Positions 1 through 64,000 of a stretch of DNA of 64,000 nucleotides are shown one piece after another. The DNA comes from Clavaria fumosa (lineage: Eukaryota > Basidiomycota > Agaricomycetes > Agaricales > Clavariaceae). The stretch spans positions 2,480,001 through 2,544,000 of the forward strand of contig OX637803.1 in the NCBI GenBank assembly GCA_951802425.1, read 5' to 3'. Under the pieces are notes generated by a model that did not search any database, was not told the origin of the DNA, and was given only the letters and a program-made list of their open reading frames with translations. Both the position numbers and the translations under genes were made by a program. Each line of letters opens with the position of its first letter. Position 1 is the stretch's first letter.

Positions 1-610
1 CACTCGCCTTCCCGCATCGAGAGCGAGAACTCGCCAAATACACTGATTATGTCCTCGGACTCTTTGGATCCAAACGGGTATCAGCACATGTTGATGTAGG
101 GGGGCTTGGTGGTGTTTGGGTTGTCGTTTGTGGGCCCTCACCAAGTGTTGTGATATCGGGTGGGTCGGCAGGAGTGTCGCTAGCCGCATCAGCGAAGTGA
201 GACGGAGCTTGTCTACTACGAACTGCAGGTTCAAACATGTCTGCACCCGCTGTGGGGGACATCACAGGAAAGGGGACTGCAAAGAGAAGTCGAAGGGAGG
301 AACTTGAAGCTAAAGCGAAGCGTCCTTGCTACTTGAGTTTCTCTGGAGAGATGACGATGAGATGATTGGGGTTACAGCCAGGTACTCACTCTTCGCAGAA
401 CTGGTACCGTCACCTCCCGAGAGTGAATTCAACGTTGGGAATGGATGGGAAACTGTCCAAGCTCACCCGTGTTCCAAACCATAACTCCTCTCAAAGTTGA
501 CGCCTTCGAACACCTCCTTACTGATCACCCAAACCAACGATTTGTCGAATCAGTCCTGTCTGCACTGCGCAACGGCTTCTGGCCCTGGGCGAACATAGAC
601 CCGCTCCTTT
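1..610 (+). pseudogene. DIRS-like retroelement remnant, truncated
   Basis: Three coding scraps lie on the plus strand in different frames. Positions 3-200 read LAFPHRERELAKYTDYV and onward. Positions 215-290 give a Cys/His-rich knuckle, CRFKHVCTRCGGHHRKGDC. Positions 445-590 read TPLKVDAFEHLLTDHPNQ followed by a FWPWA motif. Order and wording resemble the region ahead of the reverse transcriptase in fungal DIRS-like (tyrosine-recombinase) retroelements, as I recall that family. The reverse transcriptase that should follow is missing: the sequence changes character at about 590-620, and the KDZ gene begins at 777. The remnant is cut by the window edge on the left. The assignment is inference from motif memory; a gag-like fragment of another retroelement is the alternative. 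Confidence 0.45.
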
Positions 611-776
611 TAATCACACTGTCGTTCCTTCTTTCTGTCGTGCTGTCTCATCATTTTCATCACACATGAGTCTAGGACAGTTGTATCTTGGTTATGAAGC
701 AAAGGCATCATAAGGGAAGGTTCTTTGTTCTTTCAAATACCACACACGTGACTTGTACTTCTTTCTGTCTCTACTT

Positions 777-3700
777 ATGGCTGGACTGCCTGGTTCAAAA
801 CGAAAAGAAAATGCTCAGGAGGTTGAGTTTGTTCCAGTTTATAACAAGCGACTCCGAAAGTCATTTATACGAGCTCACGATGTTCGTAAATCGACTTCCT
901 CTCGATCCCACACCGCCTCCCCGAACAAACTCTTGTCCGAAGAATTTGAGCCCTCTGCCAGTGGCTTCTTTTCCTCCAATATTGCACCAGCTCCAGTGCT
1001 TCGCTTTGAGGCATCTGTTGATCCTGGCTCTGTCCCTGTTATTCGTGTAGAGAGGTCAAGGAAGCGAAAACAAGGAAAAGTACGGGTTGATGCTTCCTTC
1101 ATAATGTGTAGCCACTGACATAATTTCAGGCCCAGAATGTGTTTCTGGAGGAATGGTTGTTGCTACGATCAATCTACGCTGAGGAAATCTTGGGATTGGA
1201 AGCTCCATCCCCGTCAACCACTTGCCAAGGCTGCCACAAGACAGAATTCAAGTTTCGATGTCGCGATTGCTTTTATCGGCCTCTGACCTGTAAAGCATGT
1301 TGTGCTAAAGGGCATGCCAATACCCCATTCCATTCTGTTGAATTATGGAATGGAATGTGCTTCTTACCATCGGATCTCGCACAGGCAGGATTGGTGATTT
1401 GCTTAGGGCACAAGGGCTCCCCTTGTCCAGAGTACCAAGACAGAGGAGAGGACGAGAATGAGGATCAGTTTTCAAGCAACGAAGGTGACGTCGATTCAGA
1501 GAGTTGCCATGCAAGACAACTGCAAATCATTCATTCCAATGGAGTGTGTGAAAGGACTATACGATACTGCAAATGTGCAAACGCTCCAGCATACCATATC
1601 CAACTACTTCAGCACCATCTCTTTCCTGCAAGCTCCAAGAGACCGCAAACTGCTTTCACTTTTCAAGTTCTTGATCATTTTCATATCGATGCAATGGAGT
1701 GCAAAACTTCAGCTGGAGCATTTTACACCAAATTGAGGCGGCTAACCTCTAACGCTTTCCCAGACACTATCCCCGTTCGTCCAATTCATACTTTTCTAGA
1801 TTTTGCTTGTTCATTGTCCTGGATCGCGATAATTAGGATCGGTACCGAGAGTTGATGAGAGTCTCCCGGCAATGGAGAGATCTGAAGAATAGAAAACGAT
1901 TTGGATATGGACATGATGTGGATATAACACCAGGCACAGGCGATCTAGCTCTTTTCTGCCCAGCATGCCCTCAACCGGGGATCAATCTTCCCGACAATTG
2001 GAGAAGTCACCCAGACCAGTGAGTCTTACCTGAGTAATCTTGCCTCATTCCTGACGATGAAAGGTGGCTTTTCCGGAGATCTCTCGTTGTGGACGGAAAT
2101 TTTTCTGCGGAGCACTTGAAGATGCCCAGAGCAGACAAAGATGTGTGGCTGACTAATGGAGAAGGATATATGGTAGAAAACTCAAATTATCAGCGGCACC
2201 TTTTAGAGGCAAAGGATATTCGTGAGGTAAGTGCCTCAGCAAAACTGTTACATGTGTATCCTGAATACTTCTTCTAGAAGTCAAAATGCTCAAACCATCG
2301 AGCAATTAGCCAGGCACTCAATGCACATTCTAGTCACCTTGAAGCCACTGGAATTGGGGCATGCGCCTGTTCTCGGCATGGATGCTTTGTTCCTCATTGT
2401 GTGGTTGATTTTCAGAAGGGCGAGCGGTAAGTGAGAGCAAATACATTCTTTGAATCTTCTCAACTTTTCTCTTGGCAGTCACATCAACATCGACTATGCA
2501 ATATGCCAAGCTATGAAATATCGCACCGAAGGAATGTCTGAAATATTGGTCATTTACAATGTTTGTTGCCAGTGGATTCGCAACTTCAGAGTACGAGCTG
2601 AAAGTAGTGCATACCTATACATGCCAGCTGCTACAAAGATCATAGGAGCAGTTGGAAAATTCCACTTGGGGGCACACATTCCTTCTTGTTTTCCTCTTTT
2701 CTCGCTCAATTTTATTCCTGGTGCAGGACAACAAGATGGAGAGATTTTGGAGACACTGTGGTCCAATTTGAACAAGATCTCCAGCAGCATACGAGCCATG
2801 AGCAAAGCGCATCGTCAAGAAGTGCTGGATGACTACATGCGAGATTCCAACTGGAAGAAGTTAGTGAAGATTGGTGAGCATTAAAAGCTTTTTACAAGAT
2901 ATTTTTTCAAACTGAATGTTCAATCAAGTGAAAGCCCTCTCCTCCAAATTCAAAGCAGCAGTTGAAGGCGTTCAGCAAACCAAAACACCCTTTGAAGTTC
3001 TGAATCGCAATATTCCCAGCAATTTAAGAGAAGCATGGAAAGAAAGTGAGAAGGTTGCTTTGGAATGTCGTGGAGAACACCTGTCGATATATGATGTACA
3101 ATTGGACAAAGGTGGGTTCAATTCTTGCCACAGACCCCTATACAAAACTGAAGACATAAAAATAAAGCACCATCTCTTGCAGAAGTGCAGTTAATGCTGT
3201 CGACAAAGGAGAGGACTGTTGGATTACCTTCAGGCATAGTTTCTCTGCTGATGGAAGGAATGGCTTTGGAAGAAATTCAGTGAGTGATGCTCTTGAGTGT
3301 TTTTATTAGTGCCCCTGTAACAAGTCCTTACCCAGGCATTCCATTGCGACAGAACTGTCCAAGAGGCAAAAGCTTGCCATCCCTCAAAAACAGAGCATTG
3401 TAGATCGGCTAAACAAACTCGAATCAAAAATCGAAGGCCACAATTTAAAAATCTCCGCAGTTCTTGGAGATTTTGAGTGGAACCAAGATGAGTCAGATGT
3501 GCAAGGGGATGAAGACTCTGAAGGGGGTATGGATGGGATTGACGAAGGTGATCATTTTGAAGACCTTGTGGGAAATAGCATGCAAGCCAGGCTCTTGATG
3601 CCTTCGACTTTCGGTCGAGATTTCTGCCTGAAAAATGGATGGGGCCAGATTGTCGAACAAGAAATACAACTTCGGACAGCACAGGCAGGCGAGTCCCTTG

Positions 3701-4348
3701 ATGCACTCAGGCTAGCTATCGGACACAAATCACTGCTCTACAAATTATGCATCCGAAAATCCAAAACACAGAGCAGCAAGACAAGGAGTCAAGCAGAGCT
3801 TCTTCAAATCAGTTCTAAGATTAAAGAGCTGGCTGGGAGATATCAGCGAGCAAGAGCTGCCTTGTCTGACTTAGGTGCTCCTGCAGATACACTTGCCAAA
3901 TTCCAAGCGCTCTCAGATTCGGACCTGAAGGTGAACACAGATGTCATAGAAGAGAACCGAGTGGGCCAGAGAAATGATAAACTACCTTGGATTTGGAGGA
4001 CCGGAGGAGGTAATGAAAGCCCTTGGATGAATGAAAGTGAGATATGCTCATTTACCTCTCAACGTCTACTTGCTCTAACGCTGAGAAGTTTGCCAGGTCA
4101 ACTGGCTTCGAGCGAAAGCTCGACATGACAGGTGGAATGAAGAGTTGGAATTGGTGAAACATGAGATGACTTGGACTTTGTCTTGGTTTGCAAACCGAGA
4201 AAGCGAATGGAAGAGGAGATCTGTTTGGGCAGACACAGAGCATAAGCCTGGGCACAAATGCTATGCCGAGAAGCAGATTATTTTATGGAGGAGGATGCAT
4301 ACCGCTGCTGAACTTGCCTGGGAATCTGTTTTGAACCCGGGAAGATGA
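777..4348 (+). CDS. KDZ transposase with CxC2 cysteine cluster, copy 1
   Basis: Multi-exon transposase of the Kyakuja-Dileera-Zisupton superfamily, expected to cut and move its own element in the nucleus. The start at 777 gives MAGLPGSKRKENAQ; the first intron is about 1080-1129. Exon 1130-1775 carries the CxC2 zinc cluster (CQGCH, CRDC, CKACC) and the conserved NGVCERTIRYCKC segment. A short exon at 2278-2427 carries GIGACACSRHGCFVPH. The catalytic block at 2475-2875 contains CCQWIRNF, KFHLGAHIPSC and GAGQQDGEILETLWSNLN. A helical C-terminal part runs through 3499-4128 to the stop near 4348. The usual Asp of the YDxxCQ motif is Asn here (codon 2558-2560, IYNVCCQW), whereas copy 2 keeps Asp, so activity is doubtful. 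Exons otherwise read open with GT...AG introns. I did not find terminal inverted repeats. Confidence 0.88.
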
Positions 4349-4636
4349 ATATTCCTAAATTGATTTCTCTAGCTTTTTTGATTTTGAGCCTTATCGCCGT
4401 GAACCAAAGCGTACGATTTGCATACACCTCACCCCATATGTGTGCAAACCAGGTCATAAGGGTCTCTTGGAATAACAGCCAAACTCTAGAAATTGCGCGA
4501 CAACCCGATTGGCGAAGGGCCGGATAGAAAAAGTTAAGCAAGTTAAGCCATCAAGGATGTAGAGGGATGGTAAGTTCTCCATTGTTGATTTCGGTATGGA
4601 ATAATGTCTAGAAAATATCACAGGGTACTGGTCTGG
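4349..4636. other. Gap after KDZ copy 1
   Basis: No convincing gene. The 3' end of the KDZ element probably lies here, but I could not identify a terminal repeat matching the 600-780 side. Confidence 0.4.
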
Positions 4637-5233
4637 TAAGAAAACTCAAATCTGTGGCCTTTGATCGTTTTATTCATCGCTTCACAGAATGGCTTAGGAG
4701 TAAGATTCTAGGGAGTATAAGGATCTTCAAAATTTACCCAATAGCACATCCCCATTGAAAACTCTATAAGCAACAATACAGAGGTCTCAATTCTTAGTCT
4801 GGAACCACCCTCCCTACATTTGACTTGGTTGGTAATACCGATGCACTTTGATTTTTTTGAAAGGGGTGTGACAAGTCACAATGTGACCTGCGTTGAAGTA
4901 CTTCAACGCTGGTCACATAGTGACATGTAACGCTGACTGATAAGAAACTCAAATCTGTGGCCTTTGATCAATTTGTCCATCGCTTCACAGAATGGCTTAG
5001 GAGTAAGATTCTAGGGAGTATAAAGATCTCCAAAAATTACCCAATAGCACACCCCTGTTGAAAACTCAATAAGCAACGATACAGAGGTATCAATTCTTAG
5101 TCTGGAACCACCCTTCCTCTACATTTGACTTGGTTGGTAATACCAATTCACTTTGAAAGGGGTGTGACAAGTCACTATGTGACCAGCGTTGAAGTACTTC
5201 AACGCAGGTCACATAGTGACATGTAACGCCGAC
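4637..5233. repeat. Tandem duplication (~300 bp x2) with hairpins
   Basis: Two head-to-tail copies (about 4637-4936 and 4941-5233) share the run AACTCAAATCTGTGGCCTTT, a CTTCACAGAATGGCTTAGGA run and a closing palindrome. Each palindrome is centred on TTGAAGTACTTCAA (centres near 4899 and 5195), with arms built from GTGAC/GTCAC units. The second copy ends 120 bp before the ATG at 5353, so this is probably the promoter region of that gene. Confidence 0.85.
5164..5227. promoter_or_regulatory. Palindromic GTGAC/GTCAC module upstream of copy 1
   Basis: Near-perfect inverted repeat of about 64 bp. The outer parts read GTGACAAGTCACTATGTGAC and its mirror; the core is GAAGTACTTC. It lies 126 bp upstream of the ATG at 5353. 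The same GTGAC/GTCAC vocabulary occurs upstream of other genes in this window. Whether it binds a protein or simply forms a hairpin cannot be told from sequence. Confidence 0.6.
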
Positions 5234-5352
5234 AGCACGTGACTTCGAAATACTTCTTGCGTCTTTGAAGCAATCAACATCACGTGTTGGAATCATCGTT
5301 CTCTTACTTCTACCTACATCCTGCGTATTGCCTCCTCACAATCCTCAAGTAA

Positions 5353-7298
5353 ATGACCAAGTGGACAACCCCTGCTTATGTTGAGCTTCTCAAAGGCAGC
5401 CTGGAAGCATATGGGAAGGCAGACACCAAGGAACGTGCTAGTATTGTCAAGGAGATCAAGAGACAAATCCGAGACCTGGCTGAAGCTATGCAGGAACATC
5501 CCCCTGATGGCTTAAACCAGGTAAAGCAGAACTTCACACATCTGATTCACTTATGATTTGATGCTTTCCTTCTGCAGAAAATTCGCAACTGGCTGCATAA
5601 CCATCGCAGGGTTGGGGCAGGAATGGATAATGGTTCTGATTCTGAGCCAGGTCAAAGGCCAGGCCTCAATATTTGGAAACGCAAAAGGTGGACCTTCCAG
5701 AGTGTTGTTGAGCAGCATGAGAAGGAAAAAATCAATGCCCACGCAGAAGAGCTCTCAAAGGCTGAGAGAGGCACAATAGACTTCTTATCCGCATACCGTC
5801 GAGCCAGGACTCAAATTTGCCAGGAGTTGTCAACACAGGAACGGCTTGAATATGAAGGCTTGGCTGAGAAGTGGAATACAGAGCCTGTACCATCTAATAT
5901 TCAAAGAGAGTGAGTGAATCTCTGCATGTTATTCATTTGCAACTTATGTCAGCTGTTTCCTTTACTGTAAGATTGGCTTCGCAAAAGTTTATGCATAATG
6001 CTTTGGAGTTTTCCCGGTTGGCCAAAGAGCAGATGGGAGTAGAGATTTTTATGTTGGCTGGTTGGCAAGATGACAAAGGGCAGATCAAGAAGGCAAAGTG
6101 AGTGTTTTCTATGAGGTGTTCTACATTCCTGACTAATGTGTATGTTCTTGAATTTCTCTTAGAGTCCAGACGCCAGGACCCTCCACTGCTGGGTTCAAGG
6201 ATGTGTTTCAACAGACAGGAGATGTTGTTTGGCAAAAATGGGATGAGTATTTAGGGGATATGTGGAACAGTAAGTGTGCTCTGTACAATTGTGTCTAAGA
6301 AGAGCTCTAATCTGAGTTCAGAGGATGCAACAAGGCCACAAAATGATGATTGGGATGCTGTGCTTCTCTCTAAGAGAACAGATACAAGCGTCCCATGGGA
6401 TCTTGCAAAAGACAAGGATGGTTGGCCATTACTACCTCTAGAGTTGGCACTTCCCTTGGCTCAGCTCAAGGAGATCTTGAGATCATGTTTTACTATTGCA
6501 TACCGTAAGCTTTTCACATTTCATTATTTCATAAATTGAAAAAATGTTGTATTTTGTAGGCAAGAAAAGTAACAACAAGAAGGCTGCTGTTCCATGGCTG
6601 CAAATATCTGACAACCCAAGTGCCTTTATACAAGCACAATACATTCCTAAAGGAGTACACATCCGTGAGCCCTCAAAAATGCAATCAGCAGATGTGAGAA
6701 GGCTTTGTTCCTTCCTCCACCATCGACAAACTCTAGGTCAAAGGGTCCTTGAGTTCAAGACTGTTCTACCCACCCATAGGAGAGGGAAGGCCTTAAGGGA
6801 TGCAGACAAGAGTCATACACAAGATACTGACAATGAAGTGTCAAGGCTGTCTCAAACAGCTAAGCATATCTGGCTTGTCTCTGAAGTGTAAGATCTTTTC
6901 TCACCTGAAAATATCATTGACTAATGTGAGTCAGATCCAGTTCAGAGAAACCAGTCAATAACAGTGATAGAGAAGACACTGATGAAGACCATGCTGGTGA
7001 TGACGAGGACACTACAGATGAAGACAGTGCCAATTATGAAGAGGACACTGATGACGATATTGGTGGACAATCATATGAGATGGCCAATTTAAATATACTG
7101 GAGGAGGTGCAGGAGAGGCAGAGGGATCAATTGCAAGTGGAGAGTGAGGTGGAGAATGATCAGCAGTTTGGCTCGCTGAAGAAGAAAAGAGCCAGAGATG
7201 AGAAGGAGCCTCATCTTTCATACCGAACACGAAGCAAGAGGAAAGCATCCATGGAGGCAAAGCAGCGGGTGCTAAGACCCAGGGCAAAAAGGCGGTAG
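5353..7298 (+). CDS. Homeodomain-like WLxNxR repeat-family protein, copy 1
   Basis: At least seven exons with short introns; the first is 5353-5520 (56 codons), followed by an intron 5521-5577. Exon 2 opens with KIRNWLHNHRR, which matches homeodomain helix 3 (W48, hydrophobic 49, N51, R53). About 56 residues precede it, as a three-helix fold would need. Next come RKRWTFQSVVEQ, a helical RARTQICQEL segment, FMHNALEFSRLAKEQMGVE, and a PWDLAKDKDGWPLLPLELAL block. An acidic low-complexity stretch precedes a basic tail (KRKASMEAKQRVLRPRAKRR), a likely nuclear signal. I do not know a named family; three copies occur here, so it behaves as an element-borne or amplified gene. This copy keeps CGA (Arg) where copies 2 and 3 have TGA. 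Function is not known; DNA binding is inference. Confidence 0.7.
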
Positions 7299-9099
7299 TT
7301 CTTTTTGACAAATGTATATTTATTGATTTCATAGCCCTACAAGTGTGAATAATGCACATTGTAGATTAAGTTTTCATATCCATGCATTTCAGAAAGGACA
7401 ATCAAATGGATCAGTATCTTGAGAAATGGCAATCCAATGTCTTTGAATTAGAACATTGTTTAAATCTATGATATAGAACTTTACTTTGACAGGTTTTCAT
7501 TGTTTAAAATCTACCCCTTGTCAAACAAATATCATAGGAAATACAAGAGACATCTCAAGGCATACCTAGTATGTTGGTTCCTTCATATTATTCTCAAATT
7601 GAGTGAATCTATTGAGAGTAACTATCTGGGTAAAGCTGCTGATAACAATGTATTAATATGAGGGGGTGTAAATGAATGGGAGTTGATCAATGCTGTAGAA
7701 ATGAAGACAAGGGTGTTAGCATTTGCAAAGGTGGTTTAAGATATACAAGAAGGGGATACTGATGCAGTATGCTTGCCCATTTCATAAGAGGCAATTCATT
7801 GTGACTGAAATAATAATGGTGATTGTTTCCATATGCAGATTGTTCAATACTTGTAGAGAGGGGATATTTGAAGTTATGTAGACTGAAGAATAACCATCCA
7901 GGCTAAGCCCTTTGTAAAGGCATCTTAATATCAGGTGGTCCAGATGAGTGGGCAGTTCATTGGGGCTAGAAATAACATTATATGATCATTATTGAAATGT
8001 TATGATATGCAGGTAGAGCATATTTAACATGGGATTAGGCTTGGAGAATACTGAGTCAAGCCCTTCATGAAGAGGTATTAATATCAAATAATCAACCTCC
8101 AGAGGTGTCTGCTGTGACTGGGAACATAGAAAGAAGGCTATGTTGAGTGAAGTAAAACCATCTGGGAACCCCTTGGGAAGGGCATATTCAAATGAAGAAA
8201 TCCAGATGGGTGGCTCATTGGGGTTGGAATAATAACAATAGGGTTGCTCAGGATTCATGATTTTGATCTGCAAGGAAGGGATATTTGACATGAAATGCAG
8301 ACCTGAGAATGACCATCTCAGCTGAGCCCTTTGTAAAGGCATATTCATATCAGGTAGTCCAGATGGGTGAGTGGTTTATTGAGGTGGTGAAGATGAGATT
8401 ATAGACAATACCATTGCAGCAAGTTGTTTCATATTTAGGATAGTAGTATAGAACCTGAAATGCAGCTGAATTAACTTCTGATGATCTACCTCACAAATCA
8501 TGTTCTGCTGCTGATAAAATAAGAGCAACAGTGCTACTTATACAAGAATATGGAGCTAGCATATACAAGAGTATTGAGCTTGGATATACAGTCAAGAATG
8601 TAGGCTTTGGCTGGGCCTATTTTAAGGGCACCCACAATATCAAGTTATCTGTATTTCTAGATTTAGTTTTTGGGTGACCTAAGCAGTTAACCCAGATTTC
8701 AGGTGTGACAATGTGTCACAATGTGACAGGCGATGAAGTACTTCAATGCTAGTCACACTGTGACATGTCACACCTAACATTCAATAATGAACAATTTATT
8801 GTAGGGTGTCATATTAAATAAGGGGACATTTGATATAAGATGTTGGATGCAGAATAATTGTCTGGGCTAAGCTCTTCTTGCTCAGGTACATTGGTATTAC
8901 TACAGTATCTGGTAATTTAGATGAGTGAGCAGTGCATTAGGGCTGGAAAATCATAATACGGGTGCTACCAGATGTAAGGTAGTGATATTAGACCTGGAAT
9001 GCAGGTTGAAGAATATTATTCTGAGCCAAGCCCTACTGACCTGGGCCAAGCCTATTTTAAAGGCCCCATGCATATCAAGTCATCTGAACCTCTAGTTAC
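7299..9099. repeat. AT-rich decayed tandem repeats
   Basis: No gene. Degenerate units of roughly 130-250 bp recur from about 7858 to 9080. Each has a GGATATTTGA-like start, a GCTAAGCCCTTTGTAAAGGC-like core, an ATATCAGGTGGTCCAGATG-like part and a TTCATTGGGGCT-like end. The block is almost free of CpG. It sits where the downstream tail of the copy-1 gene would be. Confidence 0.6.
8702..8775. repeat. 74-bp imperfect palindrome
   Basis: Begins GGTGTGACA and ends TGTCACACC, with the same GAAGTACTTC centre (8735-8744) as the hairpins at 4.9 and 5.2 kb. It is clearly the same motif, here in decayed non-coding sequence. Confidence 0.7.
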
Positions 9100-9240
9100 C
9101 AATTTTGGGTGACCTAAGATCTCGGCCCAGCCTATTATGTAATATCTCGGCCGACGCTCGGCTGGGCCTATAAGATGGCCACCAGTCAAAATGGGCTGGC
9201 CCTATAAGATGGGGTTTGGGTACGCTGAAGGGTGTGGCTG
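9100..9240 (-). repeat. Left member of a distant inverted repeat pair
   Basis: The segment around ATATCTCGGCCGACGCTCGG (9142 onward), continuing through GTCAAAATGGGCTGGCC to the CTGAAGGGTGTGG region, matches the reverse complement of 20985-21115 over about 120 bp. The two copies face each other 12 kb apart. Confidence 0.7.
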
Positions 9241-9292
9241 AGGTGCAGGCACCAGGGCAGACTCGAGGCATGGTGCACCCTCCACTGCTGCT

Positions 9293-9585
9293 TAGGGATG
9301 CCACGGTCCGGTTAAGTCCGGTTCAGGGCCAATTTTTTCGAACCCCGAACTGGACTTTAGGTCCGGTTCAGGCCAAATTCCAAACCTTGAACCTGAGTTC
9401 GGTCCAAGTCCGGTTCATTGGACCGGACTTTTACCAAATAAGGTAATGGTTCGCCCAAATTTGGGCTTCTGAACCTCAATTTTGGTTCGGTTCACCCACT
9501 TGGCTGAACCTGAACCTCATTTTCGGTTTGGTCCAGTCCAGTTCAGGTTCGAACCAAAGTTCAGAACCGAACCGTGGCATCCCTA
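9293..9585. mobile_element. hAT-type MITE, 293 bp
   Basis: Perfect 14-bp terminal inverted repeats TAGGGATGCCACGG. An exact 8-bp target duplication CTGCTGCT lies at 9285-9292 and 9586-9593. The termini fit the hAT rule (TAGGG...), and the interior is made of inverted GGTTCGGTT-like runs with no coding capacity. This is a non-autonomous fold-back element; no hAT transposase is present in the window. Confidence 0.9.
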
Positions 9586-9593
9586 CTGCTGCT

Positions 9594-10812
9594 ACGTGTG
9601 GGATTCCTGCCAGAATCATGGGAGGGTCAGCAGGACCTGATACAAGGCATGAGGAATGCCTAATGCTCAGAGGCAGATGAATCTTACCCATGCAAGGGTG
9701 AGGGCCAGACCAGGTCAGCCCAGGGGGGCCAAGTTATCTGCTGGGCTAGTAGGCCGGGCATGTGGCAGACCCTGAAGGGAGGAAGGGGATGCAGCCTGCC
9801 CTTCCATGGGGGCAATCGGACTTGTCAGGGGATGATGGCGAGGCGAAGGATGGAAGGGAAGGCCCTGAGGGGGGAAGGGGGAGGCACAGCCCGGCGATCC
9901 CCCAGGTCGCTGGTAGATGAGGGTCCCCCCACTGCTGGTTGCACATTGGTGGCAGGTGGTTCTTGGCAAGCTTTCTTTTTTCCAGACCCTCTCCCCACTG
10001 GGGGTGGGGGTGACTCTGAAGCAGCCCTGAGCTTTCTTTGTGCTGCCACACCTGGGATGGAGAAGAAAGCTGGAGTGGTTCCTAGAGGATTCTGGACATG
10101 GATGTGGATTGGCAGCACTGCCTGCCTCTTGTCTTCTACTGGCAGGTCAATCCTCAGTGGTATGGATGGAGCACCAAGCTCAGAGTCCTGAAGGGCAGGG
10201 TCCTGAGGGACAGAGTCATGGGGAGCTGTACTGTGAGAAGGACTGTGTCAGGGAGGTTGCTGAGATGGGGGAGGAGGAGGTTTGTATATATGGGACCCAG
10301 CAATTCCCACACGAAAGCCATGCCACAGCTACAGCCACAAACATACCAAATCAGTGACCCACAAATGTTCTTGCCCATTTCTCAGCCAATTCTCAAGGAA
10401 TTCTCATGGTTTTTTTTGTTTATAAGACACTATTTGATCTGTAGATTAATATAAAAATATCAAAAATATATATTAACTGATATTTTCTGTACTGATCCAC
10501 CAAAATAAAATGGGTCCCAATTTAAATAGTGACATTTCATGTATCCAAATGATGGCTTGTGCAATCTTGATTCCCAAGGCTCTGGAAATAATAATGGAGT
10601 GCTTATGGGTCTATGTGACTCACATTTTATGCAAAATTTTAAATTCTGTACTGTTCTGAATATGCTGAGTACTCTGTTCCTTCAGGACATTGCTAATGCA
10701 GTAGCATAGTTGGAACCATTGATAAAATAGTTCAGAAATGATGCAGTTGAGCTAGTACAAATATTATACACATCAAAATTCAGGACAGGCAATGGAAAAG
10801 CTGGCATAGTCA
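9594..10812. other. No recognisable gene
   Basis: 9600-10350 is G-rich with overlapping open frames on both strands and no motif I recognise. 10380-10812 is AT-rich. Probably decayed repeat sequence. Confidence 0.5.
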
Positions 10813-10840
10813 TTAATTCTCCAAATCCATCTCATAACCA

Positions 10841-12901
10841 TCAATCCTCCAAGCCAATCTCATTGTCATCCTCTTCTGATTCATGTTCTTCTTGAGCATT
10901 GAATTTTCTGATTGCATTCTGGAGAGCTTCCATTTTCATAATTTTGTTTTTCAGCTTGCTCCTCAGAGGAATGTCATCTACCAACTTTCTGTAGATTTCC
11001 AACTGATCATCCAGCTCTTTCACTTTCATATTATCTGTAACATCCTCTACATTTCCAACTCTGTTAACTGATGCTAGGAATGCTTCCTTCTCAGTCTGTT
11101 TCTTAGCCTTTTGCATCTGCTTTTCCCTTCTTTCAGCTACTTGCTTATCCTTGTATGCAATAAGCTCAGCCTTGCACTCTCTTTCCAAGTGTTTAGCATC
11201 AAGGTCACAAGCCACTTTATGCACAAAAGCAAAGTCCTGGGGCAAAAATTCTCTTTTGACAAATGCTGCAGTCTGATTGAATTTGAATTTCTTCAGAGCA
11301 TTAAACTGGAGAATTGTTGTGTTGGGCTTTTTGTGCATATGAGAATGGAGAGAACCCAAGTGCTCCCTTATTGACATCATTGGTTGGTGGACACCAAGCC
11401 TTGTCCTTTTCAGATGCACTTAACCCAAGGATTTTGCTTCCTTCCTCAAATTCTGTAGCAAACCGCTTCCATGTTTCCAGAGCCCCTTTACAAAAGGCAA
11501 CCAAAACTGATTCAAGATGGGGCAAAGTAGGTGCCAATATGTGCACTGCTTCCACAACTTCAGGATTGTGCCAGGGCTTTTCATTCATTGTGCCAAGTTG
11601 ATATGTAGCTTGTGATGAAATCAGAATAGATGGATTCTGAATAATTTTCTCTATGTGCTTCTGGACATCAGAATGCAGTGGTCCAAGATCAAGCATATTG
11701 ACATGTTCTGTCCCTGGCCCTTGCACTTTTCACATATAAGGATGACTGACAGCTTGAGCATAGAGGGCAAGCACAGCCAACTCAGTTTGAGTAGGCACAT
11801 CCTGAAGACCCAGATACACATTTTTCTCCAGATTGGTAAACCCAGGTCTTTCCTTTCCATCTCTGATCCATTCAAGATATGCCACATGAAGATCAAGCCA
11901 AACAATAAGTTGAGCAGCAGCACCACAGTGTGATTGATATCTTGTATTGCTTGTGTCAGGAAACTTAGGAACATCCTGCTGCCTTGATTGAAAGAATTGC
12001 TGATAGGTATCCTGCTGGCCAACTTTATCATCTTTGTTTCTGAAAAGCATGCCAGCAAGGCTAGGTAGCTTCACACCTCCACCAAAGGAGAAATCAAATG
12101 CCCTTTGCTCTGTGGCTGTAGGTTTCTCAACATTTTCAGCCTGCTGTAATACTGCTGCATTATCTTTAATTGCAAGCAGAATTGGCCCTGTTACATCTTT
12201 TTCCTCCCACCAAGCTCTCATGGCAGTATCCCCACCCTTGACACAATTGAGATCCTTGTGCATAGCACATCCAGTCCACACAAACAAATCAACTCTTTTC
12301 TTTTCCTTTTCATCAAGCTGTGAATATGCTTCAGCTCCAATATCTAAGACTGCTTCAGACAGACATTCAGCTTCTGCAGACAATTGTTCTGCTTCTGACA
12401 ATTTATCCCACCTTGCTTGTCCTCCCACTCTTTTTACCAGCTTGTCATTAACCTTTATGACAAGCTCTAGAAACTGGCTGGAGTTCATTCCAAGAAGGCA
12501 ATTTTTGCCAAGGGTTTGCTTTAAAAAATTTTGCTTTGTCTCCTCCAGCAGCTGTGCAAGTTTCTTTTGATCCTTTGAATGGTCACCACTCATTCCACAT
12601 AGCCTTGCAAAGAAGTCTGAAACTGTCAAGGCAACTTGGCAGCAGTGAGATAAAGGTGATTGGTTGTAAAGTGCTCCAACAGATCATTTATCTTTGTTTT
12701 CCAACCCTCAAGCTGTGTTTCACTGGAATGATCTGTAGCTGAGTCATGTGTCTCTCCATTATCCTCCAGATCATAGGTTGGCACTTTCAGATGGATATGT
12801 CTGGATTCAAAATTGACATGTTTATGAGTTGTGCCATCACTACTCATTGTCAGACCTTCAGCCTTCAATATCTCCTGAGCCAGCTGCAGATCTGACATCA
12901 C
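10841..12901 (-). pseudogene. Decayed member of an unrecognised transposase-like family
   Basis: Reads from 12901 down to 10841. Conserved-looking blocks are HVNFESRHIHLKVP near the N-terminus, CAMHKDLNCVKGG (about 12260), GPILLAIKDNAAVL, GGGVKLPSLAGMLFRNKDD, FPDTSNTRYQSHCGAAAQ (about 11940), LDLGPLHSDVQKHI and a CPPTNDVNKGALG motif (about 11385), then a charged coiled-coil tail. I recall similar uncharacterised multi-copy proteins in Agaricomycetes and know no assigned function. The spread of invariant D/N/E-type motifs would suit an RNase H-like nuclease, but that is inference. The copy is broken: an in-frame TGA follows HPYM (11727-11729), and the frame changes near 12640 and near 11370. 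The sequence is CpG-poor, which fits methylation-driven decay. Confidence 0.6.
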
Positions 12902-13064
12902 ACCACCCTACAAGACAGCTTGACCAACTGTTCTGTGACTGATTCTTGGCCCAGTGAAAGTGATCACAACTGCTGAGAATACAGCCTCTATTGTTTCTCC
13001 AACCAAGTTTGAAAAACATCCTGCACCAATCATAATGCAACAGAGCTCTTGAGCTCAGAGATGA

Positions 13065-14813
13065 GTGAGGAAGCTGACTTGGACATCCTAGTCCATTGGC
13101 TGGAGTTGAACTTGAGCAGGAGGCTGGTGAGGAGGATCTATGGTGTCTCCCCAATGCCAGAGACATATGGAGGATGGAAGGTGCTGGCAGAAAAACTTGA
13201 TGCCCAGCAAAGACAACTTGATGGGATAGTTGTGGAACAAAACATGCAACCCACTGCAACCTTACTGTGACTTTCTGTGACATTTTCATGACCTTTCACA
13301 ACCCTCTCACAACCTCTCATGACCCTTCCACAGTGCACTCCAGATGTGGTCATGAGCTGAGGTTGGGCCCCTGCTGCTGAGAGACAATGCTTCTGATGCC
13401 ATCAGACTGGCCATGTTGCCTGTTTCTGCCCCCTGCCCAACATGTATCTGCTGGTCCCAAGAGCCCAAACCTGTGCAGTAGCAGGTGCCCCTTGGACTGC
13501 AGAAGAGTACAAGAAAGAGATTGCATTGCTCTGAGCCCACCTGGAGCCATATGAGAGAGAGAGGATGGCTCCTGTGGGGGAGCAAAGTCATTCCAGCCCC
13601 CATTCCATCCCTGTGTCTACAGCAAGTATACCCAATTATACTATCTTGCAGCAGAGACATACCTGAGTTGGGGCTGAGGAGAACAACAAAGCAGAAACAG
13701 AAACTGCTAAGAGTGAAATACCAAAAAGGGAAACAGTGGCTAGCAGGAAAGCAGAACTGATAAAGTGCCTCACAGAGGTGCTGAAGGACACACTATTGCA
13801 CATGCCCTGAGAGCTCTCTATCCAGGTGCACCTGGAAGCTCTCAGCACAGGCAAATGGGCAACTATGAAAGCCCTTGTCAACTCAGGCTTTATGGGACTG
13901 GAGCTGTCTCCAATGCAGAACCCAATCACGATGTATAATGTGGATGGGATGCAGAACAGAGATGGTAAAATCCAGTATGGAATGGACTTGCTGGTGATGG
14001 TTGGTGACCACCAGGAGTGAATCCACTTCCTGCTGGGAAAAACTCAGTCTCACATGGTGATCCTTGGGCATGACTGGCTAAAAAGGCATAACCCAAAGAT
14101 TGACTGGGCAAAGGCTGAAGTGAAGCTCACCTGCTGCCCCCACACCTGCTCTTCATTCCCACACAGCTGCCTGACCCCTGTGTGAGCCCTGCATGCCCAA
14201 AAATGAGTACCCTGGCCTCTGCCAGTATTCCAGACACCCATTTTCCCAACACTGGCCCCACTCCTGATTGGTCCAGCCTCTACCCTTCAGTCTTCAGTGA
14301 AGCTAAATGGGATGAGCTTCCCCACTCCCACCTGGACTTTGACATTCAAATTAAGTTCAAAAAGGACCCTGGGCACCTTTCCTCTAAGCTACATTTACTA
14401 ATGCAAGAGAAGATGGTGGAGATGAACCATTGGGTGGATGAGCAGCTAACTTCTGGACAAATCCAGCCCTCAAAATCCCTGTATGCCAGCCCCTTCTTCT
14501 TTAAACATGAGAAGAACAAGCTGCAGCCAATTATCAACTACTTGAGGCTGAATGCACACCTGATCAAGGACAAGTACCCCCTCCCCTGCATCTGAGACAT
14601 GGTGGATGTGCTTAAGAGAGTGTCAATCTACTCTAAGATTAATGTGAAGGGAGGTTTCCCATCTATGCAGGTCTGGCCAGAGCACCAGCACTGCAGTGCC
14701 TTCTTGACACCCCATGGACTCTTTGAACCAGCTGTCATGTGGTTTGGACTTCAGAATGCACCTGCCACCTTCCAACATTTCATGAATCATGTGCTGAGAG
14801 AGAAGGACATGTC
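13065..14813 (+). pseudogene. Gypsy-A fragment: gag end, protease, partial RT
   Basis: Aligns with the intact gypsy-A element from the end of gag (ILVHWLELNLSRRL) through the protease and into the reverse transcriptase, ending at MNHVLRE. Stops and frame breaks are frequent. The protease Asp is Asn and part of its active-site loop is deleted (ALVNSGFMGLEL). Nearly all CpG sites have become TpG or CpA relative to the 19-kb copy. It starts abruptly at about 13065 and is cut at 14814 by a family-B LTR. Confidence 0.88.
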
Positions 14814-15153
14814 TGTTATGACCCCATCTGATCACATAAGCATGATCCCCACTCAGGACTCCAGACTCCACACCAACTCTGGCCATCTTTGATCTGCTCC
14901 TCTGTAACTCCATGTCCTCCACTCTGCACCTTCCTTGGACTCCATTCTGCTGTCCTTCAGACCTTTTGGACTTCATTCTAGAATCTTCTCCCTCCATCCC
15001 CTCATTCTGTTAACCAATGGGAGGATGCCCATGACCCATGGGAGTCATCTTTTATTGTTGTTTCTTTGTTCCATGAAAATTGCACAGGCACATGTGGTGA
15101 AACTCTCCTAGTAATTTGATATACATGTATACTATGTTTCAAAGTACTCCTAT
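14814..15153 (+). mobile_element. Old gypsy-B LTR fragment
   Basis: Starts TGTTATGACCCCATC and follows the reverse complement of the 53-kb LTR (TGTTACGACCCCATCCGC...) for about 340 bp, including the TTGTTTCTTTGTTCCATGAA and GGTGAAACTCTCCTAG runs. CpG sites have decayed. It is truncated at 15153, where a gypsy-A LTR begins, so family B was already active before that gypsy-A insertion. Confidence 0.85.
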
Positions 15154-15442
15154 TATCAGACTGGGTCTCACACAACTTAATAGTAAGGTCATGACAACAA
15201 TACTAAGATAAGGGGAAAAGAGTACAAGAAAGGAAAAAGCAAAGTACTTATAGCAAACACTTTGGCACTTGCTGGTGTTCCCATGCTTGGACCCTCAGAT
15301 CACATGACATGCCCAAGCCCCAGGTCAGGTGATCTCATGATTATGTAATCCAACCCAGCCACAGGTCATGTGACCTTCCAACAACCCTCCCCAGTTTCTC
15401 CATGACTCCTCTTTAGGATGGCTTATGTAAGCAATCCTAACA
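15154..15442 (-). repeat. Gypsy-A LTR (3' LTR of a minus-strand copy)
   Basis: Runs from TATCAGACTGGGTCTC to GCAATCCTAACA on the plus strand, matching the 291-302 bp LTRs at 40.5 and 46 kb but CpG-depleted. A polypurine tract (minus strand; plus TCCCCCTCTTA) follows directly at 15443. Confidence 0.88.
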
Positions 15443-17371
15443 TCCCCCTCTTAAGGCTGGGCATCTTGACCTGACAACTCTGCTTTGTCAGGGTGTTGCT
15501 GGAAGAAGTCCTTGAGTGCCTCCCAAGTGTTCTCCTCAGCAGGGTACCCCAGCCACTTCACTAAGTACCTCACCCCATGCCCAACCTTCTTGACATCAAG
15601 GATTGCCTCAACATCATACTCCAAGTGGTCATCATCAACCGTAGCAGGAGGTGGTGGTGGAGGATTCTGAGAGGGGAAAGAGGGTGGATGGTACGGTGTC
15701 AACAACAGTTCATTGAAGACTCAGTGGATGCACCAGGCCCAGGGGAGCTTGAGGCGATACCCAGCAGGTCCCACCTTCTCCTCAACCACAAAGGGGCCTG
15801 CACACTTGTTGTCAAGCTTTTTAGAGGGCCAGTCCATCTTTAAGTTCCTAGTGTCCAGCTCTTTTGGAGTACTCCCAACTCAGGTGCTTCCCCTTATTGT
15901 AGCTCTTCCTCATTGCCACTGCTGCTTTCTCCATTGCCTCTTTGGCTGCTCTTTGGGATTCCATGAGCTTAGCCAGCCACTCATCTGCTGTTGGGTTCAC
16001 CTCTGTGGGTGGATGGAGTCCCCCATTCCATGGGTGCCAGCTGTACTTGAGGAAGAAGGGTGTCTGCCCTGTTGCTGAGTGCTCACAGTTGTTAAGGGCA
16101 AATTCCACTGTCAACAACCACTCAGCCCAGTCATCCTGGAGGTGATCCACATAGGCCCAGAGATAGATCTCCATCTCCTGGTTTGCCCACTCTGTCTGCC
16201 CATCAGTCTGTGGGTGGAAGGCTGTGCTTGGGTTCACTTGCACTCATATCATGGAGTAGAACTCCTTCATGAATCGAGACACAAACTGGGATCCCTGGTC
16301 ACTCACAACTTTATGTGGCACTCCATGGTCATGGAATACCTGGTCCTGGAGGAGGTGTGCTGCTCCAAGTCCTGTGAGGTCAAGTCCAATCCCTTCCAGC
16401 AGTGTCCACTTTGTGAACTTGTCAACAATAACAAGCAAAGCCACTCTTCCAGCTGACATGGAACCTTCCCAGTCAGCTGGAAGAGTGGCTTTGCCTGGGC
16501 CAAAAGATTTGGGATGTGCTGACAGAGGTGGTTCAACATCCCATTGAACTTCTGGACATCCTTCACATTCCTAGGACATGGCCAATCTCAGACTGCTGCA
16601 CCCTTGGCTGGGTCATGCTCTAGTCAGTTGTGAGAGATCTTCATCCCCAGGAAGATGATCTCACTCTTCTCAAACTTGCATTTACTGAGTTTGAGACACA
16701 ACCCATTCTCTCCAAACTTCCTCAAGACCTGATCCATCCAATACCAGTGTGTAGCCAAATCCTCTGCAAACAAAATGACATCATCCACATAGGCCCTGAC
16801 ATGTCCTCCCACAATCTCCTCCCTCAACACATGATTCATGAAGTGTTGGAAGGTGGCAGGGGCATTCTGGAGTCCAAACCACATAACTGTGGGTTTGAAG
16901 AGTTCATGAGGTGTAAGGAAGGCACAACAATGTTGGTGCTCAGGACAGATCTTCATTGATGGAAAACCTCCCTTCGCATCAATCTTAGAATAGATATTTG
17001 CCCCCTTGAGTATATCCACCATGTCTCAGATGCAGGGAAGAGGGTACTTGTCCTTGATCAAGTGTGAGTTAAGCCTTGAATAGTCAATGATCAGCCACAG
17101 CTTGTCCTTCTCATTTTTGAAGAAAAAGGGACTGGCATATGGGGATTTTGAAGGTCAGATTCATCCAGAGGCCAGCTGCTCATCCACCCAACAGTTCATC
17201 TCCACCAACTCATCTCATGTCAAAGAATATAGCTTGAAGGAGAGGTGCTCAGGGTCTTTTTTGAACTCAATCTTAATATCAAAGTCTAGTTGGGAGTGGG
17301 GAAGCTCATCCCACTTCACTTCACTAAAAACCAAGGGGTAGTGGCTGGGCCAATCAGGGGTAAAGGAATGC
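15443..17371 (-). pseudogene. Decayed gypsy-A pol, minus strand
   Basis: Read from 17371 downward: reverse transcriptase (YVDDVILFAEDL near 16780), then a jump straight to the integrase core (VIVDKFTKWTLLEGIGLDL near 16420, QTEWANQEMEIYLWAY near 16180) and the chromodomain (VKKVGHGVRYLVKWLGYP near 15560). The RNase H region is deleted. The deletion joint at 16435-16494 carries an inverted duplication, listed separately. Gag, protease and the 5' LTR are missing. Stops are numerous and CpG is almost absent. Confidence 0.87.
16435..16494. repeat. Perfect 23-bp inverted repeat at a deletion joint
   Basis: Arms 16435-16457 and 16472-16494 are exact reverse complements (GCAAAGCCACTCTTCCAGCTGAC, three bases longer than a 20-mer in total), with a 14-base loop. 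The right arm is native reverse transcriptase sequence (compare 42950). The left arm is absent from intact elements. Confidence 0.9.
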
Positions 17372-17540
17372 AATCATGCAACCAAATGGGAGGAGCACTA
17401 GATGCCTTTGCACCCTACTGACAGACCCAGAGAAAGTTCCCAGAATGATCAAGTTCACCCTAGCATCAAAATGCTTCAAAACAGGACAAGCATGCACCCT
17501 GTGACCCCCACAACAAGACCAAGACCCCAACCTGGCACCA
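17372..17540. other. Unassigned 170 bp between two gypsy copies
   Basis: Homology to gypsy-A stops at about 17371 and the next LTR begins at 17541. The interval holds no gene that I can see. Confidence 0.5.
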
Positions 17541-17828
17541 TGTTAGGATTGCTTACCTAAGCCATCCCAAAAGGAGGAGTTGTGGAGAAATTAGAGAAGA
17601 TTGTTGGAAGGTCACATGACCTGTGGTAGAGGATTACATAATTGGGAGATCACATGACTTGGGCCTGGGCGTGTCACGTGATCCGAGAGGTCCGAGTGTG
17701 GGAATGCCGGCAAATGCTGAAGCGTTCGCTATATATACTATGTCTTTTCCATTCTTGTACCCTTTTCCCCTTATCTTAGTATTGTTGTCATGACCTTACG
17801 CTTAAGTTGTGTGAGACCAAGTCTGATA
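17541..17828 (+). repeat. Gypsy-A 5' LTR, plus-strand copy
   Basis: TGTTAGGATTGCTTAC to GACCAAGTCTGATA, 288 bp, colinear with the other gypsy-A LTRs in reverse complement. It keeps part of its CpG content, so this copy is younger than the ones just upstream. Confidence 0.88.
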
Positions 17829-18402
17829 TAATACTAAGATCCGCCTGTCCACCCTAGCCCCGTGTCCTAACCCGGCTAGCCTGGACCCTTAATTTCAAAC
17901 TGTGACATGTTGTCACAGCTCAGCCCCTATCATCCTCTTCTCCTTTACCCTGCCCGCGGTGTGTAACAGAACCGCGCGAAATTTTTACTGTGTGTAGATA
18001 CACATGACCAGACCCAGAGGAAGTCTACTGTGACCCTCCCCAAGTGATACCGAGTGCCCAAGGCCCAGAACTTTGTTTTGCAGCTACGTACCAGTGAATC
18101 GTGTAGTGTACAGGGCAAGGAAAGGCCCCTACATAGTCTTTCTGTAGTTTCCTGGTCCAGTGGACAGGGCCCTTGCTCTGTGACCATTGTCAGAAGGGCG
18201 CACAGGCAACTCATTAGGAGTTGTGGAGCGACCACCTGGGACACCATTCAGGCCCCACGTTAACAAAAGTTTCATAGAATAAGAGTTCTATAGGTACATA
18301 AGTACACAGAAGAGCAGCCTAAGAGGACAGGACTGTTAAGAGATCGAAGAAATCCTGAGTGCCCAAGGCCTGGAACTTTATTTACAGCATCCAGGGCCTG
18401 TG

Positions 18403-20990
18403 ATGGCAGACCATGTTGCCCCGCCTGTAGCCCAACCTATGAGGCTTGACCTATCTGTTGCCCCCTTTGATGGGCAGAAAAGGAACTTCCGTATGTTCCT
18501 CTGATCACTTCGCCTCTTGTTTATGGCGAACCCGACCACCTATGCTATGGACCTGGTGAAGGTCCTCTTTGCTTTGAGCAAAATTACTGGAGATGGATTT
18601 GCTGCTGAATGGGCGAATATGAAAGTGGAAGAGATCCTGGGTAGTGGCGAGGCTGGAACCTGGGTGGAGTTTGTGGAGGAGATGAAGCAGGTGTTTGATG
18701 ACCCAAACAACCATGCGACTGCCCTTGCCGATATTGCAGGGTTGAAACAGGGTGCCATGACGGCACCAGAGTTCTTTGCAAGATTCGAGATGCTGTTCCG
18801 ACAGGCAGAGTTGAGTGCAGAAAAGGACTCAGGAATCCTGGTCCATTGGCTGGAGTTGAACTTGAGTAGGAGGTTGGTGGAGAGGATCTATGGTGTCTCC
18901 CTGATGCCAGAGACTTATGGAGAATGGAAAGTGCTGGCAGAAAGACTGGATGCCCAGCAAAGGCAATTTGACGCGATAGTCATGGAACGGACACTGCGAC
19001 CTGTGCAACCCACTGCGACCTTTTCGCGACCTGCCGCAGCCCTCTCACACCCTCTGAATGTGGCCATGGGCCATGGATGTGCCCCTGCTGATGAGAGACG
19101 TTGTTTCTGATGCCACCAGATTGGGCATGCCATCCGTTTCTGCCCCCTGCCTGACATGTGTCTGCAGGTCCCAAGAGCCTGAACCTGTGGAGTGCCAGGT
19201 ACCCCCCGAACAATGGAGGATTACCAGAGAGAGATTGCGTTGCTCCAAGCAAAACTGGAGCCACTTGAGAGAGAAAGGAGGACTCTGGCTGGAGAGAAGA
19301 GTCGTTCCAGCCCCCATTCCGTCCCTGTGCCCACAGCAAGTATACTGAAGTATACTATCTTGCAGCGGAGACATACCCGAATTGGGGCTGAGGTGAAAGA
19401 GGAAGTGAGACTGGCAGAGCACCCAACCAAGGTGCAGCCAGAGGTGGAGAAACGTGTGCCACGAGAGCTAGCCATCCAGGTGCACTTGGAGGCCCTCAGC
19501 ACTGGCAAGTGGGCTATGACGAAGGCCCTTGTCAACTCAGGATGCACCAACTGTTTCATGGGTTTGGAGTGGGTGAAAAGAGTGGGCCTGGAACCATCTC
19601 CCTTGCTGAACCCAATCACAATGTACAACGTGGATGGGTCACAGAACAGAGAGGGTAAAATCTGCTTTGGAATTGAGCTGCTGGTGAAGGTGGGCAACCA
19701 TCGTGAACAGGTCCATTTCCTGCTGGGAAAGATCCAATCCCACAAGGTCATCCTTGGGCCTGACTGGCTCAAGCAACACAACCCTGACATCAACTGGAAG
19801 AAGGCAGAGCTGAGCCTTACCCGCTGCCCCCCACAGTGTTCCCCATCCCCTCGAGCCCCTGCACCCCCGAAAACGAGTACCCTCGCATCTGCGAGTATTC
19901 TGGACACCTGTTTTCCCAACTCTGGCCCTACCCCTGATTGGCCCAGCCGCTACCCTTGGGTTTTTAGTGAAGCGAAGTGGGATGAGCTTCCCCGCTCCCG
20001 ACCAGACTTCGATATTAAAATTGAGTTCAAAAAGGACCCTGAGCACCTCTCCTCCAAGCTATACTCACTGACATGGCAGGAGATGGTGGAGATGAACTGT
20101 TGGGTGGATGAGCAGCTTGCTTCTGGACGAATCCGGCCCTCGAAATCCCCGTATGCCAGCCCCTTCTTCTTCAAACATGAGAAGGACAAGCTGCGGCCAA
20201 TTATCGACTACTCGAGGCTGAATGCACACCTGGTCAAGGACAAGTACCCCCTTCCCTGCATCCAAGACACAGTGGATGTGCTTAAGGGAGCATTGATCTA
20301 CTCTAAGATTGATGCAAAGGGAGGTTTCCCATCCATGCAGGTCTGGCCAGAGCACCAGCACCGCTGTGCCTTCTTGACACCTTGTGGACTCTTTGAACCT
20401 GCAGTTATGTGGTGTGGACTACAGAATGCCCCTGCTACCTTCCAACGCTTCATGAATCATGTGTTGAGGGAGGAGATTGCAGGAGGACATGTGAGAGCCT
20501 ATGCGGATGATGTCATTGTGTTTGCAGAGGACTTGGCTACACACTGGTACTGGATGGATCGAGTCTTGAGGAAGTTTGGAGAGAATGGGTTGTGTCTCAA
20601 ACTCAGTAAATGCGAGTTTGAGAAGAGTGAGATCATCTTCCTGGGGATGAAGATCTCTCACAACCGGCTAGAGCATGACCCAGCCAAGGGTGCAGCAGTC
20701 CGAGATTGGCCACGTCCTAGGAATGTGAAGGATGTCCAGAGGTTCAATGGGATGTTGAACTACCTCCACCAGCACATCCCGAATCTTTCTGCTCAGGCAA
20801 AGTCACTCTTCCGGCTGACTGGGAATGTTCCATGGAAATGGGAGGAGGAGGAGGAAGCAGCCTTCCGAGATCTCTGTCAGGCACTTGTATCGGCCCCGGT
20901 CTTGGCTCTGCCTCAGGACAAAGGGAGATGGAAGGTAGAAGGCAGATGCACTCTCCCAGAGACCAGACTATGGAGAGGTGGTGGAGGAGC
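18403..20990 (+). pseudogene. Gypsy-A gag-pol, truncated and internally deleted
   Basis: Gag starts at 18403 (MADHVAPPVAQPM). It is stopped at 18502-18504, where intact copies have Arg (FLRSLRL), and again at 19108-19110 inside the zinc knuckle (CF-stop-CHQIGHAIRFC). Protease, RT and linker read openly from 19192. The protease motif is NSG instead of DSG, and the RT motif is YADD where the intact copy has YVDD. After GRWKVE the sequence jumps to the segment encoding ADALSRRPDYGEM: the RNase H part, 336 bp in the intact element, is deleted in frame. Homology ends at about 20990, inside or at the edge of the right-hand inverted repeat, so integrase, chromodomain and the 3' LTR are missing. Confidence 0.88.
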
Positions 20991-21115
20991 ACCCCCTTCA
21001 GCACACCCACCCCCTATCCAAAAGGCCTAGCTGATTTTGACTGATGCCCTTTTTATGGGCCCAGCCGATCGTCGGCCGAGATATAGCTTTATAGGCTTGG
21101 CCGATCAACTTGATA
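20985..21115 (+). repeat. Right member of the distant inverted repeat pair
   Basis: CACCCCCTTCAGC through GCCGATCGTCGGCCGAGATA and TATAGGCTTGGCCGATC pairs with the reverse complement of 9100-9240. It directly abuts the truncated gypsy-A copy. Confidence 0.7.
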
Positions 21116-22255
21116 TACCAAAATCCTGCCAGGCATACAGGGATCCCATGGTAATGATGATACCCTTTCAAAAGGGCTGGCTGACACCCATTTTAGGAAC
21201 CAGTGTAAAGGGTCTGAAGCACCCTATTCAAACATTTCTCTCACTTACATGACAAATTAGATCAAAAAGCTGGGGATAAAGCATCTGCACAAGATTAGGA
21301 AGCAAAGATCAGATGTGCTATTTGATAGACATGTAAATTACAAGGTCATCTGCATCATTTGAGACTCCTTATCATCTGAGACTCCTCCATGACAACTTAA
21401 CATAGTTGGGTGAGATGAAAACAAATATGCCTTCCAATAGGTCTTCAAAGGGTAGAAGCAAATGTACCAATCAAATATGCAATGGAGCCATTATAAACTA
21501 GAGTGAAATGTGGTTGTCAACTGAGTCAGGATATTCTTTGGAAAAGGATGGGCCTTAATATCCTTTCTGAAGAGTATTCAAATCCACTTTGAATACGTGT
21601 TCTAAAGGAGAATGTATTGTTATTGTTCAAATATTCTTGCAATGTAGAAGTTGTGCATGTGAGTCTGTTATCACACCTTGTGATTATATCATTCTGTGGC
21701 TGTGCCCGGGATCCCAGGTGTGACAGTCACACTGTGACCAACTCTGCATAAGAGTATTCAAATCCACTTTGAATATGTGTTCTAAAGAGGAGGAGAATGT
21801 ATTAGAATTGTTCAGGATGAGCCTTTGTACATAAAAATGATCCATTGTGGTCTAGAATTAAATTGAGGAAGTGATGCAAGGCAGTATATAATCTGATATT
21901 CCTTATAAAGAGACAAACCATTATAAAAGGACCCACATATGTGGTTCAATGGGGCACAATCCACCTTCAACAATCCAGTGGGAATAATGAAGGAGGATAT
22001 TATTATCAGATATTGCTTATAAAGGTATGAATCTTCTGAACAACATGATGCATCTAATAACAAGACTCAAATATGCTTTCTGATAGGCACAGGTTCTTCA
22101 ATGATCTAATGCAAAGCTGACTGATTCAGGAAGTGGATCATTATCTGAAATTCCTTAGAAAGGGCCAAACTATAGGCACCACAAAAGGACAGATTGCAAA
22201 GAATTATTAGGACCTAGTGAGACATCATGCAGATTGATATGCACTACAAATGACT
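21116..22255. repeat. AT-rich non-coding tail of gene copy 2
   Basis: No gene. Contains a direct repeat around GAGTATTCAAATCCACTTTG (near 21570 and 21751) flanking a copy of the CCCGGG/GTGACAGTCAC module at 21701-21739. 22178-22255 matches the end of the window in reverse complement. Confidence 0.6.
21701..21739 (-). promoter_or_regulatory. CCCGGG + GTGACAGTCACAC module
   Basis: TGTGCCCGGGATCCCAGGTG followed by TGACAGTCACACTGTGACC; the same module as at 24516-24554 and 61622-61662 and in the same orientation as the 24.5-kb one. No gene follows within a sensible distance, so this one may be a remnant. Confidence 0.55.
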
Positions 22256-24165
22256 GTCACCAGTGTCAAGGATGATTTTCAGTGCTTCACCCTTGGTCGC
22301 AGTAGTACCCGCTTCTTGGCATCCATGGAAGCCCTCTCTCTAGCCCTGGTCCTATATTGCTTAGACCTCTCCTCCTCCTCTTCATCATGGTATACCCTTT
22401 TCCTCTTGGGCAGGCTGGGCCCTGCCTCCTTGTGGATCTGAACTGCCATATGAGCAACAAGGCCATGAACATCTCTATGCACACCCACATCATCCCACAT
22501 CCCTTGTTCTCCTGTCCAAAATTCCATTATCTGTATTGTATTTATGCTGGACTGGAAAATTCTCACCTGGATGTTGCCTGTCATGGTCACCTTCTAACCC
22601 ATTCCCCTCAATACCATCACCCCTTCGCATATCCACCTGCTTGCTCAGACAGGATTCTTCTGCATCACTATCAGGGGGAACAGAAGCCTCAACCCTATCA
22701 TCATTATCCCCATCATAGATGCACCCCGAATCACTGTCTGACTCATCTGAGCCAATGTCCTCACTATGTGCATTTCAAATGTGCATTGATGATGATGATG
22801 ATGATGATAATGATGATATGAGAACACTCACTCAGTACTGATATGGACAGGCTGGACCTCTCATTCTTTCCCCTTCTTGAGGGAGAGCCTCTTCACCTCT
22901 TTGTCAGATGACAATGATGGCTCTTGTTCAGGTTGCTGGTGATAGTTGACTAGATGCCTTGATGGCTTCCCTCTCTGGTGCTGTGGGAGAACATATTGAA
23001 ACCGTAATATTTTCTGGCCCAAAGTCTGTCAGTGATGCAGGAAATCACAGAGCCTTCTGACATCGACATATTGCATTTTTGAAGGCTCGTGAATTTGCAT
23101 TCCCTCTGGAAGGTATTCATGAGGAATAAACTTGTGTGGAGCATCAGCTATCAGTTGCCAAGGGACAGCAACCTTCTTGTTTTTTGTTGTATTGCCTACA
23201 TGTTGGAAGTAACTTGTCAGACTTGGACTATTGAGCAAGACAGACTCACAATAAGTGATAGTAAAAAATGACCGCAAAATTTCTTTGAGTTGTGCGAGTG
23301 GTAGGTTGAGTTCCAAAGGAAGAATGGGCCATCCCTCATGATCTGTTGGCAAATCCCATGGCACACTAATATCTCTTCCTTTCCTTGATAGCATCTCCTC
23401 TTCATCAACAAAAGGCTTCCTTTGTAACTCATCTGAAATCCTGTCAGTACTTCCCCAACCTTGGCTTCACATCATTTTCTCACCATTCCATGTCTCAGCC
23501 AAATATTTATCCCACTCCTCCCACACCTCACAACCAACTTTGTGAAATTGTACCTTGAACCCACTAGTCACAGGTCCAGGGGTCTGAATCCTGGAGCATG
23601 TATACAGAGAATTAATCTGATGGACCAGTGGGCATGCAATTGAGACTCACTTTGCCTTCTTTATATTCCCTTTCTCATCTTGCCAGCCAGTCAACATAAA
23701 TAATTCAACACCCATCTGCTCCTTTGCAAAACGGGCAAACTTCAGGGCCTCATGCATAAATTTGCGAGAAGCCAATCTCCAAGCAACATTTCAGCCATTC
23801 TACTGGTTGAGAAAGGTAAATTAAAATACTCACTCTCTCTGCACAGGAACTGGGACAGGCTCCCTATTCCATTTCTCCACCAACCCCATGTATTTCTGAT
23901 GCTTCTCTTGTGTTAGCTCTTGACAAATCTCAGTCCTAGCACGACGATATGAGTTGAGGAACTGGACTGATCCCCTCTCAGCATTTGACAACTCCTGGGC
24001 CCTGGCATTGATGATCCCCTTCTTGCACTGCTCCACAACATGCTGGAGGGTCCACCTCTGTCGTTTGCTGAACTGAAGGCCTTGGTTGCCATCATCTTCT
24101 GAACCAGAAGACTCCTCCCCTCCACTGACAGCCCTGCGGTTATTGTGGAGCCAATTGCGAATTTT
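22256..24165 (-). pseudogene. WLxNxR repeat-family protein, copy 2, exons 2 onward
   Basis: Reads from 24165 down. Exon 2 begins after a TTCATAG acceptor and carries the same WLxNxR helix as copies 1 and 3. Next come WTLQRVVEQ, ARTEICQELTQEKHQKYMG, KEQMGVELFMLTGWQDEKG, the PWDLPTDHEGWPILPLEL block and the basic tail KKRVLLRPRVKH ending at 22279. It matches copy 3 (61987-64000) in reverse complement over 2,014 bp with no net length change. A TGA at 23029-23031 replaces the CGA (Arg) that copy 1 has (LHH-R-QTLGQ). The first exon is not upstream in this orientation: it lies next to it on the opposite strand (24318-24485), so this gene cannot make the normal transcript. Confidence 0.82.
22780..22815. 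repeat. GAT microsatellite
   Basis: About ten GAT units with one interruption inside gene copy 2; the matching tract in copy 3 is at 63361-63392. It encodes or borders the acidic linker. Confidence 0.85.
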
Positions 24166-24191
24166 CTATGAACAGACAAACATCAAATCAA

Positions 24192-24515
24192 CCTCAGCAA
24201 GTCACAGTCACAACGCGTGACAAGTGACTCACGTGAGCCAAGTTATTTTCTCATGTGACACACCACTTCTTGCTTCCCAACAACGCCACTGCTTTATCAG
24301 TTAGGCTAGCAAAGAAAATGACACGGTGGACGACCCCAGAGTATACCAAAATACTCACAGAAAGTCTTGTAGCCTACAGACAGGCAAACTCAAAAGACCG
24401 CCTCGAAATTGTCAAGCAAATCAAAGCGAAAATCAAGGATTCAGCTGAGCAGGACAACAAATGTGTCCCAGAGGATCTTAGCACCGTAACCTATGCATTT
24501 TATGTGTCTCCTGAG
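24192..24515 (+). other. Inverted 324-bp promoter/exon-1 segment of copy 2
   Basis: This block matches 61663-61986 on the same strand (constant offset 37,471). Both flanks match the 61-kb locus in reverse complement (coordinates sum to 86,178 at both edges: 24191/61987 and 24516/61662). It therefore represents an exact inversion of 324 bp. It contains the proximal promoter and exon 1 (ATG 24318, exon to 24485, GT donor at 24486). Its ends carry a 5-bp inverted repeat, CTCAG/CTGAG. Copy 1 has exon 1 in line with the rest, so the 61-kb order is ancestral. Confidence 0.93.
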
Positions 24516-24554
24516 CTGTGCCCGGGACCCCAGGTGTGACAGTTACACTGTGAC
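24516..24554 (-). promoter_or_regulatory. CCCGGG + GTGACAGTTACAC module, copy 2
   Basis: CTGTGCCCGGGACCCCAGGTG then TGACAGTTACACTGTGACC; reverse complement of 61624-61662. It is separated from its exon by the inversion. Confidence 0.65.
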
Positions 24555-24941
24555 CATAACTCTCCATAACAATATGCAAAATGTCCTTCGAATATGTGAG
24601 CCTTGTGTATTTTTTTAATGTATGAAATTCCACATCTCACAGCCATTACGAACTGTTAGAGTGCGTTCAGTGTGGGTTTGTCACACGGCAACACCTGCCA
24701 AAAAAATAAATTGTGATCTTGGAATTTCGCATGTGGCAGATGTGCGTTCGGTGATGCTTGTCATGTAATGAGATTGAGAAATGAAATAGAGAAATTGCTA
24801 TCAAAAATATGTAGAGCTCTGAGCTCTACATATTTCTGAGATCGTGATCGTGACACGACAAAGTTGAGTGCCGCATTGTGCCTCTCTGTACCCCCAAAAC
24901 TCTTCGGTCGCACACACTCTTTTCACCTTCGCAAGCTCATT

Positions 24942-26126
24942 ATGATGAAAGAAAAAGACAAAACTTCAACAAAATGGACTGTTGCTGACGAAGCACTCCT
25001 CATCGAGACTCTGATCAAGCAGAAACTCACAGGAAACTGGGGCGACAACAATCCGAAACCCGTCGCCTGGACCGCATGTGAGAATGCTCTTGCTGGGAGT
25101 GAGGAGGTCTCTGGTGGTAGTACTAAGAATGTACCTGCTATCAAGAGTCGCTGGCAACGGGTACGTGCCAGTTGCGATGTCTTTTTCCTTGGATGGTTGA
25201 TTCAAGCCAAGCCGCAGCTCAAACAGGAGTTTGATGTTGTCAAGGAACTCCGTGGTCTGTCTGGGTTCGGTTGGGACGATGAACGGAAGGTGGTGACAGC
25301 ATCCTCGGATGTATGGGATGCATACACAGAGGTGAGTACTCCCATACCTGGCAGATATCCTTCTCACAATGTATTCCACCGAACAGAAACACCCGAGGGC
25401 AAAACCCTGGCGAAAAAAGCCTTTCCCTCTCTATGATGAGATCTCGGAGCTCATTGATGGAACACGAGCAACTGGCCATACCGCCTTTCGAGCCACAGCC
25501 TTCAATTCACACGCACGCTCTTCGACATCCTCCTCCTCTTGCTCTTTGACCTATATCCCAGCAATCGACCCAACTCTTACTCAGGATGGACCTAGCGACC
25601 CAAATGATGCTAATATAGAGGCTCAAACGCATACTTCGAGCGGGAAGGGAAAGGATAAACGGAGTTTTGATCATGACAGTGATAATGTATGTCTCTTACC
25701 CCAGTATGACCTTGTCTGATAGCACTCTAGGATGATGATATGTCTGACCCAAGGCCTTGCAAGCGTACAAAAAGTCATGGGAAAACAGGCAATGATCGCC
25801 GCAAGACCACTGGTTAGACCAGACGAATCACAGCTGCCGAGGGCCTGTCAAATATGGCTGATTCGATGCAGACTGCGATGAGCACACTTGCACAGTCAAT
25901 TGGACTGGCATCAGGAGGGAGACCCATGGACCTTGCAAGTCAGAAAGCGACTGCCATTGCGGCTATTGAGGAGGATGAGGGACTCTCTGACAGTGAGTTC
26001 AATACAGCAGTTGAAATGATCATGGACAGTGCCGGAATTGCAAACATGTACCTTGCCATCAAGAGACCTACCACACGTCGTTTCTTCCTCCGCTTGCAAC
26101 TTGAAAAGTTTCAGAATGCCCTATAG
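24942..26126 (+). CDS. Harbinger Myb/SANT-like DNA-binding protein
   Basis: Accessory protein that in Harbinger elements binds the element ends and helps bring in the transposase (family knowledge). Exon 1 (24942-25331) starts MMKEKDKTSTKWTVADEALL, a Myb/SANT-like domain with W residues at the expected spacing and a KSRWQRVRASCDV helix. It continues to GFGWDDERKVVTAS and DVWDAY, which are typical of the fungal Myb_DNA-bind_3 class. The intron is 25332-25386. Exon 2 continues with HPRAKPWRKKPFPLYDEISEL; a second intron starts about 25688. The last part ends with FFLRLQLEKFQNAL at 26126. An in-frame TAG at 25815-25817 interrupts the last exon as I read it, so this copy may be defective unless another splice avoids it. 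Confidence 0.8.
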
Positions 26127-26189
26127 AGCTCTTATCATGCTTTTCATACTGTAGTTACACAATCACAATGTATTCATAGCCGACGTCCT

Positions 26190-27470
26190 CGTCTCTGGTA
26201 ATCAGCCCACATGGCCTTTGCAATATTATCTCTGCGTGCAGATGCTCTCCCTCGCTCCTCAGCTGTGACATGACTGTTCAAACTGCCACGAATATCACCT
26301 TGATCATGATCATCTTCAACATCTCCTTCAAGCACATCATCAGGATCATGAATGCGGATAAAATTATGTAGGATGGCAAGGGCAGAGACTATTTGAGCCT
26401 GGGTTTCAATCTCGTACTCTTGGGGGATGACAAGGATCTTGAATCGCTTTTTGAGAGCACCGAAAACTCGCTCAATGACGTTTCGCAGCTGGGCATGTCG
26501 CAGGTTGAAAAGTTCTTGATGGTTTTTCGGTCTGAGCCAGTCATTAGATCATTTCCTTCTCAGTCAATCAAAGGAAACAAACCGCTCGCTTACCATGCCC
26601 CACTCCCTCAGGTGGTACCTCACCCCTCGATATGGGACCAAGACCGCATCAGATAGTCCGTAGCCAGCGTCGGCAAGGTAGTATCGACCAGGGGGGACTG
26701 TGAAGTCAGTCGCACGAGCGTCTTCAAAAACTCGACTATCCGATGCACTGCCCTCCCATCCAGACAATACATAGAGGAAAAGCATGTCCATTGATGTGAC
26801 AGCAAGCACATTTTGAGAGACCTGGCCCTTGCGATTGCGGTATGCGGCTCGCAGGACTTCCGCAACAAACGCAGCGACATGAGTTCCATCCAGGGCACCA
26901 ATACAGTCCTGGAACCAGGGGAAAAACTTCTTTGAGCACCGGATTTCTTCAGGGATAGACACATCCACAGAAGGGAGCTTGACATATGTGTTGTACACAA
27001 GCTTTGATGTCAAGGCACTGAGCACCCGATGAACAATCCTGGATATTCAAACGGATCAGACAGAAATTAGGGGGCATGCTACGAAGTACATACTTGCTTA
27101 TCGTGTCAGGACTTCGCTGAAATCGTTCTTGTAATCCCCGGTTTGATAGAGCCTGACGTGCAAAGTGAAGAAAGATCCCCAACTGTTCCTCTGCCGAGAC
27201 ATGCTTTGTATCACGGAAGCCAGCCAGCCTTTCAAGTACATCAAGAAGCTTCCGGAAAACGTGTTTGCGCATCCCCAGCTCATTGTAGAACCGGCCATCA
27301 TGCCCATTCAAGAGTTCGTCTACCCAGCATTGGCCAGTGAGCTGTGAAGTATGCTGCGGTATTTTGTCGAAGCGTGATGCATAGCAGGCTGCCGATGCAC
27401 CACCAGATAGTACAAGAGCTATCCCAGCTGCTGCTATAATCTGGAGGAGTGAGTCGGAGAACGTTGCCAT
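26190..27470 (-). CDS. Harbinger DDE nuclease (DDE_Tnp_4)
   Basis: Nuclease of the element. It starts at about 27470 (MATFSDSLLQIIAAAGI). Next come a helix-turn-helix-like part (QALSNRGLQERFQRSPDTIS) and a GT...AG intron near 27090-27044. The catalytic core has D in DCIGALDGTH (about 26900), D in YYLADAGYG (about 26670) and E in LRNVIERVFGALKKRF (about 26475). The end, GRASARRDNIAKAMWADYQ, runs to a stop near 26190. All three acidic residues are present. I could not make the frame match cleanly across the last intron (26593-26535), so a small indel or a different splice there is possible. Confidence 0.88.
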
Positions 27471-27653
27471 GCCAGGTCAAGAGCTCTGGCCACAAGCTGA
27501 TCACTCTGAGGCTGATCACACGACACGACAGTAGTGTTTGGCAGAAGCATGTTGAATCTCATTCTCAAAAACTCTGTCTCTGTCTCACAAGTGCAAAATA
27601 GAGATTTTGTGGCAATCTTGTGTCGAGACAAAGTGCTTCCGAACGCACTCTTA

Positions 27654-27769
27654 GTTTCTTTCAAAAAAAGTAAATGCATATATACATCAAGCAAGGGTTC
27701 TGATGACTGAGTCGGTGCTTCCTAGTACATGTGCTCTATTCTATGTCTAATCAAAATCAATGGCTAGGG
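27654..27769. other. Short spacer right of the Harbinger element
   Basis: AT-rich, no gene seen; lies between the Harbinger target duplication and the stop of the JmjC-type gene. Confidence 0.5.
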
Positions 27770-29525
27770 TCAGGCATTGAAACCGCGCCTCTGTCTCACA
27801 TGGACCATCGATTCCATGTCTGAATTATCTGTTGTATTGATTAGAAAATCTGCTGCGTCTAGATGAAAGTATATAATGAAACACATACCATCATGCGGGG
27901 AGAGGGGCCTCTTAGAACATATTGTCCCCAACTCAGAATGGTCATCTCCTGCATCACTGTCCTCTTGCTCTTCTTCAGAGACCTGTTCATAAATTGGATC
28001 GTCCAGCAAATCTTCCAGCTCTGTCCAAACCTGAGTATTGTCATGGGGAAATATGTGGAAGACAGGGCCATCCCAGGAGAACCAATTACCAGCACTGGTA
28101 TCGTCATGGAGCAACTTCTGGAAGGCATCCAGAAGGTCTTGCCAGTCTTTCCGAAGGTGCTTAAGCACTGCTGCAATCACCTGCTGTGCAGTGATTGTGA
28201 GTGGTGCCTTTTTCTCCCACCTTTTCATGTAAGAACAAAGTGCCGCGCCAAACTGGATGAGCAATTTGTAGAAGAGATATGATGGGTTCACCCCTTGACC
28301 ACCAATCTCAAGAATGTATCGTTCGATGAACCAGCTCTGGAAGATGCGGTATCGCCACATCGCAACGTTTTGCTCTTCAAGTATTTCAGGTGGTGGTTTC
28401 CTCCCATGTGACTTGAGGCCAAGGGCTATTGCAAATTCAAGCATGTTTCCCACCATGATAATATTGAGGAGTCCATGTCTTGTTGTGACATTGGGGATGT
28501 GGGCAAGTGCCTCACCAAATGCTAAAACAATTATCAGATGACATACATAATGATGGAGAGATTCTACCATATTTGGATTTCCCCATGACATAGTGCTCAA
28601 CCCAGACCACCATCATCTTGCACAAGTATGTGGTTGTCGATTGGTGCTCTTGATTGGTGATTATCGGGTTGAGCACAAATGTATGCAGGGCTGAAGCACA
28701 GCTGCAAGCTATCGTGGATGCGGAATAAAAGTGCCAGCCGTAAACAATTGTCGGCTCTGGGCCAAGCACAAAATGGAGTGTGCCAGGACGCATGAAACTG
28801 TAGGATTGTCAGTAAATATTGCAACTCACAAAATATCTCCTGTCTTCAGGTGTATAGCCTCCGCACATAAAAATTCTTTTCCGGTGCTACAATCACCCCA
28901 ACTGAGGGGGAAGGCATGCGTCGAAAAGATATTGCTGCGATAGTCATAGTCTTCTGCGTCTGTACGGCGGCGCATCACCACCCACCACTTTGACCCTGAC
29001 ATGACAGTTGAAACAACCGCAAGGCCAACATCATCAATATGGGGCATGCTGATGGTCCCACCAGTGGCTGCAATGCCCCAGATCAGGTCGTCTTTGTCAG
29101 GTTGGTTTGCGAAGCCATCCATCTTTTGGGTTTGGTGGCGTGCCCACTCATGAGTTGCAAAAGCACTGATTTAGTTATTGTTTCAGTTGTCATGTGTCAG
29201 AGCAACAAATGGGACATGCCTGAATCGAGGTGGTGGAGGGAGGCTGAGGCTTCCCATCGGGAAGTCAAGGCCATTTAAAATCCGTCATTTTGTAACATCA
29301 CGTGTTGACTCCAGCAAATCGTGGAGTGTCCCAGTGCAGAGCAGATTTGCATCAGAGTGCTTTTGCATCTCTGCAACTATAGAAGCTGACTTAGATGAAT
29401 CAACTTGAAAAATATTTTAGACTCACCTTGGAACACACATTCCTGATGTAGAGGAGCCAACGTTGATAATCCCTCCTCATCAAAGTCGAGGGTTGAAATT
29501 GGCGTATTCGTAATAAGAATATGTC

Positions 29526-30784
29526 TGTCAGGACCCATTCATTTTTCCTTGCCCAAGCCGACTTCACCCACATCCACGAGCTTCTGACGACCCTCTACAA
29601 CCTCGCGAGTCTCTCTACACACTTCCGGGACCTGCTGTCTCCTTTCGGAAGCCTCTCCAACCTCCCCCGCGCTCACACGACACTCGCGATGCTTCCTACT
29701 ACTTCACCCTACGCGCATACTTCACCCGGACCCACCAATCCTACGCACGACACACCAATACACGTCTACTTCCACCAGCACGTGACTTGCTGCGCGGCAC
29801 CTCCGGCGCTACCACTACCAGCGCCAATACATTACCAGCGTTACGACCATTACTTGCGTTGCCAGCGTTACCCACATGACTACCCGCCCATAGGTCACCT
29901 GCATCACTAGTGTCACCCACGTGATCACTCTTATGATCTCGCGACCTTAACACTCAAATGCGCCACCAACGGTCAGCTGTATGTACACTTCAAATATGCG
30001 TCCCTTCTTCTCCTCAGTCATCTATAATTACGTTACTTATGATCCGAGAATCCCTCCGTAGTTATAGTGACGTATATACTTATTTAACTAGGTTGCGACC
30101 CGTGACAGGTCATCTTCGCGACCTTACCTATGCATACCTAACCCCTCGCAACCTTAGTAGAACATGCGCCTAGTCACTTTACGACTAAACATACCCCATA
30201 CTACTATAGTCTTGTCACCTGGCGACCTCTGTACTTTCCCTTTTTCGTTATACTCTCTGTACGTACATATATAAGGTCTCGCATGTACTTATGGTACTCT
30301 AGACTTGATATTGACGCACATTGGTTTAAGCTTGAGGCTAATACGCCCTTTGAGCTTGGAACCACCACGATTGATAGGTCTTGTCTCTCTTGGTGACCAC
30401 AAGATTGCCAAGACACACTCTACTCTATTCTAACTCGTTCTCTGCGCTTGTACAACTCGCGCGATCTAAGTATCCTCTCTTATTCATCTTGGTACTGATC
30501 TTGTCTCTCTTGGTGACCACAAGATCGCCAAGACACACTCTACTCTATTCTAACTCGTTCTCTGCGCTTGTACAACTCGCGCGATCTAAGTATCCTCTCT
30601 TATTCATCTTGGTACTGATCTTCGAACCCTATAGGTTCTCCCGTCGGTTGGCAAAGTCTTCGCCTTCACTGACACACTTCTCAACACTGTCGCGACTACC
30701 TGCGACTCTTCTATCATCGTCTATTTCTTTCACTTCGTCCTTTTCCTTTCTCACACTTCGTCAGTCGATCTCACGACCCTAACA
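29526..30784. mobile_element. Solo LTR, 1,259 bp, third LTR family
   Basis: Starts TGTCAGGACCCATTC and ends GACCCTAACA, with 5-bp target duplication ATGTC at 29521-29525 and 30785-30789. No internal coding region, so it is the product of LTR-LTR recombination. CpG content is high, suggesting a recent event. It does not match the LTRs of gypsy A or B. Confidence 0.9.
30379..30618. repeat. 120-bp tandem duplication within the solo LTR
   Basis: Two adjacent copies of a 120-bp unit starting TCTTGTCTCTCTTGGTGACC differ at only one or two bases. Such duplicated blocks in LTRs often hold promoter elements. Confidence 0.93.
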
Positions 30785-33348
30785 ATGTCGACGACGGAAC
30801 ACCTCTTGAATTTCCAGACTAGTCATCTTCATGAACTCAGTCCAGGTTGTGACAAATATCGCAGACACATCTGGATGGAATGTTTGTGACCTGGCAGTTG
30901 GAAGATGATGCTTAGGGACCTGATTGACATATTCCTCTTCGACCATTTCTATTATGTCTGTTAGGACAGGATACTCGCAGAATGCCTGCTTTATTTTGAG
31001 AGATATCCATAAAAAAAAGTGTTAAACGTACTGAATCTGAAGTCGTGAAATGCTCATAGACGGTTGGCTCAGTATCAGGATTTGCATCATACATTTTGAC
31101 TTTGATGGAGTGATTCTCCATCTGCATTGTGTGAATTGAAATATTACGCAGTAGTTGAGATTTTGCTTACATTGGGGAGGGGTAAAGAGGAGAGCTCCTC
31201 CACCTTCTCTACATGCTAAATAAACCAATTCAATCAGCATTTGTTGGGGTGTCAATATAAGTCATACCTTGACTGTCAGGTCAATGATACTCCGAATTGG
31301 CTTCAAGGCAGCCTTTCTACCCTGGTGGATGGGTCCAGGTGGCTTTGTCTTGCCTTGGCCCACATGTGTATCCTGTGTCACCTTTCCTTTCCCTTTCCTC
31401 ATCACAGCTTCCTCATTGGGGATCAACTCGTCATCCTTATTCTCCTGGTCTGATTCATGCCAGAGTCTCTTTGCTGCCCTTCGCATTGGACGATGAACCT
31501 CGTGTTTCAGTGGCTTCTCCAATGCACCTTCAGCTTCTTCAGCGTCTTGAGTGTCTGAGAGCTCCTGCTGGTCGTATTCGAGCATGGGGAAAATTGGTGT
31601 TTGCTCAATCAGACCTGCTTCATGAGCAGAAGTGACGCCCTGGGGATCTGCTTCCAGAGCAGGAATGATGTCTTTGACATGCTCCGGGGGACCAGCTTCA
31701 GGAGCAATGATGGGCTCTGCTTCTTCTTCAATGGAACATGGTTCGGGAGCTGTGATGACATGTTGGACTTGCCCTTTCTTTGCAGTCAGTTTCATTCAGG
31801 GATGAAAATGTCAAAATAACATACAGGATGGAGAATACCAATCCATCTGAATTTCTGGCCCCTTGAACTGCACCTGAAGGTCTTGAAACTCTGTAAGGAA
31901 GCCATTCAGGGCCGCTGATGAGTTGCCGGTGATGCTTGTTTGCATCAGGGCTCTCCACAGTGCTTTCTCTGTCAATCCCAAAAATGCAGGCTTTTTGTTA
32001 CCCAAGTACATTGCAGTCTATATTGCCTGTTTCGTAAACACAATCTGACATAAAAATGAGGCACTCACCAATACCAAGAAACTTCGTCGCAGTTGCGACT
32101 GGTCAAATGCCCTTGTTGTCAGGGCAAAAAGGGGACTGACAGAGAGGCAGTAGTGGAAGAGTCCGTGCACATGCTCGAAGAGCATCGGGCCAAGACGTGG
32201 ATCTGTGAGCCTTGAGACAAGGCTGGAAGACAGAGGAAGACCCTCGCTTTCTAATTGTCTGTGTGAAAAAACTTAGTTGGAAATTTGGATAAGGCAAACT
32301 ATGTTGCTCTCACTCATTTAAAATATTGACCCAGTCCTGGGTTGACTCAGCAAAACCTGTGGCATTATTCTGAGAGAATGTTAGTTATAATTCCCAACAA
32401 AAAAATTGCTGGACACAAACCAAGCCAAACCAAGTGATGGCAAATGCCATCATCTCAAAGTTTAGAAGTACAGACTTGACCTGGATGTCTCGCATTCGTT
32501 CCAGGCCCCCACCAAGGAACTTTACAGCTTTGATCAGTTGTTCCTGCTTTGGCGAAGGGTGTGCAGGAAGGGAGGTGCCAAAATATGCCGCAGAATTCGT
32601 CAATGGATCCATGGCTTGAAAGCTTTGAGACCCCTGTGCTTTTTCAATGGGCTTGAGCCAATCCTTAATGGTACCAATATACTATGAAAGATAAGAAACT
32701 TGGAATAAGGGAAAGAAATTTAATGCACATCGCTAAACTTCTTGGGCATCTTAGGCAATTCAGATCGAGGCATTAGCTGGGATGGAGGAGCCTCAACAAT
32801 CGAAAATGCCAAGCAGTCCAAAAGGGCATGACGAAAAACGAAATGAGCAGCGCTCATGAGAGCTGATGTGTCGTGTTTCTCCCATTTCTCTCTGCTAACC
32901 AAGTCACTGTATGATGCCCGGAAGTATTCGTTGACTGCTCTTTCCTTCTTCAGTGCCGTGCTTCCATGTCCAAAACAATCCAAAGACTGAGCGATCGACT
33001 AGACGATTAGCTTTGATAAGCAAATAATCCTAAGTTTATAAGTTTGAATTGAACCTTGCAGAGGGAAACTTGCTCCTCTCCTAAGTTGTGGTGCTGTCCC
33101 AGCCAAGTAGCAATGTTGCTTTCCAGAAGTCCAGGCTTCATGATGATGTCGGTCAACCAAGGATAGTTTTGGAAAACAGCTCTTGTGTGGACTGTTTGGG
33201 GATCGAAGATGGTGAGCAATGCTGAAGTCGACATTTTGCTTGTTGAGGAAGAGGATTTGTTCATCGAAGTAGACATTGAAAGTGTGGTTTGGGAGTGAGT
33301 TCAAGTAACAAGGATTCAAGTACTAAGAAGGATGAAATTGACGGTGGC

Positions 33349-33400
33349 AGTGCCCGGGATCCCCACTGTTACATGTCACACCTGTTACACTGTCACGGGC
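33349..33400 (-). promoter_or_regulatory. CCCGGG + GTGTAAC/GTGACA module upstream of the JmjC gene
   Basis: On the minus strand: GTGACAGTGTAACAGGTGTG, ACATGTAACAGTGG, then GGATCCCGGGCACTG, ending 73 bp before the ATG at 33276. It shares order, orientation and wording with the module before WLxNxR copy 3. Confidence 0.6.
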
Positions 33401-33589
33401 CTCTGCTCTTGTGCTTCTGCTTGAAATCTGAATGTAGCACAATCCGGGTGGTCTCCCTCTAATGACATGGAAGTGTATGAGCACAGAAGGCTCCGAAATG
33501 AAAGGAAAGGTAACATGAGAAAAATAATGTCATTTGTAGTACAATTTTCAGCGATATCAGCACTAGGCGTCCCCGCTGGATGACACCTT

Positions 33590-34725
33590 CCTGTCTTTGG
33601 AGACTTCCTCCACCTCCTGACCACCGCCATCCCCTGTTGCGTTACATCACCCCCATCTCATCACTCCCTGCCCTGCCGCCACCCCTGATTGGTCTGCTTC
33701 ATCATGTGTCTGATGGGGCAGGGAACGGCCTGCTCCCTGCCCCGCCATGGTCCCCGCCCTGCCATGCTCATCATCTGCCACACTCCCTGCCCGGTCGCGC
33801 TCCCCGCCCTGCTGCCACCCTCGATCTGTCATGCATCACCGCCGTGCTGCTGCCCCTGCTCCCTCCTCCCTGCTGCCACCTCTGTTCCTCCATGCCTTGC
33901 TACCGTCCCTGATCCCTGACCCACTTCCCATCCTGACCTGCCTGTCACCAACCAATTCTGTGACCTGCTTGTCGCCAACCAATTCTGTGACCTGCTCGTC
34001 GCCCACCCGTTCCCCGCCCTGCTGCCACCCCGGTTCCACATTCCACACCCTGCTGCCATTCCCTGCCCTGCTGCTCCTACTGCCACTCTCCGCCCAGCCG
34101 CTCCTTGCCCAATGGCCCCAGTCCCTGCCATTGGTCTATGACCACTGTTGGGGGCTTGGGCCATTATCACTGCATGCTGCTGCGCCACCACTGCCGCCGC
34201 CGTCCTCGTTGTCCTTGCTGGCCGTGCCAATGCTGCTGCTGCTGCCGCCGCCACCGCCATCGTCGTCGTCTTTGCTGGCCATGCAGCCGTCTTCATTGTC
34301 GTTATTGATGGCCGCTGCAGCTGCCGCCGCCACCACCACTGCTGCTGCTGCGCCGCCGCCACCGTCGTCATTGCTGGCCATGCAGCCATCACGATCGTCA
34401 CTATTGATGGCCACTGCTGTCGTCGTCGTTGTCATCGCTGGCCACGTAGCCATCATTGTTGCTGCTGCTGCAGCTGCCGCAATGGCCCCAGTTCCTGACA
34501 TTGGTCTATGACCACTGTTGGGGGCTTGGGCCATTTCTGCCGCATGCTGCTGTGCCGCCGCCGCTGCCGCTGTCGTCATCGCTGGCCGCTGCTGCTGCCG
34601 CCGTTGTCGTCGTCACTGGCCATGCAGCCGCCGCCGCCACCACTGTCATCACCGCCGTCGTTGCTGGCCATGCAACCATCGTTGATGCTGCCGCCATGGT
34701 TGCCGTGAGGCTGAAAGAGTAGCAA
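33590..34725. repeat. Low-complexity CCx/CTG-rich block
   Basis: Pyrimidine-rich sequence passing into long GCC/GCT/GTC trinucleotide runs (34180-34700). Open frames on both strands here translate to poly-Ala, Leu, Pro and His and are compositional artefacts. A 50-bp unit around CATTGGTCTATGACCACTGT occurs at 34130 and 34498, and inverted near 36430. Confidence 0.8.
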
Positions 34726-34739
34726 GGGGAGAAGGGGGA

Positions 34740-35060
34740 TGGGATAACAACGCACCATTGCTGACATGAGGTGGGGAGTGGGCAGTAAGGCGGGGTTGGT
34801 GTAGGCAGAGTACAGGGTGCACCAGATGGCATATGCAGGGCCCAGGCAGTGTGGATGGAGCGCGGGGTGCGCCAGGTGTTGTGGATGGAGTGCAGGGTGT
34901 GCCAAGCGGTGTGGGCAGGGTGCAGGGTGCACTAAGCGGCAGAAGCAGGGCACTGGGTGCACTGGGATTAGCAGAGCAGAGAGCGGGTGGGCGAGAAGCG
35001 GGTCAGACCTGGCAGAGCGAGGAGCGAGCGGGTGAGGCATGGCAGGAGTGAGCAGGGCAG
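34740..35060. repeat. G-rich degenerate tandem repeat
   Basis: Units of about 30 bp built on GTGGATGGAGYGCRGGGTGYGCCA and related forms; no gene supported. Confidence 0.65.
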
Positions 35061-35204
35061 TGAGAAGGCAACACGTGATCGTGTAATTTATTAAGATTAT
35101 GTGACATATCAATATAAACAAACAGAGCCAAATGTTGAATCGCCTTATATATAAAAAAACAAACAAAGATGGTCGCACCATCTTTTGTCTTCCACTCCAT
35201 CACC

Positions 35205-35300
35205 TCGCTCTCGTCTGCCTCATCACTCTCGTCTGCCTCGTCACTCTCGTCCGCCTCATCGCTCTTGTCCGCCTCGTCGCTCTTGTCCGCCTTGTTTCCC
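35205..35300. repeat. 18-bp tandem repeat
   Basis: Five or so units of the type CACTCTCGTCTGCCTCRT, changing gradually to GCTCTTGTCCGCCTCGTC. Confidence 0.85.
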
Positions 35301-35365
35301 CTGTCTACCCGCCCACCGAGCCTCCTGCCACGCCGCCTGGGACATCTATTTTATGGTTCGTGATG

Positions 35366-35430
35366 GACAGGGACAGCATTCTCTGTGCGGCAACTGCAGT
35401 GCCGCACAGGGAATGCTGCCCTTGTCTGTC
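35366..35430. repeat. Long near-perfect hairpin
   Basis: Arms GACAGGGACAGCATTCTCTG... and its mirror ending GCTGCCCTTGTCTGTC enclose a 7-base loop (ACTGCAG) with about 27 paired bases. It could be a small RNA precursor, a hairpin from an inverted duplication, or paired element ends. Confidence 0.8.
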
Positions 35431-35715
35431 ATCAGGTGTCTCTTAGCTCGACACCTGCAGAGGTGCGTGTATTCCAATGCGACTCATTATTGGTCGATGT
35501 GGTGCTCGTTGATGTGGTTTTTCAGAATTTTATGTGAAGAGGGTGGCCATATGGGCCTTTTGGTTTGGTGGCGGCTTAGATGCGAGCCAGCCCCAACCAA
35601 CCCTCATTCATACTCACCTGGGGTGGCCAATTGGGCCAAGGATGTGAGTGTCGTCTATTATGCAGACAACCTCCCCCAACCCCTCATCATTGTAAGTGAT
35701 TTTGCTTTGCTTGCG

Positions 35716-35940
35716 CTCATACCCTGGGGTTGCCGTATGGGCTCCGAGATGGACTGCTAGCCGCCATGTGGTTAGCGTCCTCTCACCCCACTCATACCTT
35801 GGGGTTGCCGTATGGGCTCCGGGATGGACTGCTAGCTGCCATGTGGTTAGCGTCCTCTCACCCCACTCATACCTTGGGGTTGCCATATGGGCTCTGGGAT
35901 GGACTGCTAGCTGCCATGTGGTTAGCGTCCTCCCACCCCA
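35716..35940. repeat. 75-bp tandem repeat, three copies
   Basis: Units start at 35716, 35791 and 35866 (CTCATACCYTGGGGTTGCC...). The unit is 25 codons, so the repeat makes apparently repetitive open frames on both strands; I do not treat these as genes. Confidence 0.93.
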
Positions 35941-36033
35941 GTTTCTTACAGATTCCCTCTCTTATGGACAACAATCAGTAAGTCCGTTTTTTTTATCTAC
36001 TCGAGACTGGGGGGAACTCTTGCTTCAGCGAAG

Positions 36034-36062
36034 TGGGGCACTGCTTAGATTGCAGTGCCCTC
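36034..36062. repeat. Short hairpin
   Basis: GGGGCACTGC and GCAGTGCCCT flank a 7-base loop. Confidence 0.7.
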
Positions 36063-36257
36063 TTTGCAATGAAGCATATATTGCGATGTGAATGGCTAGT
36101 CAGAGGTGGATTTGGCCACCCATCCTCTGACATAAATGCCTGACATGGTTTTCTTTTTGATACGTTTTACACTAGACTTGTAAATTATTTGTACTTGGCG
36201 CTTTTTTTGAAATGAAGATGATATAAAGAAATCATACTGTAACTTATGCAGTTTTGC

Positions 36258-36280
36258 AGCCCTAACCCTAACCCTAAGCA
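36258..36280. repeat. Interstitial telomere-like tract
   Basis: Three CCCTAA units in a row (GCCCTAACCCTAACCCTAAG), followed by GCAGGGCT, which partly pairs with the flanking AGCCCT. TTAGGG is the common fungal telomere repeat. The short tract inside a repeat block suggests a healed break or element insertion. Confidence 0.85.
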
Positions 36281-36286
36281 GGGCTA

Positions 36287-37134
36287 GTGGCTTCGAAGCC
36301 ATGCACCCTCTGCTGTCATCACACATCCTGTGAAGGGAGTGTTTTTCATCAGTTTACACCATTTGTATGTGGCGGCAATGACAGTGGTGGCGGCTGCGGC
36401 TGCAGCATGCGGCAGCAATGGCCCAAGCCCCCAACAGTGGTCACAGACCAATGGCGGGGACTGGGGCCATTGGTGGCAGCAGGGACAGGGCAGAAGCAGA
36501 GCGTCAGGGTGGGGAAAGGGAGCAGCAGTGGCAGCAGGGCAGGGCGGGACAGCATGGCAGGGAGCAGGCGGCAAGTAGTGGCAGAAGAGCAGGCGGCAGG
36601 TGGCAGGCATGCACAAGGTCTTGTCTCTGCAAGTATCCGCTACAGGGCCATAGCACGAATGCCAAGAGGGCACGACGGCACCAGTAGGTAAATACAAGGA
36701 GAGGAGAGCAGGTAGACACAAAGGGACAACTATAAACAAGTGAATGAGAACTATTATAGACACAAGTAAACGAGAGAACATTTGAGCATTAGCCCTTCTC
36801 AACACTCATCATGCTCTCTTGATGCTTTGTCCCAGCCTTGGATATATTCTTGTTGTGCCTTTGTAACTACACATACAGTAGTCCTTCCTGGTCTGAACAT
36901 GTCTTGTTCCCCCTTTGTCCAATCATTGTACTTGCCTACCCTGGTAGTTATAGAAACTTCCTTCTTGTCGCTTCACACCTTGTTCTCCCCTCTGTCTAAT
37001 CGTTGTGTGGTACCACTGTCAACTGAACCTCCCCTATTCAAGAGATGTAGTCTTGTATTGTTGTAGTCAAGGTGATCTGGAAAACATTATATATGCATGA
37101 CCCTCACTCTCTCTTAGTGCTTATCCCCCTCGCA
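36287..37134. other. Repeat debris and promoter of the next gene
   Basis: 36360-36690 is G-rich and contains the inverted copy of the 34-kb unit. 36700-37090 shows no gene. A TATATATG run near 37089 lies about 45 bp before the ATG at 37135 and could be a TATA element. Confidence 0.5.
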
Positions 37135-38709
37135 ATGGCTCGAAACAAACAAACAGCACAGAGAAGTACCGGCGGTCGCGCTCTCCGCATTGTCCCAGGG
37201 TCAGCTGTATCCACAAGAACGACAGCTACTTCTACAGCGCTGGTTAGACCAGAATTTGCTAGTGAGGGTGAAAATGTGAGTATTCGCCTTTGCTCTGAGC
37301 ACTGGTACAAAACAATAAACTTTTTCCACAGTTCTGCTACATGTGCCTTAATGGTGGTTTTCTTTTTGTCTGTGATTACTGTGCTCGGGCGCTATGCACA
37401 AAATGCCTCACTGTCCCGACTTCGATCGACACCGAACACCTCAAGTTCATGTGTCTCACCTGCCATGCTCGGTCTTTCAAAGGACCCACCCTCAGCCCAT
37501 ATTATGTGAGCATTGATTTACTTATTCTGTTTTGTTCTCTTATCTTTGCATTGTAGGGGTTCTATTTGACAAAGGGCCTCGACATCATCAACGGGAAGCC
37601 CGACATGGCAAGATTGCGACCAGCGTTTGCACAACCTCTCAAGGTAGTAGGCAATTTTCAAATGACTGCAAATTCTCATGTCAGCAACAAGGGACTACTT
37701 GTCTTGCACTTTCTCCTCAAAGGAATGGATCATGCTGGAATGCCGGCAAGACTTCTTGCCGACTATATGCGGTCGTATCTTGGAGATGAGGTGTTGCAGT
37801 ATGAAGAGGTTGTGTTCGATCTTGCCAATGACATCCTTATCAATTTGCATGCAGAGTACATGAAGAGCTTGGTGCATAAGATTCAGTATGAGCTTTCTGT
37901 TTCATATCATATTGTACTAACCATTTTCACAGAAATAAACATCCCCGTGTCATAATTTTTATTACGAATCATTCTCATGATGACACTGGTGACCTCTTTC
38001 TTTCACCTGGGTTATGCACCCAGGTCAAACCTGTGAGTTTGTTTACAATGCATCTGCCTCCAGCTAATTTGAAGCCTTAGTTTCTTGACGTCCTCCTCCC
38101 ACCTGCCCACTTGACATTCCTCAAAGGGGCAGAGGTCACATTGTGGATGATGTCCTGTGGAACATTAGTCAAGAACTTCCATAGTTATTCAGAGCTAGCA
38201 GAGGCAACCAAGCAGTAAGACAATAACTAGCACTCTCAATTTGCTAATTAATCAAAATTTCCAGCCTTTTGATTTCGGATGTCATCGCATTCACAGCCGC
38301 TGAGCTGCAACCTTGCCTTACGGCAGGGTTTGTAGTTGGCTACGCCCAGCAAGTTCTGGTGTAGGGATTCCCTCTGGAGGACTGTCTCCGGTGGCTCCTA
38401 CCTGCGACATCAGCAATTTGTCACCACACCGACATCGTCCATCTCCAGGCAAGAGAGGGACAAATACGTGGTGCTCGTTATATGTGGGTTCACCCTGAGC
38501 TTCGCCCTTGGGGAAATCAGCTCCCAGTGCAGTGCAAGGCTTGTGGCTGCATCCGCTCCTGGGTCTCATCTACTGGTAATGCTGGGGCGAGAATATTTGC
38601 TTGTCGAAATCCGCGGTGCACCAACAAACTTATCTTCAATGCACCTGAGGAGAAAGTTTGGCTGGGAGGCGAAATTTTTGGAGGGTGCTGGCTAATTATA
38701 AATCAACAG
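37135..38709 (+). CDS. Histone H3-tail mimic with PHD/ADD-like zinc finger
   Basis: The first residues, MARNKQTAQRSTGGRAL, copy the histone H3 N-terminus nearly position by position: A1, R2, K4, Q5, T6, A7, S10, T11, G12, G13 and A15 are kept; T3 is N, R8 is Q, K9 and K14 are R. Exons 37135-37275, 37332-37505, 37557-37885 and 37933-38032 join in frame through GT...AG introns, followed by 38081-38214 and a last exon from about 38263. Exon 2 encodes a finger CxxC-x8-CxxC-x4-CxxC-x15-CxxC (CYMCLNGGFLFVCDYC...), like the ADD/PHD modules that read H3 tails. The C-terminus has another CxxC...CxxxxC cluster (CKACGCIRSWV...CRNPRC). An in-frame TAG at 38362-38364 splits the last exon; reading resumes in the same frame to 38709. 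Role unknown; a chromatin decoy or self-binding reader is inference. Confidence 0.78.
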
Positions 38710-38756
38710 TAGTGTAAAGCATCTGTTCCTTCACGTATGAAGGAACATGGATATCT

Positions 38757-38915
38757 GACCTAACCGCCTGACCCACACTAAATGATGGCAATATAACCTA
38801 CAAACCCATGCCACATACCTCTGTCCCCAATTCATCCTTTATCTCATAAATACATACCATACATACAACCGTGTTTTTGTCTTTGCCAATGTTGCAGTAT
38901 ATAAATGCTGATTCA
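38757..38915 (+). repeat. LINE 3'-UTR fragment
   Basis: Matches 39571-39721 closely (CTGACCCACACTAAATGA... to TATAAATGCTGATTCAA), so it is a second, shorter copy of the same 3' end, truncated at its 5' side as non-LTR elements typically are. Confidence 0.65.
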
Positions 38916-38919
38916 ATGG

Positions 38920-39150
38920 CCCAATCATCAATTAATGAGGCATACGTGAGGGCCGATCAAGAGACATCATTGGGCAAATGTGTAGGCCCAGCCTGAAAAA
39001 TGTATTACCTGCAAAGACTGCATGTTGGCCGAATTGTAAATTTGTAGTAATGAACATATAGGCCTACATAACTGTGGCTAATACATTGCTCAATGGCCCA
39101 TTCATCAATTAATGAGGCATATATCAGGGCCAACATAAAGGCCTAGATGA
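38920..39150. repeat. Direct repeat pair
   Basis: CATCAATTAATGAGGCATA in a CAATGGCCCA...GGGCC context appears near 38918 and 39090. No gene. Confidence 0.7.
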
Positions 39151-39263
39151 CACTGGCTCTCACATTGCCTTGTTACCAGCTACTCTGATTGAACTTCTCT
39201 AAATGACTATCCTCTGCCATCAATGCTGTACTGTGTGCCTGTCATAAGATAGCATCACAATAT

Positions 39264-39721
39264 ATGAAAATACTTCATGAGCCCGAATGCCTCTGCAGAG
39301 ACACGGTCTCAACAACTCCAGCGACGAGATACATAGACCATATATTCCATAATTGCCAAGCATACGACGAACACCGACACATACTATCGGAAGTGCATCG
39401 CGACCACTCTCCGCCAATCCCGCTCAGCAGTACCAAAGGACTACTCGCCATCGCAAAATTCTTACGAATCTCCGGAGTATTCACCTCAACCGGAGAGCCG
39501 CTCAAACCCCCTATCCCACCAGAACTACCCGGCCTTAACCTCTTCGATACTGCATCATACCCAACAAACCTGCCTGACCCACACTAAATGACAGCAATAT
39601 AACCTACAAACCCATGCCACATACCTCTGTCCCCAATTCATCCTTTATCTCATAAATATGTACCATACGTACAACTGCGTCTTTGTCTTTGCCAATGTTG
39701 CAGTATATAAATGCTGATTCA
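39264..39721 (+). pseudogene. 5'-truncated LINE (Tad1/I-like) 3' end
   Basis: The open part 39264-39587 reads CLCRDTVSTTPATRYIDHIF, HNCQAYDEHRH and GLLAIAKFLRISGVFTSTGE. This is the C-x-C...H-x(n)-C arrangement and ALxxFLxxTGxF-type close that I know from the C-terminus of fungal non-LTR retrotransposons. A 3' UTR follows, and an A-rich tail lies around 39721-39745. Reverse transcriptase and endonuclease are missing. Confidence 0.6.
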
Positions 39722-40544
39722 AAAGAAGAATAGAAAAAAAAGGAGTCATGTGACCTTGTTGACTGTCAAACCCCCTAACATAGATTTGCGAATTCAGCTC
39801 ATCCAATGGCCAAAAGGAAGCATCAAGAGACTGACTTATCTGGCTCAAACAAGAGGACCAATTATGCTCCTTGTGATGCGTATGTATCATCTAACTGAAC
39901 TGAGTTGATGTCTAATGCCCACCCAAGGCCATCTACTTTGAAAGGCACCATGTGGAGCCTCTTACGCACTATGATACGCAAGCATGTAACTCATAAAATG
40001 CAAAAGCCACTCAAGACAAGGCAAGTCATCAATTTTTAATCCTGTTAAGCCATCTAAAATTGAAGGAAGGTTGAAAATTTGGGGCAAACTTGAGGAATTG
40101 AGAGTTGCCATGGATTCCAGCAACAAGAGTAATGCTGACGACCAACCTGTGACTCAAGAAGAACTACAACATGTAGTTCTAACTGTGGCCTATGCCCTCT
40201 TCAACCCAAGTGCGTTAGCTTAAATGACTTGCAACAATCAGCTGAACACTTTGACCATTCAGTTCAAATGGAATGGGACATAGATCGGTTTGCAGACAGT
40301 GTGAAACATATCAATCTCATAGCCAAATGCAGCAATAATTTCGATGCAGCCTTGGTGAAATTCAGCAAGTATTTCAAGCAGCCTCAAGACCTCGGTGTTC
40401 AAGAGGAACCCTGCACAATAATTGATAAGCACGGTCGTATCTTGCTGTAGGCTCTGCCTGGAATTCTTTCTAGTGCTAGAGTGGTGAGATAAGGCAATCA
40501 ATTTTGAACCATATTTTCTAACCAATTTACAGGAGCAGTACAAC

Positions 40545-40846
40545 TATCAGACTGGGTCTCACACAACTTAAGCACAACTTAAGCGTAAGGTCATGACGAC
40601 AATACTAAGATAAGGGGAAAAGAGTACAAAAAAGGAAAAGCGAAAGTACTTATAGCGAACGCTTCGGCACTTGCCGACTTTCCCACGCTCGGACCCTCGG
40701 ATCACGTGATGCGCCCAGGCCCCAGGTCATGTGATCTTACATGATTACATAATCCGACCCAGCCACAGGTCATGTGACCTTCCAACAACCCTCCCCAGTT
40801 TCTCCACAACTGCACTTTGGGATGGCTTACATAAGCGATCCTAACA
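40545..40846 (-). repeat. Gypsy-A 3' LTR
   Basis: 302 bp, plus-strand ends TATCAGACTGG and GATCCTAACA. Contains GGTCATGTGACC and ATCACGTGAT palindromes. Confidence 0.93.
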
Positions 40847-40950
40847 TCACCCCCCTCTTAAGGCTGGGCGTCCCAACCAGCTAGCTTGGCCTTGTCAGGG
40901 TGAGCAAGGAAGAAGTCCCGGAGAAGCAGTGCCACATTGGTGAGGTTCCG

Positions 40951-41448
40951 TCATGGCTCCCAAGTGTTCTCCTCTACAGGGTATCCCAACCACTTCACCA
41001 GGTATCTCACTCCATGCCCCACCTTCTTAACATCAAGGATTGCCTCCACATCATACTCCAGGTGGTCATCATCAATCGTAGGGGGCGGAGGGGGAGGCAG
41101 GTTCTGAGAAGGGAAGGAAGGGGGGTGGTATGGTGTCAACAGCAACTCATTGAAGACCCGATGGATGCGCCAGGCCCGAGGGAGCTTGAGGCGATACCCA
41201 GCAGGTCCCACCTTCTCCTCAACTGCAAAGGGGCCTGCTCTCTTGTTGTCAAGCTTTTTACAGGGCCGGTCCATCTTCAAGTTTCTAGTATCCAGCCAGA
41301 CCAGATCTCCCTCAGAGTACTCCCGACTTGGGCGTTTCCCCTTATCGTAGCTCTTCTTCATCGCTGCCACCGCTTTCTCCATTGCCTCCTTGGCTGCTCT
41401 TCGGGACTCCGTGAGCTTAGCCATCCACTCGTCCGCTGCCGGGTTCAC
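40951..41448 (-). CDS. Gypsy-A integrase C-terminus with chromodomain
   Basis: Reads MNPAADEWMAKLTESRRAAK, then the GPF-type module (LDNKRAGPFAVEEKVG) and a chromodomain (ILDVKKVGHGVRYLVKWLGYP, split here as VGHGVRYLVKWLGYPVEENT). Chromodomains direct integration toward marked heterochromatin in this group. It is in the same polyprotein as the preceding integrase core but out of frame with it as the sequence stands. Confidence 0.85.
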   Translation of the reverse strand: MNPAADEWMAKLTESRRAAKEAMEKAVAAMKKSYDKGKRPSREYSEGDLVWLDTRNLKMDRPCKKLDNKRAGPFAVEEKVGPAGYRLKLPRAWRIHRVFNELLLTPYHPPSFPSQNLPPPPPPTIDDDHLEYDVEAILDVKKVGHGVRYLVKWLGYPVEENTWEP

Positions 41449-41484
41449 CTCAGAAGGTGGCTGGAGCCCCCCATTCCATGGGTG

Positions 41485-42301
41485 TCATCCATAATTGAGG
41501 AAGAAAGGTGTCTGTCCTGTCGCTGAGTGCTCACGATTATTAAGAGCAAACTCCGCAGTGGACAACCATTCAGCCCAGTCATCCTGGAGATGGTCCACGT
41601 AAGCCCGGAGATAGATCTCCATCTCCTGGTTCGCCCATTCCGTCTGTCCATCAGTCTGCAGATGAAAGGCAGTACTTGGATTTGCCTTTACCCGGATCAT
41701 GGAGTAGAACTCCTTCATGAAGCGGGACACGAACTGGGACCCCCAGTCACTCACAACCTTGTGAGGGACCCCCAGTCACTCACAACCTTGTGAGGGACCC
41801 CCAGTCACTCACAACCTTGTGAGGGACCCCCAGTCACTCACAACCTTGTGAGGGACTCCATGGTCACGAAACACTCGATCCCGGAGGAGACGCACCACTC
41901 CAAGTCCTGTGAGGTCAAGCCCGATCGCTTCGAGCAGTGTCCGTTTTGTGAATTTGTCGACAATAACAAGGATGGCATTATGTCCATGGGAGAGGGGGAG
42001 GGGACCGACTATGTCCCATGAGATCACCGACCAGGGACCATCGGGCACCAGATGGGGGTGCAGTGGGGCAGCACACTTGGTACGGTCGGGCTTCGTCCGC
42101 TGGCATGTCTCACACCCCTGGGCATACCGATCTGCATCTTTTACCATGTCCAGCCACCAATAACCCTTCACTAGTGCTGCTCTCAACTTCCGGGGCCCAG
42201 GGTGTCCAGCAGCAGGGAGGTCATGCTCAAACTCGAGAATGGCCTCACGAGCTCCTAGGGGGACCCAAGTGACTATCCCCTTTCGCCAGAGTCCAGCACG
42301 A
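41485..42301 (-). pseudogene. Gypsy-A integrase core, interrupted by 29-bp repeats
   Basis: Has the zinc-binding CETCQRTK, the first catalytic Asp in SVISWDIVGPLP, the second in VVSDWGSQFVSRF and the Glu region GQTEWANQEMEIYLRAY. The second-Asp site is disrupted by a 29-bp unit repeated four times (41745 to about 41860). Three extra units add 87 bp, which keeps the overall frame but brings a stop inside the repeat. The usual SDRGS reads SDWGS, a CGG-to-TGG change. Confidence 0.87.
41740..41860. repeat. 29-bp tandem repeat x4 in the integrase gene
   Basis: AGTCACTCACAACCTTGTGA starts at 41745, 41774, 41803 and 41832, each exactly 29 bp apart. Other gypsy-A copies have one unit at this place. 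Confidence 0.96.
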
Positions 42302-42303
42302 TC

Positions 42304-44748
42304 TCATGTCCACTCATCACCAAGCTCCTCTGGCTTCTGTATGTGTACCGCGCTATTTTTCTGGAGTAGCGTCTCCATTTCCGATGTGAATGACACACGG
42401 ACTTCCGTTTCCGGGAAAACCTGCACCGGTGCATCCTCCTCCACCATCTCTCCATAGTCCGGTCTCCGGGAGAGTGCATCTGCCTTTGTATTCGACTTGC
42501 CAGTGCGATACTTTATCTCAAAGTCAAAGCACTGGAGCTCTCCAACCCAACGAACCTGCCTCGGCTTCAGCTTCTGGGGCTTCCGGAAGTACTGGAGGTT
42601 TGCATGGTCCGTCCAGATCTCGATCGTCTCCTCTGCTCCAATGAGGTATGCTCGCCACTCGCGAAGTGCCCGAATCACAGCCAAGAACTCCTTGTCGTAC
42701 ACATCGTAGTTCTTCTCAGCTGCAGTGAGGGCCTTGGAGATATAGTCAACAACTCTCCAGGTTCCATCCGTCTGCTGCTGCGAGAGCACTCCACCAGTTG
42801 CCAGGTTGCTTGCATCTGTCTCTACCTTCCATCTCCCTTTGTCCTGAGGCAGAGCCAAGACTGGGGCTGATACGAGTGCCTGGCAGAGATCTCGGAAGGC
42901 TGCTTCCTCCTCCTCCTCCCATTTCCATGGAACATTCCCAGTCAGCCAGAAGAGTGGCTTTGCCCGGGCAGAAAGATTCGGGATGTGCCGGCGGAGGTAG
43001 TTCAGCATCCCATTGAACCTCTGGACATCCTTCACATTCTTAGGACATGGCCAATCTCGGACTGCCGCACCCTTGGCCGGATCATGCTCTAGTCTGTTGT
43101 GGGAGATCTTCATCCCCAGGAAGATGATCTCACTCTTCTCAAACTTGCATTTACTGAGTTTGAGACACAACCCATTCTCTCCAAACTTCCTCAAGACCCA
43201 ATCCATCCAGTACCGGTGTGTAGCCAAGTCCTCTGCAAACACAATGACATCATCCACATAGGCCCTCACATGTCCTCCTGCAATCTCCTCCCTCAACACA
43301 TGATTCATGAAGCGTTGGAAGGTAGCAGGGGCATTCTGCAGTCCAAACCACATGACAGCTGGTTCGAAGAGTCCACGGGGTGTCAGGAAGGCGCAGCGGT
43401 GCTGGTGCTCGGGCCAGACCTGCATAGATGGGAAACCTCCCTTTGCATCAATCTTAGAGTAGATCGACGCTCCTTTAAGCACATCCACTGTGTCTCGGAT
43501 GCGGGGGAGGGGGTACTTGTCCTTGATCAGGTGTGCACTCAGCCTCGAGTAGTCGATGATTGGCCGCAGTTTGTCCTTCTCATGTTTGAAGAAGAAGGGG
43601 CTGGCATACGGGGATTTTGAGGGCCGTATTCGTCCAGAAGCAAGCTGCTCATCCACCCAACGGTTCATCTCCACCATCTCCTGCCATGTCAAAGAATACA
43701 GCTTGGAGGAGAGGTGCTCAGGGTCCTTTTTGAACTCGATCTTAATATCGAAGTCTGGTCGGGAGCGGGGAAGTTCATCCCACTTTGCTTCACTAAACAC
43801 CAAAGGGTAGCGGCTGGGCCAATCGGGGGTAGGGCCAGAGTTGGGAAAACGGGTATCCAGAATACTCGTGGATGTGAGGGTACTCGTTTTCAGGGGTGCA
43901 GGGGCTCGAGGGGATGGGGAACACTGTGGGGGGCAGCGGGTAAGGCTCAGCTCTGCCTTCTGCCAGTCGATATCCGGGTTATGCCACTTGAGCCAGTCAT
44001 GCCCAAGGATGACCTTGTGGGACTGGGTCTTTCCCAGCAGAAAGTGGATCCGCTCCTGGTGGTCACCAACTCTCACCAGCACCTCTATCTCATATCGGAC
44101 CTTTCCATCCCTGTTCTGTGTCCCATCCACATTATACATGGTGATTGGGTTCAGCAGGAGAGATGGCTCCAGTCCCACTCCTTTTGCCCACTCCAAATCC
44201 ATGAAGCAGTTGGTGCACCCTGAGTCGACAAGGGCCTTCATTGTGGTCCCTTTGCCAGTGCTGAAAGCCTCCAAGTGCACCTGGATGGCTAGCTCTCGTG
44301 GCACATGTTTCTGCACTTCTGGCCGCACTCTGGTTAGGTGCTCTGCCAGTCTCACTTCCTCCTTCACCTCAGCCCCAATTCGGGTATGTCTCCGCTGCAA
44401 GATAGTATATCGGGGTATACTTGCAGCAGGCACAGGGACGGAAAGGGGGCTGGCACACTTCTTCTCCCCAGTGGGAGTCCTCCTCTCTCTCTCACACAGC
44501 TCTATGCAGGCTCGGAGCCATGCAATCTCTTTCTCATATCCCTCCGCCATTTGGGGGGCACATGGTGCTGCCCGGGTTTGGGCCCTTGGGACCTGCAGAC
44601 GCGTATCAGGCAGGGGGCAGAAACGGACAGCATGGCCAGTCTGGTGGCATCGGAAACAACATCTCTCATCAGCAGGGGCCCATCCTCGGGCCATGGCCAC
44701 ATCTGGAGTACACAGCAGAGGGGTCACAAGAGGTCGCGAAACGGTCAC
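42304..44748 (-). CDS. Gypsy-A protease, reverse transcriptase and RNase H
   Basis: Open for 814 codons. Zinc knuckle CFRCHQTGHAVRFC near the start, aspartic protease DSG (MKALVDSGCTNCF), ILGHDWLKW, then RT with IIDYSRLSAHLIKDKYPLP, FMNHVLREEIAGG and the YVDD active site (VRAYVDDVIVFAEDL), and RNase H (VETDASNLATGG, YDVYDKEFLAVIRALREW, IWTDHANLQYF). It ends at 42304 with a TGA where the next codons continue into the integrase linker (DEWT-stop-DRAGLWRKG), a likely CGA-to-TGA change. Upstream it is in frame with gag across another TGA at 44755-44757. Confidence 0.93.
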   Translation of the reverse strand: MTVSRPLVTPLLCTPDVAMARGWAPADERCCFRCHQTGHAVRFCPLPDTRLQVPRAQTRAAPCAPQMAEGYEKEIAWLRACIELCERERRTPTGEKKCASPLSVPVPAASIPRYTILQRRHTRIGAEVKEEVRLAEHLTRVRPEVQKHVPRELAIQVHLEAFSTGKGTTMKALVDSGCTNCFMDLEWAKGVGLEPSLLLNPITMYNVDGTQNRDGKVRYEIEVLVRVGDHQERIHFLLGKTQSHKVILGHDWLKWHNPDIDWQKAELSLTRCPPQCSPSPRAPAPLKTSTLTSTSILDTRFPNSGPTPDWPSRYPLVFSEAKWDELPRSRPDFDIKIEFKKDPEHLSSKLYSLTWQEMVEMNRWVDEQLASGRIRPSKSPYASPFFFKHEKDKLRPIIDYSRLSAHLIKDKYPLPRIRDTVDVLKGASIYSKIDAKGGFPSMQVWPEHQHRCAFLTPRGLFEPAVMWFGLQNAPATFQRFMNHVLREEIAGGHVRAYVDDVIVFAEDLATHRYWMDWVLRKFGENGLCLKLSKCKFEKSEIIFLGMKISHNRLEHDPAKGAAVRDWPCPKNVKDVQRFNGMLNYLRRHIPNLSARAKPLFWLTGNVPWKWEEEEEAAFRDLCQALVSAPVLALPQDKGRWKVETDASNLATGGVLSQQQTDGTWRVVDYISKALTAAEKNYDVYDKEFLAVIRALREWRAYLIGAEETIEIWTDHANLQYFRKPQKLKPRQVRWVGELQCFDFEIKYRTGKSNTKADALSRRPDYGEMVEEDAPVQVFPETEVRVSFTSEMETLLQKNSAVHIQKPEELGDEWT

Positions 44749-44754
44749 GGCAGG

Positions 44755-45396
44755 TCACGGTAGGGTCACGGTGGGTCGCATGGGGGTCACAGTGGGTCGT
44801 GGTGTCCGTTCTGTGAGTATCCCATCCAGTCGCCTTTGCTGGGCATCAAGCCTCTCAGCCAGCACCCTCCATTCTCCATATGTCTCTGGCATCGGGGAGA
44901 CACCATAGATTCTCTCCACCAACCTCCTACTCAGGTTCAACTCCAGCCAATGGACTAGGATTCCTGAGTCCTTCTCTGCACTCAACTTCGCCCGTCGGAA
45001 CAGCGTCTCAAATTTTGCGAAGAACTCTGGTGCTGTCATGGCACCCTGTTTCAGCCCTGCAATATCGGCAAGGGCAGTCACACGGTCATTTGGGTCATCG
45101 AATGCGCGCTTCATCTCCTCCACAAACTCTGCCCAGGTTCCGGCCTCGCCACTACCCAGGATCTCTTCCGCCTTCATATTTGCCCACTCCGCAGCGAATC
45201 CTTCTCCAGTAATTTTGCTCAGAGCAAGAAGGACCTTCACCAGGTCCACAGCATAGACAGTCGGGTTCGCCATAAACAGGAGGCGAAGGGATCGGAGGAA
45301 CGTACGGAAGTTCCTTTTCTGCCCATCAAAGGGGGCAACAGATAGGTCAAGCCTCATAGGTTGGGCTACAGGCAGGGCGACATGGTCTGCCATCAC
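44755..45396 (-). CDS. Gypsy-A gag
   Basis: Capsid-type protein of 213 residues, MMADHVALPVAQPMRLDLSV start, with the retrotransposon gag core (FDGQKRNFRTFLRSLRLLF, WANMKAEEILGSGEAGTWAE, FAKFETLFRRAKLSAEKDSG, ILVHWLELNLSRRLVERIYG). It ends at a TGA directly ahead of the knuckle and in frame with it. The intact form was probably one gag-pol reading frame. Confidence 0.9.
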   Translation of the reverse strand: MMADHVALPVAQPMRLDLSVAPFDGQKRNFRTFLRSLRLLFMANPTVYAVDLVKVLLALSKITGEGFAAEWANMKAEEILGSGEAGTWAEFVEEMKRAFDDPNDRVTALADIAGLKQGAMTAPEFFAKFETLFRRAKLSAEKDSGILVHWLELNLSRRLVERIYGVSPMPETYGEWRVLAERLDAQQRRLDGILTERTPRPTVTPMRPTVTLP

Positions 45397-45399
45397 AGG

Positions 45400-45968
45400 C
45401 CCTGGATGCTGTAAATAAAGTTCCAGGCCTTGGGCACTCAGGATTTCTTCGATCTCTTAACAGTCCTGTCCTCTTAGGCTGCTCTTCTGTGTACTTATGT
45501 ACCTATAGAACTCTTATTCTATGAAACTTTTGTTAACGTGGGGCCCAAATGGTGTCCCAGGTGGTCGCTCCACAACTCCTAATGAGTTGCCCGTGCGCCC
45601 TTCTGACAATGGTCACAGAGCAAGGGCCCTGTCCACTGGACCAGGAAACTACAGAAAGACTATGTAGGGGCCTTTCCTTGCCCTGTACACTACACAATTC
45701 ACTGGTACGTAGCTGTAAAACAAAGTTCTGGGCCTTGGGCACTCGGTATCACTTGGGGAGGGTCACAGTTGACTTCCTCCTGGTCTGGTCACATGTATCT
45801 ACACACAGTAAAAATTTTCGCGTGGTTCTGTTACACACCGCGGGCAGGGTAAAGGAGAAGAGGATGATAGGGGCTGAGCTGTGACAACGTGTCACAGTTT
45901 GAAATTAAGGGTCCAGGCTAGCCGGGTTAGGACACGGGGCTAGGGTGGACAGGCGGATCTTAGTATTA
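45400..45968 (-). other. Gypsy-A 5' leader
   Basis: Non-coding leader between LTR and gag, also present at 17829-18402. Contains two copies of GAGTGCCCAAGGCC(T/C)(G/A)GAA, each followed by a pyrimidine/AG acceptor-like site, and a palindrome CTGTGACAACGTGTCACAG at 45884-45902. A segment with TGGTCCAGTGG looks vaguely tRNA-like, but I could not fold it as a tRNA. Confidence 0.6.
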
Positions 45969-46259
45969 TATCAGACTGGGTCTCACACAACTTAAGCATA
46001 AGGTCATGACGACAATACTAAGATAAGGGGAAAAGAGTACAAAAAAGGAAAAGCGAAAGTACTTATAGCGAACGCTTCGGCACTTGCCGACTTTCCCACG
46101 CTCGGACCCTCGGATCACGTGATGCGCCCAGGCCCCAGGTCATGTGATCTTACATGATTACATAATCCGACCCAGCCACAGGTCATGTGACCTTCCAACA
46201 ACCCTCCCCAGTTTCTCCACAACTGCACTTTGGGATGGCTTACATAAGCGATCCTAACA
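45969..46259 (-). repeat. Gypsy-A 5' LTR
   Basis: 291 bp, same ends as the 40.5-kb LTR and otherwise nearly identical to it. Confidence 0.93.
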
Positions 46260-47116
46260 ACAACAGAGGGTGTGAGCACATTAGCAAGCATCTGGACAGA
46301 GACTTGCCAAGTAATGCTGGGCGTACTACGGGATTTGTCGAACCTGAAGGTGGAGGTCGTTTTGGTGCCGGAATCAAGTCCTTCTCTCCTGGTTGGTTTA
46401 TGCAAGGCCAGCAACAGGTAATGCTGTCACATAACTACCTTGTTTTACTGTCTCAATGTCAACAGCTCAGTGATAAACTGCATGCTTCGACCAGCTTGCA
46501 GACTGCATATGGTTCCTCCTTCATTCAAGGAATTGCACATGCAGAGAAGCTGTGCAATTCAATTATGGCCTTGGTCGCACCAGAACAATATGACTTTGGG
46601 AGCTCAGCCATTGACCAAGTGCAATCTGGGGTGGCAATGGCAAAAACATACAAGAATGTGCAGCTTTGGCCCTCAATCTTTACGGCAATGGAAGTCATCG
46701 TGAACAGGAAGACTCCTGCACATCGCGACAAGGGAGGCTGCCTGGCTCACTACAATCTTTTGGTTAGTGCTGGAACTCACAAGCAGGCACACATGACACT
46801 CCAGGAACTTGGTGGTCAAATTTCCTACAATCCTGGAACTGTCCTTGTATTTGTGGGTAAGGTTTTTCTGCATGAAGTGATGGATTGGGAGGGTGGCGAA
46901 CGATTGTGCATTGCTCATTTCATGAAAGATTCTGTTCATGACCATCTACAGATACCACGACCAACTTACCCAACTCAAAATATGTACATGCAATTGTTGA
47001 CCTAGGTACATTTATATAGAAACTGGTCACTTCATCACTGTTGCTGAACTCCAGGAAAAGAGCTTCTGTCTGGGTGAAATTGCAGTGCTTTGTATCCCCA
47101 CAATTGATGTGGCTAG

Positions 47117-50100
47117 CTAAGATTTGACTTGTGGTAGACTCAAAATATCACCCCAGGCAGTAGATGCAGCCTCCTTCATCCACTTCCATACCATAGCCTG
47201 CTTCTCAGTATAGCTTCTGTGACCATGCAAGCACTGTGTTTCTGCCCAGACTCTCCTCCTCTCCCATTCCCTTTGTTGGTGTGAATACCATGCCAATGCC
47301 CATGTCATTTCGTGTCTCACCAATAACATCTCTTCTTCCCACCTGTCATATCGAGCCTTTGCTCTCAGCCAGTTCACCCTCAATACTTATTTCAGTCAGC
47401 ATAGAAACATATGAGGAAGCTAACATATTGAAGAACTCACTTTCATTCATCAAAGGGTTCCCAGCATTCCTCCCAGTCCCAATCCTCCAGAACCAGGGTA
47501 ATGCATCATTTCGCTGCCCAATCTGGTTTTCCTCTGCCACATCTGTGTTAACTTTCAAGTCCGTGTCTTGGAGAACTTGAAACTTCTCAAGTACATGTGC
47601 AGGTGCTCCCAGGCTTATCAAGGCAGACCTAGCACACTTGTACCTCCCAGTATACTCCTTGATCTTGTCATTCACTTGGAGGAGTTCTGAGCGGCTCCTG
47701 GTCTTGCTTGCCTGGGTTTTGGATTTTCAAATTCGTATCTTGTAAAGCAACAACTTGTGTCCGATTGCCAGTCTGAGCCCTTCAAGTGACTCCTCTGCTT
47801 GTACCACCTGCAGCTGTATTTCTTGATCCACAAATTTTTCCCACCCATTTTTCAAGCAGAAGTCGTGGCCAAACATAGAAGGCATCCAAAGCCTGTTCTG
47901 TATGAAATTCTGCTCGTCCATGTCCAGGTCTTCCACGTCACCATCTTGAGGATCATCCTGTGTTTCTTCTCTAGGTCCAGTGTCTTCTGGCATGGTCTCC
48001 TGGTGTTGGTCATCCCACTCGAAATCTCCCAGAACAGTATAGACTTGTTGGTTGAAATTTTCAATTTTGGATTGAAGTGCATTCTGTTTATCAATAATGC
48101 TTTGCTTCTGAGCTGCTGTGAGTCTCCTCTTCCGGGTTAGGTCAATTGAACATCTGGAGGCTCATTGGCATGTGTGTAGGCTTAGCATCTTGGATGTCAC
48201 TTACTGAATATGTTCCAGATCCATGCCTTGAGTCAGGAATGATGTAATCCCCGAAGGTAATCCAGTTTCTTTTTCCCTAGCTGAGAGAGTTAGCCTGATA
48301 TCTGCAAGAGTTGGTGCTTCATATTGAAATTTTCAGATTTCTGTCTCTAGTGATGAAGTGAGGAATATCAACTCACTCTTTTCCAGTTGTATATCGTATA
48401 TTTTGAGGGCTTCCCCTCGATTTTGCAGAGCAATCTGCTCTAAATTCATCCATTCTTCTCTTGCTTCTGATCCAATCCCTTCATTCAAATCATTGAATGC
48501 AATCTTGGTTTGTCGAAGACCTTCTGTTGCAGCATTGTACTTCGCCAGGAGGGCCTTCACTAGATTGCATATTCAGTTATCCCAAATTCGCTTAGAAAAT
48601 TTTGATACCCACCAATACCCACTGTTTTCTTCCAGTTTGAATCTCGCATGTAGTCGTCTAATATTTCATGCCGATGTGCCTTGCTCATGGCCTGTATGCT
48701 GCTGGAGACCTTGTTCAGGTTTGACCACAGAGTCTCCAAAATCTCTCCATCTTGTTGGCCAGCACCATGAACAAAGTTCAAGGAGAACAGTGGGAAACAG
48801 GAACGAATGTGTGCCCCCAAGTGAAATTTACCCACTGCAGGTATGATTGTTGTTGAAGGGTGCACAGACAGATACTGGCTCCCCTGGACCCTCTTGTTGA
48901 AATTGCGAATCCACTGACAACAGATATCATAGATGACTAAAGTCTCTGTCATCCCTTCTGTCCTATATTTGATAGCTTGGCAAATTGCATAGTCAATGTT
49001 GATGTGACTGGAAGAAAAAGCAACAAGTATTTGCAACCAAATTCAAATATACAGACATTTTCAGCTCACCGCTCGCCCTTCTGGAAATCAACCACAGAAT
49101 GTGGCACGAAACACCCATGCCGTGAGCAGGCACATGCCCCTATTCCCGTGGCTTCCAGGTGACTTGAGTGAGCATTTGACTGGCTTATAGCCCTGTGATT
49201 TGAGCATTTTGATTTCTGTTGTAGGAGTGAATCTCAGGTGACCAGTCCAAGTTAGACACCTACATCTCGAATCTCTAAGCCTTCAGAGAGGTGATGTTTA
49301 TAATTCACCTCCTCTACAATATATGCCTCTCCATTTGCTAACCTAACATCTTTCTCTGCTCTTCGCATTTTCAAGTGTTCTGCTGAGAAATTTCCATCAA
49401 CAACCAGGGATCTGCGGAAAAGCCATCTGGCATTTCTTTATCAGGGTTCACATGCATTCAATGAAAACAAGACTTACTGATCTGGTTGACTTTGCCAGTT
49501 GTTAGGAAGATTAATGCCAGGTTGAGGGCAAGCAGGACAAAACAGTGCTAGGTCCCCATTTCCTGTTTTCCTATCCAAGTCGTGCCCAAAACCAAATCGT
49601 TTTCTATTTGTCAAGTCTCGCCATTGACGAGATACTCTCATTAGTTCACAGTATCGATCCTAATGCCAGCAGCTTGTCAATACAAATGGAGGGAAAAGGA
49701 GAGGAGGATACTAACTGGTACAGTGTCTGGGAAAGCATTAGAGGTAAATCTCTTTAGTTTAGAGTATAAGGCGCCTGCTGAGGTTTTACACTCCATAGCC
49801 TCAATATGGAAGTGACCAAGGACTTCAAATGTGAACACTGTTTGAGGTTTCGTATAGCTGGCAGGAAACAGACGGTGTTGAAGCAGCTGTATATGGTGGG
49901 AAGGAGCATTTGAGCATTGGCAGTAATAGATGCTCCGTTGGCACACTCCATTTGAGTGTACAACTAGAAGCAGACTTGCACCTGGCCTATCCAAATTAGG
50001 TTCATTTCTGGTATCTTGCTCCCATTGATCCTTCTCCCTGTACCCTTCCTCTTTGAATTCTGGACACGGTGAGCCTTGATGCCCTAAGTGAATCGCCAGT

Positions 50101-50636
50101 CCAACATGTAGGAGATCAGATGGCAGGAAACAAACTCCATTCCAAACATCAATGGAATGGAATGGGATATTGATGTGAGATTTGGCGCAGCATGAGGAGC
50201 AAGTTGCAGGCCGATAGAAACAATCATGGCATCAAAACTTGAAGTTGTTCTGATTGCAGACCTGACAAATTTTGGAAGGGGGTGGAGCTTCTAATTCCAA
50301 GATTTCCCTCAGGTAAGCTGTTCTTAAAGGAAGCCAATCCTCAAGGAATTCATTCTGAGTCTGAATGTGTACATTTTCAGATACTTCAGCATACAGAGAA
50401 CAACTTGGAGTCCTCACCTTTCCTTGCTTTTTCTTATGTGAAATCCATTGGGCATCAGAATCCAGTATGCACTCAGGGTCACCATCTGCATTAAATGTAA
50501 AGGGCAGAGTCTGTTTGGCCTCGCTATGGGGTATTTGGGGGAGTAGGGAATCATTGGAGCAGGTCCCAGACCAAAGCTTGCTATGTAGAACATTGTATGG
50601 TTGAGCAGGTTGTTTGTAGACATTTTGAGACTTCAA
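47117..50636 (-). pseudogene. KDZ transposase with CxC2 cluster, copy 2
   Basis: Same exon order as copy 1, read from 50636 down: an N-terminal part ending at the CxC2 domain (ICQVCNQNNFKF), then NGVCQRSIYYCQC and TFEVLGHFHIEAMECKTSAG near 49850. The catalytic block at 49036-48560 has IYDICCQWIRNF (Asp codon 48926-48928), KFHLGAHIRSC and GAGQQDGEILETLWSNLN. A C-terminal helical region ends near 47117 (ARYDRWEEEMLLVRHEMTW). Unlike copy 1 it keeps the catalytic-motif Asp. It carries a TGA (50232-50234) inside CxC2 exactly where copy 1 has CGA (FRC), so it would not make full-length protein. It converges on the TET/JBP gene with about 110 bp between the stops. Confidence 0.87.
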
Positions 50637-50929
50637 AAAGGATTTCCGCAGTCATTTATTGTAAATTGAAACAAATTCAACCTCCTGGGCATGTTCTTTT
50701 CATTTAGTGATTGGCATGGCGGAGGTTGCAGTGGACAAAGTGTTGTGTCACATGATTGGGCTGACTGAAAAACTCACATATGCAAAGTGTTGTGTCATGT
50801 GATTGGGCTGACTGAAAAACTCACATATGCAACTTCTATGTTGCAAAGTGTTAGAGTAATACAAATACAAGATACAATAAAATTCCAGTGGCAGTAGAAT
50901 TACAAGAAGAAAGGCCTGTAAATGGCAAT
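50637..50929. repeat. Upstream region of KDZ copy 2 with ~50-bp tandem repeat
   Basis: AAAGTGTTGTGTCAYRTGAT followed by TGGGCTGACTGAAAAACTCA occurs twice, about 50 bp apart (near 50738 and 50787). Possibly promoter or element end; no gene. Confidence 0.65.
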
Positions 50930-52676
50930 CAGACTATCCTTTGTTTTTCATGCTCAAACCAACTCTTCTCTGCAACGGTGAGGATCTCTTCTTGTAGCCT
51001 TGTCCGAAGCCCACCAATCCTCCAGCACTTCCATGCTCGTTCAATGTCTTGTTGAGACATCAAGGGGTTCTAAGGGATGTTGAAATGACATTAGAAGAAG
51101 AAAAGAAATATCCAATTACCAGCACCACATCCATTAATCTGTCACCTTCATGCAACCACAGCCTTGCAAAATGGATCACATATATGCCACAATCATCTCC
51201 GTTTTTCTGTTTTGGAACCTAAGCAAGAACATATGAAAATATATGAAGCACCCTTTTTTGCACAATTTGCCACAAACCTTTGGTTGGATAACCTTTGGGT
51301 CCTTGGTGTACTTTAGGCCCTGTTGATGCCCAAGCTCTCGGAAGAGGTCTTGGATTGCCTTTGCGTCTTTGGAATGCACCCTGTCACGAAAAAAGCTGTC
51401 AAGTATGACAATGGTACTGTAAAGATGTTAGTACCAAAAATATTGCAAGAAATGGTACACTCACCATCCCAAGTTACCATCTGGCTGATTGACTAGAAAG
51501 CAATGGCCTGGGTTTGCCACAATTATGGTAAACCAATGCTTGTAATAGGTATAGCATCCCCATAAATTCCAACAAGATATCAGCCATGTACAGTTCCTCA
51601 CTGAACCCAGGAATAATCCAGTATCTGCATTTGTGTGCAGATTCTGGAAGCCATGCGATAATATTTCTGGTGCCATCCTTTCTTCTAATAAATGATCAGC
51701 TTTCACCCACATCATTAAGGGGTAAAATTACCTCAGTACTGGAAGGAAATATGTATTTGCAAGCCATATTCCAGATGCCCCTGTTTCCAATTCTTTGTAT
51801 GTCTCTCTGTCCACCTTGAGCATTGTTAACAATTGAACATTGGTTGACGTACTGAAGTGCAAAGTTGACAATATCTCCTCCTATCCATTGACCAGCTTTG
51901 AGTTGGTCAAGTTCAATATCTTTCAATTGAACTGGACCTAGAAGCATATGTGTGCTCCCAACACTACAATGAGAAAAATATGTCAAATATATTGATTACA
52001 TGAGGTTATTGATCTACCCTGATGTTGTCCCACCAGATACCCATGCAGCTTCGGATTCCTCAGGTCTTATGATATTGCCAATCATTAATGTTGAAATTTA
52101 GCTTTCAAAACAAGCCACATACCTAAGATATTGCCATGTGTCTCCCGGAAAGTTAGGCTTGACAGATTGAACAAACGCTTCGTATGTTCGTTGACTCCAG
52201 AGACTTGATTCTTGGTCAAAAAGGAGAAATAGTTTTGGAAACAGTACCCATCCTAGATCCTCTCAGACAGACATGGAGCAAGCTTTCAAAAGTACATACC
52301 TTTAGTCTTGCCCCAGAACTGTGCTAATTGGGGTTTCAAAGGTTGAACCAGATTGACATGGAGGACCATGACCACATGCGCCCTTTCTTATCAGGGTGAC
52401 TCATCTAATGTCATTAGTAACGCCTATCCTGCAGTTTGGGGAGACTCACTTTACAAGCTGATGAATCCCTTTCTAAGCGAACTTGTACTTGGGGAAACCC
52501 CATGCCTGTCAAAGTCATTGCAGCCCTTTCACAACTCAGTGAGGAGATTGAATGGACAAGAACAAAAGTACTTACATGGCACCCTGGACTTGAAATGAGG
52601 CAACCAAGGATTTGGGGTTGCTGGTGTTTCCACCCACATGGACAGCAGCACAAGGAAGGATGATTGGGGCAGACAT
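50930..52676 (-). CDS. Ulp1/C48-like cysteine protease
   Basis: Multi-exon gene read from ATG 52676 (MSAPIILPCAAVHVGGNTSN). Ulp1 enzymes remove SUMO from proteins in the nucleus. Visible parts: LKAGQWIGGDIVNFALQYVN near 51890, the WLND-like entry of the fold; KHWFTIIVANPGHCFLVN with catalytic His (51536-51538); ILDSFF with Asp (51398-51400); and KQKNGDDCGIYVIHFARLW with Cys (51189-51191). The order H-D-Q-C is that of the family. It lies 300 bp from the start of KDZ copy 2, in the same orientation. I found no stop in the catalytic exons, but exon joints upstream of 52000 are only tentative. Ulp1-like genes are known passengers of several transposon groups, so an element-borne gene is likely; a host gene remains possible. 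Confidence 0.78.
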
Positions 52677-52698
52677 GGTGGATATCGACAAAAGTGTA

Positions 52699-52734
52699 TG
52701 TGACAGTCACACTATGTGACATCTGTTATCACAG
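52699..52734 (-). promoter_or_regulatory. GTGACAGTCACAC module upstream of the Ulp1-like gene
   Basis: TGTGACAGTCACAC, TATGTGACATCTGTTATCACA; 23 bp before the ATG. It shares the GTGACAGTCACA core with the other modules but lacks CCCGGG. Confidence 0.5.
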
Positions 52735-53044
52735 CATCAGCACAGCCACACTAACTTTATGAGTGGGTAATCTTTTGGAAAATACAGCATTGTTCACAAC
52801 CTATGCATCTGCCATCCTACTGCATCTGAGTGCTTGGTGCAGCCTGTGGACCAGCATGACTATCTGACATTGTCTGGTACCACAATTGTGAGCCATAGTT
52901 GTATCACAAATTTATGCAAAGATATTCAAGCAAAGGTTCTGCTGACGTTAGTCAGCTTTTCCTAGTTTCTACAATAATAGCAATACATTCTCCTCTTACC
53001 CAGAACACACATATTCAAAGAGCATTTGGATATTCTGATGCCAA
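52735..53044. other. Intergenic, no gene seen
   Basis: Moderately AT-rich; includes a CACATATTCAAAGAGCATTT stretch (53008 onward) that also precedes the promoter module of WLxNxR copy 3. Confidence 0.5.
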
Positions 53045-53146
53045 GCTATGGTCACAGTGTGAGTCACACCCGTAATCCCGGGCATAGCCACAACAAGTCA
53101 CAGTCACATCTCCCAACACACAATTCACATGAGCAAAGCTATGTTA
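53045..53146 (+). promoter_or_regulatory. Orphan promoter module of the WLxNxR family
   Basis: GGTCACAGTGTGAGTCACACCC, AATCCCGGGCATAGCC, then AACAAGTCACAGTCACATCT and GAGCAAAGCTATGTTATTTT. This follows the copy-3 promoter (61622-61720) step by step but is clearly diverged. Gypsy-B is inserted at its end, and no matching exon 1 follows on the far side, so it is a remnant of a fourth family member. Confidence 0.6.
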
Positions 53147-53151
53147 TTTTG

Positions 53152-53876
53152 TGTCACGGTCCTAACAAGGTTAGTGGCGAAGGGGTTAGCGGAGCGGAGC
53201 GGAGATATTCTATCGGAGTCCGGTCGGAGTCCGATATCGGAGAAACGGAGAAGTAAACAAGAGGAAGAGAGACTTATGGGACTGCGGCCTCAATGTATGT
53301 GTTGTGCCACCGCGTATATACGTGTCCCTATTTATCAAACAAGAACAATACCTAAGGGAGGATCAGAACACAAGTCAAAACTCCGAAGTTGATCGGAGTC
53401 CGTCGGAGTTGGTCAGAGTTGATCGGATGATGTGGAGAACGTCGAGGACGATGAGGACAAAAGCTCAGAGATGTTTTTAGGATCAAGAGACGTTAATATT
53501 CGAACTAAGGAGCAGGGAGATACAGGTGGAAACTTATACTGCAAGGACAGAGTATAGGAGTAATGTGAAACAATGTACATATCAAATTACTAGGAGAGTT
53601 TCACCACATGTGCCTGTACAATTTTCATGGAACAAAGAAACAACAACAAAAGCGACTCCCATGGGTCAAGGGTATCCTCTCAATAGTAAACAGAATGAGG
53701 GGATGGAGGGAGAAGGTTCTAGAACGAAGTCCGAATGGTCCGAAGGTCGGCGGAGTAAAGTCCGATGAAGATGCGGAGCGGGGCATACGGAGTTACGGCG
53801 GAGCGGATCGGAGTTGGTACGGAGCTCGGAGTCCGGGGCGGGGATAGTGCTTATGCAAGCGGATGGGGTCGTAACA
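53152..53876 (-). repeat. Gypsy-B 3' LTR
   Basis: Plus-strand ends TGTCACGGTCC and GGTCGTAACA; repeated CGGAGT-type words give it an unusual composition. Confidence 0.96.
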
Positions 53877-53890
53877 GTATCCCCCTCTTA
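53877..53890 (-). other. Gypsy-B polypurine tract
   Basis: Minus strand TAAGAGGGGGATAC directly adjoining the 3' LTR, as needed for plus-strand priming. Confidence 0.8.
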
Positions 53891-54106
53891 GGGTCGAACC
53901 CCTGAGACCCTGTGGCCAAAGTCCGCATGAACACGTGGCTCCCATATCAAGTTAGCACCGGAGTTTCGCGGCGCTTCGATCGGAGTCCGAAATTTTTTTT
54001 GGGGGTTAAAACGATTGTGTGCATCACATTCCGCTTTTCTCTTCCTTAACTCATCACTCCCACCACTCGCCCCTAACACGGGCAATTCCTTTCAAAAAAA
54101 CTTATC

Positions 54107-54945
54107 ATGTCCAACACGCAATCGATGCCCGGAGCCGGGCCCAGTCGCCCCTCCCGCCCTCGCCCACGACCCGTCGTCGCCACCCCCACGCAACCTTGCG
54201 TGGTGGACGAGGACCCCGAGATCGTGGCCCTCACGAAGAAAATTAATGCGTTGAGGGAGAAAAGGGCGAGGGAGGAGGAGGAGCGGAAAGCGAGGGAGGC
54301 AGCGGATAGGGTGCGGCGGGAGGAGCTGGAGAGGGTGAAGGCGGTGGAGGCGAAGCGGAGGGCGGCGGAGGTGGCGCGGGAGCAAGGGGTGGGGAGGAAG
54401 CGGTCTCCGACACCGGAGACGGAGGCGGATCGCGCGGAGTGCGCGCGATGCCATAGGTTGGGGGTGGCCTGTGTGTGGCCGAGTGGGGGGCGGGGGACGG
54501 CCTGCAACGCCTGTGCGGGGGCGAAGCAGAAGTGCGGAGGAGGAGAGGCGGAGAGGCTGGAGCGGAAAAAGGCGAAGGGGACGCGGAGTCGGAGGAGGAT
54601 AGGGCAGAGATGTGGGTGCTGCGGGGTTGGCGGATGGAGGAGGAGGTTAAAAATTTGATGCAGGCCACGCATAGCGTGGTCCTGAGGGGGGTGTTTGTGA
54701 TGGAGGAGTGGAGGGCGGAGGCCGCAGCGGAGGATCGGAAGATTCTCCGCAGGATTTTGGAGAAGTGGGGGAAGAGGATGGAGGTGGCAGAGAAGGCGGA
54801 GGCAGCGGAGGAGGTGAGGAAGGAGAAGGCAGAGGTTCTGAGGGCGGAGGTGGAGGCGGAGGCAGGAGAAGTGGGAGCGGAGTCCGGGCTTAAGGAGCCC
54901 GAAGGCATTTTGCAGGCGTCGCCCGGCTCGCCCCCCTCCGCCTAA
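54107..54945 (+). CDS. Antisense Zn2Cys6 protein inside gypsy-B
   Basis: Lies between the chromodomain and the 3' LTR on the opposite strand to gag-pol. Starts MSNTQSMPGAGPSRPSRPRP and has a basic/acidic coiled coil (KKINALREKRAREEEERKAR). The six-cysteine motif CARCHRLGVACVW...CNACAGAKQKC has spacing Cx2Cx6Cx10Cx2Cx6C, the Gal4-type zinc cluster of fungal transcription factors. After the cluster this frame ends in a stop at 54658. The overlapping frame that ends at 54945 carries a plausible continuation (RAEMWVLRGWRMEEEVKNLM, then a long Glu/Ala coiled coil), so a one-base slip near 54560-54600 is likely. Function unknown; a regulator of the element or of its host is inference. Confidence 0.7.
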
Positions 54946-55460
54946 AAAATAAAAATTTTATATACTTGTATTTATTGTTTCTTTTTTCTTTTTTGTTTTC
55001 TTTTTTATATAATTTTTGTTTTTTATCTTTGAACTCAAGTGAAAAGTAAGCGGAGTGAAAGGAAAATAAAGTAAGACAACACGGAGAAGACGAAGAGAGG
55101 TTCGGAGTCGGACTTGGGAGAAAAAATCAAAGGTTCGGAGTTTACGGAGAAAAGGAATAAGAAGAAAGGAGGTTTTTTAGAGTTTTCGGAGTTTTCGGAG
55201 ACAGGAACAGAGAGAGAGACGGAGAGACAGAGAGACAGAAATACAGAAATACAGATTTTTTTTTTTTTTTTTTTAGGATCAGACGGAGAAGCGAGAGATG
55301 GGGTAGTATAGAACAGAAAATGTATGTAAGTAGAAGCATAAGAGAGATTTCGGGGTATCGGAGTGAACGGAGAAAAGAGACGGAATTGGATTGAATGGAA
55401 AATGTACATAAATAGAAGCATAAGAGAAATTTCGGGGTATCAGAGTGAACGGGGAAAGGT
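54946..55460. other. Gypsy-B 3' non-coding region
   Basis: T-rich stretch around 54950-55020 that would suit the 3' end of the antisense transcript, then a 17-19 base T run at 55257-55275. A 60-bp direct repeat (GTAGAAGCATAAGAGAGATT type) occurs at 55330 and 55413. No further gene seen. Confidence 0.55.
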
Positions 55461-56039
55461 CTAGAGGGTATTGAGAGGTCCAGGCTTGTTCGGATAAGCT
55501 TGGTGGAAGTCCGAAACGGCCTCGGAGGCATGAACAAGTTCCGTAGCGGGAAGCCAGGATGTTTCCTCATCAGTTCCTTCGTATCCGGACCACCGTACCA
55601 GGTATAGGAGTTTGCAGGTGCGGCGTTTGTCGATCTTGGAGTCGAGCACTTTGGAGATCTCATGCTCTAAGTCTCCATTGATCTCTACCGGAGGAGGCGG
55701 GGTGATGGTACGATTCGGAATTGTATTTGGAGTGACTGGCTCCAGCATGGAAATGTGGAAGACGGGGTGGACGGCTCGCATGGCCTCGGGGAGTCGGAGT
55801 ACGAAGGAGTGCGAACCGGCCTCTCCGATGATTTCGAAAGGTCCGAGGAACTTGTCGGAGAGTTTTTTGGAGGGTCTGGTCATACGGAAAAACTTCGCCT
55901 TTACATATACTCGGTTTCCGACCTTAAACTCCGGTGCCGGAGTCCAACGTTTGTCCGCCGGACCCTGATAGCGACTCTGCGCTTCAGCGATTTGGTTACG
56001 GAGTTCTTGGTGCAGCTGATCCAAGTCTACAGCGAGCTC
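55461..56039 (-). CDS. Gypsy-B integrase C-terminus and chromodomain
   Basis: ELAVDLDQLHQELRNQIAEA, then KVGNRVYVKAKFFRMTRPSK, LGPFEIIGEAGSHSFVLRLP and a chromodomain with LLYLVRWSGYEGTDEETSWL. In frame with the integrase core but separated from it by a TGA at 56040-56042. Confidence 0.9.
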   Translation of the reverse strand, partial: ELAVDLDQLHQELRNQIAEAQSRYQGPADKRWTPAPEFKVGNRVYVKAKFFRMTRPSKKLSDKFLGPFEIIGEAGSHSFVLRLPEAMRAVHPVFHISMLEPVTPNTIPNRTITPPPPVEINGDLEHEISKVLDSKIDKRRTCKLLYLVRWSGYEGTDEETSWLPATELVHASEAVSDFHQAYPNKPGPLNTL

Positions 56040-57137
56040 TCAGGCACGGACCGAAGTTACTTTGCGTTCGGGAAATACCGAGATATTCGGATGATAACCC
56101 TTGTTCGCAAAGAACGGAGAAACCCCAGTGGTGGTGCTCGGGGCATTGTTGTAGGCAAACTCGGTGAGGGGTAGAAGCTGCGACCAGTTGTCCTGCTGGT
56201 AATTGCAGTAACAACGGAGGTATTGTTCCAACGTCTGGTTAGTCCGCTCCGTCTGTCCGTCGCCCTCCGGATGATATCCGGAGGTGAAGTGTAAAGTCAT
56301 GTCCAGGACTTTACCCAACGAGCGAAAAAAACGGGAGACAAACTCGGAGCCGCGATCGGAGGTGACATGCGACAGAACTCCATGTTTCGAGAAGACGTGG
56401 AATACGAATAGACAGGCCAACTCCGCGGAGTTCACTTCATCGGTCGTCGGGATGAAGATTCCCTGCTTTGTAAACCTATCAACAACCACCAATATTGCGG
56501 TAAAACCGGAGCTCTCAGGGAGTTGCTCGATGAAATCCATCAAAATGGAATTCCACGGTTTCTCGGGTATGGGTAGCTGCTTGAGCGTTCCATATGGTTT
56601 ATGCCGAGGGGCTTTCGCCCTACCACAAGTCGTGCAAGACTTGCAAAAGTCCGATACAAATCCTCGGAGTTTCGGCCAGGTATAATCCCTGAAGACCAAG
56701 GCCGTAGTCTTGGTCCGACCGAAATGTCCGGCGAGCGGGTGATCATGTCTCGCGCGTAAAACGCGGAGTCGGAGGTCATTGACGTCTGGTACATAAATCT
56801 GTCCGCGCTCGCGGAGAAGTCCGTCGTCGTCCATGGACCACTTAGGGTCCGCGGAGTTCGAGTGGAGGTCTTCTAGGATCGGGACGATCACAGGATCGAG
56901 CAAGAGTCCAGACCGGATGTCCTCTCGGAGTTGATGATCGTCAATCACAAACGATGCGCGGAGTGCAGGTACGTAAAGCGACGAAGCTCGGAGAGACGAT
57001 ATCAATTGTTCGCTGGAGAACATCGGCCGGAGGTTTTGCGGATTGACGCGGGCATAGTCGCTATCCCCCTCTTTGGGATAGACGTCCCAACGTCTAGTCA
57101 ATGCATCGGGTTTCATTCCGAGGCGCCCGGGGCGGAA
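56040..57137 (-). CDS. Gypsy-B integrase core
   Basis: Integrates the element cDNA. HHCC zinc module (RARHDHPLAGHFGRTKT ... CKSCTTCGRAK), catalytic Asp in NSILMDFIEQLP, second Asp in SDRGSEFVSRF, Glu in GDGQTERTNQTLEQYLR. It is preceded by MKPDALTRRWDVY, the typical tail of RNase H, with a TGA between (57138-57140, FVI-stop-FRPG). The DD35E residues are intact. Confidence 0.93.
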   Translation of the reverse strand, partial: FRPGRLGMKPDALTRRWDVYPKEGDSDYARVNPQNLRPMFSSEQLISSLRASSLYVPALRASFVIDDHQLREDIRSGLLLDPVIVPILEDLHSNSADPKWSMDDDGLLRERGQIYVPDVNDLRLRVLRARHDHPLAGHFGRTKTTALVFRDYTWPKLRGFVSDFCKSCTTCGRAKAPRHKPYGTLKQLPIPEKPWNSILMDFIEQLPESSGFTAILVVVDRFTKQGIFIPTTDEVNSAELACLFVFHVFSKHGVLSHVTSDRGSEFVSRFFRSLGKVLDMTLHFTSGYHPEGDGQTERTNQTLEQYLRCYCNYQQDNWSQLLPLTEFAYNNAPSTTTGVSPFFANKGYHPNISVFPERKVTSVRA

Positions 57138-58733
57138 TCAGATCACGAAATTGAACTGGGAAAGGAACTCCGACCACCTGGCTTGACGCCAGGTGAGCAG
57201 GCGGACCATGGAGAAGTACTCTAGGTTCTTGTGGTCGGTAACAATGTCGACCGGAATTTCAGAACCTTCGAGATAGTGCCTCCAAGCGGTAAACGCCTCA
57301 AATATAGCGAGGAGTTCCTTATCATGGGTGTCATAGTTCAGTTCGGAGACGCCTAGGGTGCGGGAATGAAAAGCGATAGGATGGACTTCACCATCGGAGG
57401 CGACCGTAGAAAGTATCGCAGCGACAGCGTAGTCCGAGGTGTCCGTTTCAACTATCAGCGGAGCTCCAGGTATGAAGTGCGAGAGGATCGGAGCCATGGA
57501 GAACGTGGTTTTTAGATAGTCAAACGTGGACTGGCAATCGTCGGACCACTGCCACTTGATGTTTTTATGCGTCAAGCGGTTCATTGGAGCGACGATCTCG
57601 GAATAGCCATGGACGAAGCAGCGGTAGAAATTGGCGAACCCGAGGAAGGACTGGACATCCTTGACCTTCCGCGGAGTCGGCCAATCCTGTATAGTTTTCA
57701 CTTTAGCCATGTCCATAGAAAGTCCGGACGGAGATAAAACAAATCCGAGATACTCCACGGTTTCAGCATGAAATTCACACTTAGCCGGGTTCAGGAAGAG
57801 ACCGTGCTCCTGGAGCCTTCGGAGTACCTCTCGGACGTGCTCAACGTGTTGTTTCGGATCCTCGGAGTAATTTAGGATGTCGTCAAGGTAGACGACCATG
57901 AACGTGTCGAGAAGGTCGGAGAATATGTCGTTCATAAAGTGCTGGAATGTGGCGGGCATGTTTGTGAGCCCGAAAGGCATCACACACCATTCAAAGGATC
58001 CGTATCGGGTGCGGAATGCGGTCTTCCATTCGTCACCCTCAGCGATATGGACCAGGTGATACGCATGTCGGAGGTCGAGTTTTGTATAGATTCGGGCTTT
58101 TCCTGGAACGTTGAGAAGATCTTTAGTCAACGGGAGCGGATAACGGTCTTTTTTGGTCAATTTATTGAGACCACGGAAATCAACGCATAATCGGAGCGTT
58201 CCGTTCTTCTTCCGGACAAAGAGCACAGGTGCTCCGTGCGGAGAACGGCTTGGACGGATAAATCCGATGCGGAGGTGCTCGTCCAAAAACTCGCGGAGTT
58301 CGCTGAGTTCGGACTGCGACAGAGAGTAGACCGCACCTGGCGGAGGGGATTGGCCATCCAGCAGGTTGATCTTTAAATCATACGGTCGATGCGGAGCAAG
58401 GGTATCTGCCTTCTTTTTACTGAAGACATCTGGGAAGTCCCTGTACTCCTCCGGAACGGAGAGGAGGTCCTGGGGGGTGGTGCCGGGGACGTTGAACGAA
58501 GCGGAGGCCGCACGCGCGGACTCGCTCGACAACGTCATGCCAAAGACTTGGGACCCGCGAAGTCCACAAGCCGTGACGAATGCGGCAGCATTCAAACTTT
58601 GGGTGTCTCCTGGAGAGACGGAGTAGACGGAAAGGTCAGAGACTGGGTCAAAGACGGAGACAGAGGCAGAGATGGAGACGGAGTCCGGGTCTGGTTCGGA
58701 GTTGCTGCAGACAACATTTGAACCGGAGCACAC
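57138..58733 (-). CDS. Gypsy-B reverse transcriptase and RNase H
   Basis: LRLCVDFRGLNKLTKKDRYP, FRTRYGSFEWCVMPFGLTNM, YLDD active site (VVYLDDILNYSEDP, about 57885), YLGFVLSPSGLSMDMAKVK, then RNase H with IVETDTSDYAVAAIL, LNYDTHDKELLAIFEAFTAW and VDIVTDHKNLEYF. The frame is one step away from the protease frame, with 140 bp of overlap in a TCTCCG-rich stretch; slippage in that stretch or a second frameshift would explain it. Confidence 0.94.
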   Translation of the reverse strand: MCSGSNVVCSNSEPDPDSVSISASVSVFDPVSDLSVYSVSPGDTQSLNAAAFVTACGLRGSQVFGMTLSSESARAASASFNVPGTTPQDLLSVPEEYRDFPDVFSKKKADTLAPHRPYDLKINLLDGQSPPPGAVYSLSQSELSELREFLDEHLRIGFIRPSRSPHGAPVLFVRKKNGTLRLCVDFRGLNKLTKKDRYPLPLTKDLLNVPGKARIYTKLDLRHAYHLVHIAEGDEWKTAFRTRYGSFEWCVMPFGLTNMPATFQHFMNDIFSDLLDTFMVVYLDDILNYSEDPKQHVEHVREVLRRLQEHGLFLNPAKCEFHAETVEYLGFVLSPSGLSMDMAKVKTIQDWPTPRKVKDVQSFLGFANFYRCFVHGYSEIVAPMNRLTHKNIKWQWSDDCQSTFDYLKTTFSMAPILSHFIPGAPLIVETDTSDYAVAAILSTVASDGEVHPIAFHSRTLGVSELNYDTHDKELLAIFEAFTAWRHYLEGSEIPVDIVTDHKNLEYFSMVRLLTWRQARWSEFLSQFNFVI

Positions 58734-59277
58734 GGAGCGGAGACAGACAGAGGGACAGAGGTGGACAGAGGGACAGAGTGGAGAGTGCTGGCTGGTGCAC
58801 CCTCCGGGTCAGATTTCGGAGTTTTCTCCTCTTTCGTAGATGGTCTGGGCTTTATCTGGCCAGTAATCCAGTCAACCAGCGGGTTGTTTTGGAACAGCCA
58901 ATTCATTCCCAAGATCACATCACTAGAGGGATCAAGATCGGTAACTACACACAAGACATCGGTCAGATCCATGGCGGAGAGCCGAATGGATAACCAGACT
59001 GCTTCGGTAACCCATACGGAGGTGGTCCCGTTAATAAAAACAACCTCCCAAGGGGTCACCGGAGTTTTTGGAAGACGGAAGCAAGAAGCAAATTTGGCGT
59101 CAATGAAACAAAGTTCAGTGCCGGAGTCTATCATAGCTTTGAACGGAGACGAAATAGAAGGAGAGGAGGCAAGAAGGGAAAGAGAACGATGAAAGGAAAG
59201 GGTATCGAGTATCGGTTCAGTACGATCGGAGTCGGAGCAGCCGGAGAGTCGTACTATGCTCTCTGGGCTGCTCAATC
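58592..59277 (-). CDS. Gypsy-B aspartic protease region
   Basis: Continues from gag through a putative -1 frameshift. Protease motif AMIDSGTELCFIDAKF (catalytic Asp) and DVILGMNWLFQNNPLVDW, followed by a Ser/Pro/Thr-rich linker. No ATG of its own is needed if made by frameshifting. Confidence 0.85.
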
Positions 59278-60447
59278 TTTTTTTGGCACGGAGTCATCTC
59301 CCTCGGAGGTGATTCGTGCAGCGCTGGCACTGGCCCGCGAGGTCCGCTTACGACACTCATTGGCTTTGTGGCCTGCTATTCCACAGAAGAGGCACAGATT
59401 ATTATCGAAACGCCGTTGGCGTTCCTCTGGAGTCAGTTTTCCATCCTGACCCAGATGGGCCTTCTTTGTGTTGTTGGAGCTACCAGAGTTAGCGGAGCCC
59501 TCAGCGACCTTTGGAACGGAGTTCCCAGAAGTCGAACCGGAGTTCACCGGACGCTTATCTGAGGGTTTCTCGGACTTGGTATTAGCGCCGGAAGTGCTCG
59601 GGGACTTGGGAATATCCAAAGTCTCCTTTTTTATGGTGTTGTTAGGCGTCGGAGCTTTAACGGAGTCCCGAGAGATCTCCTGCTGACGAGCCCAATAACG
59701 GCCATCGATTGCACTGGCTTGCTCGCGGAGTCCGCGGAGCGTGTCCGCGCGGTTAACGCGGGCCAGTTCGTCCTTGATGCAGCTAGCAAGTCTTTTGTAG
59801 AACTGCCGCTGCAATGCGTACTCATCCCAATGGACAATGGACGCGAATCTGTTGAACGAAATGGTATATTTCGTCAACTTCTGGTCCTCGCACATCCGGA
59901 GGCGTTCGAGTTCGAACTCCACCTCGCGGATCGCGTCGTAAGGACCAAAGTTCTCTGTAAGTTGTGCAACGAACATCTTATAGTTCGAAAGAACCGGATG
60001 GTCTTCACCATCCAGGATCATTGGTTCGAACCATTCCAAGGCGAAGCCTCAGAGAAAGGAAAGGACATAGCGTACCTTATGAGAATCGGACTTGAACGCT
60101 CTTGGGCGATCAAGGAAGTTTAACTGGCATTGGACCAAGAAGCTTTTCAACTTCTTAGCATCCGAGCCATCAAATGTGTCAGGGTCGCGTGGTTTTACCG
60201 TATCCGGGCGCTTGTTGGCGTTGATAATTTGCTGAAGAAGGCGTGCCGGAGTTGGTTCGCGCTCTGCTCGAGGTGTCGGAGGTTCATTTAGCTCGTCGTC
60301 GTTGTCAGTGACTGAGGGATCTGACTCTTTGTCGTGGTCCGGAGGTCCGGACACACTCGGAGTCGGAGTATTGTCGGCCAGTTCTGGAATGTCGACGTCA
60401 TCGGCAACAGGAGGTGGAGGTCGAGCACCGGAAGGTGTAGTAGGCAT
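59272..60447 (-). CDS. Gypsy-B gag with CCHC knuckle
   Basis: Starts MPTTPSGARPPPPVADDVDI at 60447. The gag core is PRDPDTFDGSDAKKLKSFL, KVRYVLSFL, EWFEPMILDGEDHPVLSNYK, then a nucleic-acid binding CLFCGIAGHKANEC knuckle and the end VPKKD at 59272. A TGA at 60049-60051 interrupts the core (VLSFL-stop-GFALEWF); related gags have a basic residue there, so CGA-to-TGA is likely. Otherwise open. Confidence 0.9.
59278..59284 (-). promoter_or_regulatory. Putative -1 ribosomal frameshift site, gag/protease
   Basis: Minus strand CCAAAAAAAGATTGA: seven A residues in the gag frame CCA AAA AAA GAT TGA. A one-base backward slip on A-AAA-AAA puts the ribosome into the protease frame two codons before the gag stop. 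The fit to the X-XXY-YYZ rule is exact. I did not fold the downstream region. Confidence 0.6.
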
Positions 60448-60487
60448 TGTTAAGTTTGTATATACGAGGTTTGAAGTTCGAATATAC

Positions 60488-61212
60488 TGTCACGGTCCTA
60501 ACAAGGTTAGTGGCGAAGGGGTTAGCGGAGTGGAGCGGAGATATTCTATCGGAGTCCGGTCGGAGTCCGATATCGGAGAAACGGAGAAGTAAACAAGAGG
60601 AAGAGAGACTTATGGGACTGCGGCCTCAACGTATGTGTTGTGCCACCGCGTATATACGTGTCCCTATTTATCAAACAAGAACAATACCTAAGGGAGGATC
60701 AGAACACAAGTCAAAACTCCGAAGTTGATCGGAGTCCGTCGGAGTTGGTCAGAGTTGGTCGGATGACATGGAGAACGTCGAGGACGATGAGGACGAAAGC
60801 TCAGAGATGTTTTTAGGATCAAGAGACATTAATATTCGAACTAAGGAGCAGGGAGATACAGGTGGAAACTTATACTGCAAGGACAGAGTATAGGAGTAAT
60901 GTGAAACAATGTACATATCAAATTACTAGGAGAGTTTCACCACATGTGCCTGTACAATTTTCATGGAACAAAGAAACAACAACAAAAGCGACTCCCATGG
61001 GTCAAGGGTATCCTCTCAATAGTAAACAGAATGAGGGGATGGAGGGAGAAGGTTCTAGAACAAAGTCCGAATGGTCCGAAGGTCGGCGGAGTAAAGTCTG
61101 ATGAAGATGCAGAGCGGGGCGTACGGAGTTACGGCGGAGCGGATCGGAGTTGGTACGGAGCTCAGAGTCCAGGGCGGGGATAGTGCTTATGCAAGCGGAT
61201 GGGGTCGTAACA
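60488..61212 (-). repeat. Gypsy-B 5' LTR
   Basis: 725 bp, same ends as the 53-kb LTR. Differences I noticed are single bases (for example near 60538, 60630 and 60756). Confidence 0.96.
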
Positions 61213-61217
61213 TTTTG

Positions 61218-61621
61218 CATCAAAATGTGCCATTGCTTCACTTCAGAAGCAATATCGTATATATATAATGCAGAGAAGGCTTCGGATTGAGAGGACTGGA
61301 GTTCACGCGAGAGACGTAGTGTATTCAGTAGTGTAATAAAGATCACAAGGATAGCACATACCTGGAGTTCACGCGAGAGACGTGAAGCTCCAGATACGGC
61401 AGTACGAAAAATCCTCACGGCCCTGAGGCCGCTGCGCTGGCAAGCACGTAACCAATAGGAGTTTAAACTAAACGTACTAGTCCTCTTTCAGATAGACCAT
61501 TAGCCGAACCTTCGTCATCACTCTGGCTGTAAGATGTGACTGCTGTGGAATTTTGTACATTAAAAAAATACACAAGGCTCACATATTCAAAGGACATTTT
61601 GCATATTGTTATGGAGAGTTA
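61218..61621. other. Segment right of gypsy-B
   Basis: No gene. CTGGAGTTCACGCGAGAGAC occurs twice (61296 and 61362, 66 bp apart). From about 61545 the sequence matches the reverse complement of 24555-24630. Confidence 0.55.
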
Positions 61622-61662
61622 CAGTCACAGTGTAACTGTCACACCTGGGCTCCCGGGCACAG
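61622..61662 (+). promoter_or_regulatory. CCCGGG + GTAACTGTCACAC module, copy 3
   Basis: CAGTCACAGTGTAACTGTCA, CACCTGGGCTCCCGGGCACAG, ending 126 bp before the ATG at 61789; the left boundary of the 324-bp inversion falls exactly at its end. CACGTGA sites follow at about 61702 and 61723. Confidence 0.65.
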
Positions 61663-61788
61663 CCTCAGCAAGTCACAGTCACAACGCGTGACAAGTGACT
61701 CACGTGAGCCAAGTTATTTTCTCACGTGACACACCACTTCTTGCTTCCCAACAACACCACTGCTTTATCAGTTAGGCTAGCAAAGAAA

Positions 61789-63899
61789 ATGACACAGTGG
61801 ACGACCCCAGAGTATACCAAAATACTCACAGAAAGTCTTGTAGCCTACAGACAGGCAAACTCAAAAGACCACCTCGAAATTGTCAAGCAAATCAAAGCGA
61901 AAATCAAGGATTCAGCTGAGCAGGACAACAAATGTGTCCCAGAGGATCTTAGCACCATAACCTATGCATTTTATGTGTCTCCTGAGTTGATTTGATGTTT
62001 GTCTGTTCATAGAAAATTCGCAATTGGCTCCACAATAACCGCAGGGCTGTCAGTGGAGGGGAGGAGTCTTCTGGTTCAGAAGATGATGGCAACCAAGGCC
62101 TTCAGTTCAGCAAACGACAGAGGTGGACCCTCCAGCGTGTTGTGGAGCAGTGCAAGAAGGGGATCATCAATGCCAGGGCCCAGGAGTTGTCAAATGCTGA
62201 GAGGGGATCAGTCCAGTTCCTCAGCTCATATCATTGTGCTAGGACTGAGATTTGTCAAGAGCTAACACAAGAGGAGCATCAGAAATACATGGGGTTGGTG
62301 GAGAAATGGAATAGGGAGCCTGTCCCAGTTCCTGTGCAGAGAGAGTGAGTATTTTAATTTACCTTTCTCAACCAGTAGAATGGCTGAAATGTTGCTTGGA
62401 GATTGGCTTCTCGCAAATTTATGCATGAGGCCCTGAAGTTTGCCCGTTTTGCAAAGGAGCAGATGGGTGTTGAATTATTTATGTTGACTGGCTGGCAAGA
62501 TGAGAAAGGGAATATAAAGAAGGCAAAGTGAGTCTCAATTGCATGCCCACTGGTCCATCAGATTAATTCTCTGTATACATGCTCCAGGATTCAGACCCCT
62601 GGACCTGTGACTAGTGGGTTCAAGGTACAATTTCACAAAGTTGGTTGTGAGGTGTGGGAGGAGTGGGATAAATATTTGGCTGAGACATGGAATGGTGAGA
62701 AAATGATGTGAAGCCAAGGTTGGGGAAGTACTGACAGGATTTCAGATGAGTTACAAAGGAAGCCTTTTGTTGATGAAGAGGAGATGCTATCAAGGAAAGG
62801 AAGAGATATTAGTGTGCCATGGGATTTGCTAACAGATCATGAGGGATGGCCCATTCTTCCTTTGGAACTCAACCTACCACTCGCACAACTCAAAGAAATT
62901 TTGCGGTCATTTTTTACTATCACTTATTGTGAGTCTGTCTTGCTCAATAGTCCAAGTCTGACAAGTTACTTCCAACATGTAGGCAATACAACAAAAAACA
63001 AGAAGGTTGCTGTCCCTTGGCAACTGATAGCTGATGCTCCACACAAGTTTATTCCTCATGAATACCTTCCAGAGGGAATGCAAATTCACGAGCCTTCAAA
63101 AATGCAATATGTCGATGTCAGAAGGCTCTGTGATTTCCTGCATCACTGACAGACTTTGGGCCAGAAAATATTACGGTTTCAATATGTTCTCCCACAGCAC
63201 CAGAGAGGGAAGCCATCAAGGCATCTAGTCAACTATCACCAGCAACCTGAACAAGAGCCATCATTGTCATCTGACAAAGAGGTGAAGAGGCTCTCCCTCA
63301 AGAAGGGGAAAGAATGAGAGGTCCAGCCTGTCCATATCAGTACTGAGTGAGTGTTCTCATATCATCATTATCATCATCATCATCATCATCAATGCACATT
63401 TGAAATGCACATAGTGAGGACATTGGCTCAGATGAGTCAGACAGTGATTCGGGGTGCATCTATGATGGGGATAATGATGATAGGGTTGAGGCTTCTGTTC
63501 CCCCTGATAGTGATGCAGAAGAATCCTGTCTGAGCAAGCAGGTGGATATGCGAAGGGGTGATGGTATTGAGGGGAATGGGTTAGAAGGTGACCATGACAG
63601 GCAACATCCAGGTGAGAATTTTCCAGTCCAGCATAAATACAATACAGATAATGGAATTTTGGACAGGAGAACAAGGGATGTGGGATGATGTGGGTGTGCA
63701 TAGAGATGTTCATGGCCTTGTTGCTCATATGGCAGTTCAGATCCACAAGGAGGCAGGGCCCAGCCTGCCCAAGAGGAAAAGGGTATACCATGATGAAGAG
63801 GAGGAGGAGAGGTCTAAGCAATATAGGACCAGGGCTAGAGAGAGGGCTTCCATGGATGCCAAGAAGCGGGTACTACTGCGACCAAGGGTGAAGCACTGA
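61789..63899 (+). pseudogene. WLxNxR repeat-family protein, copy 3
   Basis: Exon 1 (61789-61956, 56 codons, MTQWTTPEYTKILTESLVAY) is in line with exons 2 onward, as in copy 1. Exon 2 from about 62012 carries KIRNWLHNNRR, the homeodomain-helix-3-like signature, then WTLQRVVEQ and AHIIV-side helices. The PWDLLTDHEGWPILPLEL block (62784-63149) and the basic tail ending at 63899 follow. The exon-1 donor is AT (61957-61958) where copies 1 and 2 have GT, so splicing of intron 1 should fail. A TGA at 63147-63149 replaces the CGA of copy 1. It is a mirror copy of 22178-24191 without net indel and continues past the window edge in non-coding sequence. Confidence 0.82.
63361..63392. repeat. ATC microsatellite, copy 3
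   Basis: Counterpart of the 22.8-kb GAT tract, about ten units. Confidence 0.85.
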
Positions 63900-64000
63900 A
63901 AATCATCCTTGACACTGGTGACAGTCATTTGTAGTGCATATCAATCTGCATGATGTCTCACTAGGTCCTAATAATTCTTTGCAATCTGTCCTTTTGTGGT

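Follow-up and report, generated by a model that had tools for sequence, protein, structure and literature searches.

A KDZ transposon gene that joins a histone H3-like N-terminus to a putative histone-reading zinc finger

The window analysed here, the 64,000-nucleotide stretch C10:2480001-2544000 of the 48.8 Mb Clavaria fumosa genome, contains a gene at 37135-38712 whose product mimics the N-terminus of histone H3 and carries a reader-type zinc finger in the same polypeptide. The mimic is borne by a DNA transposon and, as judged from codon comparisons, is under selection; its target is putative. These observations suggest that the element disguises itself as a histone against the silencing machinery. 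If true, transposons attack silencing at the histone-reading step besides the DNA-methylation step, and the methylation escape of TET-bearing KDZ elements in mushrooms becomes testable.

An H3-like tail directly follows the initiator methionine

The gene at 37135 opens with MARNKQTAQRSTGGRALRIVPG, and its N-terminus, MARNKQTAQRSTGGRALR, is identical to histone H3 1-17 at 12 of 17 positions. An earlier note on this DNA had proposed the start codon at 37135, the peptide itself, a last coding base at 38709 and 11 of 15 identities to H3 after the Met; all four are borne out, with the stop codon occupying 38710-38712. As a control, every open 17-mer that starts with ATG on either strand of the window was compared with H3 1-17; the 37135 peptide is one of these 1,425, and the other 1,424 gave 0-5 matches. 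Ten tails, L040 and L042 not among them, were combined into a profile, whose best 60 of 134 PDB matches were all histone H3, N-terminally aligned (best E 6.6e-7). A chance match of the N-terminus was rejected on the basis of these two results, 12 matches against at most 5 and the recovery of H3 by the profile. The H3-like N-terminus right after the initiator Met is beyond chance and conserved. The likeness to H3 is confined to the N-terminal 17 residues: the histone fold that a true H3 variant should possess was not found in the rest, a Pfam scan of the full 441-residue protein returning only PHD (E 6.8).

The gene model, predicted from GT-AG splice sites alone, comprises six exons, all on the forward strand. 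Exon 1 (37135..37275) encodes the H3-like tail (residues 1-18, 37135-37188), as placed by profile and H3 comparison, and a variable linker. A C8 PHD/ADD-like finger is found in the very next exon (37332..37505), not two exons later as the earlier note had it. Exon 3 (37557..37885) begins a further domain, with no match in Pfam and none of note in the PDB, exon 4 (37933..38032) contains a conserved ITNHSHDDTGDLFLSP stretch and exon 5 (38081..38214) a conserved TLWMMSCG stretch. Both stretches are kept in the L038/L053 subfamily, and the Cys-Gly of the latter also occurs in L047/L054. Exon 6 (38265..38712) encodes the C-terminal part with two CxxC-like pairs, and it is here that the window copy is interrupted by an in-frame stop (38362-38364). 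The suggestion that this copy is decaying and that others were worth comparing was well founded, as other copies are open at that site.

An exact motif search with the N-terminal codons located 18 copies in the genome; exon 3 together with its flank, used as a DNA query, located 20 loci. When the single gene model was applied in full to five other copies, four were open across six exons and encoded the 441-residue product. A 16-copy alignment was also made, leaving out L012 and L014 (interrupted or diverged) and the copies found by exon 3 alone. Seven other copies span the full gene; four of them are open, one of these with an altered splice site and the others with intact sites, and three are broken. 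The eight partial copies divide into two open ones with intact sites, three open ones with an altered site and three broken ones. Three telomere-like CCCTAA repeats lie at 36260-36277, about 0.86 kb upstream of the tail gene, and each of the seven other copies checked has two or three such units at 0.82-0.89 kb upstream. No homologs were detected at E 1e-3 in a protein database of 5.8 billion, a set that appears poor in fungi, and phage records yielded none either. Viral contigs gave one 23-residue match, L058, with an E of 3e-4 relative to candidates. Together these collections offered no convincing relative from another species.

The tail is joined to a finger of the PHD/ADD class

The earlier note had described an N-terminus resembling H3, fused to a finger of the ADD/PHD type with the spacing CxxC-x8-CxxC-x4-CxxC-x15-CxxC; the join is confirmed and the pattern is exact. 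The eight Cys provide the two-zinc ligand set of a PHD/ADD reader, and seven of the eight are invariant in seven aligned sequences, with one Cys lost in L044. The fifth ligand is a Cys, which we take to be as in ADD fingers. The finger falls below the cut-off of the Pfam PHD model (13.7 of 24 bits), and its PDB relatives were identified with an N-terminal 100-residue query: CHD4 (1.2e-5, two fingers summed), PHF21A (2.2e-4), TRIM66 (2.6e-4), AIRE (2.7e-4), SP140 and ATRX (1.9e-3). The same query also matches the fingers of Rabphilin (1.5e-3) and ZMYND11 (3.2e-3), the former not known to us as an H3 reader, and with a full-length query the best PDB E for the finger is only 1.1e-3. AlphaFold models of exon 2 and exon 3 (pLDDT 51 and 43) were too low in confidence for use. 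On sequence grounds we assign the window finger to the PHD/ADD class, as a putative reader of the H3 N-terminus. According to the available portions of the sources, readers of the unmodified H3 end include BHC80/PHF21A, AIRE, CHD4, TRIM24 and TRIM66 (PMC3471955, PMC6979384); H3K4me0 is the form read by the fingers of BHC80/PHF21A, AIRE-PHD1, CHD4 and TRIM24, with H3 contributing an extra beta strand (PMC3471955).

The residue two positions before the first Cys is D in CHD4 PHD1, PHF21A, TRIM66 and AIRE, compared with Asn in the window finger and Gly in the model of L038, which was spliced by eye. In known readers the acidic residue before the first Cys sits near H3K4. The window and L038 fingers thus lack the acidic residue typical of a K4me0 reader, so that their contact with K4 may be weak; a strong K4 contact by the window finger appears disfavoured.

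A motif scan caught eight tailed fingers (window, L038, L040, L044, L047, L048, L052 and L057), and each has a [ND]GG strand motif ahead of the second zinc knuckle; NGG is also present in the cut-off fingers of L049, L050 and L051. Five of the 22 listed finger loci without an identified tail were read, namely L039, L041, L045 and L046, which form one family, and L043. None has an H3-like start and none has the GG motif, the corresponding residues being LNGNKP in the family of four and LATLRP in L043. The earlier note had held that homologues retaining the finger without the peptide would speak against its reading. Such homologues do occur, in two paralog families, but their fingers also lack the GG motif. 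The joint absence hints that tail and finger work together, although with two untailed families at most this is suggestive only.

The tail is a family trait maintained across diverged subfamilies

All family evidence comes from one genome. Searching all six frames with residues 1-218 produced 170 matches, and our grouping of those listed, with tail-exon rows left out, yields at least 96 finger-gene loci, many of them diverged subfamilies. Tail queries hit 53 and 41 places, corresponding to 79 distinct H3-tail loci, so that the genome holds at least 79. A finger match lies directly downstream of 49 of the 53 tail matches; three of the other four have a listed finger on the opposite strand at a distance of 6-13 kb, and one has no finger nearby. 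Among the matches listed, 74 of 96 finger loci carry a tail (72 by search, with L052 and L057 added by reading).

Other tails read include MARTKQTPKKSTGGRALR, MARSKQTAKRSTGGQAVR, MARTKQSAKRSSGAPAMR, MPRTKQLASRSTGAPCVR, MPRIKQTASRPTGTLCVR, MARTTQTPKKTTDSRSVR and MARTRQSVKRSSGACATR. The tails share 8 to 13 of 17 residues with H3, and in 11 tails three to six of H3 residues 1-6 are identical. Across nine distinct tails (L040, L049 and L042 left out of the position table), R2, Q5 and R17 are constant, G12 is nearly so and S10/T11 are mostly kept, with T3 and residues 13-16 variable. What stays recognisable in the tail is the end with which PHD-type pockets make contact. L040 and L042, both of decayed appearance, deviate at R2 and R17, and in the subfamily of the window gene single copies show variation at residues 12, 13, 14 and 17. 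K4 is present in seven of the nine tails compared with K9 in two, the other seven having Arg, which indicates from the residue counts that K4 is favoured over K9 without a strict rule. The earlier note had read the tail as changed only at K9 and selected for one modification state. That K9 is lost more often than K4 stands; L038 (with its relatives L040 and L042) and L052 retain K9, and K4 is changed in L052 and L057, so that the proposal does not hold in a strict form.

Selection on the tail, which had likewise been anticipated, was assessed over the 17 tail codons of seven subfamilies. In all 21 pairs pN (0.11-0.41) is below pS (0.50-1.10), values that rest on 17 codons only and include some sequences from decaying copies. 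Subfamilies whose fingers are ~40-60% alike still keep the tail, and tail pN is below finger pN in 8 of 10 pairs when the first 22 finger residues are compared; two 56-residue finger comparisons with L038 were discarded as out of register by one residue. The codon comparisons identify the tail as a family trait under purifying selection.

A KDZ transposon carries the gene

Comparison of the window with five copies reveals a shared unit of ~26 kb, complete in four of the five. The four complete copies end in CACCCCC...GGGGGTG (one of them starts 17 bp further in at the left), and 7-bp target duplications, read by eye, flank each of these four: TGAGGCT, TCTGCAT, TGGTTGC and ATTAAAC. The fifth copy has no left end, and the right end of the window copy falls outside the window. 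Inverted repeats of 3,662 bp, 99.7% identical, bound the copy on contig C11, by comparison with which the left terminal inverted repeat was placed at 20990..24197 (forward strand), interrupted here after 24197. The right repeat, placed by copy comparison at 61524..64000 on the reverse strand, runs off the window. A KDZ transposase exon (PF18758, E 5.1e-30 in the C11 copy) lies at 48563..49018 and beside it a CxC2 cysteine cluster (PF18803, E 2.5e-27 in the same copy) at 49680..49895, both on the reverse strand. Transposase domain, cysteine cluster, 7-bp duplication and CA..TG ends are those of a KDZ element, a name that reportedly goes back to Iyer et al. 2014 (PNAS). The tail gene is an accessory (passenger) gene of this KDZ DNA transposon, which is putatively of Kyakuja type; the reading given in the earlier note had not included this setting.

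A TET/JBP gene is located downstream of the tail gene on the forward strand, with an upstream exon at 40211..40486, assigned by position and frame, and a catalytic exon at 46427..46954 (PF12851, E 1.8e-18 in the C11 copy). On the reverse strand a JmjC-like gene (28578..29122) was recognised by eye only, from the pattern MPHIDD ... SGSKWW ... RPGTLHFVLG; Pfam and PDB searches gave it no support. Should it be real, the element has two dioxygenases and a histone mimic.

The association between tail and transposon extends across the genome. A KDZ search gave 185 matches, 150 of which were used, and a TET/JBP search gave 64. A listed KDZ match lies within 15 kb of 57 of the 79 tail loci, compared with a random mean of 6.8 (maximum 15, 300 trials), and a TET match within the same distance of 36 of 79, compared with a random mean of 3.4 (maximum 11, 300 trials), the sizes of contigs C5, C12 and C13 being estimates in this test. 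The tail gene seems to accompany KDZ elements more widely than TET does, given that 26 tail loci have a KDZ match and no TET match nearby; a further 17 have neither within 15 kb. In the 16 aligned gene copies, C>T/G>A changes at CpG account for 207 of the 267 differences from the majority. Such an excess is the mark of methylated DNA, and from this decay the KDZ elements with the tail gene were probably methylated, silenced targets.

Tailed and untailed-type paralogs are paired 4.4-8.9 kb apart (start to start) at six places, on C10, C2 (two), C7, C1 and C5, which looks like a two-gene cassette in one kind of element.

A possible mechanism and its alternatives

We propose that removal of the initiator Met before the Ala or Pro at position 2 would expose a free A/P-R-x-K-Q end like that of real H3, and that this end would serve as ligand for an H3-N-terminus pocket. 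The co-occurrence of tail and GG motif makes the protein's own finger the first candidate for that pocket; binding would occur within one molecule or from one to another, nucleosomal H3 would compete, and the tail could thereby gate or multimerise the protein on chromatin. Together with the TET/JBP enzyme of the element, the tail-finger cassette might keep the element unsilenced. From the sequence evidence we put the probability that the tail binds the protein's own finger at roughly 45%. A bolder version, which we hold to be rather unlikely as a whole, has the KDZ cassette supply a counterfeit H3 end and a fitting pocket, self-gated or polymerising, that displaces H3 and blinds the H3-guided methylation of the host, with TET oxidising existing methylcytosine and the range of subfamilies, most of which retain K4 and have lost K9 amid variation at nearby residues, reflecting an arms race over the histone code.

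The tail could instead act as a decoy that occupies host readers and writers (a putative UHRF1-like PHD, COMPASS, K4me0 readers) and so blocks maintenance methylation or silencing. The available portion of PMC11187062 offers a precedent in PAF15 and DPPA3, which compete for the H3 ART site of the UHRF1 PHD; that the element encodes TET, an enzyme belonging to the DNA-methylation pathway, and shows CpG decay suggestive of a methylation target also fits. A decoy role leaves the association of the GG strand motif with the tail in the same protein unexplained, and we consider it rather unlikely. The recount of K9 leaves the odds of the decoy and of binding to the own finger unchanged, since neither rests on K9. 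That same motif link is equally unaccounted for if the tail serves mainly for nuclear import or localisation, its H3 form borrowed without mimicry of the histone code. Its basic character and N-terminal position fit, as does the binding of H3 tails to importins; the constancy of Q5 and R17, the near constancy of G12 and the mostly kept S10/T11 are not expected of a simple basic signal, making this explanation improbable.

A role as protease or peptide-processing enzyme, with the tail as pseudosubstrate or propeptide, was considered on account of caspase/CHAT-like motifs seen by eye in the C-terminal half (37933-38214), TNHSHDDTGDLFL and MMSCG. His and Cys-Gly occur at matching places in L038/L053 and the distant L047/L054 paralog. 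Pfam gives no match, the PDB profile of the C-terminal domain yields only seven weak matches (E 0.23 and up), none meaningful, and the exon 3 structure model is unreliable, so that we assign this role a low probability. The host H3 genes bear on the possibility that the first exon of an H3 gene was captured and persists in the tail as a neutral relic. Three host H3 loci were found, and a fourth, weaker match set may be centromeric H3. The two loci read (L055 and L056) both encode the canonical MARTKQTARKSTGG start; exon 1 of L055 ends inside the codon of G13, and L056 has a further intron after K4. The similarity of the tail to H3 is strongest at residues 1-13, near the span of L055 exon 1, as a relic would predict. 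It extends, however, to A15 and R17, the tail codons are quite different from those of host H3, which makes a recent capture unlikely, and pN is below pS in every pair. These three points together indicate a maintained tail, and the relic, already disfavoured, is very improbable. Binding of the tail to the protein's own finger is our preferred reading.

Relation to known systems

Histone mimics occur in viruses. The nearest working analogies to the tail protein would be the DNMT3A ADD switch and the UHRF1 ligands PAF15 and DPPA3. We know of no H3-like tail in DNMT3A and, unlike DNMT3A, the tail protein has no methyltransferase domain that we could find. The likeness is that the ADD finger of DNMT3A reads H3K4me0 and, in autoinhibition, is engaged within its own protein, as the available portion of PMC10393158 describes. 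Histone mimics are also known from a few host regulators and, in the part of PMC11187062 at hand, PAF15 and DPPA3 (VRT in both) bind the UHRF1 PHD at the site used by the ART of H3; in egg extract mouse DPPA3 prevents UHRF1 from loading and DNMT1 from being recruited, an effect that human DPPA3 has only weakly or not. What they have in common with the tail gene is a short motif resembling H3 ART, in competition with H3 for a PHD pocket and tied to the control of DNA methylation (PMC11187062, in part). PAF15 and DPPA3 are, however, host genes with a three-residue motif as described there, in contrast to a transposon-encoded tail that shares 8 to 13 of 17 residues and has the finger in the same protein.

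TET-bearing Kyakuja elements are known from Agaricomycetes (Kojima 2025, PMC12730594), and by the available text of that paper they share with the window element the KDZ transposase, the TET/JBP gene, the CA..TG ends and the 7-bp duplications. Two Laccaria Kyakuja families described there have these ends and duplications and no inverted repeats, compared with 3.66 kb repeats here, a descriptive trait and not a defining one. A search of the same text gave no use of 'PHD' or 'zinc finger' and four of 'histone', and two 'histone' passages concern silencing and SET methyltransferase genes. VANDAL/MuDR regulators and captured SET methyltransferases resemble the tail protein as accessory proteins aimed at host epigenetic control; among the VANDAL/MuDR-type anti-silencing proteins as described in this portion of PMC12730594, none is an H3 tail mimic. 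In our searches of open-licence papers we found no transposon-encoded histone mimic described. The natural variants of a 17-residue H3-like peptide with its finger form a ready set for learning which H3 residues a pocket requires.

Insertions and neighbours of the window copy

The window copy spans 20990 to past 64000 and is broken by nested insertions. The TET/JBP gene is split by a nested insertion at about 40545-46259; this LTR-retrotransposon-like stretch of 5.7 kb (40573-46262) is flanked by 277-bp direct repeats (99%). Two further segments, 24198-27642 (3.4 kb) and 53152-61211 (8.1 kb), are absent from the copies compared and are apparently nested insertions as well. At the left window edge, 1595-2902 encodes a second, different CxC2/KDZ transposase (73-75% identical), and the paralogs at C10:2464260 and C10:2470545 may belong to its element.
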